Source: Spinacia oleracea
Lineage: Eukaryota > Streptophyta > Magnoliopsida > Caryophyllales > Amaranthaceae
NCBI RefSeq assembly: GCF_020520425.1
Contig: NC_079491.1
Coordinates: 45,064,027-45,128,026 of the forward strand
Length of the DNA: 64,000 nucleotides
Reading direction: 5' to 3'
Part shown: one piece after another, positions 1 through 64,000 of the stretch
Position numbering within the stretch: position 1 is the stretch's first letter
Layout of the letters: each line of letters starts with the position of its first letter
Translations under genes and position numbers: made by a program
The notes under the pieces: generated by a model
Seen by the model: only the letters and a program-made list of their open reading frames with translations
The model's database searches: none
What the model was told of the DNA's origin: nothing

Positions 1-25
1 TTTAATTTGCCAAGAAATTCCGTAC

Positions 26-3000
26 CTTCTTCCAGTGCTGGCTGGTCAAATGGTGAACACAGAGTCTTAGCAGCCCCTATCTCTCCTTTTGTTCGAGCTT
101 TGACATCTTTCTCAACTTCCTGAAGAGATTAAAAACGATGCATCAATTGTCTACAAAGGAAATTATCACATACAATTCAAGATTTTGCAGGCCTTCCAAA
201 ATACACATCTGGTGGATCTTGTGCTTCTCTTCTTGAGGGGGGGAGGGGATTTGTATATTCTTCACGTTTTATCCACCCCAATACAATGGCTATGTTTTCC
301 TTCTTTTTTTTTGTGAACTTTTTTGAAGGACTAAAGTTTTGTAACACATTGTTTGGTTAAACTCGGGTTTAGTTGCCGAGAAATTAACTTGAGGTCCCAA
401 ACGGTGAAACAGAAACTAAGGGGTCCTTTTTGGTGAAAGGTTGGAAAACCTGGTTTCTAATTTACTGTTTAAGTCACAGTTATTAGGAACACAATGTTTG
501 GTTAAACTCGGGTTTAGTTGCCGAGAAATTAACTTGAGGTCCCAAACGGTGAAACAGAAACTAAGGGGTCCTTTTTGGTGAAAGGTTGGAAAACCTGGTT
601 TCTAATTTACTGTTTAAGTCACAGTTATTAGGAGAGAACAGGATTTTACAAATAACCATTTTACAACTGTGTAGGCATTGAAATTTCAGTTCCTCTACTA
701 GTATTCATCCAAATACCTCTACAGGTCGCACATTAGTACATCACTATGGAAAACTGCACAGTACTCACAAAGTATACCCATACTAACACAAGAATTAAAT
801 ACTTGAGCAAGTCAATATCTAAAGCTTAACATCACGTGATTGCAGTGAGTAAAGTCACAACTTTCTTGTAAGAAAACAGCATATATTAGATTGTACCCTT
901 CTTTTTAGTGTGGTGGAAAGAAATATTAGATTTTACTTAAGTTGGATTTACTTAGATAACATCAAATTATCATCGAGTCCATGTAAAGAAAACGATCAAG
1001 ATGAATGTCCCTATCATGAGAAAGTAACATCTACATTAAGAAAAAAAGATCAGAAACGAGAATCAAGACACAGTGGAGAACTTTTCAATGCTAAATTTAA
1101 ACTCAAAAGTAAGTTTTAAAGTAAAACCATGATACCTCTTCATCACACCAAGGAGCTAAAATCAGTTTCTTCTGTGCCAACGCTTCCACAAACTCATCCC
1201 ATGTCCTAACTTCTTTAACACACGCATCTCTCTTCTCCTTCGCAAGATCAAACATGTTCTGTTGAATTGTATCCAACAATTCTTTCACCTGATCGACCAA
1301 ATTTGCCATGGGTAGATCCTTCTTGGCCGAATTGTCACGTCGAACAGCACGAGCCTAAAATTGATAAATTTGTTAATCTCAACCTAAGTTGTCTTCTACA
1401 AATTATGAAACTAACAATGAAACTGATGTGGCCAATGGCTACATATGAAGCACAAGCGATGCATCACTGTTTAAGTTCTCCTGGAGAAACATGTTGTCAA
1501 CATAAAAATAAAAGCATGAATGAGCACATTTTGGTGAGGCAGTCCTCCACCAAAATATGAGTTAAAATGCCAAAGGAACAGTGTCTGAACTCCTCCCTCC
1601 ACCCCTTATTGTTTCCCTCGTAGCAAACAATTTCACTTTTTTAAGAGGTGGGCAAAATTGTGCATTTATGTATTCTGTTTGTCTTTTTCCTGCATTAATT
1701 AGCAGAGTGGAGACATCCGGAGACAAGTGGGGACAAAAAAGGCCACAAATGGTATGGGGCAAACTCAAAGGGACAAACAGAAAGAGAAACTAGGGTAAAC
1801 ATTAAGGAATGGAGGCTTAGTTTTAAAAAGCGCGCCTAGGCTCAAGGCGCAGGCGCGCGCCTAGGCTCAAGGCACAGGCGCGCGCCTTTTCCCAGGCTAA
1901 GGCGGAGCGCTTTATGTGCCTCCAGGCTCAAGGCGGAGCGCTTTATGAGCCTTATAGTATAAGGCTCCAATTGTTGACAGATATTTTTTTTTTAAAGGCC
2001 AAAACCACGTGACTTTAATGGCTCCCTAACGGTTAGAATTACTATATTGAAAGCAGAAGAGAGAAAATCCTAACTTTTTTCATTTTCCCTTGTCTCTTTT
2101 AGTGATAAGTCATGTAAACTCCTCCTTTTTCTATTTTAATGTAACTTTTTATGTTTTTGAGAATTTAAATGAATAGCCAATGACTAAAAAACCTTCCTTC
2201 GTCCCCTTTTTGTTTGTTTTTTCCCCTCAAAAGGCTTTTATTTTAGTGTAATTACTATTCTAACCCTTTGTCACAAAAAGTAATATTACTCGAATTTTTT
2301 TCAGTAAATAAATACCACAAAAATTAAAAAAATTGTGCGCCTTTGCCTTGCACCTAGGGTCCAGGGACTTTCGAGTTTCGGTGAGCTTCGCGCCTTTTAA
2401 AACTAAGGGTGGAGGGAGTATTAGATTTCAGTGATTATTTAGAAAGGGGAAGTAAGGGGTCTGTGCAGGTAAACAGTTTGCCACAAAGATCCTGTACAAC
2501 CATGCTGAAGTTAGTCCAATGGGACCATGTACGAAACCTATTCAGTGGATCACTAAGAAACATATCAGAACAATAATCACTAAATCAAATCTCTTTCAGG
2601 CAATAGACCAGTGTGCATAGGAATGCGCTTTCTATAACAACACAATGTCTACTGTAGGCCATTACATTACTACATCAGCCATCACAATCACCAAGGAAAA
2701 TTGTAAGATTCTTGTTCAGTTATGATGCTATTTCGGTCAACTCAGTGACCGCATATCTGTATTCGCTTCGGGTATTTTTGAATGTATTGCAAACTATTCC
2801 AGTATCAAAGCCTCAAAGGGACAGAGGAACTCAGCAGATATAGCAATGATGAAAAACATAAGATAAGAAAAATATTACACAGATAAGCAACACCATCACA
2901 TTTGAACTATTAAACAGATAAGCCAAACATAGAAATATTAAGATAAGAAAAAACTAAATCATAAAATTGACCAACTTGAGACTTTCACAGACTGAAAATG

Positions 3001-6000
3001 ATAGCTCAGGGTTTACAAGAGACATGCATTAGATTTACGGCATCTACCTGATTATTGGCCAAATCTTTTGGTCCAATCTCAAGCCTCAAAGGAACACCTT
3101 TCATCTCCCAGTGTGAGTACTTCCAGCCTGGAGAATAGTTATCCCTAAGATCTCCCTCAGCCCGAATGCCTGCTTCAGTTAAAGTTTTGACAGTAGCAGC
3201 ACAAGCATCAATGATTCCTTGTGTATCAGCATCTTTGAAAGGAACAGGTACCACAATGACTTGGACAGCTGCTACTTTAGGTGGCAAAACTAAGCCTTTG
3301 TCATCACCATGTGTCATCACCATGACCCCTATCTGCAAATTGACAGGAAAAAAGAAAATCAAATCTAAAAGAAGCCGTGAGGAACCCTTCATATTCAACA
3401 AACAAGTGACACTCAATTCCTCTTATATTAGAACAATATTACCGCCTCTTGCTCCCTAAAAATCTCATTGGAGGGTGACCAAAAACGTAATGATATATTC
3501 CTCATTGCGAATGTACAATAACAAGATCCACAGTGAATCAAATGAGTATACGTACAAAAAAAGAGCAACTTAAGAACCAAATAATGGCAAGAATTCACCA
3601 AACAAACAATAAATATTGCCATACAAATAAATCGTAATTTCCACCATATCCAAAAAGGCCCAAGATGCACCTAGACGATTTGGGGTTCCCTGCGCCTTAG
3701 GCTCGCCTTGGTGCACCTCACTGAAGTGAGGCGCACCTAATATTAATTTTCACCCACTTACATTGTTTGGCAATTTACGGCCACTCATTTTCCCATTTGT
3801 TATCCCCACCATCACATGTTCATCAAAGTTCCTAATTAACGTGCAAATAGTAAGTGGAAAGATCATTTGGGAACGGAGGTAGTATTTATTAATATTTGCA
3901 ATCAACTGTTATGAAAATTCCAATGGCTAAATATTCATAAATAATCTAATAAACTTTAAATAAGGTCCAACAAGGTTTGATAAGGTCTTATAAAGTCTTA
4001 TTAGGTCCAATAAGTTAAATAAGGTCTTATAAACTCCTATAAGTTAAATAAGGTCTTATAAGTTAAGATGATTTCAAGTCCTATAAGATGAAGAGAACAC
4101 ACTCTTAAGCTTCACATTTCATCTCTTCATTTATCCCAACTTTGTCGATTCGTAGCATATGTTTAAACTTAGGAACAGAGAAATGCATTAGCTGATCAGC
4201 TCTTTTATCTAGTTGGCAACAGTCTACTGTGTTCCAACAAGGTCCATAAACGAATTAAACTACGGTGCTGCAAGAAGAAAAGTCGCACAAAAGCAAGTTC
4301 CACTAAAACAAAAATAACAGTAATAGCAAGAAAATGAAGGGTGGAAAGCAAACCGTTCTGGTACTGTACGCCCATGAGTTCTGCCAGACCATTGCCTTCT
4401 CTCCTTTCTCGTTTTCATAAGTGATTTCAAACATCTTTGCAAAATTTTGACCCAAACAATGTGAGGTTGCACCTTGAACACCACGTCCAGTGTTTGGAAT
4501 AAATGCCTGGAATAGAAGAGAATATATAATTTCGGAATCTTTTTTTAGAGTGCAACAAGACAAAACTACATCTCAAAAACATATTACAACTCTCTTCGAG
4601 ATCCTTATAATCAACATAGAAGAAGTTATATGAAAAGAAGTTTCAGCTCACTGAAAAACAGTGACTACCTCAACACTTGTTGTGTAGTATCCACCTGCAA
4701 ACTTCTCCAATTCACTTTTCTTTCCCTTGACAACCGGAACAGCCAAAAACTCTTCATATATTCGCCGGTAGAGTTCCAATATATCGAGAACCTAATGCAG
4801 CAAATCAAAAAATAAGATAACATTAAGTTACTCATTTAACCACTAGTGGATCAATACCACTTCACAACTATACGATTATAAAAAAATACAAAAGGATTCA
4901 TTTCACTTTTGTTCTTCAGAAAGGCAAAAATTAATTCTATTGGTTACCCATCAACATCCAACAGAATTAGAGTACAAAGAGCAAACACCAGACCTTAGTT
5001 TTAGAAAGCGTGCCTAGGCTCCAGGCCCCCTCCAAAGGGAGCGCGCCTTTGCGCCTTTTGCCCAGGGTTCTACGAGCCTTATGGTATAAGGCTCCAAGGG
5101 AAATATTTTTTAGAAAAAAAAGACCAAAACCACATGACTTTAATGACACCCTAACCGTTAGAATTTACTATATAGAAAAGAGAGAGAAAACACTAAACTT
5201 TTTCCATTTTTTCGATGTCTCTTTAAGAGACAGGTCATGCAAACTCCTCCTTTTTCTATTTTAAAGTAATTGATTTATGTAAGATGTGCGGCACTTCTTT
5301 TGATAATCTAAATGAAAAGCCAATGATTAAAAAGTTAATTGAACTTTCCTTAGTCCCTTTTTTGTTTGGTTTTTCCTCAAAAAGGCTTTTGATTTTACTA
5401 TAATTGCTATTTTAACCCTTTGTGACAAAATGTAATACTCCCTCCGTCCCAGAATCTCGTTACACTTTTTTTTCCAATCCATTTTAAGAAAGTTTTTATT
5501 ATATTTTAATAGATGTCCCTTTCTCACTTTGGCCCACCACACAAATATTTTAATTTCAACTCTCCTATCCTTCAATATAAAAATATCATACATTCTCTTT
5601 CCATCACATCTGCTTTTTAATAAAATAATAATTGATAAGCACACTACTACTTATCGCATTAAATTGTGTGCCTAGGAGAGTGTAATGACTATTCTAGGAC
5701 GGAGGGAGTACTAATTTGAAATTCTTTCAGAAAATAAGTATCACAAAAAATTCAAAATTTGCGCGCCTTGCATGCGAAAGGCACATGCCTTCGCCTTGCC
5801 GCTAGGCTCCAGAGACTTTTGCGCGTTGGTGCGCCTCACGCCTTTTAAAATTAAGCACTAGAGTACTAGACTATGTAATTTTTGACAGTATGCTACAAAC
5901 ACTTGAAAACATGGTTCAATGAGCAGCAAACACAATTTCAGTTGGGAGAAGTCATCCATTGATGTGAGGTACGATTAAATCCCAACATCAAATCATGGTT

Positions 6001-9000
6001 CTCTCTCCCTAAAACATACCTTCTCTTTTTTAAGTATTTATTTATTCCATTAGAGCATTGGTAACTAATTCCCCATACCAATATAAAGTGTGAATGACGC
6101 CTTTGATCAGAACTTTGGAGAAGAAAAACCTAGAATGTCTTCAAATGCTTCAGATACGATAAAAATTTCGAGATAATCTTGGTGAACATTAGGAGAAGGA
6201 TCTGCAAGTCCCTTTTATTTTTCATCATCAGCTGCATACTAGGGGTGTTTTGACTCAAGGAGACTCTATCAGCCATGATGCTCATTAAAGCCATTAAAAG
6301 CGGTCAACAAGAAAAAGATCATCTGCTTAAGAAGTTAAAAGAGGGCTAGTAATTCAATAGGATTGTGAATAGTTTTATCCCTTGCTTTTAGAAGGGGGAG
6401 GAATGACAAGAAAGTGTTGGAATATCTTTTGTTCTATCCTGAGATAGAATCAGCAAGAAATATCTATTGAACATACATTGATGATTAAAGACCGGACAAT
6501 TTTACATACGGAAAATAAATTAATAGAGGAAAAGATGCATAGAAACGTAGCCGAGACAAACTAAAAAGGAGACTAAGAAAAGGACCAAACGAAAGATGAA
6601 AAGGATAAACTCCGTCATAAGAACACACTCCTAAACAACTCCAGAACTATAAATGAACAAGTAAAAGCTTCTTTAAATTTCTGACTTAATGCGGAAAAAA
6701 GTGAGAAATCCAAATCAGTAAAATTCAAGAGGGGAATCGAACAAAGAGTCAACAGGCATATGCAACTTCAGAAAAGGCAAGGAAAATCTTTAACTGTATC
6801 AGATAAATCTCCAACAGAGATTATAGTCCAATTCATGGGAAAGAAACCACTGAATTTATCAAAGCCAGTTGGTAAAGTCAACCATCAAGGAATTCCTTTC
6901 TTGAACTTTCAGACTAAACTCACAATCCATAAAATAGACAGAGAGGATAACTGATAGATCATCAAAGCCAGGTAACCAAACCTTGGATCTGATTCCGCAG
7001 GCGGTGAGAACGGAAAAGGGCGACATTGTTTAAGGAAAGAAGAAAAACCATTTAATTTAGTTCTGAAATGAACCTTAGAGCTTAATACGAGCATTGAAGA
7101 ATAAGTGACGATCTAGCAAGAGTTGGCTACGGAAGGACTTTGAATTTGATGGTGAGAGACAGAAAAAGGGGAAGCAGGCTTTAGGGGTTTTTCCTGATTT
7201 GGGGCTACGGATTCTAAAGAGAAGGAAGAGCCCCTCTCTCTGAATCCGATGGAAGCATCCTAGCTTAGCTTAGTGAAGCTAGGAGTGAGGTTCCATATCT
7301 GAAATGTTCTACGGAGAGTACAGACTACTAAGAAATCTAAAATACTAAAATCCTATCATATATGTCCTGGCAGGTTAGGGTGTTTCAGAAATCAGGGTAA
7401 TTTACAGGTGCTCCCATCATGGAATTTGGGACACTACATCACAACTAAGAAAGTCAAGATTTCTTTAATATTATCCACCAATGCCAGTATGGCAGCACTT
7501 GCAGAGTATGAGGGGGTAGTCAAAGATTCTGCAAACAGAGCTTCCAGCTAAAGTTCATGGAGACTAAGAACAAGTAAAACCAGATGGTAACATCAATTCT
7601 TTCTTCTCTTTCTGCACTTCTTCCCTGGAATATCTTCTGACGTCCATCATCGAGTATCAACCACGTCTCCTCCTCACATCATCTTTTGGTGACACTTCAT
7701 CTACCTCGCCCTAGCTGCCTAGCATCCAATTTTCATCTTAGGTCACTGACCCCCCCCCCCCCCCCAAACAAACAAACAAATAATACTTTCAACTTAATGT
7801 AACATGCAAATCTTTTAAGGTTTTGGGCCTTTTTGCTATGGTCTGACATATATACAGCAACTCAAAATGTGAAATAAATCGTCTTTCTAATGAGAGGGAG
7901 ACAAAAGATAACAACGGTATACGACTACGACATAACAAACACCTTAAGTATAATTTTAGAGATGTAGCATAAGGTATTTAGTTAAATTTTCTTATAGTTA
8001 GCAAAGTACAGTGCATACACTCATACCTCAACATCTGCCTCTTCCAGTGTTGCAAAAGCTGTATGGCCTTCTTGCCAGAGAAATTCACGACTCCTACAAA
8101 CACATGAGCAAGCCTTAATTAGCTGCTATATAAAGGATCATCTACAACTAACTACAATAGTTATGAAAAGCATTCTTCTCTCACTAGAATGATTTCTTTG
8201 AAAAGCAGCTTCATTGTACTTCCTCCGTTCCAATATTATTGAACCATGCAAGTTTTGCACAAGAATTTAGGTAGTGGGAAAAAGGAAGAAAGAGAAAGGC
8301 AAAAATACAAACTACCCCATCTGATTGCAAAGCTAAAAATAGCAAGTGCTAACATATAACGGTATATTGGGTACTCGTAGTGTGAAAGCAAATAATTGTA
8401 TTTTCTCAAATGGGTATGGTGCAATATTGTGAAACTACCTTAAAAGGTAAATAGTGCAATAATAATATTGGAACAGAATTTAGGTAGTGGAAAAAAGGAA
8501 GAAAAAGAAAGGCAAAAATACAAACTAGCTCATATGATTGCAAACAATAAATAAAGCAACAAGTGTTAACATGTAACGGTTTATTGCAGTGTGAATATTT
8601 TATTTTCTAAAATGGGTATGGTGCAATATTTGTGAAACTTCCTTAATAGGTAAATACCAAATAGTGCAATAATAATATTGAAAAAGAGGAGTACATTTCT
8701 TCCTTTCCATAGAACTTTTGCCTTTGTTTTAACAGGTGAAACAATACATTGATTAGATACCAAGGGAGTGTGAAGTATAGATCATTTAGAGTAGTATGGC
8801 CAAATCAATAATCATTTTTTCCAACCACCAGGTAGAATTCTATCCAGAAAAATCAAGAATAGGCAAGTGCTCACTCTAAATGCAAAATTTACTCCAACTA
8901 TACAAGTTACAACTGCCTCAAAAAGGAGAACTTAAATTCTTGACTAAGACAAGTATTCACTTCTATACATACAAACACTTCTACATATAGTTGTCTTGAT

Positions 9001-12000
9001 CTTAAATTAACAACTTAGTGGGATGGTATAATTGAACAACCAACCAAAGGTAACTAAAAAACATGAATACAACATACTTCGTAATACTTTCATAGTTACC
9101 AGACCTTCAGTTTAACAACTCTTTATCATTACACGAGTCTTTATATTTAAAATAAAAATGACAAGACAAAATAATTGTACTGTCCCAATAGAGCCATCAA
9201 GCATAACACACTAAGGTAAAAAAAGGAACAGGAAAAATAGAAACCACGTAAAAAGAGCATATGAAAGCATTTTGTAAAAGTACCTGATAAAAGGAGTAGG
9301 ATTGCTGAACTCCCAGCGGACTACATTACACCACTGATTCAGTCTTAGAGGCAAGTCACGGTGTCCCCTGATCCACTTTGAATAGTATGGGTACATAACA
9401 GTCTCACTAGTGGGACGAATAGCAATAGGAACCTCCAAGTCAGATTGTCCAGACTTTGTTACCCATGCAACCTGAAGAAAAAAAATCAATAATCAGAAGC
9501 ATGCAATGATCCAAAAAGTTGAAAGCAATGAGCAGAAAAACCCTAGAAATTCAACTAACAGCTCTCCATTCTGATCAAACTGGAAACAGAGCCAGCTTTG
9601 CTTTATCGTCTGAACTCTCTCAGTCTCCCTCTCCCATAGCTCAATTAGACAAATGTGCGCATATGAATTTACCTCGGGGGCAAAACCCTCAATGTGATCC
9701 TTTTCCTTCTCCAAAACACCAGGTGAGACGAACAGCGGGAAATAGCAATTCTTGATCTTCATCTTCTTGATTTCCGCATCAAAAAATTCCTGAGATTTTG
9801 AAAATAATCAGGGAAGATGAACATAGTAGTCTCTGTAATTAAATGCAATCTTCCTCACTAAAGCTTTGTTCTTTAAACCTGACAACTCATATCCAAATTT
9901 AATTTACTATACAAGTCAGAACTAACTTGAATTGAACTAAACTGAATTCTCTTCAAGGTGCACAATAATCTTATACTTCCTCCGGTTCTTTTTCTATCGT
10001 AACACATGAGTTTTTACACTATTCACGCACTACCTTTTCACCGTCTGTTGATATTTTTACGCACGGAAAAATACAGTCATGTACTCATGTGCCGTCTTGT
10101 TAGATTCGTGTCAATATACACTTCCAAAACATCAACTTTTTATCTCTATTCGATAAGGGAGCTTAAGGATTGGTGTCCACAAAAAAAGACTAAAATACCC
10201 TCACTACATTGATAAATTAAAGTAATTAAAAAAACGGAAAGAATAGATAATAGTTGTACTGTCATCCTATTACTTCGCTTTTACATAAGTAAGACAATTA
10301 ATAACGCAATAATGAAGAGCAATTAAGGCAATTAAAGATATCATGGTTGAATTGTGCATTGGCAATCATAATAACTCATAAGTTGTAATAGAAAAAGAAG
10401 GGAGGAAGTATGAACTTATCTAAAAGAATTGACCCTTTTGTAAACTAATCTAAATATTATAATCCTGAAACCTACATTTTAAGGTGACAGAAAAAGCATA
10501 AAATCAGCTTGTTTTATACTGTCTCTAGTTCTCTACTCTTCTAGATTGACAAAATTTGAAACTTCCCCTAATGGTTTCTGGCAGACACCACTCTTATCAG
10601 TCACCAATTGTCGTTCTAAACGAGATGAGGTTAAGGAGAGAAAAGAGACTAAGATAGGAGTTGCTTTGAGTAAGGTAAAGTTAGCGAAAAGTCATATTGG
10701 ATTTCATCAACAAACACTTTGAATTCTTGTTGCAACAAAAAAAATTCCAAATTGACCCTGGACATTTGTCCAACACGATTGAAAAATCCTAGACTATCAT
10801 TAATAATGTAAGAGAAGAAATGAGGACGAACGAATCATATACTCCACTTATATCACTTGCAATCAAAAATTAAATAGCTGAATCCTTCCTTAAATCACTT
10901 TGGCGAATTCCTGAAGGTTTTTACTTTATGTCCTTCTCAAACATCCTACTCCGGTACTCCCTCCATCCCATAATATAGTGTATGTTTTCCATTTTGTTGT
11001 CCCAAAATATTGTGCCTAGTTTGACAATTTCCTATTTAATTAATTGATTTTTGCTCAATATACCCTTATCAAACAAATTAAACACCCAAATTGTCCCACT
11101 TTTAACTACAAAACATGTGCATAATTAACATTCGTACCATGGAAATTTTTTTCATTTTTCTATTCAACAATTTCCTCTCTTTTTATTTCTTTTTGTTTTT
11201 TGTTTAAAAGATAAAATAAATTATGTACTTTTCTAGTAAAGTACAAGAACATTAGTTGTTAATCATGCAATTTTCTAAATACCTTAATTCCCGTGAAAAA
11301 GGTCAAACGGGCTCTATATTAAGGGCGGAGGGAGTATAATTTATCATGTACACTGTCCTTAAATTAATACATCATGCTAACGTGCATTTAAAAAAGGGCT
11401 CCCTGTGTGATCTCATCAGGACCTCCCATCACTTACGTCCAAACATAGGGGGGAGAAAATAAGAGGAACCTCAAACCCCAAACATAATTTGCCCAAAAGT
11501 ATTAACCAAGGATTGGGTGAGATAGCAAGTGAAATCCCTCCAGCAAAGCCTATGCCGAATAGCATACCATATCTTCCTTCCCAAAAGAAATACTTAAAAA
11601 ATCTTGCAACCTTAGATCAAACCCCACTAGCCTTGTGATATTACATATTGAGAAAGAAAAATAACAAATTTAGGCTATGTTCTCCTAAGTTGAAATACGG
11701 TGATCTATACTAATATTTAATAACATGAAAATTTACAAGAAATATAGAATGTCACGTGTCCCTCCTTGAAAACATCTTCCCATTTTATTTTCTTTAAAAT
11801 CCATGCCCCTTCCTTCTCCAATTTCATGTCTCTTCACCACAAAAAAAAAAACAAATTCATGCCCCTTCCCCTCCCTTAGTTATATGATGAATTTCAAGTA
11901 GTATGCCAACTTGTGCCCTATATTTTAATTTTTTCCAGTAGTATGCCAACTTATGTTACTATTTTCACTGTTTTCTTAGTGAAACACGAAATGAAATGCA

Positions 12001-13033
12001 TTTACTCTTTTAGTTATATGATGAATTGAAAAATTAAACTCACCTTTAAAACATAAAAAACAGCTGTGTCGGGAGCAGTACTAGTTTTTTTGAAGTTTAG
12101 TCCGGTTTGGTCGGTCAGAATGTCAGTCTTTACAGTTTACAGTCAAATAACATTATCATGGACATATTGAATATTGGCCGTATAATAACATCAGTGCATA
12201 AGAAAAAAATATTATAAGTTTATAACAATAAGTACCCCCTTAATCCCATTTTGTTTGGCTCGTTTTGACCCGTCCCCAAAATATTGCCTCCATCCTAAAT
12301 GGTCACCTGGGTACTCTCACATGAAATACATTTAGTCCCACCATTTTCTCAATTCCACTATTAACCAAAAGTTAACAAAGTAAAAAATGGATTGGGGAAA
12401 AACATTCAATAAAGCTTTGACAATATTCCAACTCATTTCACAGACAAGCTCGTGGAACCCCGAGACTTTCTCAGCAACATAAGATCCCCCACCCCTCCTC
12501 AAGTAAGGTCGATTGCTAAAGGTATCCACAGTTTCTTTTTCCAACAAGTTTCTGCATCATATTGAAATAAAAGGTAACAACTACTCACTTGCATAGCCTC
12601 CCAAATCGACATAGTCCACGGCCTCAGAATGTAACATCCAGAAATGTCGTAATACTCGATCATTTCAGCATTCACGACAACCTGCATTATCAATCATACA
12701 TAACATTTCAACCCAAATAATCATTGCCAAATATATCAACCAAAAATAAAACCTTAAATCGAATACCTCAGAATACCACTCCCCAAAATTCTCATCTTTC
12801 TTGTAAGTTAACCCTAATCCAGTCTCTTTCTTCACTTCCTTCTTCTTCTTCTGAGCTACACTTCCAGAAAAATTCCAAGTTATCAACAACTGCATTAATA
12901 ATAATATACTTAGTAATTGACACCGTAAAATCACAAACTCACCATTTTTAGCCTTTGGATCACCAGTTTTAGCCTTAGAATCACCAGTTTTAGCCTTTGG
13001 ATCACCCGTTTTGGCCTTGGAATCACCAGCCAT
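26..13033 (-). CDS. cytosolic prolyl-tRNA synthetase (class II, eukaryotic type), 11 exons, 3' end outside window
   Basis: Charges tRNA-Pro with proline in the cytosol. Exons, 5' to 3' on the minus strand: 13033-12943, 12855-12767, 12681-12589, 9789-9673, 9471-9284, 8093-8027, 4791-4669, 4506-4354, 3332-3048, 1354-1136, 119-26. All junctions are GT-AG on this strand and all phases agree, giving about 506 residues. The plant protein is about 530 long, so one short C-terminal exon lies beyond base 1. The ATG at 13033 opens a low-complexity Lys/Asp tail, then KKETGLGL and NFGEWYSE. Motif-2 residues ([23 protein letters not shown]) are in exon 5, WQEGHTAF in exon 6, and [10 protein letters not shown] plus the anticodon-binding domain start in exon 9. 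No stop or frameshift was seen, so the gene looks functional. Family identity is from recognised motifs; no search was run. Confidence 0.95.
120..1135 (-). other. intron 10 of the prolyl-tRNA synthetase
   Basis: Non-coding, with GT-AG ends on the minus strand. Apart from a recent 145-bp tandem duplication at 350-633 and a purine-rich stretch near 232-250, I see no recognisable element. Confidence 0.85.
350..633. repeat. tandem duplication, two copies of about 145 bp
   Basis: The segment starting tgtttggttaaactcggg at 350 recurs at 495 and runs to cacagttattagga. The period is 145 bp and I found no mismatch across about 139 bp. It lies wholly in intron 10, so it should not affect the protein. 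The identity points to a recent duplication or an assembly duplication. Confidence 0.9.
1593..2418. mobile_element. Stowaway-type MITE carrying an hAT-like MITE insertion
   Basis: The left end ctccctccaccccttattg and the right end (read outward, once the inserted hAT-like element and its duplicated 8 bp are ignored) ctccctccattccttaatg form matching terminal inverted repeats of the Stowaway (Tc1/mariner MITE) type. A TA follows the right end at 2419; the left TA has decayed. Net length is about 230 bp. It lies in intron 9 of the prolyl-tRNA synthetase. Confidence 0.75.
1816..2407. mobile_element. hAT-like MITE, copy A (592 bp)
   Basis: The terminal inverted repeat cttagttttaaaaagcgcg at 1816 pairs with cgcgccttttaaaactaag ending at 2407, with one mismatch over 19 bp. 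Both ends are rich in GCGCC/GGCTCAAGGCGC words. The flanking 8-mers aatggagg and ggtggagg match at 6 of 8, fitting an 8-bp hAT-type TSD. No coding capacity. It sits inside the Stowaway at 1593-2418. Confidence 0.8.
2421..3047 (-). other. rest of intron 9, no feature seen
   Basis: AT-rich intron sequence between the right end of the Stowaway/hAT composite and exon 9. I see no repeat, RNA gene or coding remnant. Confidence 0.7.
3333..4353 (-). other. intron 8 with a degenerate GC-rich MITE-like remnant and AT-rich short repeats
   Basis: At 3662-3740 there is a GCGCC/GGTGCACC-rich palindromic patch resembling one end of the hAT-like MITEs at 1816 and 4994, with no second end found. At 3955-4080, AT-rich words such as ataaggtcttataa and taagttaaataaggtc recur irregularly. 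The rest shows nothing recognisable. Confidence 0.55.
4994..5855. mobile_element. hAT-like MITE, copy B, interrupted by a Stowaway
   Basis: The inverted ends cttagttttagaaagcgtg at 4994 and cacgccttttaaaattaag ending at 5855 are the same family as copy A. Flanking 8-mers caccagac and cactagag match at 6 of 8, again an 8-bp TSD. Net length without the internal Stowaway is about 589 bp, close to the 592 bp of copy A. Lies in intron 6. Confidence 0.8.
5438..5708. mobile_element. Stowaway MITE inside hAT-like copy B (271 bp)
   Basis: Ends ctccctccgtcccag and (read outward) ctccctccgtcctagaat, flanked by TA at 5436-5437 and TA at 5709-5710. Copy A at 1816-2407 gives the empty site: there the same position reads through without the element. 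Confidence 0.9.
5864..8026 (-). other. rest of intron 6, no gene seen
   Basis: Mostly AT-rich intron sequence. There is a run of about 16 C at 7750-7765 followed by (aaac) repeats, where the consensus length is doubtful. On the minus strand, 7000-7290 has the pyrimidine-rich look of a plant leader (taaagcctgcttcccc), but no ORF follows. I cannot name it. Confidence 0.55.
8219..8691. mobile_element. Stowaway-like MITE with an internal duplication
   Basis: Starts cttcctccgttccaatatta after TA (8217-8218) and ends with attgaaaaagaggag before TA (8692-8693). The imperfect inverted ends share the ccaatattatt core. Inside, about 230 bp is duplicated: gaatttaggtagtgg occurs near 8263 and again near 8476, each followed by the same purine-rich and gtgcaataataatattg text. 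Lies in intron 5. Confidence 0.65.
9976..10408. mobile_element. Stowaway-type MITE (433 bp)
   Basis: The left end cttcctccggttctttttc pairs with the right end gaaaaagaagggaggaag; TA precedes at 9974-9975 and follows at 10409-10410. No coding capacity. Lies in intron 3 of the prolyl-tRNA synthetase. Confidence 0.8.
10957..11334. mobile_element. Stowaway-type MITE (378 bp)
   Basis: The left end ctccctccatcccataata pairs with the right end tattaagggcggagggag, with TA at 10955-10956 and at 11335-11336. Lies in intron 3. Confidence 0.9.
11337..12588 (-). other. rest of intron 3, no feature seen
   Basis: AT-rich intron sequence with short direct repeats (agttatatgatgaat near 11878 and 12012; agtatgccaactt near 11899 and 11940). 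I see no complete element. Confidence 0.6.
12943..13033 (-). repeat. 18-bp coding repeats in exon 1 of the prolyl-tRNA synthetase
   Basis: Exon 1 is almost wholly a tandem repeat of a six-residue unit, (D)(S/P)KAKTG, present about four times after MAG. On the plus strand it shows as alternating blocks reading as tagcctttggatcacc and close variants at 12947-13030. It encodes a charged N-terminal tail ahead of the conserved synthetase core. Such tails vary freely in this family, so the copy number is probably not critical. Confidence 0.85.
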
Positions 13034-14040
13034 GGAGAAAATTCTTCTACAACAACTGAAAAAGTACCTGGAAAAAAAAGTCAAACCTAAGTCGAAAAAC
13101 CAAAATTTGCATCGAAAAATAGCAGCACCGGAGGAGGTGGTTTACCTAGGTGGTGGCGGCGGCGGCCGCGGAAGAAGAGAGAAAGAGAGGATGGGGAGAA
13201 TGCGAGAGGAAGTGAGATAAGGGCGGGTGAGCGAAGAAGATGCTGCGTTAAGAAAGTTGTAAGCGAAACCGGCAGCAGACATCAAAGGAATACTATGGTT
13301 GCTACTATTTGTAATTTAGCAATATTGTTATTTGGGTTACTAGCCCGCCACACTATTTCCCACACACTCACACTGTCACACACCCACTCTAAAACCCTAC
13401 AATCACTTCCAACTTCCGAGCTCCTAACTTCCTACAAAAAATAACTTGGATAAAATGATAATTTTTCTACCAAAATAAAAGTGATAATTAGGGGTGAGAA
13501 AAAAAACTGCCTACTCAGCATCAGTCGTAAAACTCCATAAAAACCGGCAGGTTCAGATTCGGAATTGGTCTCGATGGCCAATTTCGGATTCAAAATTTAG
13601 GAACCTGGTATCACCGGATATTATCTGGTGGAATCGGTTGTAAATCCAAACTAGTGTGTGGTCCGGGCGTTGCCCCAGGTTTTGACATTTAATTCGAGTT
13701 TTTTTTTGTAAATATGTGCCCATATGGATGGTGTCTTCATCGAATTGGCGATGATGACACAAGATTAGTGACCGACCAACAACTTTTCCAATCTGAAACC
13801 CCACATTAGAAAATCAAAACAAAGCTGAATCCTTTTATTCATCATTAGTTGATTAATTACTTAATTTCCGTCAATATTTTCCCTCTTACTCATTATTAAA
13901 TTCTATTACCCCGGACTTTTTGTAATTTGAGTCCCAAGCTAGGAAAGTAATAATTTTACATTTATAAATCATTTCCTTTTATTTTGCACTCACTTCTATT
14001 AAATTTATTATTTATTGTAAAAAGAATATATATATGTTTA
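13034..14040. other. upstream region of the prolyl-tRNA synthetase
   Basis: This holds the unannotated 5' UTR and probable promoter of the synthetase, read on the minus strand from about 13300 towards 13033. A purine-rich plus strand with a ggtggcggcggcgg tract near 13150 would give a pyrimidine-rich leader. No clear TATA box can be chosen. From 13340 to 14040 nothing recognisable was seen. Confidence 0.5.
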
Positions 14041-14061
14041 TATGGAAAGACACAACATAAG

Positions 14062-14250
14062 TTTGTAGTTGGTTAAGATGGTAGGAAGTGTAACTTTTAA
14101 CAAATGAGGTATGGTGTTCGATCCTTGCTACACGGTTTTTTTAGTTGTAAATGACATGTCAAAATGTTGATTATTGGTGACGTGGCGTAATAATGAGAGA
14201 TATACGTGACACGTATACGCTCTTAAGAAAGCCTTTTAATATATTAGTAT
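14062..14250 (+). repeat. possible tRNA-derived SINE-like sequence
   Basis: A box-A-like tagttggttaagatgg near 14066 is followed by a box-B-like tgttcgatcc near 14115, the spacing of a pol III promoter. The stretch ends in AT-rich sequence near 14250. No TSD was established. Confidence 0.3.
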
Positions 14251-14509
14251 AGATAAATGTTAACTATTAGTCATCTTTAAAACAAAGCCCAACCCACGAA
14301 TGTCCATCGTCCCCAAGTCCAATAACTCTTTTAGAAGGAAAATAATTCATTTACTTTCTGAATTCATCAAGCGACGCGCCCACCATTCAATCAGGTTACT
14401 CATAAACCATGGGTGGACCTACATGGCTTTAGAGGGGATTGTAGAAAAAGAAAAACTCATAAACTAAGATATATTTACAATTAATGTTCACTAGAAACAA
14501 CAAATATAA

Positions 14510-14680
14510 AAGTAGCTCAGTGGTATATACTATGTGTGAAACTCTACCTCTTGACCTCAAGGTCTTCAGTTTGAATCCGACCAAAGATACTCTTCGGTGT
14601 ATGTTTCATTCTTTAAATTTTTTTTGACTTGGCCGTGGTCTTTTTTTTCTCTCTCTTTTTTTTTTTTTTTAACTAGTACT
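14510..14680 (+). repeat. possible tRNA-derived SINE-like sequence
   Basis: gtagctcagtggtata near 14512 resembles a tRNA box A, and agtttgaatcc near 14568 resembles box B. A T-rich tail follows at 14640-14680. The tRNA-like part would not fold as a complete cloverleaf that I can see, so a SINE head or tRNA relic is more likely than a tRNA gene. Confidence 0.35.
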
Positions 14681-15054
14681 CCACACTCCACAATATAACG
14701 TACAATTATATAAACAATGGAAATTTATAGTTATATAACAATTATAACTAGTACTAGTATTGGTATTTTTATAATGATTTTGCAATTTTTTACTTGCAAA
14801 TATGCGTACAAAATAATAATTATTAGACAATGCTTAATTGAGTAGGCTTTTACACAAGTGATTGTTCCTTATTGCAATGAGATATTGGTACTGTGTTTTT
14901 ATTTAATAGTTTCTTTGAAAATCATCATGACCTAGTTACATAATTCTCCGTAGCACAATGCCTCATAATCGTTTAAAATAGTGTCGTTGTGTATTACTTT
15001 TTTGGACCCCCTTTTATAAATTCCTGGATCTGCCATTGTCATGGACCACTCATC

Positions 15055-16832
15055 TGTAATACCTCGTATTTTTTCGTATTTATAAATATACTTTATTATA
15101 TTTATAAAGCATTTTTATGATTTTTTTTAGAATTTAAATCGCATTTAAATATTGTTTAAATGTATTTTTATTAATTAAAATATTTATTATTATAATTAAT
15201 TACGAGACGAATTTATTATTCGAAATCGGGAAATTATTTAGGTTTTGATTTTAAAAAGGTTTGAATTAATTTAAAGTCCAACTCGTTTTCATGATTAAGC
15301 CCAATCAAGGAATCCAAATTAGAATCCTAATTCAAACCCAATCTTTAAGGCAATCTCAATACTCAATTTACTATTCCTAGCTCACTAGGATTATGGAAGC
15401 CTATAAATACCCCTTATATTTCAATTGGATCCCCACGTTATTAAACCCTCACATTATTTTCTCTCCCTCTCTCTTGCACCCCACGACACTCTCTCTTTCT
15501 CTTGCTCCCTTCCTCTCGTCACACAGCCTAGCCAAGCACCCCTTCCCTCGTACCCCTTGCTCCGCTGCCCAACCGAGCACACCCTTGCTCGCTGCTTCCC
15601 TTCGCCCCCTCATTCGACGCCAGCCACGAACACGCGTGCCCTCGCCTCTCGTGCGTGGCGTTCCTCGCACACCCGCACAGTCTCGCGCCCACTGCCGAGT
15701 GTTGTTGCTTCTCTGCTCACGCTCCTGCTGCCTTCGTCGCACACCCGCATACACACAACAACACTCGTGTGTGCCGCGCACCATTACTCCATACAATTGT
15801 TCCCTTTTTTGCCCGGTCACATTTAATTCGTGATGGTACCGTGCTACAGGCCGCTTTGGTATAATTCTCTTCTTCATAATCTATTCTATTTCAAATTATG
15901 TTTTTAAATTATGAATTTTTATTGTCAATATTGAATTATGATTGACTATATTGCTGGAATTGGTTATGAACACCAAAATTTTGAGGATTTATGTGTTTAG
16001 ATTATTGAAGAATATTTTGATCTGGAGTATTATAATTTCAGATTTGAAATATTAAATAAAGTGTTGATTTTTGAAGGTTTAAATTAATTTTAATGGTGAT
16101 TTAGGGTTAGGGTTTTAACATTAACCTAATGACTAATTAATTAACATAATTAGATGATGATTTTGATTATGATAATCAATTATATTTTTCAGATTATTAT
16201 AAAGACCTAAAGTGTCAACTTTTGATGGTTTTTAGCATGAAAATAAATTAATTTCATGCTAGGGTTTTAATCGTTCAATTGAGACTATTATTTTATTAAT
16301 AAACGATTGATTTCTAATTAATTCTAGTGTTTTAAAAGTTAATAAAGTTGCCGGAAATTTAATGAACATGAATTATAATTGAATTTCATTATTTTAATGA
16401 TAAGAGGAGATTTCTAATATAGAGACTTGAATCACAAAGTGGCCCATTTAATAGGTATTCAAGGTACGTACATGTCTAGGGTGACAACCGTTTCATGAGG
16501 ATTCATGTGATATGTTATTATTGTGATTCATGTGATATGTGCATTTTATAAAGAGTTTTTACCTCCGTCCCTTAGTACTTTTCTATGTTAAAGGAGCTAT
16601 TAGGAGTCATTTTTAGTACTAATATGTGTTATTGAGTGTGCCTTGAGTTTCAGGATTGTTTACTGGAAAATTGGCATTTTTAGGCTCGTTTCGTGATGAT
16701 ATGGGTCACTGCATGATCCCGAGTGGGATCGAGACGATTATTGTCGATTCTTGGGAGCCTAGGATGCTTACATTTGAGCCCCAAGAGTTAGACTCGATGG
16801 TCAAGTTGAAGATGGATGCGTGAAACCAGTCG
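15055..16832 (+). mobile_element. LTR-retrotransposon LTR and adjacent sequence, right end not fixed
   Basis: Begins TGTAATACCTCG, as does the LTR at 63031, and aligns to it over at least 950 bp with roughly a quarter of positions differing (by eye). A TATA box ctataaata lies at 15401-15409, followed by a strongly C/T-rich leader to about 15800. The end of this LTR and its junction with the Athila-like DNA that resumes at 50063 could not be placed. The ORFs in the C-rich leader are not conserved in frame and are not called as genes. Confidence 0.6.
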
Positions 16833-17561
16833 CCCTATGTAATACCCCAAATTTTAGAGTATTTTCTAATAAATAATTTTAGTAATTTAAAATTATTTAA
16901 TGGTTTAAAACAAAGATTTTATTAATTTTTTTTAAAAAATGAAGGAATAATGATATTCAAATTTTATTGTTTTTCTGGAATTAAAGTCTGAATTATTAGA
17001 ATAAATAGTACCCTAATTAGCCCAAGTATCCCCCACCTATAAATATTCCAGAAACTCAAAAATGCCTTGAAAAACACTGATTTCAAAGAAGCCCTCATTG
17101 TCTTTTAGCCGTCACCACCATCTCCATCAACCAACAATAGCATTGGGTAAGTTCCTATCACAAACTCTTTATCCATAGATTACTGTATCATAAATTCTTC
17201 AAATAATAACTATGACAATATCATTCCTTACTTTGCTACATGTATGTTGAGTAAATTAAAAAGGAAAATTAATTAGTATTAATATAACTTTGCTTGCTTA
17301 TTGCTTGACCATCATTGAAGCGCCTTATCTCACGATAGCGTCGCCCTATTAGTGCTCCATTTCAATAGTTCTGACGATACTTCACTTTGGACTATTTTCT
17401 TCCTCCTCTTCATTCTTCTCGCACGAGATTCATATGGGTGACACAAGTTTTACATAAATTACTCAAATATGTATATTATATATTTTTATTTTTATTTTTT
17501 TTAAATAAAACATAGTCTTACCTTGGACTTGTTTCTTGTTTTACATCACAATTTTTGGAAC

Positions 17562-17563
<2 letters not shown>

Positions 17564-17647
<84 letters not shown>
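17564..17647. repeat. (AT)n microsatellite, about 42 repeats
   Basis: Uninterrupted AT dinucleotides. The same site in the sister LTR (48711-48727) has only about 8. The lengths of the two LTRs (about 2,135 and 2,070 bp) differ mainly because of this tract. It also creates a spurious Tyr-Ile repeat ORF. Confidence 0.97.
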
Positions 17648-17648
<1 letters not shown>

Positions 17649-18208
17649 GAAGTAAAGTATTAAAAGAAAAACTAGTAGTTTGGTGTATATTTTTAATGTT
17701 TCGTTGTTTCCACGTACGTTCTCGTTTTCGCATATTGGTATTTGTGAGTAACGCGTCTTAATTTCTTGTGTTTTTCGAATAAATATGTACTCCTATACTG
17801 TATGGTTACTAAGGCTATCATAGAGAGTAGAACTATTCTAACAGAGTATCAATCCTATATGTTAGTAAGTACTAGCTACTTCTCCTATTTAGTATACTAA
17901 CTTAGGGTTATGTTATCTGTTTTAGTGGACAAAGGATATCTAGGTCTTACGCAAGGAGGCTATTAATTTGAATTAGTGCACACAAGGTAAATTTCAATGT
18001 CCATCAATCTAGCTTCCCTTAAGAAAATGATTTTGGACTTGTTTATGTGCTCACTATGTGATAGTTATGTGATAATGTGTAATTATGAAAGCTATTACTA
18101 TTGTTATTTTATGGAAATAATTGTTTGATTGATTGAGATAGTGATGGTCGTGTGAGAATCGTACACTGTTGACCATAGAGTAGGTGATGTTAGGGAACCG
18201 TTGTTGCA

Positions 18209-18380
18209 GTGGGTGGTTATAGGGGCAAGCCCCAACCTACAAACATTCTGGGTATCGTAGGTGGTTATAGGGGCAAGCCCCGACCTACATAAGCTGTTTA
18301 ATATCGTAGGTGGTTCCAGGGGCCAGCCCCGGCCTACATGTGAGTGAAGTGGGTGGTTACAGGGACTAGTCCCAGCCTAC
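18209..18380. repeat. four tandem hairpin units in the LTR
   Basis: Four units of about 32 bp at 48-50 bp spacing (18209, 18257, 18306, 18349). Each reads GTRGGTGGTT, then GGGGC-NN-GCCCC or GGGACTAGTCCC, then RCCTAC, so each can fold back on itself. The same array is in the 3' LTR at about 49293-49465. Confidence 0.85.
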
Positions 18381-18788
18381 TAGAGTTCGTTATCCATGCC
18401 TTAGTTAATAGATGGATCGGACTTGTGTGGTACTTTAATAAGTGACCGTTTGTCTATTTGTTTTACTATCTTGTATATGTGATAATTTAAATAATTTAAA
18501 TTATTAAATTATTCTCGTTCGTGTATATTTATTTTACTTGCTAAAATATTGTTTAAAATAATTTTTTATTATTTTACGGGATGGAGTTGGAATTACTCAG
18601 TTTTTTCTGATTTTTGGGAGTCGTCTCTCTTGTCTCTTTTCTATCTATTTTTGCAGGTTGGTAAAGGTATTTGGCTATGAGTGAGGAGACGCTTAGAATA
18701 ACCACCTAGTCAAGAGACAATTTCTATTTTAGTTTAAGTTGGATTTTGTTATTTATTTTATGGGAATTGGTTGTAATATTTTATGGGC

Positions 18789-18942
18789 TGTTATAAATAT
18801 ATTGTATTGTGGATGCCCATTATACCCCTGACATCCTTATCCTATATAATGTGTGTATGTACATATTATATTGATTGGAATAAGATGATAACCGTCTGTT
18901 TCTTTCTTCCTCTCTCCCCCCTTTCTCCCTAATTTCATAACA
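18789..18942 (+). repeat. 5' LTR of the Copia-like element (154 bp)
   Basis: TGTTATAAATAT to TTTCATAACA. It is followed directly by cgttatcagcacc, the likely primer-binding region. The 3' LTR, rejoined across the Tat insertion, has the same length and differs at only a few positions. Confidence 0.9.
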
Positions 18943-21900
18943 CGTTATCAGCACCATTGCTAATCGACGGGAGATAGATAACAATGTGAGCGACAAGCAA
19001 GGGAATTATCACTAGTATTATTCATAACATGTATTGTTCTACGCGGTAATTAGAATTAGATCTCAACACCAATCAAAAGGTACGCAAATTCCAAATTATG
19101 GTTAGTAAATAAATTCATACAATGTACATGAATTAATATATTGTGACTAGTGTGTTAAAATTAGTCAGTTTGTGATATTTGCGTAGTATTATGTCAGTAT
19201 GATGCGTAGTATTTATCACCATGAATTTGTGTCAGTACTATATACGAGTATCATGTTTCAATATTACACTTTGTTTGAATTATAATTTTGTACTCTACCA
19301 TAACTTTTAGATTGGTTTCAGTTACTTTTGAATTTTTGGAATTAGAAATTACAAATAATATCTATGTGTTTACAAAGTTTCGCTAATATGTAAGAAGCGG
19401 TTATGCATAATTGCATATGCATGTAGTCTATCTTGTATGATTTGCAATTTTTTTTTTTGATCATTTAATGCGTATGGTAATGTAGCAATATTAATTGATG
19501 CACTGCGGTCCATATCAGTTATTTTAGTAACCGTTCTTTTTCATGCGGTTACTATACTGTGGCATTCATTTTTTTTCATGCGGTTATTATATTGTGACAT
19601 TAAAGTTAAGTATTGATTGCTCTTCAAAAGCAATATCATGCGTCATTCACATTTTTGTTTCATGCGGCAATATAAAGTTTTTATTGTAATTTCTATTTTT
19701 TAGGATTGTAATAATATTGATTGCTTTGATGATTGTAACTGATAAGTTGATGTGATTTTGATTCTGTTGATAATACTCACTTAACGTTGCTTTCTATATA
19801 TTATGATAATGTTGTTTATGAATTTGCTGAAATTGGTTTTGAACAATCATTTGAACATGGTTGATTGTTTGATCACCTCTCATGGAGGAAATAACTAGTC
19901 ATTATGTTATAAAAGTCTAACAAATTTCTCTCATATATATGACAATAGATTATGAAGAGATATGTTTAGTGGGTAGGTAAAATAGTTCCCACAATAGTTA
20001 AGAACAGAATATATGCAAAAATCAGGGGGAGATAGCTTTTAACTTTACAAAATAGTGATATATGGATTAAAATGGTACATGGATGATAAATGTGGTACAG
20101 GTTTTTGTTCATAAATTATGAACACGAGTATGAGTTTATGATATTGATATCATCCTGAAGATGAATAAAGATGAATATGTTTATTGAAATTGATATGTAC
20201 CACAATTGAAACGAATACTCCAGAAGAGTATAAGCTATCTTTCCATAAGTTTTGTTAGATTGTCTTGCTATTACAAATGAGACACCAGTTTGTGTCGTTA
20301 TATCACATCACAATATGTTCAAATTATAGTATTTCATAATTACAGTGATCACTTTGGGAAGATAACCAGTAATTATCTAGTGAAATATTTTATATGATAT
20401 TATATACGTATGATGTGATAATTCAGGCCATCCGGGTTTAAGAACGCCCGTCATGAGAATTTGAAAATTCTTGTTAAATAAAAATTTATGTGCTGACATT
20501 CCCTCATATGTTGTATATATATTCAAAGGCAAGACATATTGATGAGGTTGAGTTGTATTTCAATCAAATGTCGATTGAGAAAATAAATACAAGAGATATT
20601 AATGACTTTGAAAACTTGTATAGTTATATGATAGGTGACTTGAAATTCACCATGATAGTAAGTGACCTGAAGTTCACCAAAAATGATAGTAAGTGACTTG
20701 AAGATCACCAAGAAGTTTACAAGTGTTTTGTGATTGATTTAAATATCATAAATCTCTTGATTGGGGCAATCATACGTCAGCACGAAATGAGAAAATATGA
20801 AGGAAAAAAAAAAACTGCACAGTGCATCTACTCCCCGTGATTAATGTTGATCTCCAGAAGAGAATGAAAATATGAAACATTTATTAAAATACACGTTGAA
20901 AAGTGTAATATTAGTTGGTGAAAGATTTTATGCCCCATAAATATATTGAAAATATTTTTCCAACTTAGGGGGAGACGAGCTAGAATAAGTTGGCAAAATT
21001 GAAAGATAATATATTGATCCCCATATGAGTAAGTGTAAATGCCAATTGTATGTCCTGAAAGTATGTTTGGACATAAATATCTATGACTTAATTATGTTAA
21101 GTTTTACATGTCTAGAGACATAAAGGTATATGTTAGTCATAGTGCTCGATGTTACACATAGTAAGTGTTGAGAAATATATCTTGCCAATATTTATTTAAA
21201 TCTCTACACCTGAAGTGTAGATTATATATACGGTTCCAACATACTGATGAGTTACAAAATTATTTATATGAAAAGGCAAGATAATGCAGTTGATAATATT
21301 TTTGAAAAGAAAGAAAATACTATTATATAGTGTATGAAATACCCTTGAAGTGGTATAGATATCTGAACTATAATAGATGGCCCATGAGAAGAGATGAATG
21401 GCACCTATTGAATAAGTATTCAGATATCATTGATGAGTAGCATGCAAAATATATGTTGAAGAATATTGATGATACCGGTAGAGGATGGAACCGAAATATA
21501 ATGCATATGCGATAAATAATGGATTTTGAATAAGGGATCGTAAATCTATGTCTATTTCGATGTAGACATCATTATAATGATCAAATGAGCTCATGGACCT
21601 GAAGTCTAACAAGTTATGAATTTGAAATATCTACATTGTATAATGTTTTGCATTTGAGTCTTACACTCATACACATGTGTAGTTAATATGTAAATGCATC
21701 ATTCATCATACATTTATTTTGTTTTATGTTTTATCATGGTATGATATTGATTTACCTAGCTATAATTTCATATTACATGTTTCAAAACTATTATGATGTT
21801 GTATATGAATATGCATCCAAAGAATGGTAAGATGGATTTGCAACTTTATGGAAATTTATAAGAGGGGATTCTTACTCCATTGGGCTAATAATTGCGAAAG

Positions 21901-22853
21901 AAATATGTATCATTGATTTAATAGCATGTTATGAATCATGCAAATAAGAAGAGTTCCTGAAAAACTTATACATGATGTTCTTAAACATCTAGCCCTTTAA
22001 GTTTTGCATATGAATGTCACAACATTGATGAGATATAATCAAAACTCTTGAAGAGTGTTTTGAAATGTCATCTCAAGTTCTCAACCAGTAGTTTGAGTAC
22101 TTTAAAATTACGAAATATACATATTAATTTATTCACGGAAAAATTCTTGTACGAATATGAGTTGATTCAAAATTTTAAGATAAAAGTATGTAATGTCCTT
22201 ACATTGAGTTTTATTTTATGGTCCAGAAGAACCATAAATTACATTATACCCTAAGTTGGACAATGATATTATTATTTATCATGTATTGTCATGAAAGTAT
22301 GACTAGAGAAATTTTGATCAACATTGATGATTACTACTATTTCTAACCTTTGGAAGAAGGTTATATATATGTCCAATGTGAAAGGATAAATTTTGTAATA
22401 TTATGTAGAAGAAAGTATATTATTATTTCAGGTATTATTTTCAAAAGTTTGGTGATATAAATACTCACATAGTGCATACAAGTGAAGATTTGAAAATTCA
22501 AGTCAAATGGTGGAGAATCAAATTTCAAGGAGCTACATGTTGATACATTTGAAAAGTTATCAACAATATTAGATTCATTGAATTGGAAGATCTCAAGTGA
22601 TGTATTCATCAGGGGGAGAAAATACGCGTTGCACTCTTTTTCCCTTAACCATGGTTTTGTCCCATTAGGTTTTCCTGGTAAGGTTTTTAACGAGGCAACA
22701 TCCCAAGCGTATTATGATGAGTGTTGTACTCTTTTCCTTCACTAGATTTTTTATCCCACAGGGTTTTCCTAGAATAGGTTTTTAATGAGGCATCATCTCA
22801 TGTACATTACAGAGTCATTGTATTATTTTAGATAATGGACATCCAAGGGGGAG
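18943..22853 (+). other. internal region of the Copia-like element, no intact coding sequence
   Basis: 3.9 kb of AT-rich sequence. The longest reading frames are under 85 codons and show no RT, integrase or protease motif that I recognise. Purine runs (cagggggagat near 20024, aggggga near 20970, cagggggaga near 22609) recur. It probably moves with enzymes supplied in trans, or is a heavily eroded autonomous element. Confidence 0.6.
22845..22853 (+). promoter_or_regulatory. polypurine tract of the Copia-like element
   Basis: aagggggag immediately before the 3' LTR; the usual primer site for plus-strand DNA synthesis. Confidence 0.85.
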
Positions 22854-22905
22854 TGTTATAAATATATTGTATTGTGGATGCCCATTATACCCCTGACATC
22901 CTTAT
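22854..22905 (+). repeat. 3' LTR of the Copia-like element, first part
   Basis: The first 52 bp of the LTR, ending in CTTAT, the TSD of the inserted Tat array. The remaining 102 bp are at 45815-45916 after the second CTTAT copy (45810-45814). Confidence 0.95.
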
Positions 22906-23427
22906 TGTTGTGGGGTTTTTCCGGTGAGATACCTGGGAGGTTTCTTGGTAACTTTTACAGATTAAACAAGATTGTATTTTTATAGAGAGAGAAAGTAGAG
23001 AGAAGGCAGAGCAGCAATTGCTCTAGAATGTATTGATTGTGACCCCTTTTTCTAGGGAAGTGGGAATATTTATAGTACTAGGTTTTTGGGGGAATGACCT
23101 AATATTCCCCTTACATGATTGGCTGGGGAATGGGAGGAGGACACGTGTCCTTTCTCCTTACAATTCTCTGGTCTCTTTTGGCAATAGTGGGCTGTTTGGG
23201 CCTATTGTGCTTAGTCATTCACTTGGGATACATACTAATTAAGCCCCTTTCCAGGTATAGGTGTTATACATACATTTATACACACTTAAATACATACATT
23301 GTAGATACCTAGATTAATACTCATGCCTCGGAGTAGACTTCGTATGATTTCTGCTTAGGGGGCGCAATACGTGCCATGTGTCACGTCCTCATTGGTACAC
23401 GAAGGCACGGTAATTTTGCCCACAACA
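22906..23427 (-). repeat. Tat LTR 1 (522 bp, outer 3' LTR)
   Basis: Plus-strand ends TGTTGTGGGG and GCCCACAACA. I could see no difference from LTRs 2 and 3. It lies just upstream, in plus direction, of the aORF promoter region. It contains a 14-bp palindrome aggacacgtgtcct (G-box core) at 23138-23151. Confidence 0.95.
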
Positions 23428-23440
23428 TTTGCCCCTCAAG
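23428..23440 (-). promoter_or_regulatory. polypurine tract of Tat copy 1
   Basis: On the minus strand it reads cttgaggggcaaa directly before the LTR, the place and composition expected for plus-strand priming. Copy 2 has the same tract at 33696-33708. Confidence 0.75.
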
Positions 23441-23522
23441 AAGGGCATTTCTGGAAACACATTCCGGGTATCGCTTCTTGACTCTTGTTTTGCATCTTCA
23501 TCTTTGGGTCAGGTGTTGAGAT

Positions 23523-23568
23523 GGTGACACGTGTCACCTTTCTCCATTTTGCCCCTCCCTATATATAG
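23523..23568 (+). promoter_or_regulatory. probable promoter of the aORF, copy 1: palindromic G-box and TATA box
   Basis: A perfect 16-bp palindrome ggtgacacgtgtcacc at 23523-23538, centred on the bZIP/bHLH core CACGTG, lies about 20 bp upstream of ctatatatag (23559-23568). The sense is opposite to gag-pol. A leader of about 400 nt follows. The layout is that of a plant pol II core promoter; activity is inferred. Confidence 0.6.
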
Positions 23569-23979
23569 AGGTGAGGGGGGTAAATTTCATTTTTTACATT
23601 TCATTTTCACAGAGCTTTCATAGGCGATTTCCGGCGTGTTCCTACCACCATCAGGCGATTTCCGGCCACCACGAGACTCATCCTTTTCCTCGTCACACTC
23701 ATCCTGTTCTTCGTGAAGTTCATCCCGTTCTTCGCGATACTCATCCTGTTCTTCACCAAGTACTTCGCAGATCTTTCAAGGTTAGTTTTCGCCATTTTTG
23801 TTATCCTCTTGACATTTTTCTCTTTGTTAGCGGCCGACCTCTTAGTACTAGGTAAGGGTTTAAAGGTTTTATTTAAGATTTTTCCGCCGTTCATCTTTTG
23901 TCGGGGCGGACGTCCAATCGCGTCTTTTTCTTCATTGTTGGTCACCCCTAAGCCGTGCTTCGTTCACTATGCAGAAGGC

Positions 23980-26900
23980 ATGGCTAGAACCAAGCAAACG
24001 GCAGATCCGACGCGCCTGCGCTTGCGGGAAGAAGCATCGACACCTCCTAGGGAGAGATATTCTTCCACCGCCTCGGCAGTCGACGAAGAATTTGCCGAAC
24101 TCTTTCAAGAGATCGACGAGTACGTCGAGGCGGGGGAGCAGGCGGCAAGCTCGTCGGAGGGTAGAGCGAGCCAGGCAGTGGGGGAGCCAAGCGTCGCTCC
24201 ATTGTCATCGGCCGCCGAGGAACAAGAAGCTGCTCCCCAGCTTATTAGGCCCAGAGGACGGGAGGAGGCCCAATTGCTTCCGTCAGAGATTCACCCAGAC
24301 GTGGGCTGGATGCGGTGGCTAGACAGGCATGGAGCCAAGATGAGGGATGACCTCTGCGTGGGGGAAGGGTACCAAATGCGCGTGCCGGCCGGTCTGGACT
24401 CGACCGTCAGCCTGCTTGCCGAGGGAGAATTCCCTGTGTATGCCGCGTCAATCAAACTCGGCATGAGATTCCCTCCACACCCCTTCGTTGTGGAGGTGTT
24501 AGATGGTTTCAATATTGGGGTGGCTCAGCTGACCCCCAACTCATGGGCGGATATCTTTGGCTACATTGCCAAATGTGCACTGAACGACGTGGAGCCGTCC
24601 TTCAACGCCTTTCTGCATCTGGTCTCCCTCTCTCGTTCCCCCAGTGCCGCCAAAGGGTGGTTTAATCTGAGCAGCCGTGGTACCTACCAGACAGTGGTCG
24701 GCAAGCTCAGCAAGTGGCATATGTGGAGGAAGAGGTGGGTCGTGTTTTACACTGACGACCAGGAGATGTATGAGAGAATGAGCCGTTGGAACTGTGACGC
24801 CAACTTCATGGATCGTGACGAGCCCCTTCCCCCCCTTACTGCCGAAGAGTGGGATCAGATAATGGTCCTGTTCAGGGCCAACACTTACCACTTAACAGTG
24901 GATAAGAGTTTCCATGTGCCGGCCGAGTGGTTGCCGCACATTAGCCAGTTTCGGAACGAGGCCTTTCTAGCGGCCGTAGGCTTAGGATATTCCATGACTC
25001 GAGGTTGTATGCCAATTTATGTGCCGTTCCGCGTTGGTCTATTCATTTTTTCTAACTTTGGATTTCTTTTGTTCACAGAGGAAGGAATGAGCAAGCTATC
25101 GGCGGCGGATATTGGGAAGGGCGATATGACCGATTGGATGGCGGACATCTATGAGGCCAAGATGCAGAAAGCCAAGGCCGAGTTGGAGGAGAAGGTGAGT
25201 ATTCTCTTAGGTTGTCGTTTTTTTTTTTTTGCAAGTTAAACTTCTCCCGTCCAGCGTCTACAGTGGACGTCTTTTTAGTGACGAGCCGATATCCTGATAT
25301 CTGACCCGTGTTTGCTAAGGTAGGCCTCGTCACTTTTTATTGACGGGCCCCTTAGTTAGTGTTTTTTCAAGTGACTCGTGATTGATAGGGTACGCCTCGT
25401 CATTTTTGGGACGGGCGTCCTTTTTAATGACGAGCCACTTTTCTGCGATTGACTTGCACTTGATAAGGTACGCCTCGTCATTTTTAAGACGGGCGTCCTT
25501 TTTAATGGCGAGCCACTATTTATTGAGTGACTTGTGATTGATAAGGTACGCCTCGTCATTTTTAAGACGGGCGTCCTTTTTAATGACGAGCCACTATCTT
25601 GTGAGTGACTTGTGATTGATAAGGTACGCCTCGTCATTTTTAAGACGGGCGTCCTTTTTAATGACGAGCCACTATCTTGTGAGTGACTTGTGATTGATAA
25701 GGTACGCCTCGTCATTTTTAAAACGGGCGTCCTTTTTAATGACGAGCCACTATCTTGTGAGTGACTTGTGATTGATAAGGTACGCCTCGTCATTTTTAAA
25801 ACGGGCGTCCTTTTTAATGACGAGCCACTATCTTGTGAGTGTCTTGTGATTGATAAGGTACGCCTCGTCATTTTTAAGACGGGCGTCCTTTTTAATGACG
25901 AGCCACTATCTTGTGAGTGACTTGTGATTGATGAGGTACGCCTCGTCATTTTTAAGACGGGCGTCCTTTTAAATGACGAGCCACTATCTTGTGAGTGACT
26001 TGTGATCGATGAGGTACGCCTCGTCATTTTTAAGACGGGCGTCCTTTTAAATGACGAGCCACTACATGGTGAGTGACTTGCGATAGATGACGAGGCCTAA
26101 TATTTGACTGTCCTTTCTTTTTTAGCAAGCTAAGGACGCGGCTAGGGCGTCAGGGAAGAAGAAGGGGACGACTCTGTCCCAGCTGAAGAAGAGAGCTGTG
26201 CCGGCTGGCTCGGAGACTCCGAGTACCTTCAAGAAGCCAAAACCCCTACCTCGCCGTCTCGTGAAGAAAGACGAGTCGAAGGTTGCTGAGGGGGGATGCC
26301 CTGATGACGAAGAGATGGGCGTGGACAAGCCGTCTCTGGTGGTGGACTTGGTGGAGGACCCTCTTTCGGGAATCCCGGCCGACGTCCGCTCTCAGATACC
26401 GGCGGAGGTGGCCCGCCGAGCTAGGTCTTCGGGTGGTAAGTATTATTCGAACGTCGTTCAGACGTATCGAGCCTCCTCTGGCAGTTCTTCTTACTCTCCG
26501 CGTCATCCTAAGGCCATTGTTTTTCCTATAGCCAAAGACAAAGGGAAGGATGCAGCTGCTGCCGAGGATGAGAACGTACCTGCTACTCCACACTATTCGT
26601 CAAAGGATAGGGTGGCTATATGCCGCAAGGTTTTTAAGGCCGTCCCCGCTGAGTATGTTGCTTCTCTTCCTGGCCGCAAGACTGACGCCCAGTTTGGTGC
26701 GATCCAGGCCACTCTTCTCGACGTAAGTCTATTTCCAACTTGCTTGTACTTGTCTTCCCTTTTAGAGTCATTTACTAATATGTAGCTTCTTCTGCAGTTG
26801 TTCTGCCGCATGGAATTCTGCAAGAGATGGAAGACCCGCACTGCTGAGGAGCTCAAAGCTCAGGTGGCTGAGTCCACCCACCATGGTGACTATGCGTTCA

Positions 26901-27391
26901 AGTCCATTGAAGAGGTCCGCCTGCAGATGCAGACGACCATAGACCTTCAAGCGAAGGAGGTGGCTGCGTTGAGATCTGACAAGGCCGAGCTGCTTAAGAA
27001 GATCTTGGCGCAGGACAAGGACATGGTGGCAATGGTCGAGGAAGCCAAGACAGCGGCGGCGGAAATACGGGCGCTTCAGGACCAGTTGCGGGAGTACCCT
27101 CAGGTCAAAGAGGCGGCTGAGGAAGCCGAGCATCTTCGTGGGGAGCTAGAGACGGCCAGATCGCAAGTTCGCACCTTGCGTGAGCGTCTTCTGGAATCCT
27201 ATGATCAGGGGGAACAAGCGACCAAGGACGCTGTTAAGCACGCCTGGGAGAGCCACATGTCAGAGTATGATCTTGGGTGGTTCCAGCGGCGAATGGAGCA
27301 CAGTGCCGCTGTGTTGGCTGCTGAACGTCTTGGTCAGCCGCCCCCTGAGTTTGTATCATCTGATGACGAGGACGATGCGGCCGCCCCCTGA
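23980..27391 (+). CDS. additional ORF (aORF) of Tat copy 1, putative gypsy-type transposon protein family, histone-H3-like N-terminus
   Basis: Coding exons 23980-25194, 26126-26722 and 26798-27391, all phase 0 with clear GT-AG ends and a tactaat branch site in the last intron. A further 75-nt intron (25004-25078, branch site tctaac, acceptor ttcacag) may be removed from exon 1. The product is 801 or 776 residues. It starts MARTKQTADPTR. Residues about 100-340 resemble the plant 'putative gypsy type transposon' (Transposase_28-like) family (IGVAQLTPNSWADIF, KWHMWRKRWVVFY). Then come a basic linker, a long coiled coil and an acidic tail (SSDDEDD). Such antisense aORFs are known in Tat elements; their function is unknown. 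The ATG has G at -3 and +4 and is the only in-frame ATG upstream. Confidence 0.75.
25195..26125 (+). repeat. intron of aORF copy 1 with a 78-bp minisatellite (9 units)
   Basis: Between donor gaag|gtgagt and acceptor ttttttag|caag, a 78-bp unit repeats from about 25388 to 26090. Units are marked by gtacgcctcgtcattttt at 25390, 25468, 25546, 25624 and so on. Each holds ctcgtcatt and its inverse aatgacgag about 25 bp apart, a perfect 9-bp stem. A degenerate tenth unit precedes. Because 78 is a multiple of 3, the minus strand shows a spurious 223-codon ORF. Confidence 0.9.
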
Positions 27392-29224
27392 TTTGCTTCC
27401 TTTCCTATTTTTTTTTAAAAAATTTTATTCAAGCGTTCCAGTGCCTAAGGGCAAAAACAATTATGTTGTAAAGTTTTGGCGCTGATGGCGTCTGTATCAT
27501 TGTGCCTGCTGAGCACACAACAATTCTCTTTCTTTTTCCTGGTCAGGAATTCTGAGCTACTTTCACACGCCTTTCTACGGGCGTTGTTTTATAAGTAAAT
27601 AGGTTTTTTGATGTTTCTCCTATCTCGCATTTACTTGCTCTTCATAATTTGATTATTCCTTGATCAATAGGCTTAATAGGCTTAATCAATAGGTATGGTT
27701 GCCAAGGTGCATCCGAGTGTACACTAAGCACGTTAATGCCGCAGGCAACTGAGTAGGCGCTAGGCCCTACTTTGGTCGTCACTTTCTTTGGCGAGCGTGT
27801 CCATAACGATATTGATTGGCGCAAGTCAATCAACAGGTATGATTGCCGCTAGACATGCTCGTCAAATGGACTGTACAGCCAAACGTTCGTGCCACCTAAC
27901 TTTGAGCAAACAACCTTTGTTTCGAAGTTAATCGTGCCGCTGAACTTTTGAGCGGACAACCTTTGTTTCCAAGTGGTTGGTGCCGCTGGAAACTGAGCAT
28001 GCGCTAGGCCCTACTTTGGTCGTCACTTTCTTTGGCGAGCGTGTCTATAACGATATTGATTGACGCAAGTCAATCAATAGGTATGATTGCCGCTAGACAT
28101 GCTCGTCAAATGGACTGGCCGGCCAAACATTCGTGCCGCCGCGCTTTTTAGCAAGCAACCTTTGTTTCGAAGTTAATCGTGCCGCTGAACTTTTGAGCGG
28201 ACAACCTTTGTTTCCAAGTGTTTGGTGCCGCTGGCAACTGAGCATGCGCTAGGCCCTACTTTGGTCGTCACTTTCTTTGGCGAGCGTGTCTATAACGATA
28301 TTGATTGACGCAAGTCAATCAATAGGTATGATTGCCGCTAGACATGCTCGTCAAATGGACTGGCCGGCCAAACATGCGTGCCGCCGCGCTTTTTAGCAAA
28401 CACCCTATGTTTCAAAGTTTCGAAGTTATACAATTAGGCTTTGTTTCGAAGTTAATCGTGCCGCTGAACTTTTGAGCGGACAACCTTTGTTTCCAAGTGT
28501 TTGGTGCCGCTGGCAACTGAGCATGCGCTAGGCCCTACTTTGGTCGTCTAATCTTTGGCGAGCGTGTCTATAACGATATTGATTGACGCAAGTCAATCAA
28601 TAGGTATGATTGCCGCTAGACATGCTCGTCAAATGGACTGGCCGGCCAAACATTCGTGCCGCCGCGCTTTTTAGCAAACACCCTATGTTTCAAAGTTTGT
28701 TCATGCCGCTGGGCTTTTGAGCGAACAACCTATGTTTCAAAGTTGTTCATGCCGCTGGGCTTTTGAGCGAACAACCTATGTTTCAAAGTTGTTCATGCCG
28801 CTGGGCTTTTGAGCGAACAACCTATGTTTCAAAGTTGTTCATGCCGCTGGCACGTATTATGCTGTACTGGTCGGCCAGCGGCTTGCTTATATTAGGAGGG
28901 TAGTTGGATAGGTGATCAGCCTACAACTTGGTGCTAATCTGGGCCACTACTTAGGCTTCAAACAATTAGTCTTGCTGAGTTTTTGCTAATCTGGGCCACT
29001 TCTCAGGCCGTCATACAATTAGGCTTTGGTTATGCATTGGAGTGTATATGTTTATATTCATTGTGCGAACAATAAATATTACGAAACAAATAGAGTAGTA
29101 TTATTTATAACTTTGCAAGGCGAATTTAGCCGGTTACAAAAGTAATTACTACCCTACTATGACCATTAGAGGCCGCCCCTTGGGCAATGGATCGTGGTAA
29201 GTAAGACAAGGCTTAGCACATATC
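27392..29224. repeat. repeat-rich spacer between aORF and gag-pol, Tat copy 1
   Basis: Four long units begin gcgagcgtgtc at about 27791, 28035, 28280 and 28558 (periods 244-278 bp). Each carries the inverted repeat ttgattgac-gcaa-gtcaatcaa. They are followed by at least three 46-bp units (gttcatgccgctgggctttt...) at about 28697-28850. Nothing else is recognised to 29224. Variable tandem repeats at this position (3' of integrase) are characteristic of Tat/Ogre-type elements and are known to seed satellite DNA. Confidence 0.85.
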
Positions 29225-32200
29225 TTAGAAGAAATATTTCTTGAGGTTGTCGGCATTCCAAGTGCGTGAAATAGGGCGGCCTTGCATGTCTTGAATGCGG
29301 TAGGTTCCATCTCTAACTTCATCATAGATCTCGTAAGGTCCCTCCCAAGTGGGCGTCAGCTTACCTTGTTCATTTGCTCGTCCTGTGGACTCCATTTTTC
29401 TGAGGACAAAATCTCCCACTTTGAGCACTCTATTAGAGACTCTCTTGTTGTATTCTCTTGCCATCCTTATCTTGTACAGCTGTTGCCTGAGCGCTGCATT
29501 TCCTCTAACCTCGGGCAGAAAGTCCAAGGCTGCTTTCATTGTCTCCCAGTTAGCATTTTCGTCATACAGCATGACTCTCAACGTTGGCTCACACATTTCT
29601 ATGGGTAGGACAGCCTCGGCGCCATAGGCTAGCAAGAAGGGTGTTTCACCGGTTGAATTCTTAGCCGTGGTGCGGATGGACCATAAGACATTTGGCAGCT
29701 CATCAGCCCATAGACCTTTGGCTTCGTCAAGCTTCTTTTTAATTCCTTCAGAGATAATTTTGTTGAACGCCTCAACCTGACCATTGGCTTGGGGTCGTCC
29801 GACTGATGCAAAACAGGTGTGTATACCGTGATCTGCCAGCCACTCTTTCAGCTTAGGCGTCTCAAACTGGGGCCCATTATCGAAGACTATAGCCTGTGGA
29901 ATCCCAAAGCGAGTCATGATGTTCTTCCAAATGAATGCTCTCACATCAGCAGTTTTTATGTTTTTGAGCGCTTCTGCCTCCACCCATTTGGTGAAGTAAT
30001 CTACGGCAACGATGACATAACGCCTTCCTCCTGGTGCGGTCGTGAATGGGCCTAGGAGATCCATCCCCCATTTAGCAAATGGAATTGGGCTTATAATGGG
30101 CGTCAGAACTCGTGCCGGTTGATGTATTAGGTGAGAAAAGCGCTGACATTTGTCACACTTCTTGACCAGTGAGATTGCGTCCTCCTTAAGGGTCGGCCAG
30201 TAATAGCCGGTTCGAAGTGCCTTTTCAGCCAAAGCCCTTCCACCAATATGCGAGCTGCACAACCCCTGATGAAGGTCTTCTAAAATTTCCTGCCCCTTCT
30301 CAGGTGTTACACATCTTAACAAAGGACGGGAGTAGGCCTTTTTGTAGAGGGTGCCGTTCCACATTTCAAACAAGAACATTCTTTTGAAGTTTTGCCGCTT
30401 CCCTTGAGTCTTCGGGCAAGAATCCATTCATTTTGAAGTTTACTATGTCATCCACCATGTGGACGTTCTGTCAAGAGTTTCCACTTCCATTTGCTCAACA
30501 CTTTTGTGCTCTTTTACCTCCCAGAACACGTGCCGAGGGGTATCACAAGACGCGGAACTTGCCAACTTTGACAGGCATCAGCTTGGTTATTTTCCGAGCG
30601 AGGGACTTGCCTTACTTCAAAACTTTTCAGTGGCTCTACTTCCTGATGGACGGCCTTGCATGGTGTCGCCACATTTTCGTTTGTTGCTCGACGTCCCTTT
30701 CTCTGCACCCGTTCCCATGCTTCGGACTCAAGGTGGTTAGGTAGCAACTCAGCTGGTGCTGGTCACCATGTATAGTGCTGACGCTCCATGTCACAAATGA
30801 TCTAAGAAGCATCAGTATGAGTCACAATGACAGCCTTTGCCTGTTCAACGGGGACGCCCCAAGATGATGTTATATGCCGTCAGATCTTTCACTATGAGAA
30901 AACGGACATCCATTTGCCGAGATTCCTTTTTATTTCCCATCCTCAGAGGAAGGGTAATTATGCCGACTGGGTGGATGACACTACCTCCGAAGCCTATAAT
31001 GGGATAGTGGATTTTCTCAATTTTTGAGGGATCATGTTGCAGTCGATTCAAGCACTCTAGACTAATTATGTCCGACGAACTTCCTGTATCAACCAAAATA
31101 CGCCTAACCCTTAGGTTAGCTACTTTTAACTCAATTACCAAAGGATCGTCATGCGGGGTGGAGATTTTCCCACGGTCGGCCTCGCCGATTTCAACTTTTG
31201 GAAACGGGTCAACTGTGGCCTTGCCGGACAGCATCACTTGTCCCAATCGCTTGGCATAATCCTTCTGGCCCCTAATGGTCGGCCCGCCGGCGGCCAATCC
31301 TCCTGAGATGACTGCCACGCACTCTGGGTCGGTACGATTCCCATCTTCCTCCGAGGGAGGGGATTTGTTTTTCTTGTAGAAGGGTTTGCCAGAACCTCCC
31401 GTGTTCCTGCTGATATAACTTTTTAAGAACCCCTTGGTGGCTAGGCCATCCAATGCCCTTTTCAAGCTCTTACATTCATTGGTGTCATGCCCAATGTCAC
31501 TGTGAAAGTGACAGTACAGTTTGGGGTCCCTACTTTCTGGTGGTGACTTCATGGGAAATGGACGATCAATGTCATATTTGGACCCGACGTCCATCAGGAT
31601 TGTGTACATGTCTGTGTTATACTCGAAACGCTCCCGATCATAAGTTCTGGGCCGTTTCTGACCTGCCGCTCCGGGGGCCCTGTCTGATTCTTTTGCAATA
31701 GCCCACGTCCCGTTAGGCCGGTTCTTCTTTTCAAATTTCTCCTTTTTTGCCGCTAGCTCGGCGTTATCACTTCCTCTGGGGTCTTTCGGGACGCTGCAAA
31801 TCTCTGTCGCATGAATGAAGGCCTCCGCCTCATCCAGCACTTCTGCCATTGTTCGGACGCTTTTCTTTACCAGATCAAACTTGAAAGAGCCCTTTTTAAG
31901 CCCTCGAATGAAGTTATCGAATGCAACACCATCTGGCAAATCCGGAATTTGCCCTGCCTCTAGATTGAATCTCTTCACATAACTCCTCAGGGACTCGTCC
32001 TTCCCTTGCTGAATCCTACTCAGATGCATGCTCGTCTTCTTCTCTTCCTTGTGAGCCATGAACCGAGTAGAGAACAATAGCTCGAGCTCCGAAAAAGAGC
32101 GAATAGTTCCGGCTGGAAGTCTCTCGAACCACTTAGAGGCTACTCCTTTGAGTGTGCCCGGGAAATACTTGCACCAAGTTGAGTCAGTTGTTCCTTGGAC

Positions 32201-33142
32201 ATACATGTGATGCCGGTAAACCAAGAGGTGCATGTCCGGATCTGTGGTACCATCGTAAGCATCAATGTTGGGCGGCTTGACTTTGGGTTCCCTCGGGGCT
32301 CTCATGATAGAGTCTGCAAAAGGGGTGGTGTGCCCTAGGGCCATGTTGGACACCCCCTCCTGAATGTGATATACAGGGTCTTGACGCCTGGAGTAAGGTA
32401 GCCGCAGGGAGGACTCGCGTCCGCGAGTTTGACGGGTTGGACGGGTGGCCCCTGGACGTGCCTGGCTCAGATGCGTATAAGTTGGATGAGGGAGAGGTCT
32501 ATCCGGCATGACGGGGGTTGACCCGGTGTCAGAAAGTTCCGACTCAGAGTCGGGCAACTGCTCTGCGCGTGGCTGCTCACGTCCTCGGGACGTTTCTCCG
32601 ACCAGCCGCCGTGGCATTCGGCGTGGTAGGTAAGACATGGTCTGATTTGGCTGACTTGTTGGCGGCTGTCTCCTTAGGTCCTCGCCTGTCAGCCTGGTCC
32701 AGACATTTGGGGGGCGTAAAGAAAGTGTTGGCCTATTGCTTGCCGGCCTCTCATGATTTGCAGCCACAGCAGTGGTGTAAATCAGCATACTCTTCTGTAC
32801 CTCAGCATTAACTGTCTTCCCTACATCAGCTTGGAACTCAGCCAAAATAGCCCGAAGAGCACCCACAGAGACAGGCATATCAGGGTTCTCCTCTATTACC
32901 GTATCCACCCGAGGATCCAGGTGTCCTCCAGGAGGGGTGCGATTGGCCTGGTCGTCCTCCTCGCTGAGCACCTCTACCTCGGCAGTGTGACGAGGGGTGT
33001 GCCCGGCCGCAAATGTACGTGCGGCATCTTCAGTGATTCTTGTGGCCGGCGTATGATGTTCAGTCGGCATTTCTCTTTCGAGGGGTGGCCGCTCTACGCG
33101 TGTAGGCCGCCCAGCATCGTTGTCCTGTCGTTGATCTTCCAT
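29225..33142 (-). pseudogene. gag-pol of Tat copy 1, RT and RNase H deleted, frameshifted
   Basis: The first part (ATG at 33142 down to about 30848) keeps gag and the protease motif DTGSS in frame. The last part (about 30370 down to 29225) keeps integrase with its HHCC finger and the three catalytic acids. Between them about 1.85 kb, equivalent to 40928-42767 of copy 2, is missing, taking away RT and both RNase H domains. About fifteen 1-3 base indels crowd 30365-30860 on both sides of the junction and break the frame. It cannot make a working polymerase. The break may partly be an assembly fault. Confidence 0.85.
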
Positions 33143-33154
33143 GTTACCGTACCT

Positions 33155-33173
33155 CCCCACAGACGGCGCCAAA
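33155..33173 (-). promoter_or_regulatory. primer-binding site of Tat copy 1
   Basis: On the minus strand tttggcgccgtctgtgggg follows the LTR directly. The TGGCGCC start fits a tRNA 3' end; the primer tRNA was not assigned. Confidence 0.75.
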
Positions 33174-33695
33174 TGTTGTGGGGTTTTTCCGGTGAGATAC
33201 CTGGGAGGTTTCTTGGTAACTTTTACAGATTAAACAAGATTGTATTTTTATAGAGAGAGAAAGTAGAGAGAAGGCAGAGCAGCAATTGCTCTAGAATGTA
33301 TTGATTGTGACCCCTTTTTCTAGGGAAGTGGGAATATTTATAGTACTAGGTTTTTGGGGGAATGACCTAATATTCCCCTTACATGATTGGCTGGGGAATG
33401 GGAGGAGGACACGTGTCCTTTCTCCTTACAATTCTCTGGTCTCTTTTGGCAATAGTGGGCTGTTTGGGCCTATTGTGCTTAGTCATTCACTTGGGATACA
33501 TACTAATTAAGCCCCTTTCCAGGTATAGGTGTTATACATACATTTATACACACTTAAATACATACATTGTAGATACCTAGATTAATACTCATGCCTCGGA
33601 GTAGACTTCGTATGATTTCTGCTTAGGGGGCGCAATACGTGCCATGTGTCACGTCCTCATTGGTACACGAAGGCACGGTAATTTTGCCCACAACA
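33174..33695 (-). repeat. Tat LTR 2 (522 bp, shared middle LTR)
   Basis: Same ends and length as LTRs 1 and 3. It serves as 5' LTR for copy 1 and 3' LTR for copy 2. It has no TSD of its own: it is bordered by a primer-binding site on the left and a polypurine tract on the right. Confidence 0.95.
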
Positions 33696-33790
33696 TTTGC
33701 CCCTCAAGAAGGGCATTTCTGGAAACACATTCCGGGTATCGCTTCTTGACTCTTGTTTTGCATCTTCATCTTTGGGTCAGGTGTTGAGAT

Positions 33791-33836
33791 GGTGACACGT
33801 GTCACCTTTCTCCATTTTGCCCCTCCCTATATATAG
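33791..33836 (+). promoter_or_regulatory. probable promoter of the aORF, copy 2
   Basis: The same 16-bp CACGTG palindrome (33791-33806) and ctatatatag box (33827-33836) as in copy 1, unchanged. Confidence 0.6.
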
Positions 33837-34247
33837 AGGTGAGGGGGGTAAATTTCATTTTTTACATTTCATTTTCACAGAGCTTTCATAGGCGATTTCC
33901 GGCGTGTTCCTACCACCATCAGGCGATTTCCGGCCACCACGAGACTCATCCTTTTCCTCGTCACACTCATCCTGTTCTTCGTGAAGTTCATCCCGTTCTT
34001 CGCGATACTCATCCTGTTCTTCACCAAGTACTTCGCAGATCTTTCAAGGTTAGTTTTCGCCATTTTTGTTATCCTCTTGACATTTTTCTCTTTGTTAGCG
34101 GCCGACCTCTTAGTACTAGGTAAGGGTTTAAAGGTTTTATTTAAGATTTTTCCGCCGTTCATCTTTTGTCGGGGCGGACGTCCAATCGCGTCTTTTTCTT
34201 CATTGTTGGTCACCCCTAAGCCGTGCTTCGTTCACTATGCAGAAGGC

Positions 34248-37200
34248 ATGGCTAGAACCAAGCAAACGGCAGATCCGACGCGCCTGCGCTTGCGGGAAGA
34301 AGCATCGACACCTCATAGGGAGAGATATTCTTCCACCGCCTCGGCAGTCGACGAAGAATTTGCCGAACTCTTTCAAGAGATCGACGAGTACGTCGAGGCG
34401 GGGGAGCAGGCGGCAAGCTCGTCGGAGGGTAGAGCGAGCCAGGCAGTGGGGGAGCCAAGCGTCGCTCCATTGTCATCGGCCGCCGAGGAACAAGAAGCTG
34501 CTCCCCAGCTTATTAGGCCCAGAGGACGGGAGGAGGCCCAATTGCTTCCGTCAGAGATTCACCCAGACGTGGGCTGGATGCGGTGGCTAGACAGGCATGG
34601 AGCCAAGATGAGGGATGACCTCTGCGTGGGGGAAGGGTACCAAATGCGCGTGCCGGCCGGTCTGGACTCGACCGTCAGCCTGCTTGCCGAGGGAGAATTC
34701 CCTGTGTATGCCGCGTCAATCAAACTCGGCATGAGATTCCCTCCACACCCCTTCGTTGTGGAGGTGTTAGATGGTTTCAATATTGGGGTGGCTCAGCTGA
34801 CCCCCAACTCATGGGCGGATATCTTTGGCTACATTGCCAAATGTGCACTGAACGACGTGGAGCCGTCCTTCAACGCCTTTCTGCATCTGGTCTCCCTCTC
34901 TCGTTCCCCCAGTGCCGCCAAAGGGTGGTTTAATCTGAGCAGCCGTGGTACCTACCAGACAGTGGTCGGCAAGCTCAGCAAGTGGCATATGTGGAGGAAG
35001 AGGTGGGTCGTGTTTTACACTGACGACCAGGAGATGTATGAGAGAATGAGCCGTTGGAACTGTGACGCCAACTTCATGGATCGTGACGAGCCCCTTCCCC
35101 CCCTTACTGCCGAAGAGTGGGATCAGATAATGGTCCTGTTCAGGGCCAACACTTACCACTTAACAGTGGATAAGAGTTTCCATGTGCCGGCCGAGTGGTT
35201 GCCGCACATTAGCCAGTTTCGGAACGAGGCCTTTCTAGCGGCCGTAGGCTTAGGATATTCCATGACTCGAGGTTGTATGCCAATTTATGTGCCGTTCCGC
35301 GTTGGTCTATTCATTTTTTCTAACTTTGGATTTCTTTTGTTCACAGAGGAAGGAATGAGCAAGCTATCGGCGGCGGATATTGGGAAGGGCGATATGACCG
35401 ATTGGATGGCGGACATCTATGAGGCCAAGATGCAGAAAGCCAAGGCCGAGTTGGAGGAGAAGGTGAGTATTCTCTTAGGTTGTCGTTTTTTTTTTTTTTG
35501 CAAGTTAAACTTCTCCCGTCCAGCGTCTACAGTGGACGTCTTTTTAGTGACGAGCCGATATCCTGATATCTGACCCGTGTTTGCTAAGGTAGGCCTCGTC
35601 ACTTTTTATTGACGGGCCCCTTAGTTAGTGTTTTTTCAAGTGACTCGTGATTGATAGGGTACGCCTCGTCATTTTTGGGACGGGCGTCCTTTTTAATGAC
35701 GAGCCACTTTTCTGCGATTGACTTGCACTTGATAAGGTACGCCTCGTCATTTTTAAGACGGGCGTCCTTTTTAATGGCGAGCCACTATTTATTGAGTGAC
35801 TTGTGATTGATAAGGTACGCCTCGTCATTTTTAAGACGGGCGTCCTTTTTAATGACGAGCCACTATCTTGTGAGTGACTTGTGATTGATAAGGTACGCCT
35901 CGTCATTTTTAAGACGGGCGTCCTTTTTAATGACGAGCCACTATCTTGTGAGTGACTTGTGATTGATAAGGTACGCCTCGTCATTTTTAAAACGGGCGTC
36001 CTTTTTAATGACGAGCCACTATCTTGTGAGTGACTTGTGATTGATAAGGTACGCCTCGTCATTTTTAAAACGGGCGTCCTTTTTAATGACGAGCCACTAT
36101 CTTGTGAGTGTCTTGTGATTGATAAGGTACGCCTCGTCATTTTTAAGACGGGCGTCCTTTTTAATGACGAGCCACTATCTTGTGAGTGACTTGTGATTGA
36201 TGAGGTACGCCTCGTCATTTTTAAGACGGGCGTCCTTTTAAATGACGAGCCACTATCTTGTGAGTGACTTGTGATCGATGAGGTACGCCTCGTCATTTTT
36301 AAGACGGGCGTCCTTTTAAATGACGAGCCACTACATGGTGAGTGACTTGCGATAGATGACGAGGCCTAATATTTGACTGTCCTTTCTTTTTTAGCAAGCT
36401 AAGGACGCGGCTAGGGCGTCAGGGAAGAAGAAGGGGACGACTCTGTCCCAGCTGAAGAAGAGAGCTGTGCCGGCTGGCTCGGAGACTCCGAGTACCTTCA
36501 AGAAGCCAAAACCCCTACCTCGCCGTCTCGTGAAGAAAGACGAGTCGAAGGTTGCTGAGGGGGGATGCCCTGATGACGAAGAGATGGGCGTGGACAAGCC
36601 GTCTCTGGTGGTGGACTTGGTGGAGGACCCTCTTTCGGGAATCCCGGCCGACGTCCGCTCTCAGATACCGGCGGAGGTGGCCCGCCGAGCTAGGTCTTCG
36701 GGCGGTAAGTATTATTCGAACGTCGTTCAGACGTATCGAGCCTCCTCTGGCAGTTCTTCTTACTCTCCGCGTCATCCTAAGGCCATTGTTTTTCCTATAG
36801 CCAAAGACAAAGGGAAGGATGCAGCTGCTGCCGAGGATGAGAACGTACCTGCTACTCCACACTATTCGTCAAAGGATAGGGTGGCTATATGCCGCAAGGT
36901 TTTTAAGGCCGTCCCCGCTGAGTATGTTGCTTCTCTTCCTGGCCGCAAGACTGACGCCCAATTTGGTGCGATCCAGGCCACTCTTCTCGACGTAAGTCTA
37001 TTTCCAACTTGCTTGTACTTGTCTTCCCTTTTAGAGTCATTTACTAATATGTAGCTTCTTCTGCAGTTGTTCTGCCGCATGGAATTCTGCAAGAGCTGGA
37101 AGACCCGCACTGCTGAGGAGCTCAAAGCTCAGGTGGCTGAGTCCACCCACCATGGTGACTATGCGTTCAAGTCCATTGAAGAGGTCCGCCTGCAGATGCA

Positions 37201-37660
37201 GACGACCATAGACCTTCAAGCGAAGGAGGTGGCTGCGTTGAGATCTGACAAGGCCGAGCTGCTTAAGAAGATCTTGGCGCAGGACAAGGACATGGTGGCA
37301 ATGGTCGAGGAAGCCAAGACAGCGGCGGCGGAAATACGGGCGCTTCAGGACCAGTTGCGGGAGTACCCTCAGGTCAAAGAGGCGGCTGAGGAAGCCGAGC
37401 ATCTTCGTGGGGAGCTAGAGACGGCCAGATCGCAAGTTCGCACCTTGCGTGAGCGTCTTCTGGAATCCTATGATCAGGGGGAACAAGCGACCAAGGACGC
37501 TGTTAAGCACGCCTGGGAGAGCCACATGTCAGAGTATGATCTTGGGTGGTTCCAGCGGCGAATGGAGCACAGTGCCGCTGTGTTGGCTGCTGAACGTCTT
37601 GGTCAGCCGCCCCCTGAGTTTGTATCATCTGATGACGAGGACGATGCGGCCGCCCCCTGA
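34248..37660 (+). CDS. additional ORF (aORF) of Tat copy 2, histone-H3-like N-terminus
   Basis: Coding exons 34248-35462, 36395-36991 and 37067-37660, with an optional 75-nt intron at 35272-35346. Same architecture as copy 1: MARTKQTA start, Transposase_28-like domain, basic linker, coiled coil, acidic C-terminus. Amino-acid differences seen are Pro to His at residue 26 or so and Arg to Ser just after the last splice. All splice sites are kept. The reading frame is intact, unlike gag-pol of copy 1, so both aORFs could be expressed. Function unknown; the N-terminal match to H3 suggests a chromatin link (inference). Confidence 0.75.
35463..36394 (+). repeat. intron of aORF copy 2 with 78-bp minisatellite
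   Basis: Same nine-unit array as copy 1. The only length difference seen in this intron is one extra T in the poly-T near 35490. The unit number is identical, showing how recent the duplication is. Confidence 0.9.
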
Positions 37661-39493
37661 TTTGCTTCCTTTCCTATTTTTTTTTAAAAATTTTTATTCA
37701 AGCGTTCCAGTGCCTAAGGGCAAAAACAATTATGTTGTAAAGTTTTGGCGCTGATGGCGTCTGTATCATTGTGCCTGCTGAGCACACAACAATTCTCTTT
37801 CTTTTTCCTGGTCAGGAATTCTGAGCTACTTTCACACGCCTTTCTACGGGCGTTGTTTTATAAGTAAATAGGTTTTTTGATGTTTCTCCTATCTCGCATT
37901 TACTTGCTCTTCATAATTTGATTATTCCTTGATCAATAGGCTTAATAGGCTTAATCAATAGGTATGGTTGCCAAGGTGCATCCGAGTGTACACTAAGCAC
38001 GTTAATGCCGCAGGCAACTGAGTAGGCGCTAGGCCCTACTTTGGTCGTCACTTTCTTTGGCGAGCGTGTCCATAACGATATTGATTGGCGCAAGTCAATC
38101 AACAGGTATGATTGCCGCTAGACATGCTCGTCAAATGGACTGTACAGCCAAACGTTCGTGCCACCTAACTTTGAGCAAACAACCTTTGTTTCGAAGTTAA
38201 TCGTGCCGCTGAACTTTTGAGCGGACAACCTTTGTTTCCAAGTGGTTGGTGCCGCTGGAAACTGAGCATGCGCTAGGCCCTACTTTGGTCGTCACTTTCT
38301 TTGGCGAGCGTGTCTATAACGATATTGATTGACGCAAGTCAATCAATAGGTATGATTGCCGCTAGACATGCTCGTCAAATGGACTGGCCGGCCAAACATT
38401 CGTGCCGCCGCGCTTTTTAGCAAGCAACCTTTGTTTCGAAGTTAATCGTGCCGCTGAACTTTTGAGCGGACAACCTTTGTTTCCAAGTGTTTGGTGCCGC
38501 TGGCAACTGAGCATGCGCTAGGCCCTACTTTGGTCGTCACTTTCTTTGGCGAGCGTGTCTATAACGATATTGATTGACGCAAGTCAATCAATAGGTATGA
38601 TTGCCGCTAGACATGCTCGTCAAATGGACTGGCCGGCCAAACATGCGTGCCGCCGCGCTTTTTAGCAAACACCCTATGTTTCAAAGTTTCGAAGTTATAC
38701 AATTAGGCTTTGTTTCGAAGTTAATCGTGCCGCTGAACTTTTGAGCGGACAACCTTTGTTTCCAAGTGTTTGGTGCCGCTGGCAACTGAGCATGCGCTAG
38801 GCCCTACTTTGGTCGTCTAATCTTTGGCGAGCGTGTCTATAACGATATTGATTGACGCAAGTCAATCAATAGGTATGATTGCCGCTAGACATGCTCGTCA
38901 AATGGACTGGCCGGCCAAACATTCGTGCCGCCGCGCTTTTTAGCAAACACCCTATGTTTCAAAGTTTGTTCATGCCGCTGGGCTTTTGAGCGAACAACCT
39001 ATGTTTCAAAGTTGTTCATGCCGCTGGGCTTTTGAGCGAACAACCTATGTTTCAAAGTTGTTCATGCCGCTGGGCTTTTGAGCGAACAACCTATGTTTCA
39101 AAGTTGTTCATGCCGCTGGCACGTATTATGCTGTACTGGTCGGCCAGCGGCTTGCTTATATTAGGAGGGTAGTTGGATAGGTGATCAGCCTACAACTTGG
39201 TGCTAATCTGGGCCACTACTTAGGCTTCAAACAATTAGTCTTGCTGAGTTTTTGCTAATCTGGGCCACTTCTCAGGCCGTCATACAATTAGGCTTTGGTT
39301 ATGCATTGGAGTGTATATGTTTATATTCATTGTGCGAACAATAAATATTACGAAACAAATAGAGTAGTATTATTTATAACTTTGCAAGGCGAATTTAGCC
39401 GGTTACAAAAGTAATTACTACCCTACTATGACCATTAGAGGCCGCCCCTTGGGCAATGGATCGTGGTAAGTAAGACAAGGCTTAGCACATATC
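37661..39493. repeat. repeat-rich spacer between aORF and gag-pol, Tat copy 2
   Basis: Counterpart of 27392-29224, with the same four 244-278 bp units and the same 46-bp units; no length change seen. Confidence 0.85.
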
Positions 39494-42400
39494 TTAGAAG
39501 AAATATTTCTTGAGGTTGTCGGCATTCCAAGTGCGTGAAATAGGGCGGCCTTGCATGTCTTGAATGCGGTAGGTTCCATCTCTAACTTCATCATAGATCT
39601 CGTAAGGTCCCTCCCAAGTGGGCGTCAGCTTACCTTGTTCATTTGCTCGTCCTGTGGACTCCATTTTTCTGAGGACAAAATCTCCCACTTTGAGCACTCT
39701 ATTAGAGACTCTCTTGTTGTATTCTCTTGCCATCCTTATCTTGTACAGCTGTTGCCTGAGCGCTGCATTTCCTCTAACCTCGGGCAGAAAGTCCAAGGCT
39801 GCTTTCATTGTCTCCCAGTTAGCATTTTCGTCATACAGCATGACTCTCAACGTTGGCTCACACATTTCTATGGGTAGGACAGCCTCGGCGCCATAGGCTA
39901 GCAAGAAGGGTGTTTCACCGGTTGAATTCTTAGCCGTGGTGCGGATGGACCATAAGACATTTGGCAGCTCATCAGCCCATAGACCTTTGGCTTCGTCAAG
40001 CTTCTTTTTAATTCCTTCAGAGATAATTTTGTTGAACGCCTCAACCTGACCATTGGCTTGGGGTCGTCCGACTGATGCAAAACAGGTGTGTATACCGTGA
40101 TCTGCCAGCCACTCTTTCAGCTTAGGCGTCTCAAACTGGGGCCCATTATCGAAGACTATAGCCTGTGGAATCCCAAAGCGAGTCATGATGTTCTTCCAAA
40201 TGAATGCTCTCACATCAGCAGTTTTTATGTTTTTGAGCGCTTCTGCCTCCACCCATTTGGTGAAGTAATCTACGGCAACGATGACATAACGCCTTCCTCC
40301 TGGTGCGGTCGTGAATGGGCCTAGGAGATCCATCCCCCATTTAGCAAATGGAATTGGGCTTATAATGGGCGTCAGAACTCGTGCCGGTTGATGTATTAGG
40401 TGAGAAAAGCGCTGACATTTGTCACACTTCTTGACCAGTGAGATTGCGTCCTCCTTAAGGGTCGGCCAGTAATAGCCGGTTCGAAGTGCCTTTTCAGCCA
40501 AAGCCCTTCCACCAATATGCGAGCTGCACAACCCCTGATGAAGGTCTTCTAAAATTTCCTGCCCCTTCTCAGGTGTTACACATCTTAACAAAGGACGGGA
40601 GTAGGCCTTTTTGTAGAGGGTGCCGTTCCACATTTCAAACCAAGAACATTTCTTTTGAAGTTTTGCCGCTTCCCTTGAGTCTTCGGGCAAGAATCCATTC
40701 ATTTTGAAGTTTACTATGTCATCCATCCATGTGGACGTTCTGTCAAGAGTTTCCACTTCCATTTGCTCAACACTTTTGTGCTCTTTTACCTCCCAGAACA
40801 CGTGCCGAGGGGTATCACAAGACGCGGAACTTGCCAACTTTGACAGGGCATCAGCTTGGTTATTTTCCGAGCGAGGGACTTGCCTTACTTCAAAACTTTT
40901 CAGTGGCTCTACTTCCTGATGGACGGCCTGCATGTATTTGACCATAGTCGGATCCCTAGCTTCGTAGGTCCCATTAACTTGGCTCACAATCAGTTGGGAG
41001 TCAGATAGTGCTACAATCTCCTCGGCGCCTGCCGCCTTACACATTTTAATGCCACAAAGCAGGGCTTCATATTCGGCTTCATTATTTGACGCCTGGAAGT
41101 TAAATCGCATAGCATATTCAAAAGTATCTCCTTCTGGGGAGTGACAGATTATCCCTGCTCCACATCCATTCTGTGTGGATGAGCCGTCTACATACACTGT
41201 CCACACTGTGCTTGTATTCTTGGCAAAGTCTGGCCTCGTCATTTCAACAATGAAGTCGGCACATGCCTGCCCCTTGACAGCTTTCCTCGGCTCATAGGTG
41301 ATATCAAAGGCGTTCAGCTCTATTGCCCAATTCAGCATTCGTCCTGACGCCTCCAGCTTTGTGAAGGGCAGTTTGAGCGGCTGATCGGTGTAGATCACTA
41401 TTTTGTGAGCTAAGAAATAAGGACGGAGCTTTTTGCTGGCCATGAACAGAGCTAAGCCAAACTTTTCCACTGTAGGATATCTAACTTCAGCATTTTGAAG
41501 AACATGACTGACAAAGTATACCGGCATCTGTATTCCCTCCCTCTCTGTCAGTAGAACGGCACTCAACGAGTGCTCGGACACGGCGAGATACATGTACAAA
41601 GTCTCTCCTAGCAAGGGACTAACAAGACGAGGCAAGGTGTGTAAGTGCTCCTTTAATCTGACCAATGCCGCCTCGGCCTCGTCCGACCATTCAAACTTGG
41701 CCTTCTTTCTGACAGATCTAAAAAAGTAGTGGCACTTGTCTCCAGCCCTGGAAAGGAATCTGCCCAGGGCGGCCAAGCAACCTGTGAGCCGCTGGACCTC
41801 CTTCACTGTCTTTGGTGAGCTCATATCAATTACTGCCTGGATTTTGTCTGGGTTGGCTTCAATTCCTCTTTCATCAATCAAGAAACCTAAGAATTTGCCT
41901 GCCGTCACCCCGAACACACACTTCTTAGGATTCAACCTCATGTTGTAAGCTCGAATAGTCTCAAATGTCTCTCTGAGATCAGTTATATGCGCCGCCCTCA
42001 GCTTACTTTTTACGATCATATCGTCAATGTAAGCTTCAATATTCCTGCCGAGCTGCTTAATGAACACAGTGTTAATAAGACGCTGAAAAGTGGCCGGTGC
42101 ATTTTTTAACCCAAACGGCATCACCTTGTAGCAGTAAAGGCCTTGTTCAGTAACAAATGACGTTTTCTCCTGGTCGTCAGGCCACAACGGAATCTGGTGA
42201 AACCCTGAGTAGGCATCCATAAAGCTCATCATGGCATGCCCCGCTGTGGAGTCGACGAGCCGGTCAATCTTGGGCAATGGGAAACTGTCCTTTGGACATG
42301 CCCTATTGAGGTTGGTGTAATCAACACACATTCTCCAGGTACCATTAGGTTTTTTGACGAGGACCACATTAGCAACCCAGTCGGGGTACTGACTAGGCCT

Positions 42401-45256
42401 GACGAACCCAGCCTCCATCAACTTCTGTATTTCCGCGGCTGCCGCCTGATTTCTATCTTCCCCATGGTTCCTTTTCTTCTGACGAACCGGTTTAACGTTT
42501 GGGTCCACATTCAGCTTATGGACGGCCACAGCAGGGTCAATACCCGGCATTTCGTCCACCGTGAAAGCAAAGATATCTTCAAATTCTCTCAAAAGGTGGA
42601 CCAATTCTGCCGCCAGCGGGTCGTCAGGAGAAATCCCGATGGGCACTACTCTGTCAGGTTTGTCTGTGTTTAAAACCACATTGAAATGGGCCCCAACAGG
42701 CTCTGGGCGTCTCTCTTCCATGTGCCCTGCTGAGATAGTTAATGTTTCTTTGACGACCTTGGGTTGCGTGTCGCCACATTTTCGTTTGTTGCTCGACGTC
42801 CCTTTCTCTTCACCCGTCCCCCATGCTTCTGGACTCAAGGTGGTTAGGTAGCAATCTCTAGCTTGTTGCTGGTCACCATGTATAGTGCTGACGCTCCCAT
42901 CGTCACAAATGATATTAAGAAGCATCAGATGAGTCACAATGACAGCCTTTGCCCTGTTCAACGTGGGACGCCCCAAGATGATGTTATATGCCGTCAGATC
43001 TTTCACTATGAGAAAACGGACATCCATTTGCCGAGATTCCTTTTTATTTCCCATCCTCAGAGGAAGGGTAATTATGCCGACTGGGTGGATGACACTACCT
43101 CCGAAGCCTATAATGGGATAGTGGATTTTCTCAATTTTTGAGGGATCATGTTGCAGCCGATTCAAGCACTCTAGACTAATTATGTCCGACGAACTTCCTG
43201 TATCAACCAAAATACGCCTAACCCTTAGGTTAGCTACTTTTAACTCAATTACCAAAGGATCGTCATGCGGGGTGGAGATTTTCCCACGGTCGGCCTCGCC
43301 GATTTCAACTTTTGGAAACGGGTCAACTGTGGCCTTGCCGGACAGCATCACTTGTCCCAATCGCTTGGCATAATCCTTCTGGCCCCTCATGGTCGGCCCG
43401 CCGGCGGCCAATCCTCCTGAGATGACTGCCACGCACTCTGGGTCGGTACGATTCCCATCTTCCTCCGAGGGAGGGGATTTGTTTTTCTTGTAGAAGGGTT
43501 TGCCAGAACCTCCCGTGTTCCTGCTGATATAACTTTTTAAGAACCCCTTGGTGGCTAGGCCATCCAATGCCCTTTTCAAGCTCTTACATTCATTGGTGTC
43601 ATGCCCAATGTCACTGTGAAAGTGACAGTACAGTTTGGGGTCCCTACTTTCTGGTGGTGACTTCATGGGAAATGGACGATCAATGTCATATTTGGACCCG
43701 ACGTCCATCAGGATTGTGTACATGTCTGTGTTATACTCGAAACGCTCCCGATCATAAGTTCTGGGCCGTTTCTGACCTGCCGCTCCGGGGGCCCTGTCTG
43801 ATTCTTTTGCAATAGCCCACGTCCCGTTAGGCCGGTTCTTCTTTTCAAATTTCTCCTTTTTTGCCGCTAGCTCGGCGTTATCACTTCCTCTGGGGTCTTT
43901 CGGGACGCTGCAAATCTCTGTTGCATGAATGAAGGCCTCCGCCTCATCCAGCACTTCTGCCATTGTTCGGACGCTTTTCTTTACCAGATCAAACTTGAAA
44001 GAGCCCTTTTTAAGCCCTCGAATGAAGTTATCGAATGCAACACCATCTGGCAAATCCGGAATTTGCCCTGCCTCTAGATTGAATCTCTTCACATAACTCC
44101 TCAGGGACTCGTCCTTCCCTTGCTGAATCCTACTCAGATGCATGCTCGTCTTCTTCTCTTCCTTGTGAGCCATGAACCGAGTAGAGAACAATAGCTCGAG
44201 CTCCGAAAAAGAGCGAATAGTTCCGGCTGGAAGTCTCTCGAACCACTTAGAGGCTACTCCTTTGAGTGTGCCCGGGAAATACTTGCACCAAGTTGAGTCA
44301 GTTGTTCCTTGGACATACATGTGATGCCGGTAAACCAAGAGGTGCATGTCCGGATCTGTGGTACCATCGTAAGCATCAATGTTGGGCGGCTTGACTTTGG
44401 GTTCCCTCGGGGCTCTCATGATAGAGTCTGCAAAAGGGGTGGTGTGCCCTAGGGCCATGTTGGACACCCCCTCCTGAATGTGATATACAGGGTCTTGACG
44501 CCTGGAGTAAGGTAGCCGCAGGGAGGACTCGCGTCCGCGAGTTTGACGGGTTGGACGGGTGGCCCCTGGACGTGCCTGGCTCAGATGCGTATAAGTTGGA
44601 TGAGGGAGAGGTCTATCCGGCATGACGGGGGTTGACCCGGTGTCAGAAAGTTCCGACTCAGAGTCGGGCAACTGCTCTGCGCGTGGCTGCTCACGTCCTC
44701 GGGACGTTTCTCCGACCAGCCGCCGTGGCATTCGGCGTGGTAGGTAAGACATGGTCTGATTTGGCTGACTTGTTGGCGGCTGTCTCCTTAGGTCCTCGCC
44801 TGTCAGCCTGGTCCAGACATTTGGGGGGCGTAAAGAAAGTGTTGGCCTATTGCTTGCCGGCCTCTCATGATTTGCAGCCACAGCAGTGGTGTAAATCAGC
44901 ATACTCTTCTGTACCTCAGCATTAACTGTCTTCCCTACATCAGCTTGGAACTCAGCCAAAATAGCCCGAAGAGCACCCACAGAGACAGGCATATCAGGGT
45001 TCTCCTCTATTACCGTATCCACCCGAGGATCCAGGTGTCCTCCAGGAGGGGTGCGATTGGCCTGGTCGTCCTCCTCACTGAGCACCTCTACCTCGGCAGT
45101 GTGACGAGGGGTGTGCCCGGCCGCAAATGTACGTGCGGCATCTTCAGTGATTCTTGTGGCCGGCGTATGATGTTCAGTCGGCATTTCTCTTTCGAGGGGT
45201 GGCCGCTCTACGCGTGTAGGCCGCCCAGCATCGTTGTCCTGTCGTTGATCTTCCAT
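39494..45256 (-). CDS. Tat-lineage Ty3/Gypsy gag-pol polyprotein, intact (1,920 residues)
   Basis: One uninterrupted frame from the ATG at 45256. Domains by residue: gag about 280-440 (WFERLPAGTI); knuckle-like CHFH...GHDTNEC near 560; protease DTGSS near 685; reverse transcriptase about 940-1110 with FMDAYSG (Asp 1014) and YIDD (1076-1079); a retroviral-type RNase H whose first acidic residue is replaced (AVSEHSLSAVL); an archaeal-type RNase H about 1350-1475 with D1357, E1395, D1419, D1469; integrase with HHCC finger (H1573, H1580, C1611, C1614) and D1643, D1703, E1739 (spacing D-59-D-35-E). Integrase, including its C-terminal part, ends the frame. All catalytic residues of protease, RT, second RNase H and integrase are present, so it could be autonomous. 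Confidence 0.95.
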   Translation of the reverse strand: MEDQRQDNDAGRPTRVERPPLEREMPTEHHTPATRITEDAARTFAAGHTPRHTAEVEVLSEEDDQANRTPPGGHLDPRVDTVIEENPDMPVSVGALRAILAEFQADVGKTVNAEVQKSMLIYTTAVAANHERPASNRPTLSLRPPNVWTRLTGEDLRRQPPTSQPNQTMSYLPRRMPRRLVGETSRGREQPRAEQLPDSESELSDTGSTPVMPDRPLPHPTYTHLSQARPGATRPTRQTRGRESSLRLPYSRRQDPVYHIQEGVSNMALGHTTPFADSIMRAPREPKVKPPNIDAYDGTTDPDMHLLVYRHHMYVQGTTDSTWCKYFPGTLKGVASKWFERLPAGTIRSFSELELLFSTRFMAHKEEKKTSMHLSRIQQGKDESLRSYVKRFNLEAGQIPDLPDGVAFDNFIRGLKKGSFKFDLVKKSVRTMAEVLDEAEAFIHATEICSVPKDPRGSDNAELAAKKEKFEKKNRPNGTWAIAKESDRAPGAAGQKRPRTYDRERFEYNTDMYTILMDVGSKYDIDRPFPMKSPPESRDPKLYCHFHSDIGHDTNECKSLKRALDGLATKGFLKSYISRNTGGSGKPFYKKNKSPPSEEDGNRTDPECVAVISGGLAAGGPTMRGQKDYAKRLGQVMLSGKATVDPFPKVEIGEADRGKISTPHDDPLVIELKVANLRVRRILVDTGSSSDIISLECLNRLQHDPSKIEKIHYPIIGFGGSVIHPVGIITLPLRMGNKKESRQMDVRFLIVKDLTAYNIILGRPTLNRAKAVIVTHLMLLNIICDDGSVSTIHGDQQQARDCYLTTLSPEAWGTGEEKGTSSNKRKCGDTQPKVVKETLTISAGHMEERRPEPVGAHFNVVLNTDKPDRVVPIGISPDDPLAAELVHLLREFEDIFAFTVDEMPGIDPAVAVHKLNVDPNVKPVRQKKRNHGEDRNQAAAAEIQKLMEAGFVRPSQYPDWVANVVLVKKPNGTWRMCVDYTNLNRACPKDSFPLPKIDRLVDSTAGHAMMSFMDAYSGFHQIPLWPDDQEKTSFVTEQGLYCYKVMPFGLKNAPATFQRLINTVFIKQLGRNIEAYIDDMIVKSKLRAAHITDLRETFETIRAYNMRLNPKKCVFGVTAGKFLGFLIDERGIEANPDKIQAVIDMSSPKTVKEVQRLTGCLAALGRFLSRAGDKCHYFFRSVRKKAKFEWSDEAEAALVRLKEHLHTLPRLVSPLLGETLYMYLAVSEHSLSAVLLTEREGIQMPVYFVSHVLQNAEVRYPTVEKFGLALFMASKKLRPYFLAHKIVIYTDQPLKLPFTKLEASGRMLNWAIELNAFDITYEPRKAVKGQACADFIVEMTRPDFAKNTSTVWTVYVDGSSTQNGCGAGIICHSPEGDTFEYAMRFNFQASNNEAEYEALLCGIKMCKAAGAEEIVALSDSQLIVSQVNGTYEARDPTMVKYMQAVHQEVEPLKSFEVRQVPRSENNQADALSKLASSASCDTPRHVFWEVKEHKSVEQMEVETLDRTSTWMDDIVNFKMNGFLPEDSREAAKLQKKCSWFEMWNGTLYKKAYSRPLLRCVTPEKGQEILEDLHQGLCSSHIGGRALAEKALRTGYYWPTLKEDAISLVKKCDKCQRFSHLIHQPARVLTPIISPIPFAKWGMDLLGPFTTAPGGRRYVIVAVDYFTKWVEAEALKNIKTADVRAFIWKNIMTRFGIPQAIVFDNGPQFETPKLKEWLADHGIHTCFASVGRPQANGQVEAFNKIISEGIKKKLDEAKGLWADELPNVLWSIRTTAKNSTGETPFLLAYGAEAVLPIEMCEPTLRVMLYDENANWETMKAALDFLPEVRGNAALRQQLYKIRMAREYNKRVSNRVLKVGDFVLRKMESTGRANEQGKLTPTWEGPYEIYDEVRDGTYRIQDMQGRPISRTWNADNLKKYFF

Positions 45257-45268
45257 GTTACCGTACCT

Positions 45269-45287
45269 CCCCACAGACGGCGCCAAA
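45269..45287 (-). promoter_or_regulatory. primer-binding site of Tat copy 2
   Basis: tttggcgccgtctgtgggg on the minus strand, immediately inside the 5' LTR and 13 bases before the gag-pol ATG, so the leader is very short. Confidence 0.8.
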
Positions 45288-45809
45288 TGTTGTGGGGTTT
45301 TTCCGGTGAGATACCTGGGAGGTTTCTTGGTAACTTTTACAGATTAAACAAGATTGTATTTTTATAGAGAGAGAAAGTAGAGAGAAGGCAGAGCAGCAAT
45401 TGCTCTAGAATGTATTGATTGTGACCCCTTTTTCTAGGGAAGTGGGAATATTTATAGTACTAGGTTTTTGGGGGAATGACCTAATATTCCCCTTACATGA
45501 TTGGCTGGGGAATGGGAGGAGGACACGTGTCCTTTCTCCTTACAATTCTCTGGTCTCTTTTGGCAATAGTGGGCTGTTTGGGCCTATTGTGCTTAGTCAT
45601 TCACTTGGGATACATACTAATTAAGCCCCTTTCCAGGTATAGGTGTTATACATACATTTATACACACTTAAATACATACATTGTAGATACCTAGATTAAT
45701 ACTCATGCCTCGGAGTAGACTTCGTATGATTTCTGCTTAGGGGGCGCAATACGTGCCATGTGTCACGTCCTCATTGGTACACGAAGGCACGGTAATTTTG
45801 CCCACAACA
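45288..45809 (-). repeat. Tat LTR 3 (522 bp, outer 5' LTR)
   Basis: In minus direction a TATA box ctataaatatt (plus 45447-45457) probably drives gag-pol, putting the transcript start near 45420. It ends at the TSD CTTAT. Confidence 0.93.
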
Positions 45810-45814
45810 CTTAT

Positions 45815-45916
45815 CCTATATAGTGTGTGTATGTACATATTATATTGATTGGAATAAGATGATAACCGTCTGTTTCTCTCTTCCTCTCTCCCCCCTTTCT
45901 CCCTAATTTCATAACA
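45815..45916 (+). repeat. 3' LTR of the Copia-like element, second part
   Basis: Starts cctatatagtgtgtg and ends TTTCATAACA, completing the 154-bp LTR begun at 22854. TSD TGGGC follows. Confidence 0.93.
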
Positions 45917-45921
45917 TGGGC

Positions 45922-46105
45922 CACCTTTTAGACCACTTAGTTAATTTTGACTTTAATAGTTTTAAATTGTTTTGTTGCTTTGCATTTATTTTCTACGGAG
46001 AATAAATGTAGCAGTGACACTCCCAAGGTTTGGACGATGATTTTATGAAATAAAAACAGGGTTTTTTTTTATTATATAAAAGGTCCAAATTTTAGGGGTG
46101 TTACA
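45922..46105 (+). repeat. 5' LTR of the gag-only element, second part
   Basis: Matches 49874-50057 of the 3' LTR nearly base for base and ends GGTGTTACA. Confidence 0.93.
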
Positions 46106-46108
46106 AAT

Positions 46109-46120
46109 TGGTATCAGAGC
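46109..46120 (+). promoter_or_regulatory. primer-binding site of the gag-only element
   Basis: tggtatcagagc, the standard plant initiator-tRNA-Met complement, three bases after the LTR. Confidence 0.9.
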
Positions 46121-46800
46121 TTAGGTTTCGGTTTTGTTGATGCTAGGATCTTCATATCCTAGTGTCGAGTTTTATATTAAGATTAAATTGAATAACCAAG
46201 ATTTAGGATTAATAAATTGAATTGGGTGGATTAAGGTGAATGGAAATAGGATTATTAGAGTAATTAAGTAAGTTATAATTAAGCCGTGAGAGTAGCACAC
46301 GAATATGTGAAAATATGTGAAGTACTTGATGCAAGTACTACTATGTGTCATTTCCTTTTTTTTTCTCTGGTTATGTATGTGACCTTGAGAAAGGTAATTT
46401 CTCAACTGAAGAATGAGCCCAACCATACCAACCCTTATGTATATTGGAGGAGACTACGCGAATTAAAAATTGAAACGGATGTTATATACAACGTTCATCC
46501 ACGATTATTGTATCATATATAGCTGCTATGATGATGTGAGGTTGACATGGTTATAACATGCTACCCATAATGCAATTCTATGAGAATAAATGGTTAACGT
46601 AAGTTATATACTTATGTTGTTATGAGGTGCTCGGAGCAAATACGTGTAATAGTGATGCTAGTGTATAAAAACGTGATTATAGTTGTTGGTGACATGCATG
46701 GAAATTCGTGTAAATGTGAATGGTGGTAACACCAATGTATTTTGTAGGAATTCGTATGATTGATTACGTATACACTAGATCTCGAAGGAGAAACGAATAA
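46121..46800 (+). other. leader of the gag-only element
   Basis: About 680 bp of AT-rich, non-coding leader between the primer-binding site and gag. Short frames here show no recognisable protein. Confidence 0.7.
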
Positions 46801-47517
46801 ATGGTTGAGACTTCAGAACAACTTGTTGCTAGGTTAAAGAACCTTGAACAAATGAACCAGGCTATGGGGTTGTTGCTGCAACAACAAGTGCAAAATAATA
46901 ACACCAACTATGTTGACAATGACCCGCAAGCTACCATGGCTAAGAAGCTAGCCGCACTAAAACCCCCACTATTCATGGGGAAGGAAGATCCATTGTTGGT
47001 TGAGAACTGGGTGCGTGATTTTGACAAGATCTTCACCGCTGCTGGTACTCCTGATGCTCAAAAGGTGGATCAAACAACTTTCTGCTTACGCGAAAATGTT
47101 GACTTATGGTGGGAAAGACAAGGTCCTACACTAAGAAATCAAGAGAACTTTGAGTGGAATGCCTTCAAGTTGGAAATTAAGGAACGTTTCTTTCCTGAAC
47201 ACATAAGGAGAATGAAATACAATGAGTTCAGTAGGTTCAACCAAACAAGTGGCATGAGCGTGCAAGAATATGCTGACAAGTTTAATGAATATGCTAGATT
47301 TTGTCGCAATGTGGTGCCTGATGAGACAGCTAAGGCCTCAAAATTTGAAGATGGGTTGATTTTCAGGATCCAGAAAAAAGTGATAGCAGCTGGCTCAGTT
47401 GCAACATTCCAGGAAGCATATGATAGGACTTGCAACACTGAAAGGGTCCTGAAACGTGAAGAGGAGGTAAAGAATAAGCACAAGAAGAGGGGCAATGCTG
47501 AAACCTCCAATCAGTAG
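46801..47517 (+). CDS. retrotransposon gag (capsid part), gag-only element
   Basis: 238 codons from the ATG at 46801 to an in-frame TAG. The retrotransposon gag domain (about residues 55-215) is well kept: LVENWVRDFDKIF, WWERQGP, FFPEHIRRMKYNEF, SVQEYADKFNEYARF, then a Lys/Glu-rich end. Gag would form the particle that packages element RNA. The reading frame continues past the stop into the zinc knuckle (47518-47857), so this is either a gag ended early by a CAG/CAA-to-TAG-like change or a read-through arrangement. A Gypsy relation is inferred from the gag type and the LTR/primer-site design. Confidence 0.85.
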   Translation: MVETSEQLVARLKNLEQMNQAMGLLLQQQVQNNNTNYVDNDPQATMAKKLAALKPPLFMGKEDPLLVENWVRDFDKIFTAAGTPDAQKVDQTTFCLRENVDLWWERQGPTLRNQENFEWNAFKLEIKERFFPEHIRRMKYNEFSRFNQTSGMSVQEYADKFNEYARFCRNVVPDETAKASKFEDGLIFRIQKKVIAAGSVATFQEAYDRTCNTERVLKREEEVKNKHKKRGNAETSNQ

Positions 47518-47857
47518 GGGTATGATAAGAAACCTCGCTATGAAGGAAATGTTAATGGTAGTGGTAGTGGTGAATACTTCAAGCAAGATGATGGCTACAA
47601 GAAAAACAACAACTACTATCATAGTCAAGAGAAAACACACCAACAACCTTATATTAAGAGAGAACGCAATTGTAGGAAGTGTGACAAGAAGCATCCGGGT
47701 TACGACTGCAAGGGTAACCAAATTATATGTTACGAATGTCAAGAAATTGGACATAAGTCTTATGAGTGTCCAAGAAAGAAAGATGGGCAGAATGGAACAA
47801 ATGCGGTTTTAACACTTTTGAAGCTAAGAATGACAAACAACATGAAAAGGAACGCTA
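47518..47857 (+). pseudogene. gag nucleocapsid part (CCHC zinc knuckle) after an in-frame stop
   Basis: In the same frame as gag, after TAG GGG, comes a Gly/Ser/Asn/Tyr-rich linker, CRKCDKKHPGYDC, then CYECQEIGHKSYEC, a canonical C-X2-C-X4-H-X4-C RNA-binding knuckle. The frame then runs into unrelated text. No protease or RT follows; the polypurine tract comes about 120 bp later. Confidence 0.8.
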
Positions 47858-47975
47858 GAGTTTTGGGGGCAAAACTCTTTTTAAGGGGGGTAGAATATAT
47901 ACCTACATATTGATTCGCTAAATTAGTTATTTTCTTCATAACTAACTTTAAAGTTCGAGGACAAACTTTGTTTTT

Positions 47976-47983
47976 AGGGGGAG
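47976..47983 (+). promoter_or_regulatory. polypurine tract of the gag-only element
   Basis: agggggag just upstream of the 3' LTR start at 47988. Confidence 0.85.
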
Positions 47984-47987
47984 TAGA

Positions 47988-50057
47988 TGTAATACCCCAA
48001 ATTTTAGAGTATTTTCTGATAAATAATTTTAGTAATTTAAATTTATTTAATGGTTTAAAACAAAGATTTTATTAATTTTTTTAAAAAAGGGAGGAATAAT
48101 GATATTCAAATTTTATTGTTTTTCTGGAATTAAAGTCTAAATTATTAGAATAAATAGTACCCTAATTAGCCCAAGTATCCCACCTATAAATATTCCAGAA
48201 ACCCAAAAATGCCTTGAAAAACACTGATTTCAAAGAAGCCCTCATTGTCTTTTAGCCGTCACCACCATCTCCATCAGCCAACAATAGCATTGGGTAAGTT
48301 CCTATCACAAACTCTTTATCCATAGATTACTGTATCATAAATTCTTCAAATAATAACTATGACAATATCATTCCTTACTTTGCTACATGTATGTTGAGTA
48401 AATTAAAAAGGAAAATTAATTATTATTAATATAACCTTGCTTCCTTATTGCTCGACCACCATTGAAGCGCCTTATCTCACGATAGCGCCGCCCTATTAGT
48501 GCTCCATTTCGATAGTTCTGACGATACTTCACTTTGGACTATTTTCTTCCTCCTCTTCATTCTTCTCGCATGAGATTCATATGGGCGACACAAGTTTTAC
48601 ATAAATTACTCAAATATGTATATTATATATTTTTATTTTTATTTTTTTAAAATAAAACATAGTCTTACCTTGGACTTGTTTCTCTTTTTACATCACAATT
48701 TTTGGAACATTATATATATATATATATTCATACGAAGTAAAGTATTAAAAGAAAAACTAGTAGTTTGGTGTATATTTTTAATGTTTCGTTGTTTCCACGT
48801 ATGTTCTCGTTTTCGCATATTGGTATTTGTGAGTAACGCGTCTTAATTTCTTGTGTTTTTCGAATGAATATGTACTCCCATACTGTATGGTTACTAAGGC
48901 TATCATAGAGAGTAGAACTATTCTAACAGAGTATCAATCCTATATGTTAGTAAGTACTAGCTACTTCTCCTATTTAGTATACTAACTTAGGGTTATGTTA
49001 TCTGTTTTAGTGGGCAAAGGATACCTAGGTCTTACGCAAGGAGGCTATTAATTTGAATTAGTGCACACAAGGTAATTTTCAATGTCCATCAATCTAGCTT
49101 CCCTTAAGAAAATGATTTTGGACTTGTTTATGTGCTCACTATGTGATAGTTATGTGATAATGTGTAATTATGAAAGCTATTACTATTGTTATTTTATGGA
49201 AATAATTGTTTGATTGATTGAGATAGTGATGGTCGTGTGAGAATCGTACACTGTTGACCGTAGAGTAGGTGATGTTAGGGAACCGTTGTTGCAGTTGGTG
49301 GTTATAGGGGCAAGCCCCAGCCTACAAACATTCTGGGTATCGTAGGTGGTTATAGGGGCAAGCCCCGACCTACATAAGCTGTTTAATATCGTAGGTGGTT
49401 CCAGGGGCCAGCCCCGACCTACATGTGAGTGAAGTGGGTGGTTGCAGGGACTAGTCCTGGCCTACTAGAGTTCGTTATCCATGCCTTAGTTAATAGATGG
49501 ACCGGACTTGTGTGGTACTTTAATAAGTGACCGTTTGTCTATTTGTTTTACTATCTTGTATATGTGATAATTTAAATAATTTAAATTATTAAATTATTCT
49601 CGTTCGTGTATATTTATTTTACTTGCTAACATATTGTTTATAATAAAATTATTTTATTTTACGGGATGGAGTTGGAATTACTCAGTTTTTTCTGATTTTT
49701 GGGAGTCGTCTCTCTTGTCTCTTTTCTATCTATTTTTGCAGGTTGGCAAAGGTATTTGGCTATGAGTGAGGAGACGCTTAGAATAACCACCTAGTCAAGA
49801 GACAATTTATATTTCAGTTTAAGTTGGATTTTGTTATTTATTTTATGGGAAATGGTTGTAATAATTTATGGGCCACCTTTTAGACCACTTAGTTAATTTT
49901 GACTTTAATAGTTTTAAATTATTTTGTTGCTTTGCATTTATTTTCTATGGAGAATAAATGTAGCAGTGACACTCCCAAGGTTTGGACGATGATTTTATGA
50001 AATAAAAATAGGGTTTTTTTTTATTATATAAAAGGTCCAAATTTTAGGGGTGTTACA
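47988..50057 (+). repeat. 3' LTR of the gag-only element (2,070 bp)
   Basis: Full, uninterrupted copy of the 5' LTR, with TATA box ctataaata at 48184-48192, a short (AT)n at 48711-48727 and the hairpin array at about 49293-49465. It differs from the 5' LTR by a scatter of substitutions, about one per 60-100 bases by eye, so this insertion is older than the Tat array. Confidence 0.93.
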
Positions 50058-50062
50058 CCCTA

Positions 50063-50281
50063 CGAATGGAGGGCGAAGGAATCCAACTCGGGCGAGCGAG
50101 AGGAGATTTATCACCTTCAACACGCGCTCGATCGGGCGCCCGTCGCCCGGTGCCCATCGGGCCCTTGACTCGACAGTGTTTCCAAGGGCAGCCACTCGCC
50201 CGTCGGGCTAGAATTATGAATTTAGCACGCGCCCGATCGGGCGCGTGCCAGTCTCCCGGTGCCCATCGGGCGATCAGTTTG
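50063..50281 (+). mobile_element. Athila-like element, 5' LTR, part before the non-coding LTR insertion
   Basis: GC-rich sequence with repeated gatcgggcg words (gctcgatcgggcgc near 50126, cgcccgatcgggcg near 50229). It joins to 61123 across the inserted element, whose TSD is GTTTG. The left end of this LTR is unclear; it lies at or before 16832, across the gag-only insertion. Confidence 0.6.
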
Positions 50282-51728
50282 TGTGAGGGGGTCGAAAAAG
50301 AACGAGGCTATTGCGTGACCTCGTCCCTCGTGGGTGTGACGCTTCTTTTTGTCAAATCAAGTGTAATTGGATTTCCTGTGAGTTTACACCCAATTGACTA
50401 GTAATATAGGAGTCGCCATTCAGTTTTTAACGACAATGAGAAAAACTGACAAAACCTGGTTATCGTGACATAAAGGGAGTGCAATTATGTTTGACCACGA
50501 CGGCCGTAGGTTCCCTTGTGATCCCTGGTGGTGGGGATCGCTCAACATACACCCGCAGGGTAGAGATTGAGGGTTCGGGGGACTGTAACTACCGAGAGGA
50601 GTACTCGCTCTTCGATAACTCCAGAGGCAGGATATCCTTACTAGCTCAGCATAAATAATTGAAGGGACATGCGTTAACTATTAAACTAATCTGAGTTGAT
50701 TTTATCAATATGCAACATATAGTACTAGATCGAACGCGATTATCTGATTTAGATTGTTTTAAGGGACCTAGCATGATAATCCAATTTCCCAAAAATATCA
50801 TATTTATTAAGCGTGATCGAACAATCAGATTTTAGTTAGTTTAACAGTTCATAAAAGGGCGAGGAAAGCAATTAAACCATGGAAAAGGGACACATTACGA
50901 CGCACCCTTGAGAGGTGCGTCACGGTTCTCAGAAAACTAACCACTTTGACTTTGCTATTTCTCCTTTTATTTAACGAATCTCAAATTAAGGGACGGGATA
51001 CGTTCTGTTCGATTTATGGATCGATTGCGACAGAACGCGTGATCAGTTTTGCAGCGTGAGGCTTAGGCTTAGGGGTTTAGAGTCAATACTCAGAATATAA
51101 TTGTGTGTTTTTGTCCTTTTCACGTCGAACTTAAGGCCCTATTTATAGAAAAGAGTTCGTGGAAAGATACAATTGCAGAACTCTAATCCACGAGGAATTA
51201 GGAAAAAACACGTACCAGGTATTTTCGGCGCCCAGAGCCAGGCGTTGAAAATAGGGTCTGGGCTGTTTTTCTTAGTCAGATTCGGATTCCTAGAATCCGG
51301 AGTATTTGAGATTTAATTGAGTCCTTTAGTGCGTATTAACCTTGTGACGGGATGCGTCTGGGCCCGTTACGAACTCTAGGCTCGTTAGGATTTTAATTAA
51401 TACGTGACTCTTACTTTCGAATCATATTAGGAATAGGATTCTCTCGCAATTTCTATCTCATTTAGGATTTATGTTGGAGTGCAACACCTAATTCTGACAG
51501 GTTTCTATCTTTTATGACTTGCCACTTTTAACAACTACCCATTACGGCAGTTACTATTTTTAGCAGGTTTCCATAAATAGCAGATTTCTATAAATAGCAG
51601 GTTTCGGGTGAAATGAAAAGGGGAATTGAGATTCGTTATTTTATAGGAGATGCGTTGTCAAGTGGAGATTTATGCTTTCATCATCGAACCTTCCCTTTCG
51701 GGAATGGGGACAAAAGTAGGTGTCTACA
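50282..51728 (-). repeat. 3' LTR of the LARD-like element
   Basis: 1,447 bp. It contains one ggcgcccagagccaggcgttg palindrome-like motif near 51229, which recurs in the interior. On the minus strand ctataaatagg (plus near 51141-51151) is the TATA box. Confidence 0.93.
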
Positions 51729-51745
51729 GTTAGCCCCCACTTTGA
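51729..51745 (-). promoter_or_regulatory. polypurine tract of the LARD-like element
   Basis: caaagtgggggctaac on the minus strand, directly before the 3' LTR. Similar gcccccaa(t/c)tg words recur inside the element near 54900, 55570 and 55965. Confidence 0.75.
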
Positions 51746-54700
51746 TTGAGTCTTGGAGTAAGACGATGGTCAAAGTATTGGACGGAGTGCGCCACACAAG
51801 TCATGGTGACCTGTTTTGCGAGGGTCTCACGAGCCCCCGAGTGATAACATTTGACTTAAGGGTCATGACTTGAAGTGTCGACATATCCCTCACGTGTCAT
51901 TGGGATTTGTCAACGGATAGTATAGAAACTTCCTCACTTTGTCATTGGAAGGATCTAAAGGTGCGTAGAAACTCCCTCACTTTGTCATTGGGAGTAGCTA
52001 CAGATGTTTTCGAAATCAAAGCTATAAAGTGTAATTGGGCCTGGCCAAGCCCAACCACAAGGTAAAAATGTTTTTAAAGATTCTCATTTTCAAGGCTAGT
52101 TAAACGAGAAAACCCCCTTGTTTTTTTATAGGACTTAAAACGAAGGAAAATCCAGCACATCGTTCTGTTTTGGAAAAACGGAAAACCAATCCTTTAATTT
52201 TTGGAAAAAAGGGAAAACCAATCACATCGTTCTTTTTTGGAAAAACGGAAAACCAATCCTTTAATTTTTGGAAAAAGGGAAAACCGATCCTTTAATTTTT
52301 GGAAAAAGGGAAAACCGATCCTTTAATTTTTGGAAAAAGGGAAAACCGATCCTTTAATTTTTGGAAAAAGGGAAAACCGATAAAGGTTATCGCTGTAGCG
52401 ACTAAGGACCTGCGCGGTTAGTGACGCAGACCCCGCCGGCTAAAGATGGCGAGCCTGTCCGCTAAGGGTGGACACCCCGTTCGATAGAAGTGGACGAATC
52501 TATTTTTGAAATTTGAAAATAAGGACCTACGCGGCTTGTGACGTAGACCCCGCCGGCTGAAGATGGCGAGCCTGTTTCATTTTGAATTTTGAAAATTTCA
52601 TTTTTGGAAAACTGAGGACCTGTGCGGCTAGTGACGCAGACCCCGCCCGTTGAAGGTGGGCGAACCCTGTCCGCTAATGGTGGACATCCCTGAATTCGTT
52701 TTTCCCTTGATTCGGAACTTGCGTGGTTCGCGGCGCGATCTTGCCTGATTGAGGTGGGCAAGTCTCTATTTTTTGTTCATTGTGATTTCTTTTTTTTTTT
52801 TGAGAATTTCTTTTGTTCATTCTTGCAAGAGAGAATTCTTTCGAGGGATGCTCGGATTTAGTTGCAACCTGAATGTGGGTTGACAACGTGCTTAGACGGA
52901 CCATTGTCTTGTGGTTATCATCTTTCATGGTTTTGAGCTAGTCTTTTCGGCTCAATTTCGCCACTACTTGGGTCCTTGATTGGGGGACCATGTATAAGTA
53001 TCAACGGCGACCTTTGTCTTGAGGTCGTAAACCGGTTCTTTTTCTTTTGAGATTATCCAAACACGGGACTTTGTACAGCGTAGTCTGGGAATATTGTTTT
53101 AACTTTGCATACCTTTTTTTTTGAGATATATTTTTTCCTTTCGAGCCACCAAGTACTCGTGCTTGGCGGTCAGTTCTTGTCAAAGAGGTTCTTTGGGGAT
53201 ACGCATTTTGTAATGTCCTTGATTGTGTTTGGGATCGTGCTCGTAAGTGCGAGCGATCTTCGTAGTGGTGTGCTACTCTTGACAAAGTCGTGAGGTGCAA
53301 CTTTCAGTAAGGAAATTGGCAATTTTCGAGTCAAATGGATGCGGCAGGGCCCAATAGAAGTTAGGGCCTTTTTTGAGCCTGGGTTCATTTTCGGCGCCCA
53401 GGCCTGGGCGTTGAAATAATTCACGCCCAGGTGGGGGCGTTGAAAGTGTTGCTTGGGCTGGTCTTTTGATGACACAGTTGGCCTCTTGTTCATTCGTTTA
53501 TTTCACTTGGAAGTTCTATGTATTCTCTTTTCTTTTGTTTTTTTCTTTGTTTTTAGAACGTGATGATTTTCTTGAGAAGCCGTAGCCGATTGGTGGACTA
53601 CGGTGTTTTTATTTTAAGGAACCGTTGCTCTTAAGGCGTACAGTCATTGCGATAGTTGGGCGAGTCTATATGGCCCGAGGAACATACCTTGAGGCGTAAG
53701 ACTTTGACCGCTCTTGTTGTTTGTATATTTTGTCCTTTTGAACGCATTCGTGAATGTTCGATACTTAGAATGATGATATGTATGTGCGAACTAGCGTTTA
53801 TAGAATGGCCGTTGTGTGCGGTCCATTAATCAGTTTGCTTGAATCATTTTTTTGAGCAATGACTGATTTTGAATAGTTTGCTTAGAAGCTTGATAGGGTT
53901 CAGGCCCATTCATGAAGTGGGCTCAAACATCGTACCCTTCCGATTGTTCAAACATTTGCTTCGAATTTTTTTTTGCTATGGTCGTTTCGTAGCTTGGAGC
54001 CCCCAAGTATGCATGTTGGGATGCTTCCTTTCGGAGTACGATTTTTGTAGGTTCTTTCGAGAAAGATGCCTTGGGGTTCCGCTCGTGTAGGTGCGAGCTA
54101 TCCCTTCCGTGGTAGGTAATATTTTGCTACCTTTAATCCTTAATGTAGAAGTCGTGTGGCTTGCATTTTGAATTTGGGCGATAAGTAGTCTTTGCCTCTT
54201 TTACACGTGCTCTTGGTCGTGCCTACATTAGTGCAATATGCCTTACTCTCGTTTTTTAGACTTGCACCGTGGGATGGCTGAACTTATGGTGCGACGTAGG
54301 CTTGTGTGGCCTAACAACATGTATTAGAACATTTCTCCAGGTGTGGGGATATCATTGCATTGGAGTACTTCATCACGCCTCGTTCAGGTGCTCGAACAAG
54401 TGTAGCACCTTCTGCGTGGGTTTGCACGGCTTATTACTTCATTCGATGCGAGGATTCATAGGTGTTTCTTTCTTATTTTTATATCTGGGCAAAACTTGGC
54501 TAACAGAAAGATTCAGCGCCCAGGCTGGGGCGTTAAAGATATCGGCGCCCAGCTCTGGGCGTTGAAAATGATTTCTGGGTATATTTTGGCAGTTCTTATC
54601 CTTGATTTTTTTCTTTCGCTTTTGCTTTGGAACGAGGTAGACTGTGTAACGGGCGCTTGTAGGGCGAGCGTTATGTGCAGTAGTTTGATTGGAGTTTTGG

Positions 54701-57700
54701 TGACTCGCGATTTACAGTTACCCTTGATAGTGGGGTGACTTCATATATTCTAAGTAGTGCTTTAGAATTTGGGAGGGGTTAAGGTTCGCTTTACACGATC
54801 AAACCTTAGGATTGTGCCCCTATGATGTATGTATAGCATTAGCGTCGAGAATTTGTGATGAAATCGTCATTTTGAGCTTTTTTAGAGTGTTTTTCTCAAG
54901 CCCCCAATTGTAGCTACGGGATTAGCTTAGTGCTATAATGCTTTGCATACGTTTTTATGCATTCATGGTGACATGGATCATGAATAGTTTGAACCAGACT
55001 CGTATAGTGCGAGGTACGTTCGAGTAGTGATTTTGCTGCTTCTCTTGTAAATGTCGTATTGTGCGACATTGCAATGGTCAAGGTAGTCACATGTTGAAGT
55101 GTGCCTTGTCCAAAAGCTAGGTGCCTTTCTTTACCCATAATCATATTTGGAAATCTTTTGGCTCACTTGCAACATTGAGATAAACGCATATTTAGCTTAA
55201 ATCAACGACACTTTATTATGTTCGAAAAAAGTCTTTGAAAATTATTTAAAATCCGAATCCTACTGTGTACAATCCGAGGTGTCCTAAGTAGGTTGACTTA
55301 TAGAAGGGTTCGTACAGGATTACACGAGTGAATCAAAATACTGTTACGATTTTTGGAATGCTGTCTAAGGATTTGCTGGAAGCCAGGGTGCAGGCGTCAA
55401 GATATACTTGTGCCCGTTCGGCATATGCTTTAGGCTTTTAGGGCCGTCTTTTCCAGAATTGCGGGAATATAAACCGTTTTCAAATTGACTTAGATTTACT
55501 TGGTGTATGTCTGTACAAAAGGTCAAGGTATACTTAGTTCTTTCCCTCACTCTTTCATTTTCAATTTTTAGCCCCCAATTGCTATTATGTCTTCCCATTA
55601 ATGATGCTTTTAGATTTCGATTTTAGATGCCCGTGTCATATGTCTGAGTAGGGTGAGCCTTGGTTAAGTGCCGAGTCCTATTGGCAATGTCTGTTTTTTT
55701 TTCAAAGGGGATTCGCAAGCATTTGAATTACCATGGACGGGTGCCCTGAGTTCGAAGGAACGATGGGGTGATGCCGTAGAACAATCCTCTTCATTGCAAG
55801 CTTACTGCCTTTACTACTTGTTGGCGACTATGACTGTGTCTAGTGGTGAAAGAAGGTCTTTAAGCGAACGACTATGTCTAGTGGTAAAAGAAGGTCTTTA
55901 AGTGAGTTAGTTCGCTTTAGGGAGGGTCAAGTCGAGTACTTTAGAGGTCATGGACGCTTGCGCTAGCCCCCATTCAATTGAGGCAAAGCGATCTTTTGAG
56001 TCTTGGCTAAGTGCCTAGGAGTGTGAGTGCTCCTTCTGGCAAGGGTACGTGTCCTTATTATTTTTCAATGTGTGCTCATTAATTTTGGCATCTTGATGAC
56101 TTGGATTCTTCCTTTGACTTAAATTTTTCTTTCGACTTGGGTTGCAAGTAATTAAATTTCAATAAGGGACTTCTATTTTTATTCTTGTTTTTCTATAGGC
56201 TTTAATATTTTTGCAAATTGGTTGGACCGAATCACGGATTGCCTACGTATCCGCCTTAAATAGATTTAATTTGGAATCAGGTCTTGCGTAGTTCTTAGCC
56301 TAGGAAATGGTTTCTTAGAATGCCGAATTCGATAAGTATGTTCTGAGGTGAAAACATATTATTTGAAACGGTAGAATAAATGAAGTTTGTTATTATTTTA
56401 ATCTGCTGCTTTGCCGTAAGCCAAAAATTTGTTTTACATTTTTTTGATTGAGTACATGTATTTCTTTGGTGGTACGTATATCTGAATACGTGCTGTACCC
56501 CTCCAAGTGTTCGTTATTTTTCCGTGCATGTGCGGATAAAATGACGAGCACTTCTGGACAAATTTTAGCAAGCAGAGAGATTTAGCGCCCAGGCTGGGGC
56601 GCTAAAGATTTCGGCGCCCAGCTATGGGCGCTGAAAATGACTTATGGGAGGATCTTTTTTGGTGAATGCTTCTTTTTCTTTTTAGACGAACTTTTAAAGG
56701 CGCTTTGCAAAGTTTGCTTTTTTATCATTTTTTTTTGTACTTTTCATTTGTCTTCCTTTTTTACTCGTGACTCAAGACGGTTTGAAAGATGGGTTGAATG
56801 AGATAGGATAATTTGTATAGGCATTGGTCAAGCATGAGGATTATATCTGCTAGGACTCACAATTTGCAGCCTCAAGCTAGTGTCACGAGTTTACATCAAT
56901 CAATGCCAATGAGTAGTATGGGGACGGCTCAAGGGTATATCAACAGGATGTATCCACACAAGTTATATGGTCATTATGCTAATGGTGGTGTAAGAACAGG
57001 TTTTGGGGCTTTGGAAATAATGGGCATGACGCACGTGTCAATGGCCGTGCGTGGTTTGCGGTTGATAACAAGTTCAAAAACAAGAGTTGAGGTAATGGTT
57101 TCTTGGGTTATGGCAATGAGAACATGGATGGGTTAAATGGGCTGAACAGGGACCCCAGAGCGAAGGCGTCTAAGAGCATAAGGATTGGAAAGGGTAGACA
57201 TCGTAGAATTTTATGATTTGGATTGGTTGACTCAATTCTTTTCCTTCGTTTACTTGGGTAAATGTTGCACTTTGGGAGGTACGGGATAAGTATTCCATGG
57301 CTCGCTTTTTCGTTCTCCCTTTTCTTTTTCTCTTTTTTTCTTTTCGCTTGGGATTTCCCCCCTTTTTTATTTAGGCTAAAAGGTAGATGGTTGTGGTCTT
57401 TGAGTCACGAGGCGAGACCGAATGAGCCTCGTTTGGTAGGCCTATAGTGGACCTTTAATTTTAGTAGGCCTAGGGTGGACCTTTAACTTTTGTTGGCCTA
57501 GGGTGGACCTTTAAATTGTCTTACTTTGCAAGCGTATTTAGTCGTTTCTTAAAATGTGCAAATAGCGTAGATTCAAAATGTTATTTTTACCTTATTGAAA
57601 TTTAACGAAAGAATTACATCGAAGATGATTTTTTGCTTCTTTTCAGATTCCGGTTTCCGGGATTTAACTAGAAGTTGTGATTTAGACTCGAACTTTCATT

Positions 57701-59656
57701 AATCTTTCTGATTATAACCCGTGTATGAATACAAGGAGGTGGCCTAGACTCAAAATAATGACGTGGCGTAAGCCTATAACACTTGACCAAGCGACTCTCA
57801 GACTTGGGCTAATTGGACCATAACTTTCGTTGGTTGACACTTTAGATTTTAACCCTTGGGTGTTCATTTGTCATGCGCCATTTTGCTTAATGTTGGCAAG
57901 GTAGTTAATTGGGGAGATCGAATTTTTATTTTTGCAAGACTAGAATCATTAGTGCGGCTTCTCTCTTAGTGTGTATTGCTTTACCCCAATGGTAGCCTTA
58001 TGGTATGCCGATTTGGGTATTCTCATGGTTGGTCATGTTGCATTCATGGAAAATATTTTAGTCCGTACTTAGTAGTATTTCAAGGAACGAGTGACTCGAG
58101 AGGACTATGATAGTCGTGACCCAATGTGATTATAAGCCTTGGGGCCATTAATTTTTTCTTTGCCAATGGTATTAACACCTTAGGTTCACTTTGGGGGTTG
58201 TGCGACTATGGGGGAATGATTTCCAGAATGTGACCGTTCCCATTTTGCAAATACTATAATATGTTCTTTTTATTGGTGAGAGAGAGTATTGGGGCCGTGG
58301 ATTCCTAGCAAGGGATGACAATTACATATGGGTGCTCATTGATTTAAATGTTAGGAAGGGAGACTCAATATGGTTTAACCTTTTAGCTTGCAGAACAACA
58401 CCAAGTATAAGGACCGATTCTATGGATAAGACAACTAAGATTTAGGATTTAGATTGTACTTCGGCATAGCCTAGTCTAGACTCGGATTTACTTATTTTTC
58501 ATTTGAACATTATTTTTTTTTTCTTTGAAAACTTTATTTGAACATCATTTTTTGAATACTTTGCCCATGTGACATTCAAGGTCATTTAATTAGCATGTTC
58601 GGTTTTGGAGCCGAACATTGTCGTCATAGGAGGCCTAACAACGACACAAAGAGTTATTTTATTTTCTACAAGTCGCTTTTAGAATCGAGTGCCTTTTCAT
58701 ACGCCCTCGTAGCAATTCTTTTTACGAACGGTTTTTTGTGCTACGTATTTTCCTTTTGCGCGGGCACCGAGGCTGCTGCACCTGACCAGAAGGCCAAGCA
58801 GCAACTTCAGCGCCCAGCGTAGGGCGTGAGAAATTCTGGCGCCCAGCCAGGGGCGTTGAAAATGCGTCCCTGGCTGGTTCTCGTTTTCTGTTTGCGTCTA
58901 CTTTTGTTTATGCGACTTCGATTTTGCATGCTTGCGTAATAACGTCCTTTACGCGTTGTGCAGCGTTTGTGGGATTCGTTACAGGCCATCCCGAGCGTCG
59001 CTTATTTTTGTGGCGATCGTTCGGGCTTGCGGAACACGTATTTTGGTATAACTCTTTGGCCAATTGGTTCATGAATGTTTGGGCAATTTTTAAGGTCGTT
59101 GGTTTTCTAGCATTATTTGTCTAGCATTATTCGTACGCACAATCATAACATAGTCACATAGTTCGCTACACATAACTACATTACAAACATGGATTTGAAA
59201 ATTAAATATGTCACGTAGTTTATGATAGGCTTCTATGGGTAGTATTTGCGCCTGGCTTGGTACCGCTTCTATCGCAGATCCGACACATGCCCCGGTCGAG
59301 GTAGTGCCTTCAACAGACGAATTTCGTCCCAGAAGGCCAACCCGCAAGTGCAAGCCAAGGGGGCATGCAGGCGAGAGGGACCTAATGAGCGAGCGATTGG
59401 GTTCGGGATAGGTGTACTACCTGCACAAGTACCGAGTGGGCAACATGCGCGGCGTGTGCACCCCCCTACTGGCGAAAAAGGTATCCTTAGTCCCAACTCC
59501 TGAGGGAGCCGAGATTCGTTATGCGGTTCTGTCCGTTCACATTAATATGCTGATTTTCAGGTCGTCCCAACTTGATGGGGAAATAAACGCGGGGTAGGAT
59601 CGTTTCACCCTTCGGCTATTTTGATTACCTACAAGCACGAGTATTTCCTTCACTTT
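51746..59656 (-). other. non-coding interior of the LARD-like element
   Basis: No frame above about 107 codons, and none with a recognisable domain. It is built of dispersed repeats. There is a five-fold 31-bp array (ggaaaaagggaaaaccgatc) at about 52180-52385. There are three copies of a ggacctg(c/t)gcgg...gtgacg(c/t)agaccccgcc paragraph at 52400-52700. Paired gcgcccag...ctggg(g)cg cassettes lie at 53391, 54513, 56582 and 58807. A (tagg)cctagggtggaccttta triplet lies at 57435-57515. A gtctagtggt(g/a)aaagaaggtc pair lies near 55840 and 55875. Confidence 0.75.
52180..52385. repeat. 31-bp tandem repeat array in the LARD-like interior
   Basis: Units of tcctttaatttttggaaaaa plus gggaaaaccga, about five in a row, with two variant units at the left edge. 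Confidence 0.9.
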
Positions 59657-59673
59657 CCCCAGGGGAGTCGCCA
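59657..59673 (-). promoter_or_regulatory. primer-binding site of the LARD-like element
   Basis: On the minus strand, tggcgactcccctgggg starts one base inside the 59675 LTR. The form tggcgactc..ctgggga is a known plant retrotransposon primer site; the tRNA was not assigned here. Confidence 0.75.
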
Positions 59674-59674
59674 C

Positions 59675-61117
59675 TGTGAGGGGGTCGAAAAAGCACGAGG
59701 CTATTGCGTGACCTCGTCCCTCGTGGGTGTGACGCTTCTTTTTGTCAAATCAAGTGTAATTGGATTTCCTATGAGTTTACACCCAATTTACTAGTAATAT
59801 AGGAGTCGCCATTCAGTTTTTAACGACAATGAGAAAAACTGACAAAATCCGGTTATCGTGACATAAAGGGAGTGCAATTATGTTTGACCACGACGGCCGT
59901 ACGTTCCCTTGTGATCCCTGGTGGTGGGGATCGCTCAACGTACACCCGCAGGGTAGAGATTGAGGGTTCGGGGGACTGTAACTACCAAGAGGAGTACTCG
60001 CTCTTCGATAACTCCAGAGGCAGGATATCCTTACTAGCTCAGCATAAATAATTGAAGGGACATGCGTTAATTATTAAACTAATATGAGTTGATTTTATCA
60101 ATATGCAACATATAGTACTAGATCGAACGCGATTATCTGATTTAGATTGTTTTAAGGGACCTAGCATGATAATCCAATTTCCCAAAAATATCATATTTAT
60201 TAAGCGTGATCGAACAATCAGATTTTAGTTAGTTTAACAGTTCATAAAAGGGCGAGGAAAGCAATTAAACCATGGAAAACGGACACATTACGACGCACCT
60301 TTGAGAGGTGCGTCACGGTTCTCAGAAAACTAACCACTTTGACTTTGCTATTTCTCCTTTTATTTAACGAATCTCAAATTATGGGACGGGATACGTTCTG
60401 TTCGATTTATGGATCGATTGCGACAGAACGCGTGATCAGTTTTGCAGCGTGAGGCTTAGGCTTAGGGGTTTAGAGTCAATACTCAGAATATAATTGTGTG
60501 TTGTTGTCCTTTTCACGTCGAACTTAAGGCCCTATTTATAGAAAAGAGTTCGTGGAAAGATAGAATTGCAGAACTCTAATCCACGAGGAATTAGGAAAAA
60601 ACACGTACCAGGTATTTTCGGCGCCCAGAGCCAGGCGTTGAAAATAGGGTCTGGGCTGTTTTTCTTAGTCAGATTCGGATTCCTAGAATCCGGAGTATTT
60701 GAGATTTAATTGAGTCCTTTAGTGCGTATTAACCTTGTGACGGGATGCGTCTGGGCCCGTTACGAACTCTAGGCTCATTAGGATTTTAATTAATACGTGA
60801 CTCTTACTTTCGAATCATATTAGGAATAGGATTCTCTCGCAATTTCTATCTCATTTAGGATTTATGTTGGAGTGCAACACCTAATTCTGACAGGTTTCTA
60901 TCTGTTATGACTTGCCACTTTTAACAACTACCCATGACAGTTACTATTTTTAGCAGGTTTCCATAAATAGCAGGTTTCTATAAATAGCAGGTTTCGGTGA
61001 AATGAAAAGGGGAATTGAGATTCGTTATTTTATAGGAGATGCGTTGTCAAGTGGAGATTTATGCTTTCATCATCGAACCTTCCCTTTCGGGAATGGGGAC
61101 AAAAGTAGGTGTCTACA
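59675..61117 (-). repeat. 5' LTR of the LARD-like element
   Basis: 1,443 bp, near-identical to 50282-51728, with a few substitutions and a small indel near 60940. Minus-strand TATA at 60531-60541. Confidence 0.93.
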
Positions 61118-61122
61118 GTTTG

Positions 61123-62070
61123 CAGCAGCTATTGAGCATTTTCCATCCGCCCGATCGGGCGACGACAACCTCTGGGCGTGCGGAGCGGCTTCTTTTATCG
61201 TTTTAATCATTTTCTTTGGGCAAGACTATATAAACAAAACCCTTAGTTTATTGTAGACATCTTATTCTCTACTTTTTAAGGACTTAGTTTATTTTGCACT
61301 TAGTTATTTTACTCTCAAATTATCAAACACTTTCATTTTATTCTCAATTAAAGTTTCAACCTTTTAGTTCTTCGTTCGTTCTTCGTTTAGGTAATAATTC
61401 AATTCTTTGCTTGTTTATTCAATTTCAATCCATTAACTTGCTTTATTAATTGTCCCTAACTATGTTTCCATTGATTAACATTGTTTTGCTTATTTCAAAT
61501 ATGTGTGAGTAGTTTTATTCCAGGGTTTGGGAATCCATGAACTAATATGAAGGGATGATTAAATGTTGTTGATTGTTGGTATTATTGGTTAATTCCTATT
61601 GATTGGTTTCATTTACTATGCGATTAGATTTGCGCAGGTCTAATTGTATTAGTCTAGCAATATCAAATTAAGATTCGAGAGATGCAATTTGATATTTAGG
61701 CTTGTTTCCATAGGTAGAATTGGGATTAATACATAGCGAGAGCCTGTTAATTTTGAGCCTATGACTAGTATCGATTCGAGAGAGCATGCTAGTCTAATTA
61801 ATTGTTTTATTGATATTTTAATATTGTTTATCATCCTGGATTGTTTTTCATTGGTGAACCTATGCCCTAGACCTTTTATTATCTAACTTATATCGTTGTA
61901 GTTTTATTATCCTTACCATATCATTCTCTTGTTTCCCGATAGTCTAGACCTTATTTTAGTAATAGAAAGAACGTCATTTCCCTGTGGATTCAATCCTGAC
62001 TTCCCTTGCTACCTGGTTAGTGGAATTAGTTTTATCTTTGATTAGATGATACGACTTTCGCCTGTCAAAT
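61123..62070 (+). mobile_element. Athila-like element, 5' LTR, right part
   Basis: Continues the LTR broken at 50281. A further cgcccgatcgggcg palindrome lies near 61150. The TATA box tatataaac lies at 61227-61235, followed by a T/A-rich leader. The LTR probably ends in cctgtca at about 62067. Confidence 0.7.
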
Positions 62071-62074
62071 TTTT

Positions 62075-62140
62075 GCGCCGTTGCCGGGGAACGAACCCGG
62101 GGTCAGCCGCGTGACAGGCGGGAATACTTACCACTATACT
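62075..62140 (-). pseudogene. antisense tRNA-Asp relic beside the primer-binding site
   Basis: Read on the minus strand, this is most of a plant tRNA-Asp(GTC): D-arm (tatagtggtaagta), anticodon arm (cccgcctgtcacgcgg) and T-arm (ccgggttcgttccccgg), then the acceptor 3' half. The 5' acceptor strand is missing, so it is not a working tRNA gene. It differs at T-loop position 58 (A to T; plus 62091), plus one inserted base and one change near the variable loop. The comparison sequence is from memory of plant tRNA-Asp. Confidence 0.75.
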
Positions 62141-62149
62141 TACCAAATT

Positions 62150-62168
62150 TTGGCGCCGTTGCCGGGGA
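62150..62168 (+). promoter_or_regulatory. primer-binding site of the Athila-like element (tRNA-Asp)
   Basis: ttggcgccgttgccgggga, complementary to the 3' end of tRNA-Asp, preceded by ccaaatt as usual for this lineage. A near-copy (ttgcgccgttgccgggga) lies 78 bp upstream at the start of the tRNA relic. Confidence 0.85.
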
Positions 62169-62278
62169 AACGGTTTTATTTTCTATTATAATTGTTTGTT
62201 CTAGATTATTGTTATATCTCAAGGGACTCCCATTCCTTGAGATCGGATCTCACAACTGTTTATTAGTTTTGATTGTCT

Positions 62279-63030
62279 ATGCCTAGGACCGTAGATACTA
62301 GTGATATTTTTCCATTTGATCATGAACCCGAACAAACTTTTAGTAGACGACGCAGATCTATTGAACAGTTGGGAGACTATTTTGATCCTGAATCTGAACA
62401 TATTGTTGGTGATCTATTTCATAGAGATTCAGATATGGGTGATGAGGACGTGCTAGAACCGAGGCTTACGGACTACTCTAAGCCAAGTCTATATGTGCTA
62501 CCTAAGGCAATCATGCCTACCATTGATGCTGACAGTTTCAAGAAAGGCATCAGTTTGGCGGGGAAAAGGGTGAAGACCCTAATCTCCATATATAGTCTTT
62601 CATTCAATATTGATCTACTATCAAGAAGAAGAATGTGATCCCATAACATACTATGGAGATGCTTTTCCCATTTTCTCTGAGTGGAAAAGAAAAGTTATGG
62701 ATCAATGGGATCAATCGAGCGGCTATGAAAATTACTAACTGGAAATCTTTAGCCCTTGCGTTCTATGTAAAATACTGCATACCTGAGAAGACAGCTCGTC
62801 TGAGGAGCCAGATTATTTCTATTACTCAACAGGCAGATGAGAGTTTGTTCGAGGTCTGGGAAAGGTTCAAGGATTTACAGAGAGAGTGCCCACACCATGG
62901 TCTGCAACCGTGGTTCTTGATTCAACAATTCTATAATGGTCTGGGTAATGATTCTAAGCTTATTTTGGATTCTGCTTCTAGTGGGAGATTCATGCAACTT
63001 GTCGTGACTAGAGCTATGGAGGTGATCGAG
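62279..63030 (+). pseudogene. Athila-like gag, frame-broken and truncated by an LTR insertion
   Basis: An ATG at 62279 (MPRTVDTSDIFPF) opens 120 codons that end at 62638. The recognisable gag homology follows in another frame from 62653: LFPFSLSGKEKLWI, FYVKYCIPEKTARL, ESLFEVWERFKDL, CPHHGLQPW, IQQFYNGL. This is the conserved capsid core of Athila/Calypso-type gag. The sequence normally joining the two (the ...HLxxFLE... part) appears lost, so there is a deletion as well as the frame change. The gene is then cut at 63030 by the LTR starting at 63031. Confidence 0.85.
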
Positions 63031-64000
63031 TGTAATACCTCGTATTTTTATATTATTATATTTATAAAGCATTTTATGATTTTTAAAATTTATTTCGCAT
63101 TTAAATGTTATTTAAATGTATTTTAATTAATTAGAATATTTATTATTTTAATTAATTACAAAACGAATTTAATTTTCGAGTTGGGAAATTTAATGGGTCG
63201 CAAGTAATTTTAAAGGTTTGGGTTTTAAATGAAAAGTCCAACTCGTTTTATTAATCGAGCACAATCAAAAGAATTTAATTCTAAGCTTAAGGCTAGCCCA
63301 ATCATTTAAATGCTAAGCCCAATGTCAAATTTCCAAGCCTAGCCCACTAGGGATATGAGAGCCTATAAATAGGACTCTCCTCATTAATGATCCCCCTTAT
63401 TTTTCATTAAGCCTTTCCTCTCTTGCTTGCCCCACACTCTTTCTCTCTCCTCTCTTGTCCGGCTCACCCGCACGCACAGCACGAGCACTCGTTGTGCCTC
63501 GTGTGCTGCCGTGCCCTCGCTGCTCGCCCACACTCTCGCCCACTCCCTCTCTTGCTCGCAGCCGCAACGCGCACTCGAGTGCCCTGCGCTGCTGTTCTGT
63601 TGCTGCTGCTGTGTGCGTGCTCATGCCCAGCGCCCACACACGTCCCTCACCCTCTCGCTCTCGTCTCTTGCGCGCCCAGCGCCCTCGCGCCCTCTCGTCC
63701 CGCGCGCCAGCGCGCTGCTGCCCTGCTCTTCGTTACCCCTCGCGCGCGCACACGCACAAGGCGTGTGTGTGTGTTGCTTTGTTCCGTTTGTTCACTTCTT
63801 TCGCCCAATCACATTAAGTCGTGATTGTTCCGTGATATAGGCCGGATTGGTATAATTCTCTTCTTCCTTACCTATTCTATTTCAATTCCGTATTTTAAAT
63901 TACATTATTATTATTGTTTTGAATAATTAAAATGCTGGGAATCGGTTATGAACACCGTATTTGGAGGATTTATATGTTTTGATTCATGAGGCGTATTTTA
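63031..64000 (+). mobile_element. LTR of another retrotransposon, running off the window
   Basis: Begins TGTAATACCTCG inside Athila-like gag. It carries ctataaata at 63363-63371 and a C/T-rich leader at 63410-63780. It then has gtataattctcttcttc (63852), the same words as at 15860 in the related LTR. By-eye similarity to 15055-16025 is moderate, so they are relatives and not the two ends of one young insertion. The overlapping ORFs in the C-rich leader are composition artefacts. Confidence 0.75.

Follow-up and report, generated by a model that had tools for sequence, protein, structure and literature searches.

A spinach Tat/Retand-type retrotransposon with an antisense gene predicted to encode a protein starting like histone H3

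Antisense genes encoding proteins with the TRP28 domain are carried by almost every Retand element that has been active recently, according to the passages of PMC11963269 that deal with them, where the domain is also predicted to bind DNA. In the Grande elements, the corresponding passages of PMC7264820 describe the aORF protein (gene23 of maize) as nuclear, and its gene as an antisense accessory gene with a promoter of its own. A viral precedent for the imitation of the histone H3 N-terminus is provided by influenza NS1, as outlined in the relevant part of PMC5371896. Here we describe an antisense ORF (aORF) whose predicted product begins with the H3 heptapeptide ARTKQTA, carried by a retrotransposon in a window (the whole stretch of DNA analysed) of 64,000 nucleotides from Spinacia oleracea. 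The element lies on the minus strand, and the aORF, on the plus strand, is antisense to gag-pol. The parts of the element are as follows:

22906..23427, minus strand: 3' LTR, 522 bp, TGTTG...CAACA, with target site duplication CTTAT at 22901-22905 (repeat comparison)
33174..33695, minus strand: middle LTR of the tandem element (repeat comparison)
45288..45809, minus strand: 5' LTR, with target site duplication CTTAT at 45810-45814 (repeat comparison)
39494..45256, minus strand: gag-pol ORF of 1920 aa, with gag, protease-like (weak match), RT, RNase H, RVT_3 and integrase (ORF list, Pfam)
29225..33142, minus strand: second gag-pol, of the other unit, internally deleted (ORF list, repeat comparison)

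The layout is LTR-internal-LTR-internal-LTR within a single outer target duplication (CTTAT, 22901-45814), the three 522-bp LTRs are all identical, and the two units, compared over 23428-27690, are 5 substitutions and one 1-base indel apart. With part of pol missing from one unit, the tandem element looks to have arisen by recent recombination. Just inside the 5' LTR lies TTTGGCGCCGTCTGTGGGG, which resembles a primer-binding site. The gag-pol protein has an RT_RNaseH domain (residues 1219-1317) and a second, RNase H-like RVT_3 domain (residues 1357-1474; both Pfam), and a second RNase H domain is typical of the Tat clade, as stated in the pertinent part of PMC10508981. With its TG..CA LTRs, 5-bp target duplication, gag-pol with RT, RNase H and integrase, and antisense TRP28 ORF between pol and the 3' LTR, the element fits a Tat/Retand-type LTR retrotransposon, a placement made by domain content and the antisense PF04195 ORF rather than by RT phylogeny.

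Two tandem arrays accompany the aORF. Repeats of 78 bp (about 25284-26207, repeat finder; the outermost copies are weak), situated mostly within its second intron, keep open a 223-aa ORF of 26-residue repeats on the sense strand of the element (25356-26027, minus strand), probably owing to a period divisible by three. The other array, with a period of about 244-278 bp, lies between the aORF stop and the end of pol (27657-28697 and 37926-38966). Elsewhere in the window, two pairs of long direct repeats resemble the LTRs of other elements (16837-18788 with 47987-49873, and 50282-51731 with 59675-61120); the members of both pairs are 97-98% identical by BLAST, and no target duplication was found at the BLAST edges of either pair. 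A gag ORF is located at 46801-47517, and a match to the plant C/D snoRNA snoR71 (Rfam; 62797-62903, minus strand) falls within the span of a gag-like ORF (62653-63126, plus strand).

The antisense gene is made up of the following features, all on the plus strand:

23560..23569, plus strand: TATA-box-like TATATATAGA, 133 bp in from the LTR edge, a candidate promoter for the antisense gene (picked by eye, putative function)
33828-33837, plus strand: the same TATA-box-like sequence in copy 2 (picked by eye, putative function)
23781..23974, plus strand: predicted 5'UTR intron, AAG|GTTAGT ... CTATGCAG|AAG, 194 nt, 41% T (predicted splicing, ends picked by eye)
34049-34242, plus strand: predicted 5'UTR intron of copy 2 (predicted splicing)
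23975..25194, plus strand: first coding exon, codons 1-405, matched by spinach protein P0001 from 23980 (tblastn of P0001); donor AAG|GTGAGT
34243-35462, plus strand: first coding exon of copy 2 (tblastn of P0001)
23980..24003, plus strand: aORF start of copy 1, M-ARTKQTA (pattern match, ORF translation)
34248..34271, plus strand: aORF start of copy 2, identical to copy 1 (pattern match, ORF translation)
24439..24630, plus strand: Transposase_28 domain (PF04195, TRP28), residues 154-217 (Pfam on the copy 2 protein, E 3.6e-11)
25195..26125, plus strand: aORF intron 2, GT-AG ends, holding most of the 78-bp tandem repeats (P0001 mapping, repeat finder)
35463-36394, plus strand: aORF intron 2 of copy 2 (P0001 mapping, repeat finder)
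26126..27391, plus strand: later aORF exons, 26126-26435, 26532-26722 and 26798-27391 (P0001 mapping)

P0001, of 769 aa, maps on the plus strand in four coding exons and has PF04195 at the identical residues 154-217. For introns 3 and 4 the search was restricted to GT-AG pairs, the best of which reproduces 363 of 364 residues of P0001. The later exons encode a basic stretch followed, up to the stop, by helices of low prediction confidence. Structure prediction from 6 sequences was poor throughout (mean pLDDT 39), residues 1-38 lying below 50 in this poor overall model.

ATG 23980 is the first in-frame ATG, no other occurring in the frame between it and the upstream stop at 23581, and it has G at both -3 and +4. 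The putative 5'UTR intron has canonical ends and would leave this codon 5 bases downstream of the exon junction; within 23560-23985 just one further ATG is present, at 23969, out of frame and inside that intron, so that splicing would delete it. P0001 also begins at ATG 23980. Because of the lack of an upstream in-frame ATG, the putative intron and the beginning of P0001, a start at this position is well supported, and ATG 23980 is probably the real start of the aORF protein. The true start could instead lie elsewhere, at ATG 23969 on unspliced RNA or in a fused upstream exon, or only the antisense RNA might matter, in which cases ARTKQTA would never be N-terminal. ATG 23969, with A at -3, begins an ORF in another frame that runs for over 100 residues, the P0005 protein model has the motif internal after upstream read-through, and antisense RNA may itself be regulatory, as discussed in the part of PMC7264820 concerned; but the upstream frame in the window, the canonical intron ends and the start of P0001 all speak against this possibility, which we consider improbable.

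The start of the aORF, ATGGCTAGAACCAAGCAAACGGCA, encodes MARTKQTADPTR (M-ARTKQTA) and agrees with the back-translated pattern without mismatches in both copies (window pattern search); the plus strand reads ATGGCTAGAACCAAGCAAACGGCAGATCCGACGCGC from 23980, and the same from 34248. After the initiator Met, ARTKQTA is exactly the heptapeptide of histone H3 residues 1-7. A spliced aORF antisense to gag-pol, starting at ATG 23980 with the H3 heptapeptide, had been proposed in the preliminary description. The reading and coordinates were right in both copies, ORF translation bears out the H3 identity, the intron signals of the predicted splicing are present in an ORF antisense to gag-pol, and the TATA-like box, the putative 5'UTR intron, the ATG context and P0001 lend support to the start. 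Identity of the second copy had been pointed out as well; the sequence is indeed identical at 34248-34271, but it gives no independent support. The two copies count as a single observation, since they are units of one tandem element with identical LTRs, and their agreement was rejected as evidence of conservation. Removal of Met is expected when Ala comes next. At the level of sequence, the protein would thus expose an N-terminus matching H3 residues 1-4 and beyond, provided that translation starts here and Met is removed.

The likeness to H3 stops at residue 7, an acidic D8 being found where H3 has R8. No ARKS was seen by eye in P0001, and Pfam detected no histone fold in the aORF protein. 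A sequence search of the PDB with the first 40 residues rendered two weak matches only (scIg12, E 0.085; dIG14-scdim-EF62, E 0.18) and did not find H3, a match as short as this one being out of reach for such searching.

How often such a start would arise by chance was approached in several ways. Dinucleotide shuffling of the window, repeated 100 times, never produced a match even when up to 2 mismatches were allowed, and the viral collection rendered 0 matches to the DNA pattern. The prokaryote collection (257 billion bases) rendered 18, which we grouped by our own reading of the translations. Eight continue as H3 (L003, L005, L009, L010, L012, L014, L017 and L018), presumably eukaryote contamination; five encode MASTKQTA (L001, L004, L006, L011 and L013); and in five, MARTKQTA heads a non-H3 ORF of between 15 and 100 codons (L002, L007, L008, L015 and L016), although L002 and L007 go on with RK and might represent the ends of H3 exons. 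The ORFs of L015 and L016, of 97 and 100 codons, were read as chance matches. Chance MARTKQTA starts in 257 billion bases thus amount to a handful, none of them heading a long ORF. From average plant residue frequencies, the chance per protein start is about 1.6e-9, or an estimated few-fold higher if Ala is favoured at position 2. The earlier view that the match is unlikely by chance holds for one window, in which it exceeds chance, and coincidence is unlikely there, but it weakens once one considers that a great number of windows and of famous motifs are scanned.

All seven protein homologs found are from Spinacia oleracea. In one protein search, scoring was confined to the 7,994 candidates with the most words in common, and the protein searches, up to E 10 on the TRP28 core, rendered no relative outside spinach among sequences with shared words, those without any being missed; no relative of P0001 or of an RT piece was found in the viral collection. 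The heptad region is covered in three of the seven: P0001 and P0005 have ARTKQTA, the latter in a model that reads through an intron and has the motif internal, and P0002, a diverged spinach paralog, has ARTKQKA (MARTKQK). P0003, P0004, P0006 and P0007 are devoid of the N-terminal region. The T6 to K change is the sole difference between P0001 and P0002 in residues 1-31 (1 of 31, versus 15 of 69 in the linker 32-100; Fisher p 0.019, indicative only, the segment boundaries having been picked after the sequences were read), and residues 9-31 differ at none of 23 positions. Further on, the two proteins differ at 13 of 250 residues in 101-350, at 2 of 64 in TRP28 (154-217) and at 10 of 55 aligned residues in 351-450. 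P0005 has a change at residue 18, and window copy 2 one at residue 23. From these comparisons the N-terminal segment (residues 1-31) looks to be under constraint, within which, as judged from the same sequences, the H3-identical heptad does not look specially constrained.

It can also be the case that the segment is constrained for other reasons, such as a basic patch, the initiation context, or an NLS-like or DNA contact, and that the heptad equals H3 by chance. The MARTKQK of P0002, the extension of low divergence to residue 31 without centring on the heptad, the breadth of the scan over many windows, ORFs and famous motifs, and the chance origin of non-H3 MARTKQTA starts (5 of the 18 pattern matches in the prokaryote collection) are consistent with this. 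The very low chance per start, the zero of five non-H3 matches exceeding 100 codons and the empty viral collection argue to the contrary, and we regard coincidence as a serious contender at clearly less than even odds.

The preliminary description had also suggested that the start may have been captured from the 5' end of an H3 gene, with a codon choice close to that of plant H3 genes, or have arisen by convergence. Such an event, in which the element would have taken a host H3 5' end, perhaps with the acceptor of a 5'UTR intron, and fused it to the TRP28 ORF, would account for the ATG and 7 codons matching H3 and for a putative 5'UTR intron whose end lies 5 bases upstream of the ATG, introns in the 5'UTR being frequent in plant H3.3 genes. 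The comparison was made with six of the eight H3 genes from prokaryote-collection contigs, none of them a plant H3, L005 and L014 being left out for their short H3 frames. The first 24 bases are identical to these genes at 18-21 positions (21 in four of the six), but random synonymous codons alone give a mean of 18.7 of 24, with at least 21 in 9% of trials. Codon choice is mild evidence of capture at most, and not decisive. After codon 8, the DNA resembles the six H3 genes no more than base shuffles do (p 0.057 to 0.89, the lowest with L018), nor do its three frames resemble one H3 more than shuffles do (p 0.28 to 0.67). An out-of-frame H3 remnant after codon 8, suggestive by eye, disappeared against shuffles. 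Capture is thus unsupported, since H3 similarity ends at codon 8 and codon choice is not decisive, and we consider it very improbable; convergence or coincidence remain as origins of the ARTKQTA start.

Functional mimicry of the H3 tail by the aORF protein is a good hypothesis, which we hold tentatively and at odds somewhat short of even, close to those of coincidence. Counted in its favour are the exact heptad at the initiator, the support for the start codon, the mapping of P0001 to the window, the low divergence between P0001 and P0002 in residues 1-31, the pLDDT below 50 of residues 1-38, the predicted DNA binding of TRP28, the nuclear location of the Grande protein and the viral precedent of NS1. 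Counted against it are the position of the sole P0001/P0002 difference of residues 1-31 inside the heptad, the end of H3 likeness at residue 7, the internal motif of P0005, and the homologs found, all of them from spinach. The sequence, the anatomy of the gene, the TRP28 domain and the identity to H3 are the observed basis of the mechanism that we propose. An antisense promoter of the element itself would drive a spliced transcript for the accessory TRP28 protein, and translation from ATG 23980 followed by Met removal would leave a free, flexible N-terminus, ARTKQTA, presumably not N-acetylated. A free ARTK N-terminus is needed by many H3K4 readers. In the nucleus, the tail would most likely serve as a short-linear-motif mimic, docking in pockets of host proteins that recognize the N-terminus of H3, candidate partners being PHD-type readers, WDR5-like proteins, H3K4 methylases/demethylases and a Haspin-type kinase; the T6K variant of P0002 retains ARTKQ, perhaps enough for many readers. 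Anchoring to element DNA or to chromatin might be provided by the TRP28 and coiled-coil parts, so that the tail would bring activating H3K4 machinery to the element or titrate silencing factors away. The fuller proposal, a DNA-associated antisense protein that acts as a transposon-borne H3-tail mimic, methylatable at K4 and phosphorylatable at T3 by the host, for anti-silencing or self-activation, is on present grounds rather unlikely.

Histone mimicry is also found in other pathogens. Should functional mimicry by the aORF protein prove real, plant transposons would join viruses (as treated in the relevant part of PMC5371896) and those pathogens as users of histone mimicry, which would hint at how these elements resist silencing. 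The function of TRP28 is presented as an open question in the passages of PMC11963269 devoted to it, and the H3-identical N-terminus offers a concrete and cheaply testable idea. Those passages do not mention an H3-like N-terminus, nor do the aORF passages of PMC11728184 and PMC12786077, and no earlier description of an H3-like aORF start appeared in the titles and abstract beginnings of the matches listed from the open-licence literature.

Several known systems share part of these traits. The SNAG domains of Snail and GFI1, bound by LSD1, are N-terminal H3-tail look-alikes, but they belong to host transcription factors and are not identical to H3, unlike the aORF heptad. Plant CENH3 tails begin with MARTK in several species and thus have an N-terminal ARTK in common with the aORF; they are, however, true histones, whereas the aORF protein lacks a histone fold according to Pfam. 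The Retand lineage of the Tat clade likewise has an antisense PF04195 ORF between pol and the 3' LTR, with tandem repeats in the same region, and its Spinacia oleracea cluster is given an LTR of 425 bp and an internal region of 10,719 bp in the part of PMC11963269 concerned, as compared to 522 bp and 11,592 bp (33696-45287) here. Grande gene23 of maize, compared by its description in PMC7264820, is an antisense accessory gene as well. In influenza NS1 the mimic is C-terminal, hence without a free Ala1, and it has been shown experimentally by others in a protein unrelated to the aORF; as here, the terminus of a parasite protein resembles the N-terminus of H3 (PMC5371896, in the part dealing with NS1).
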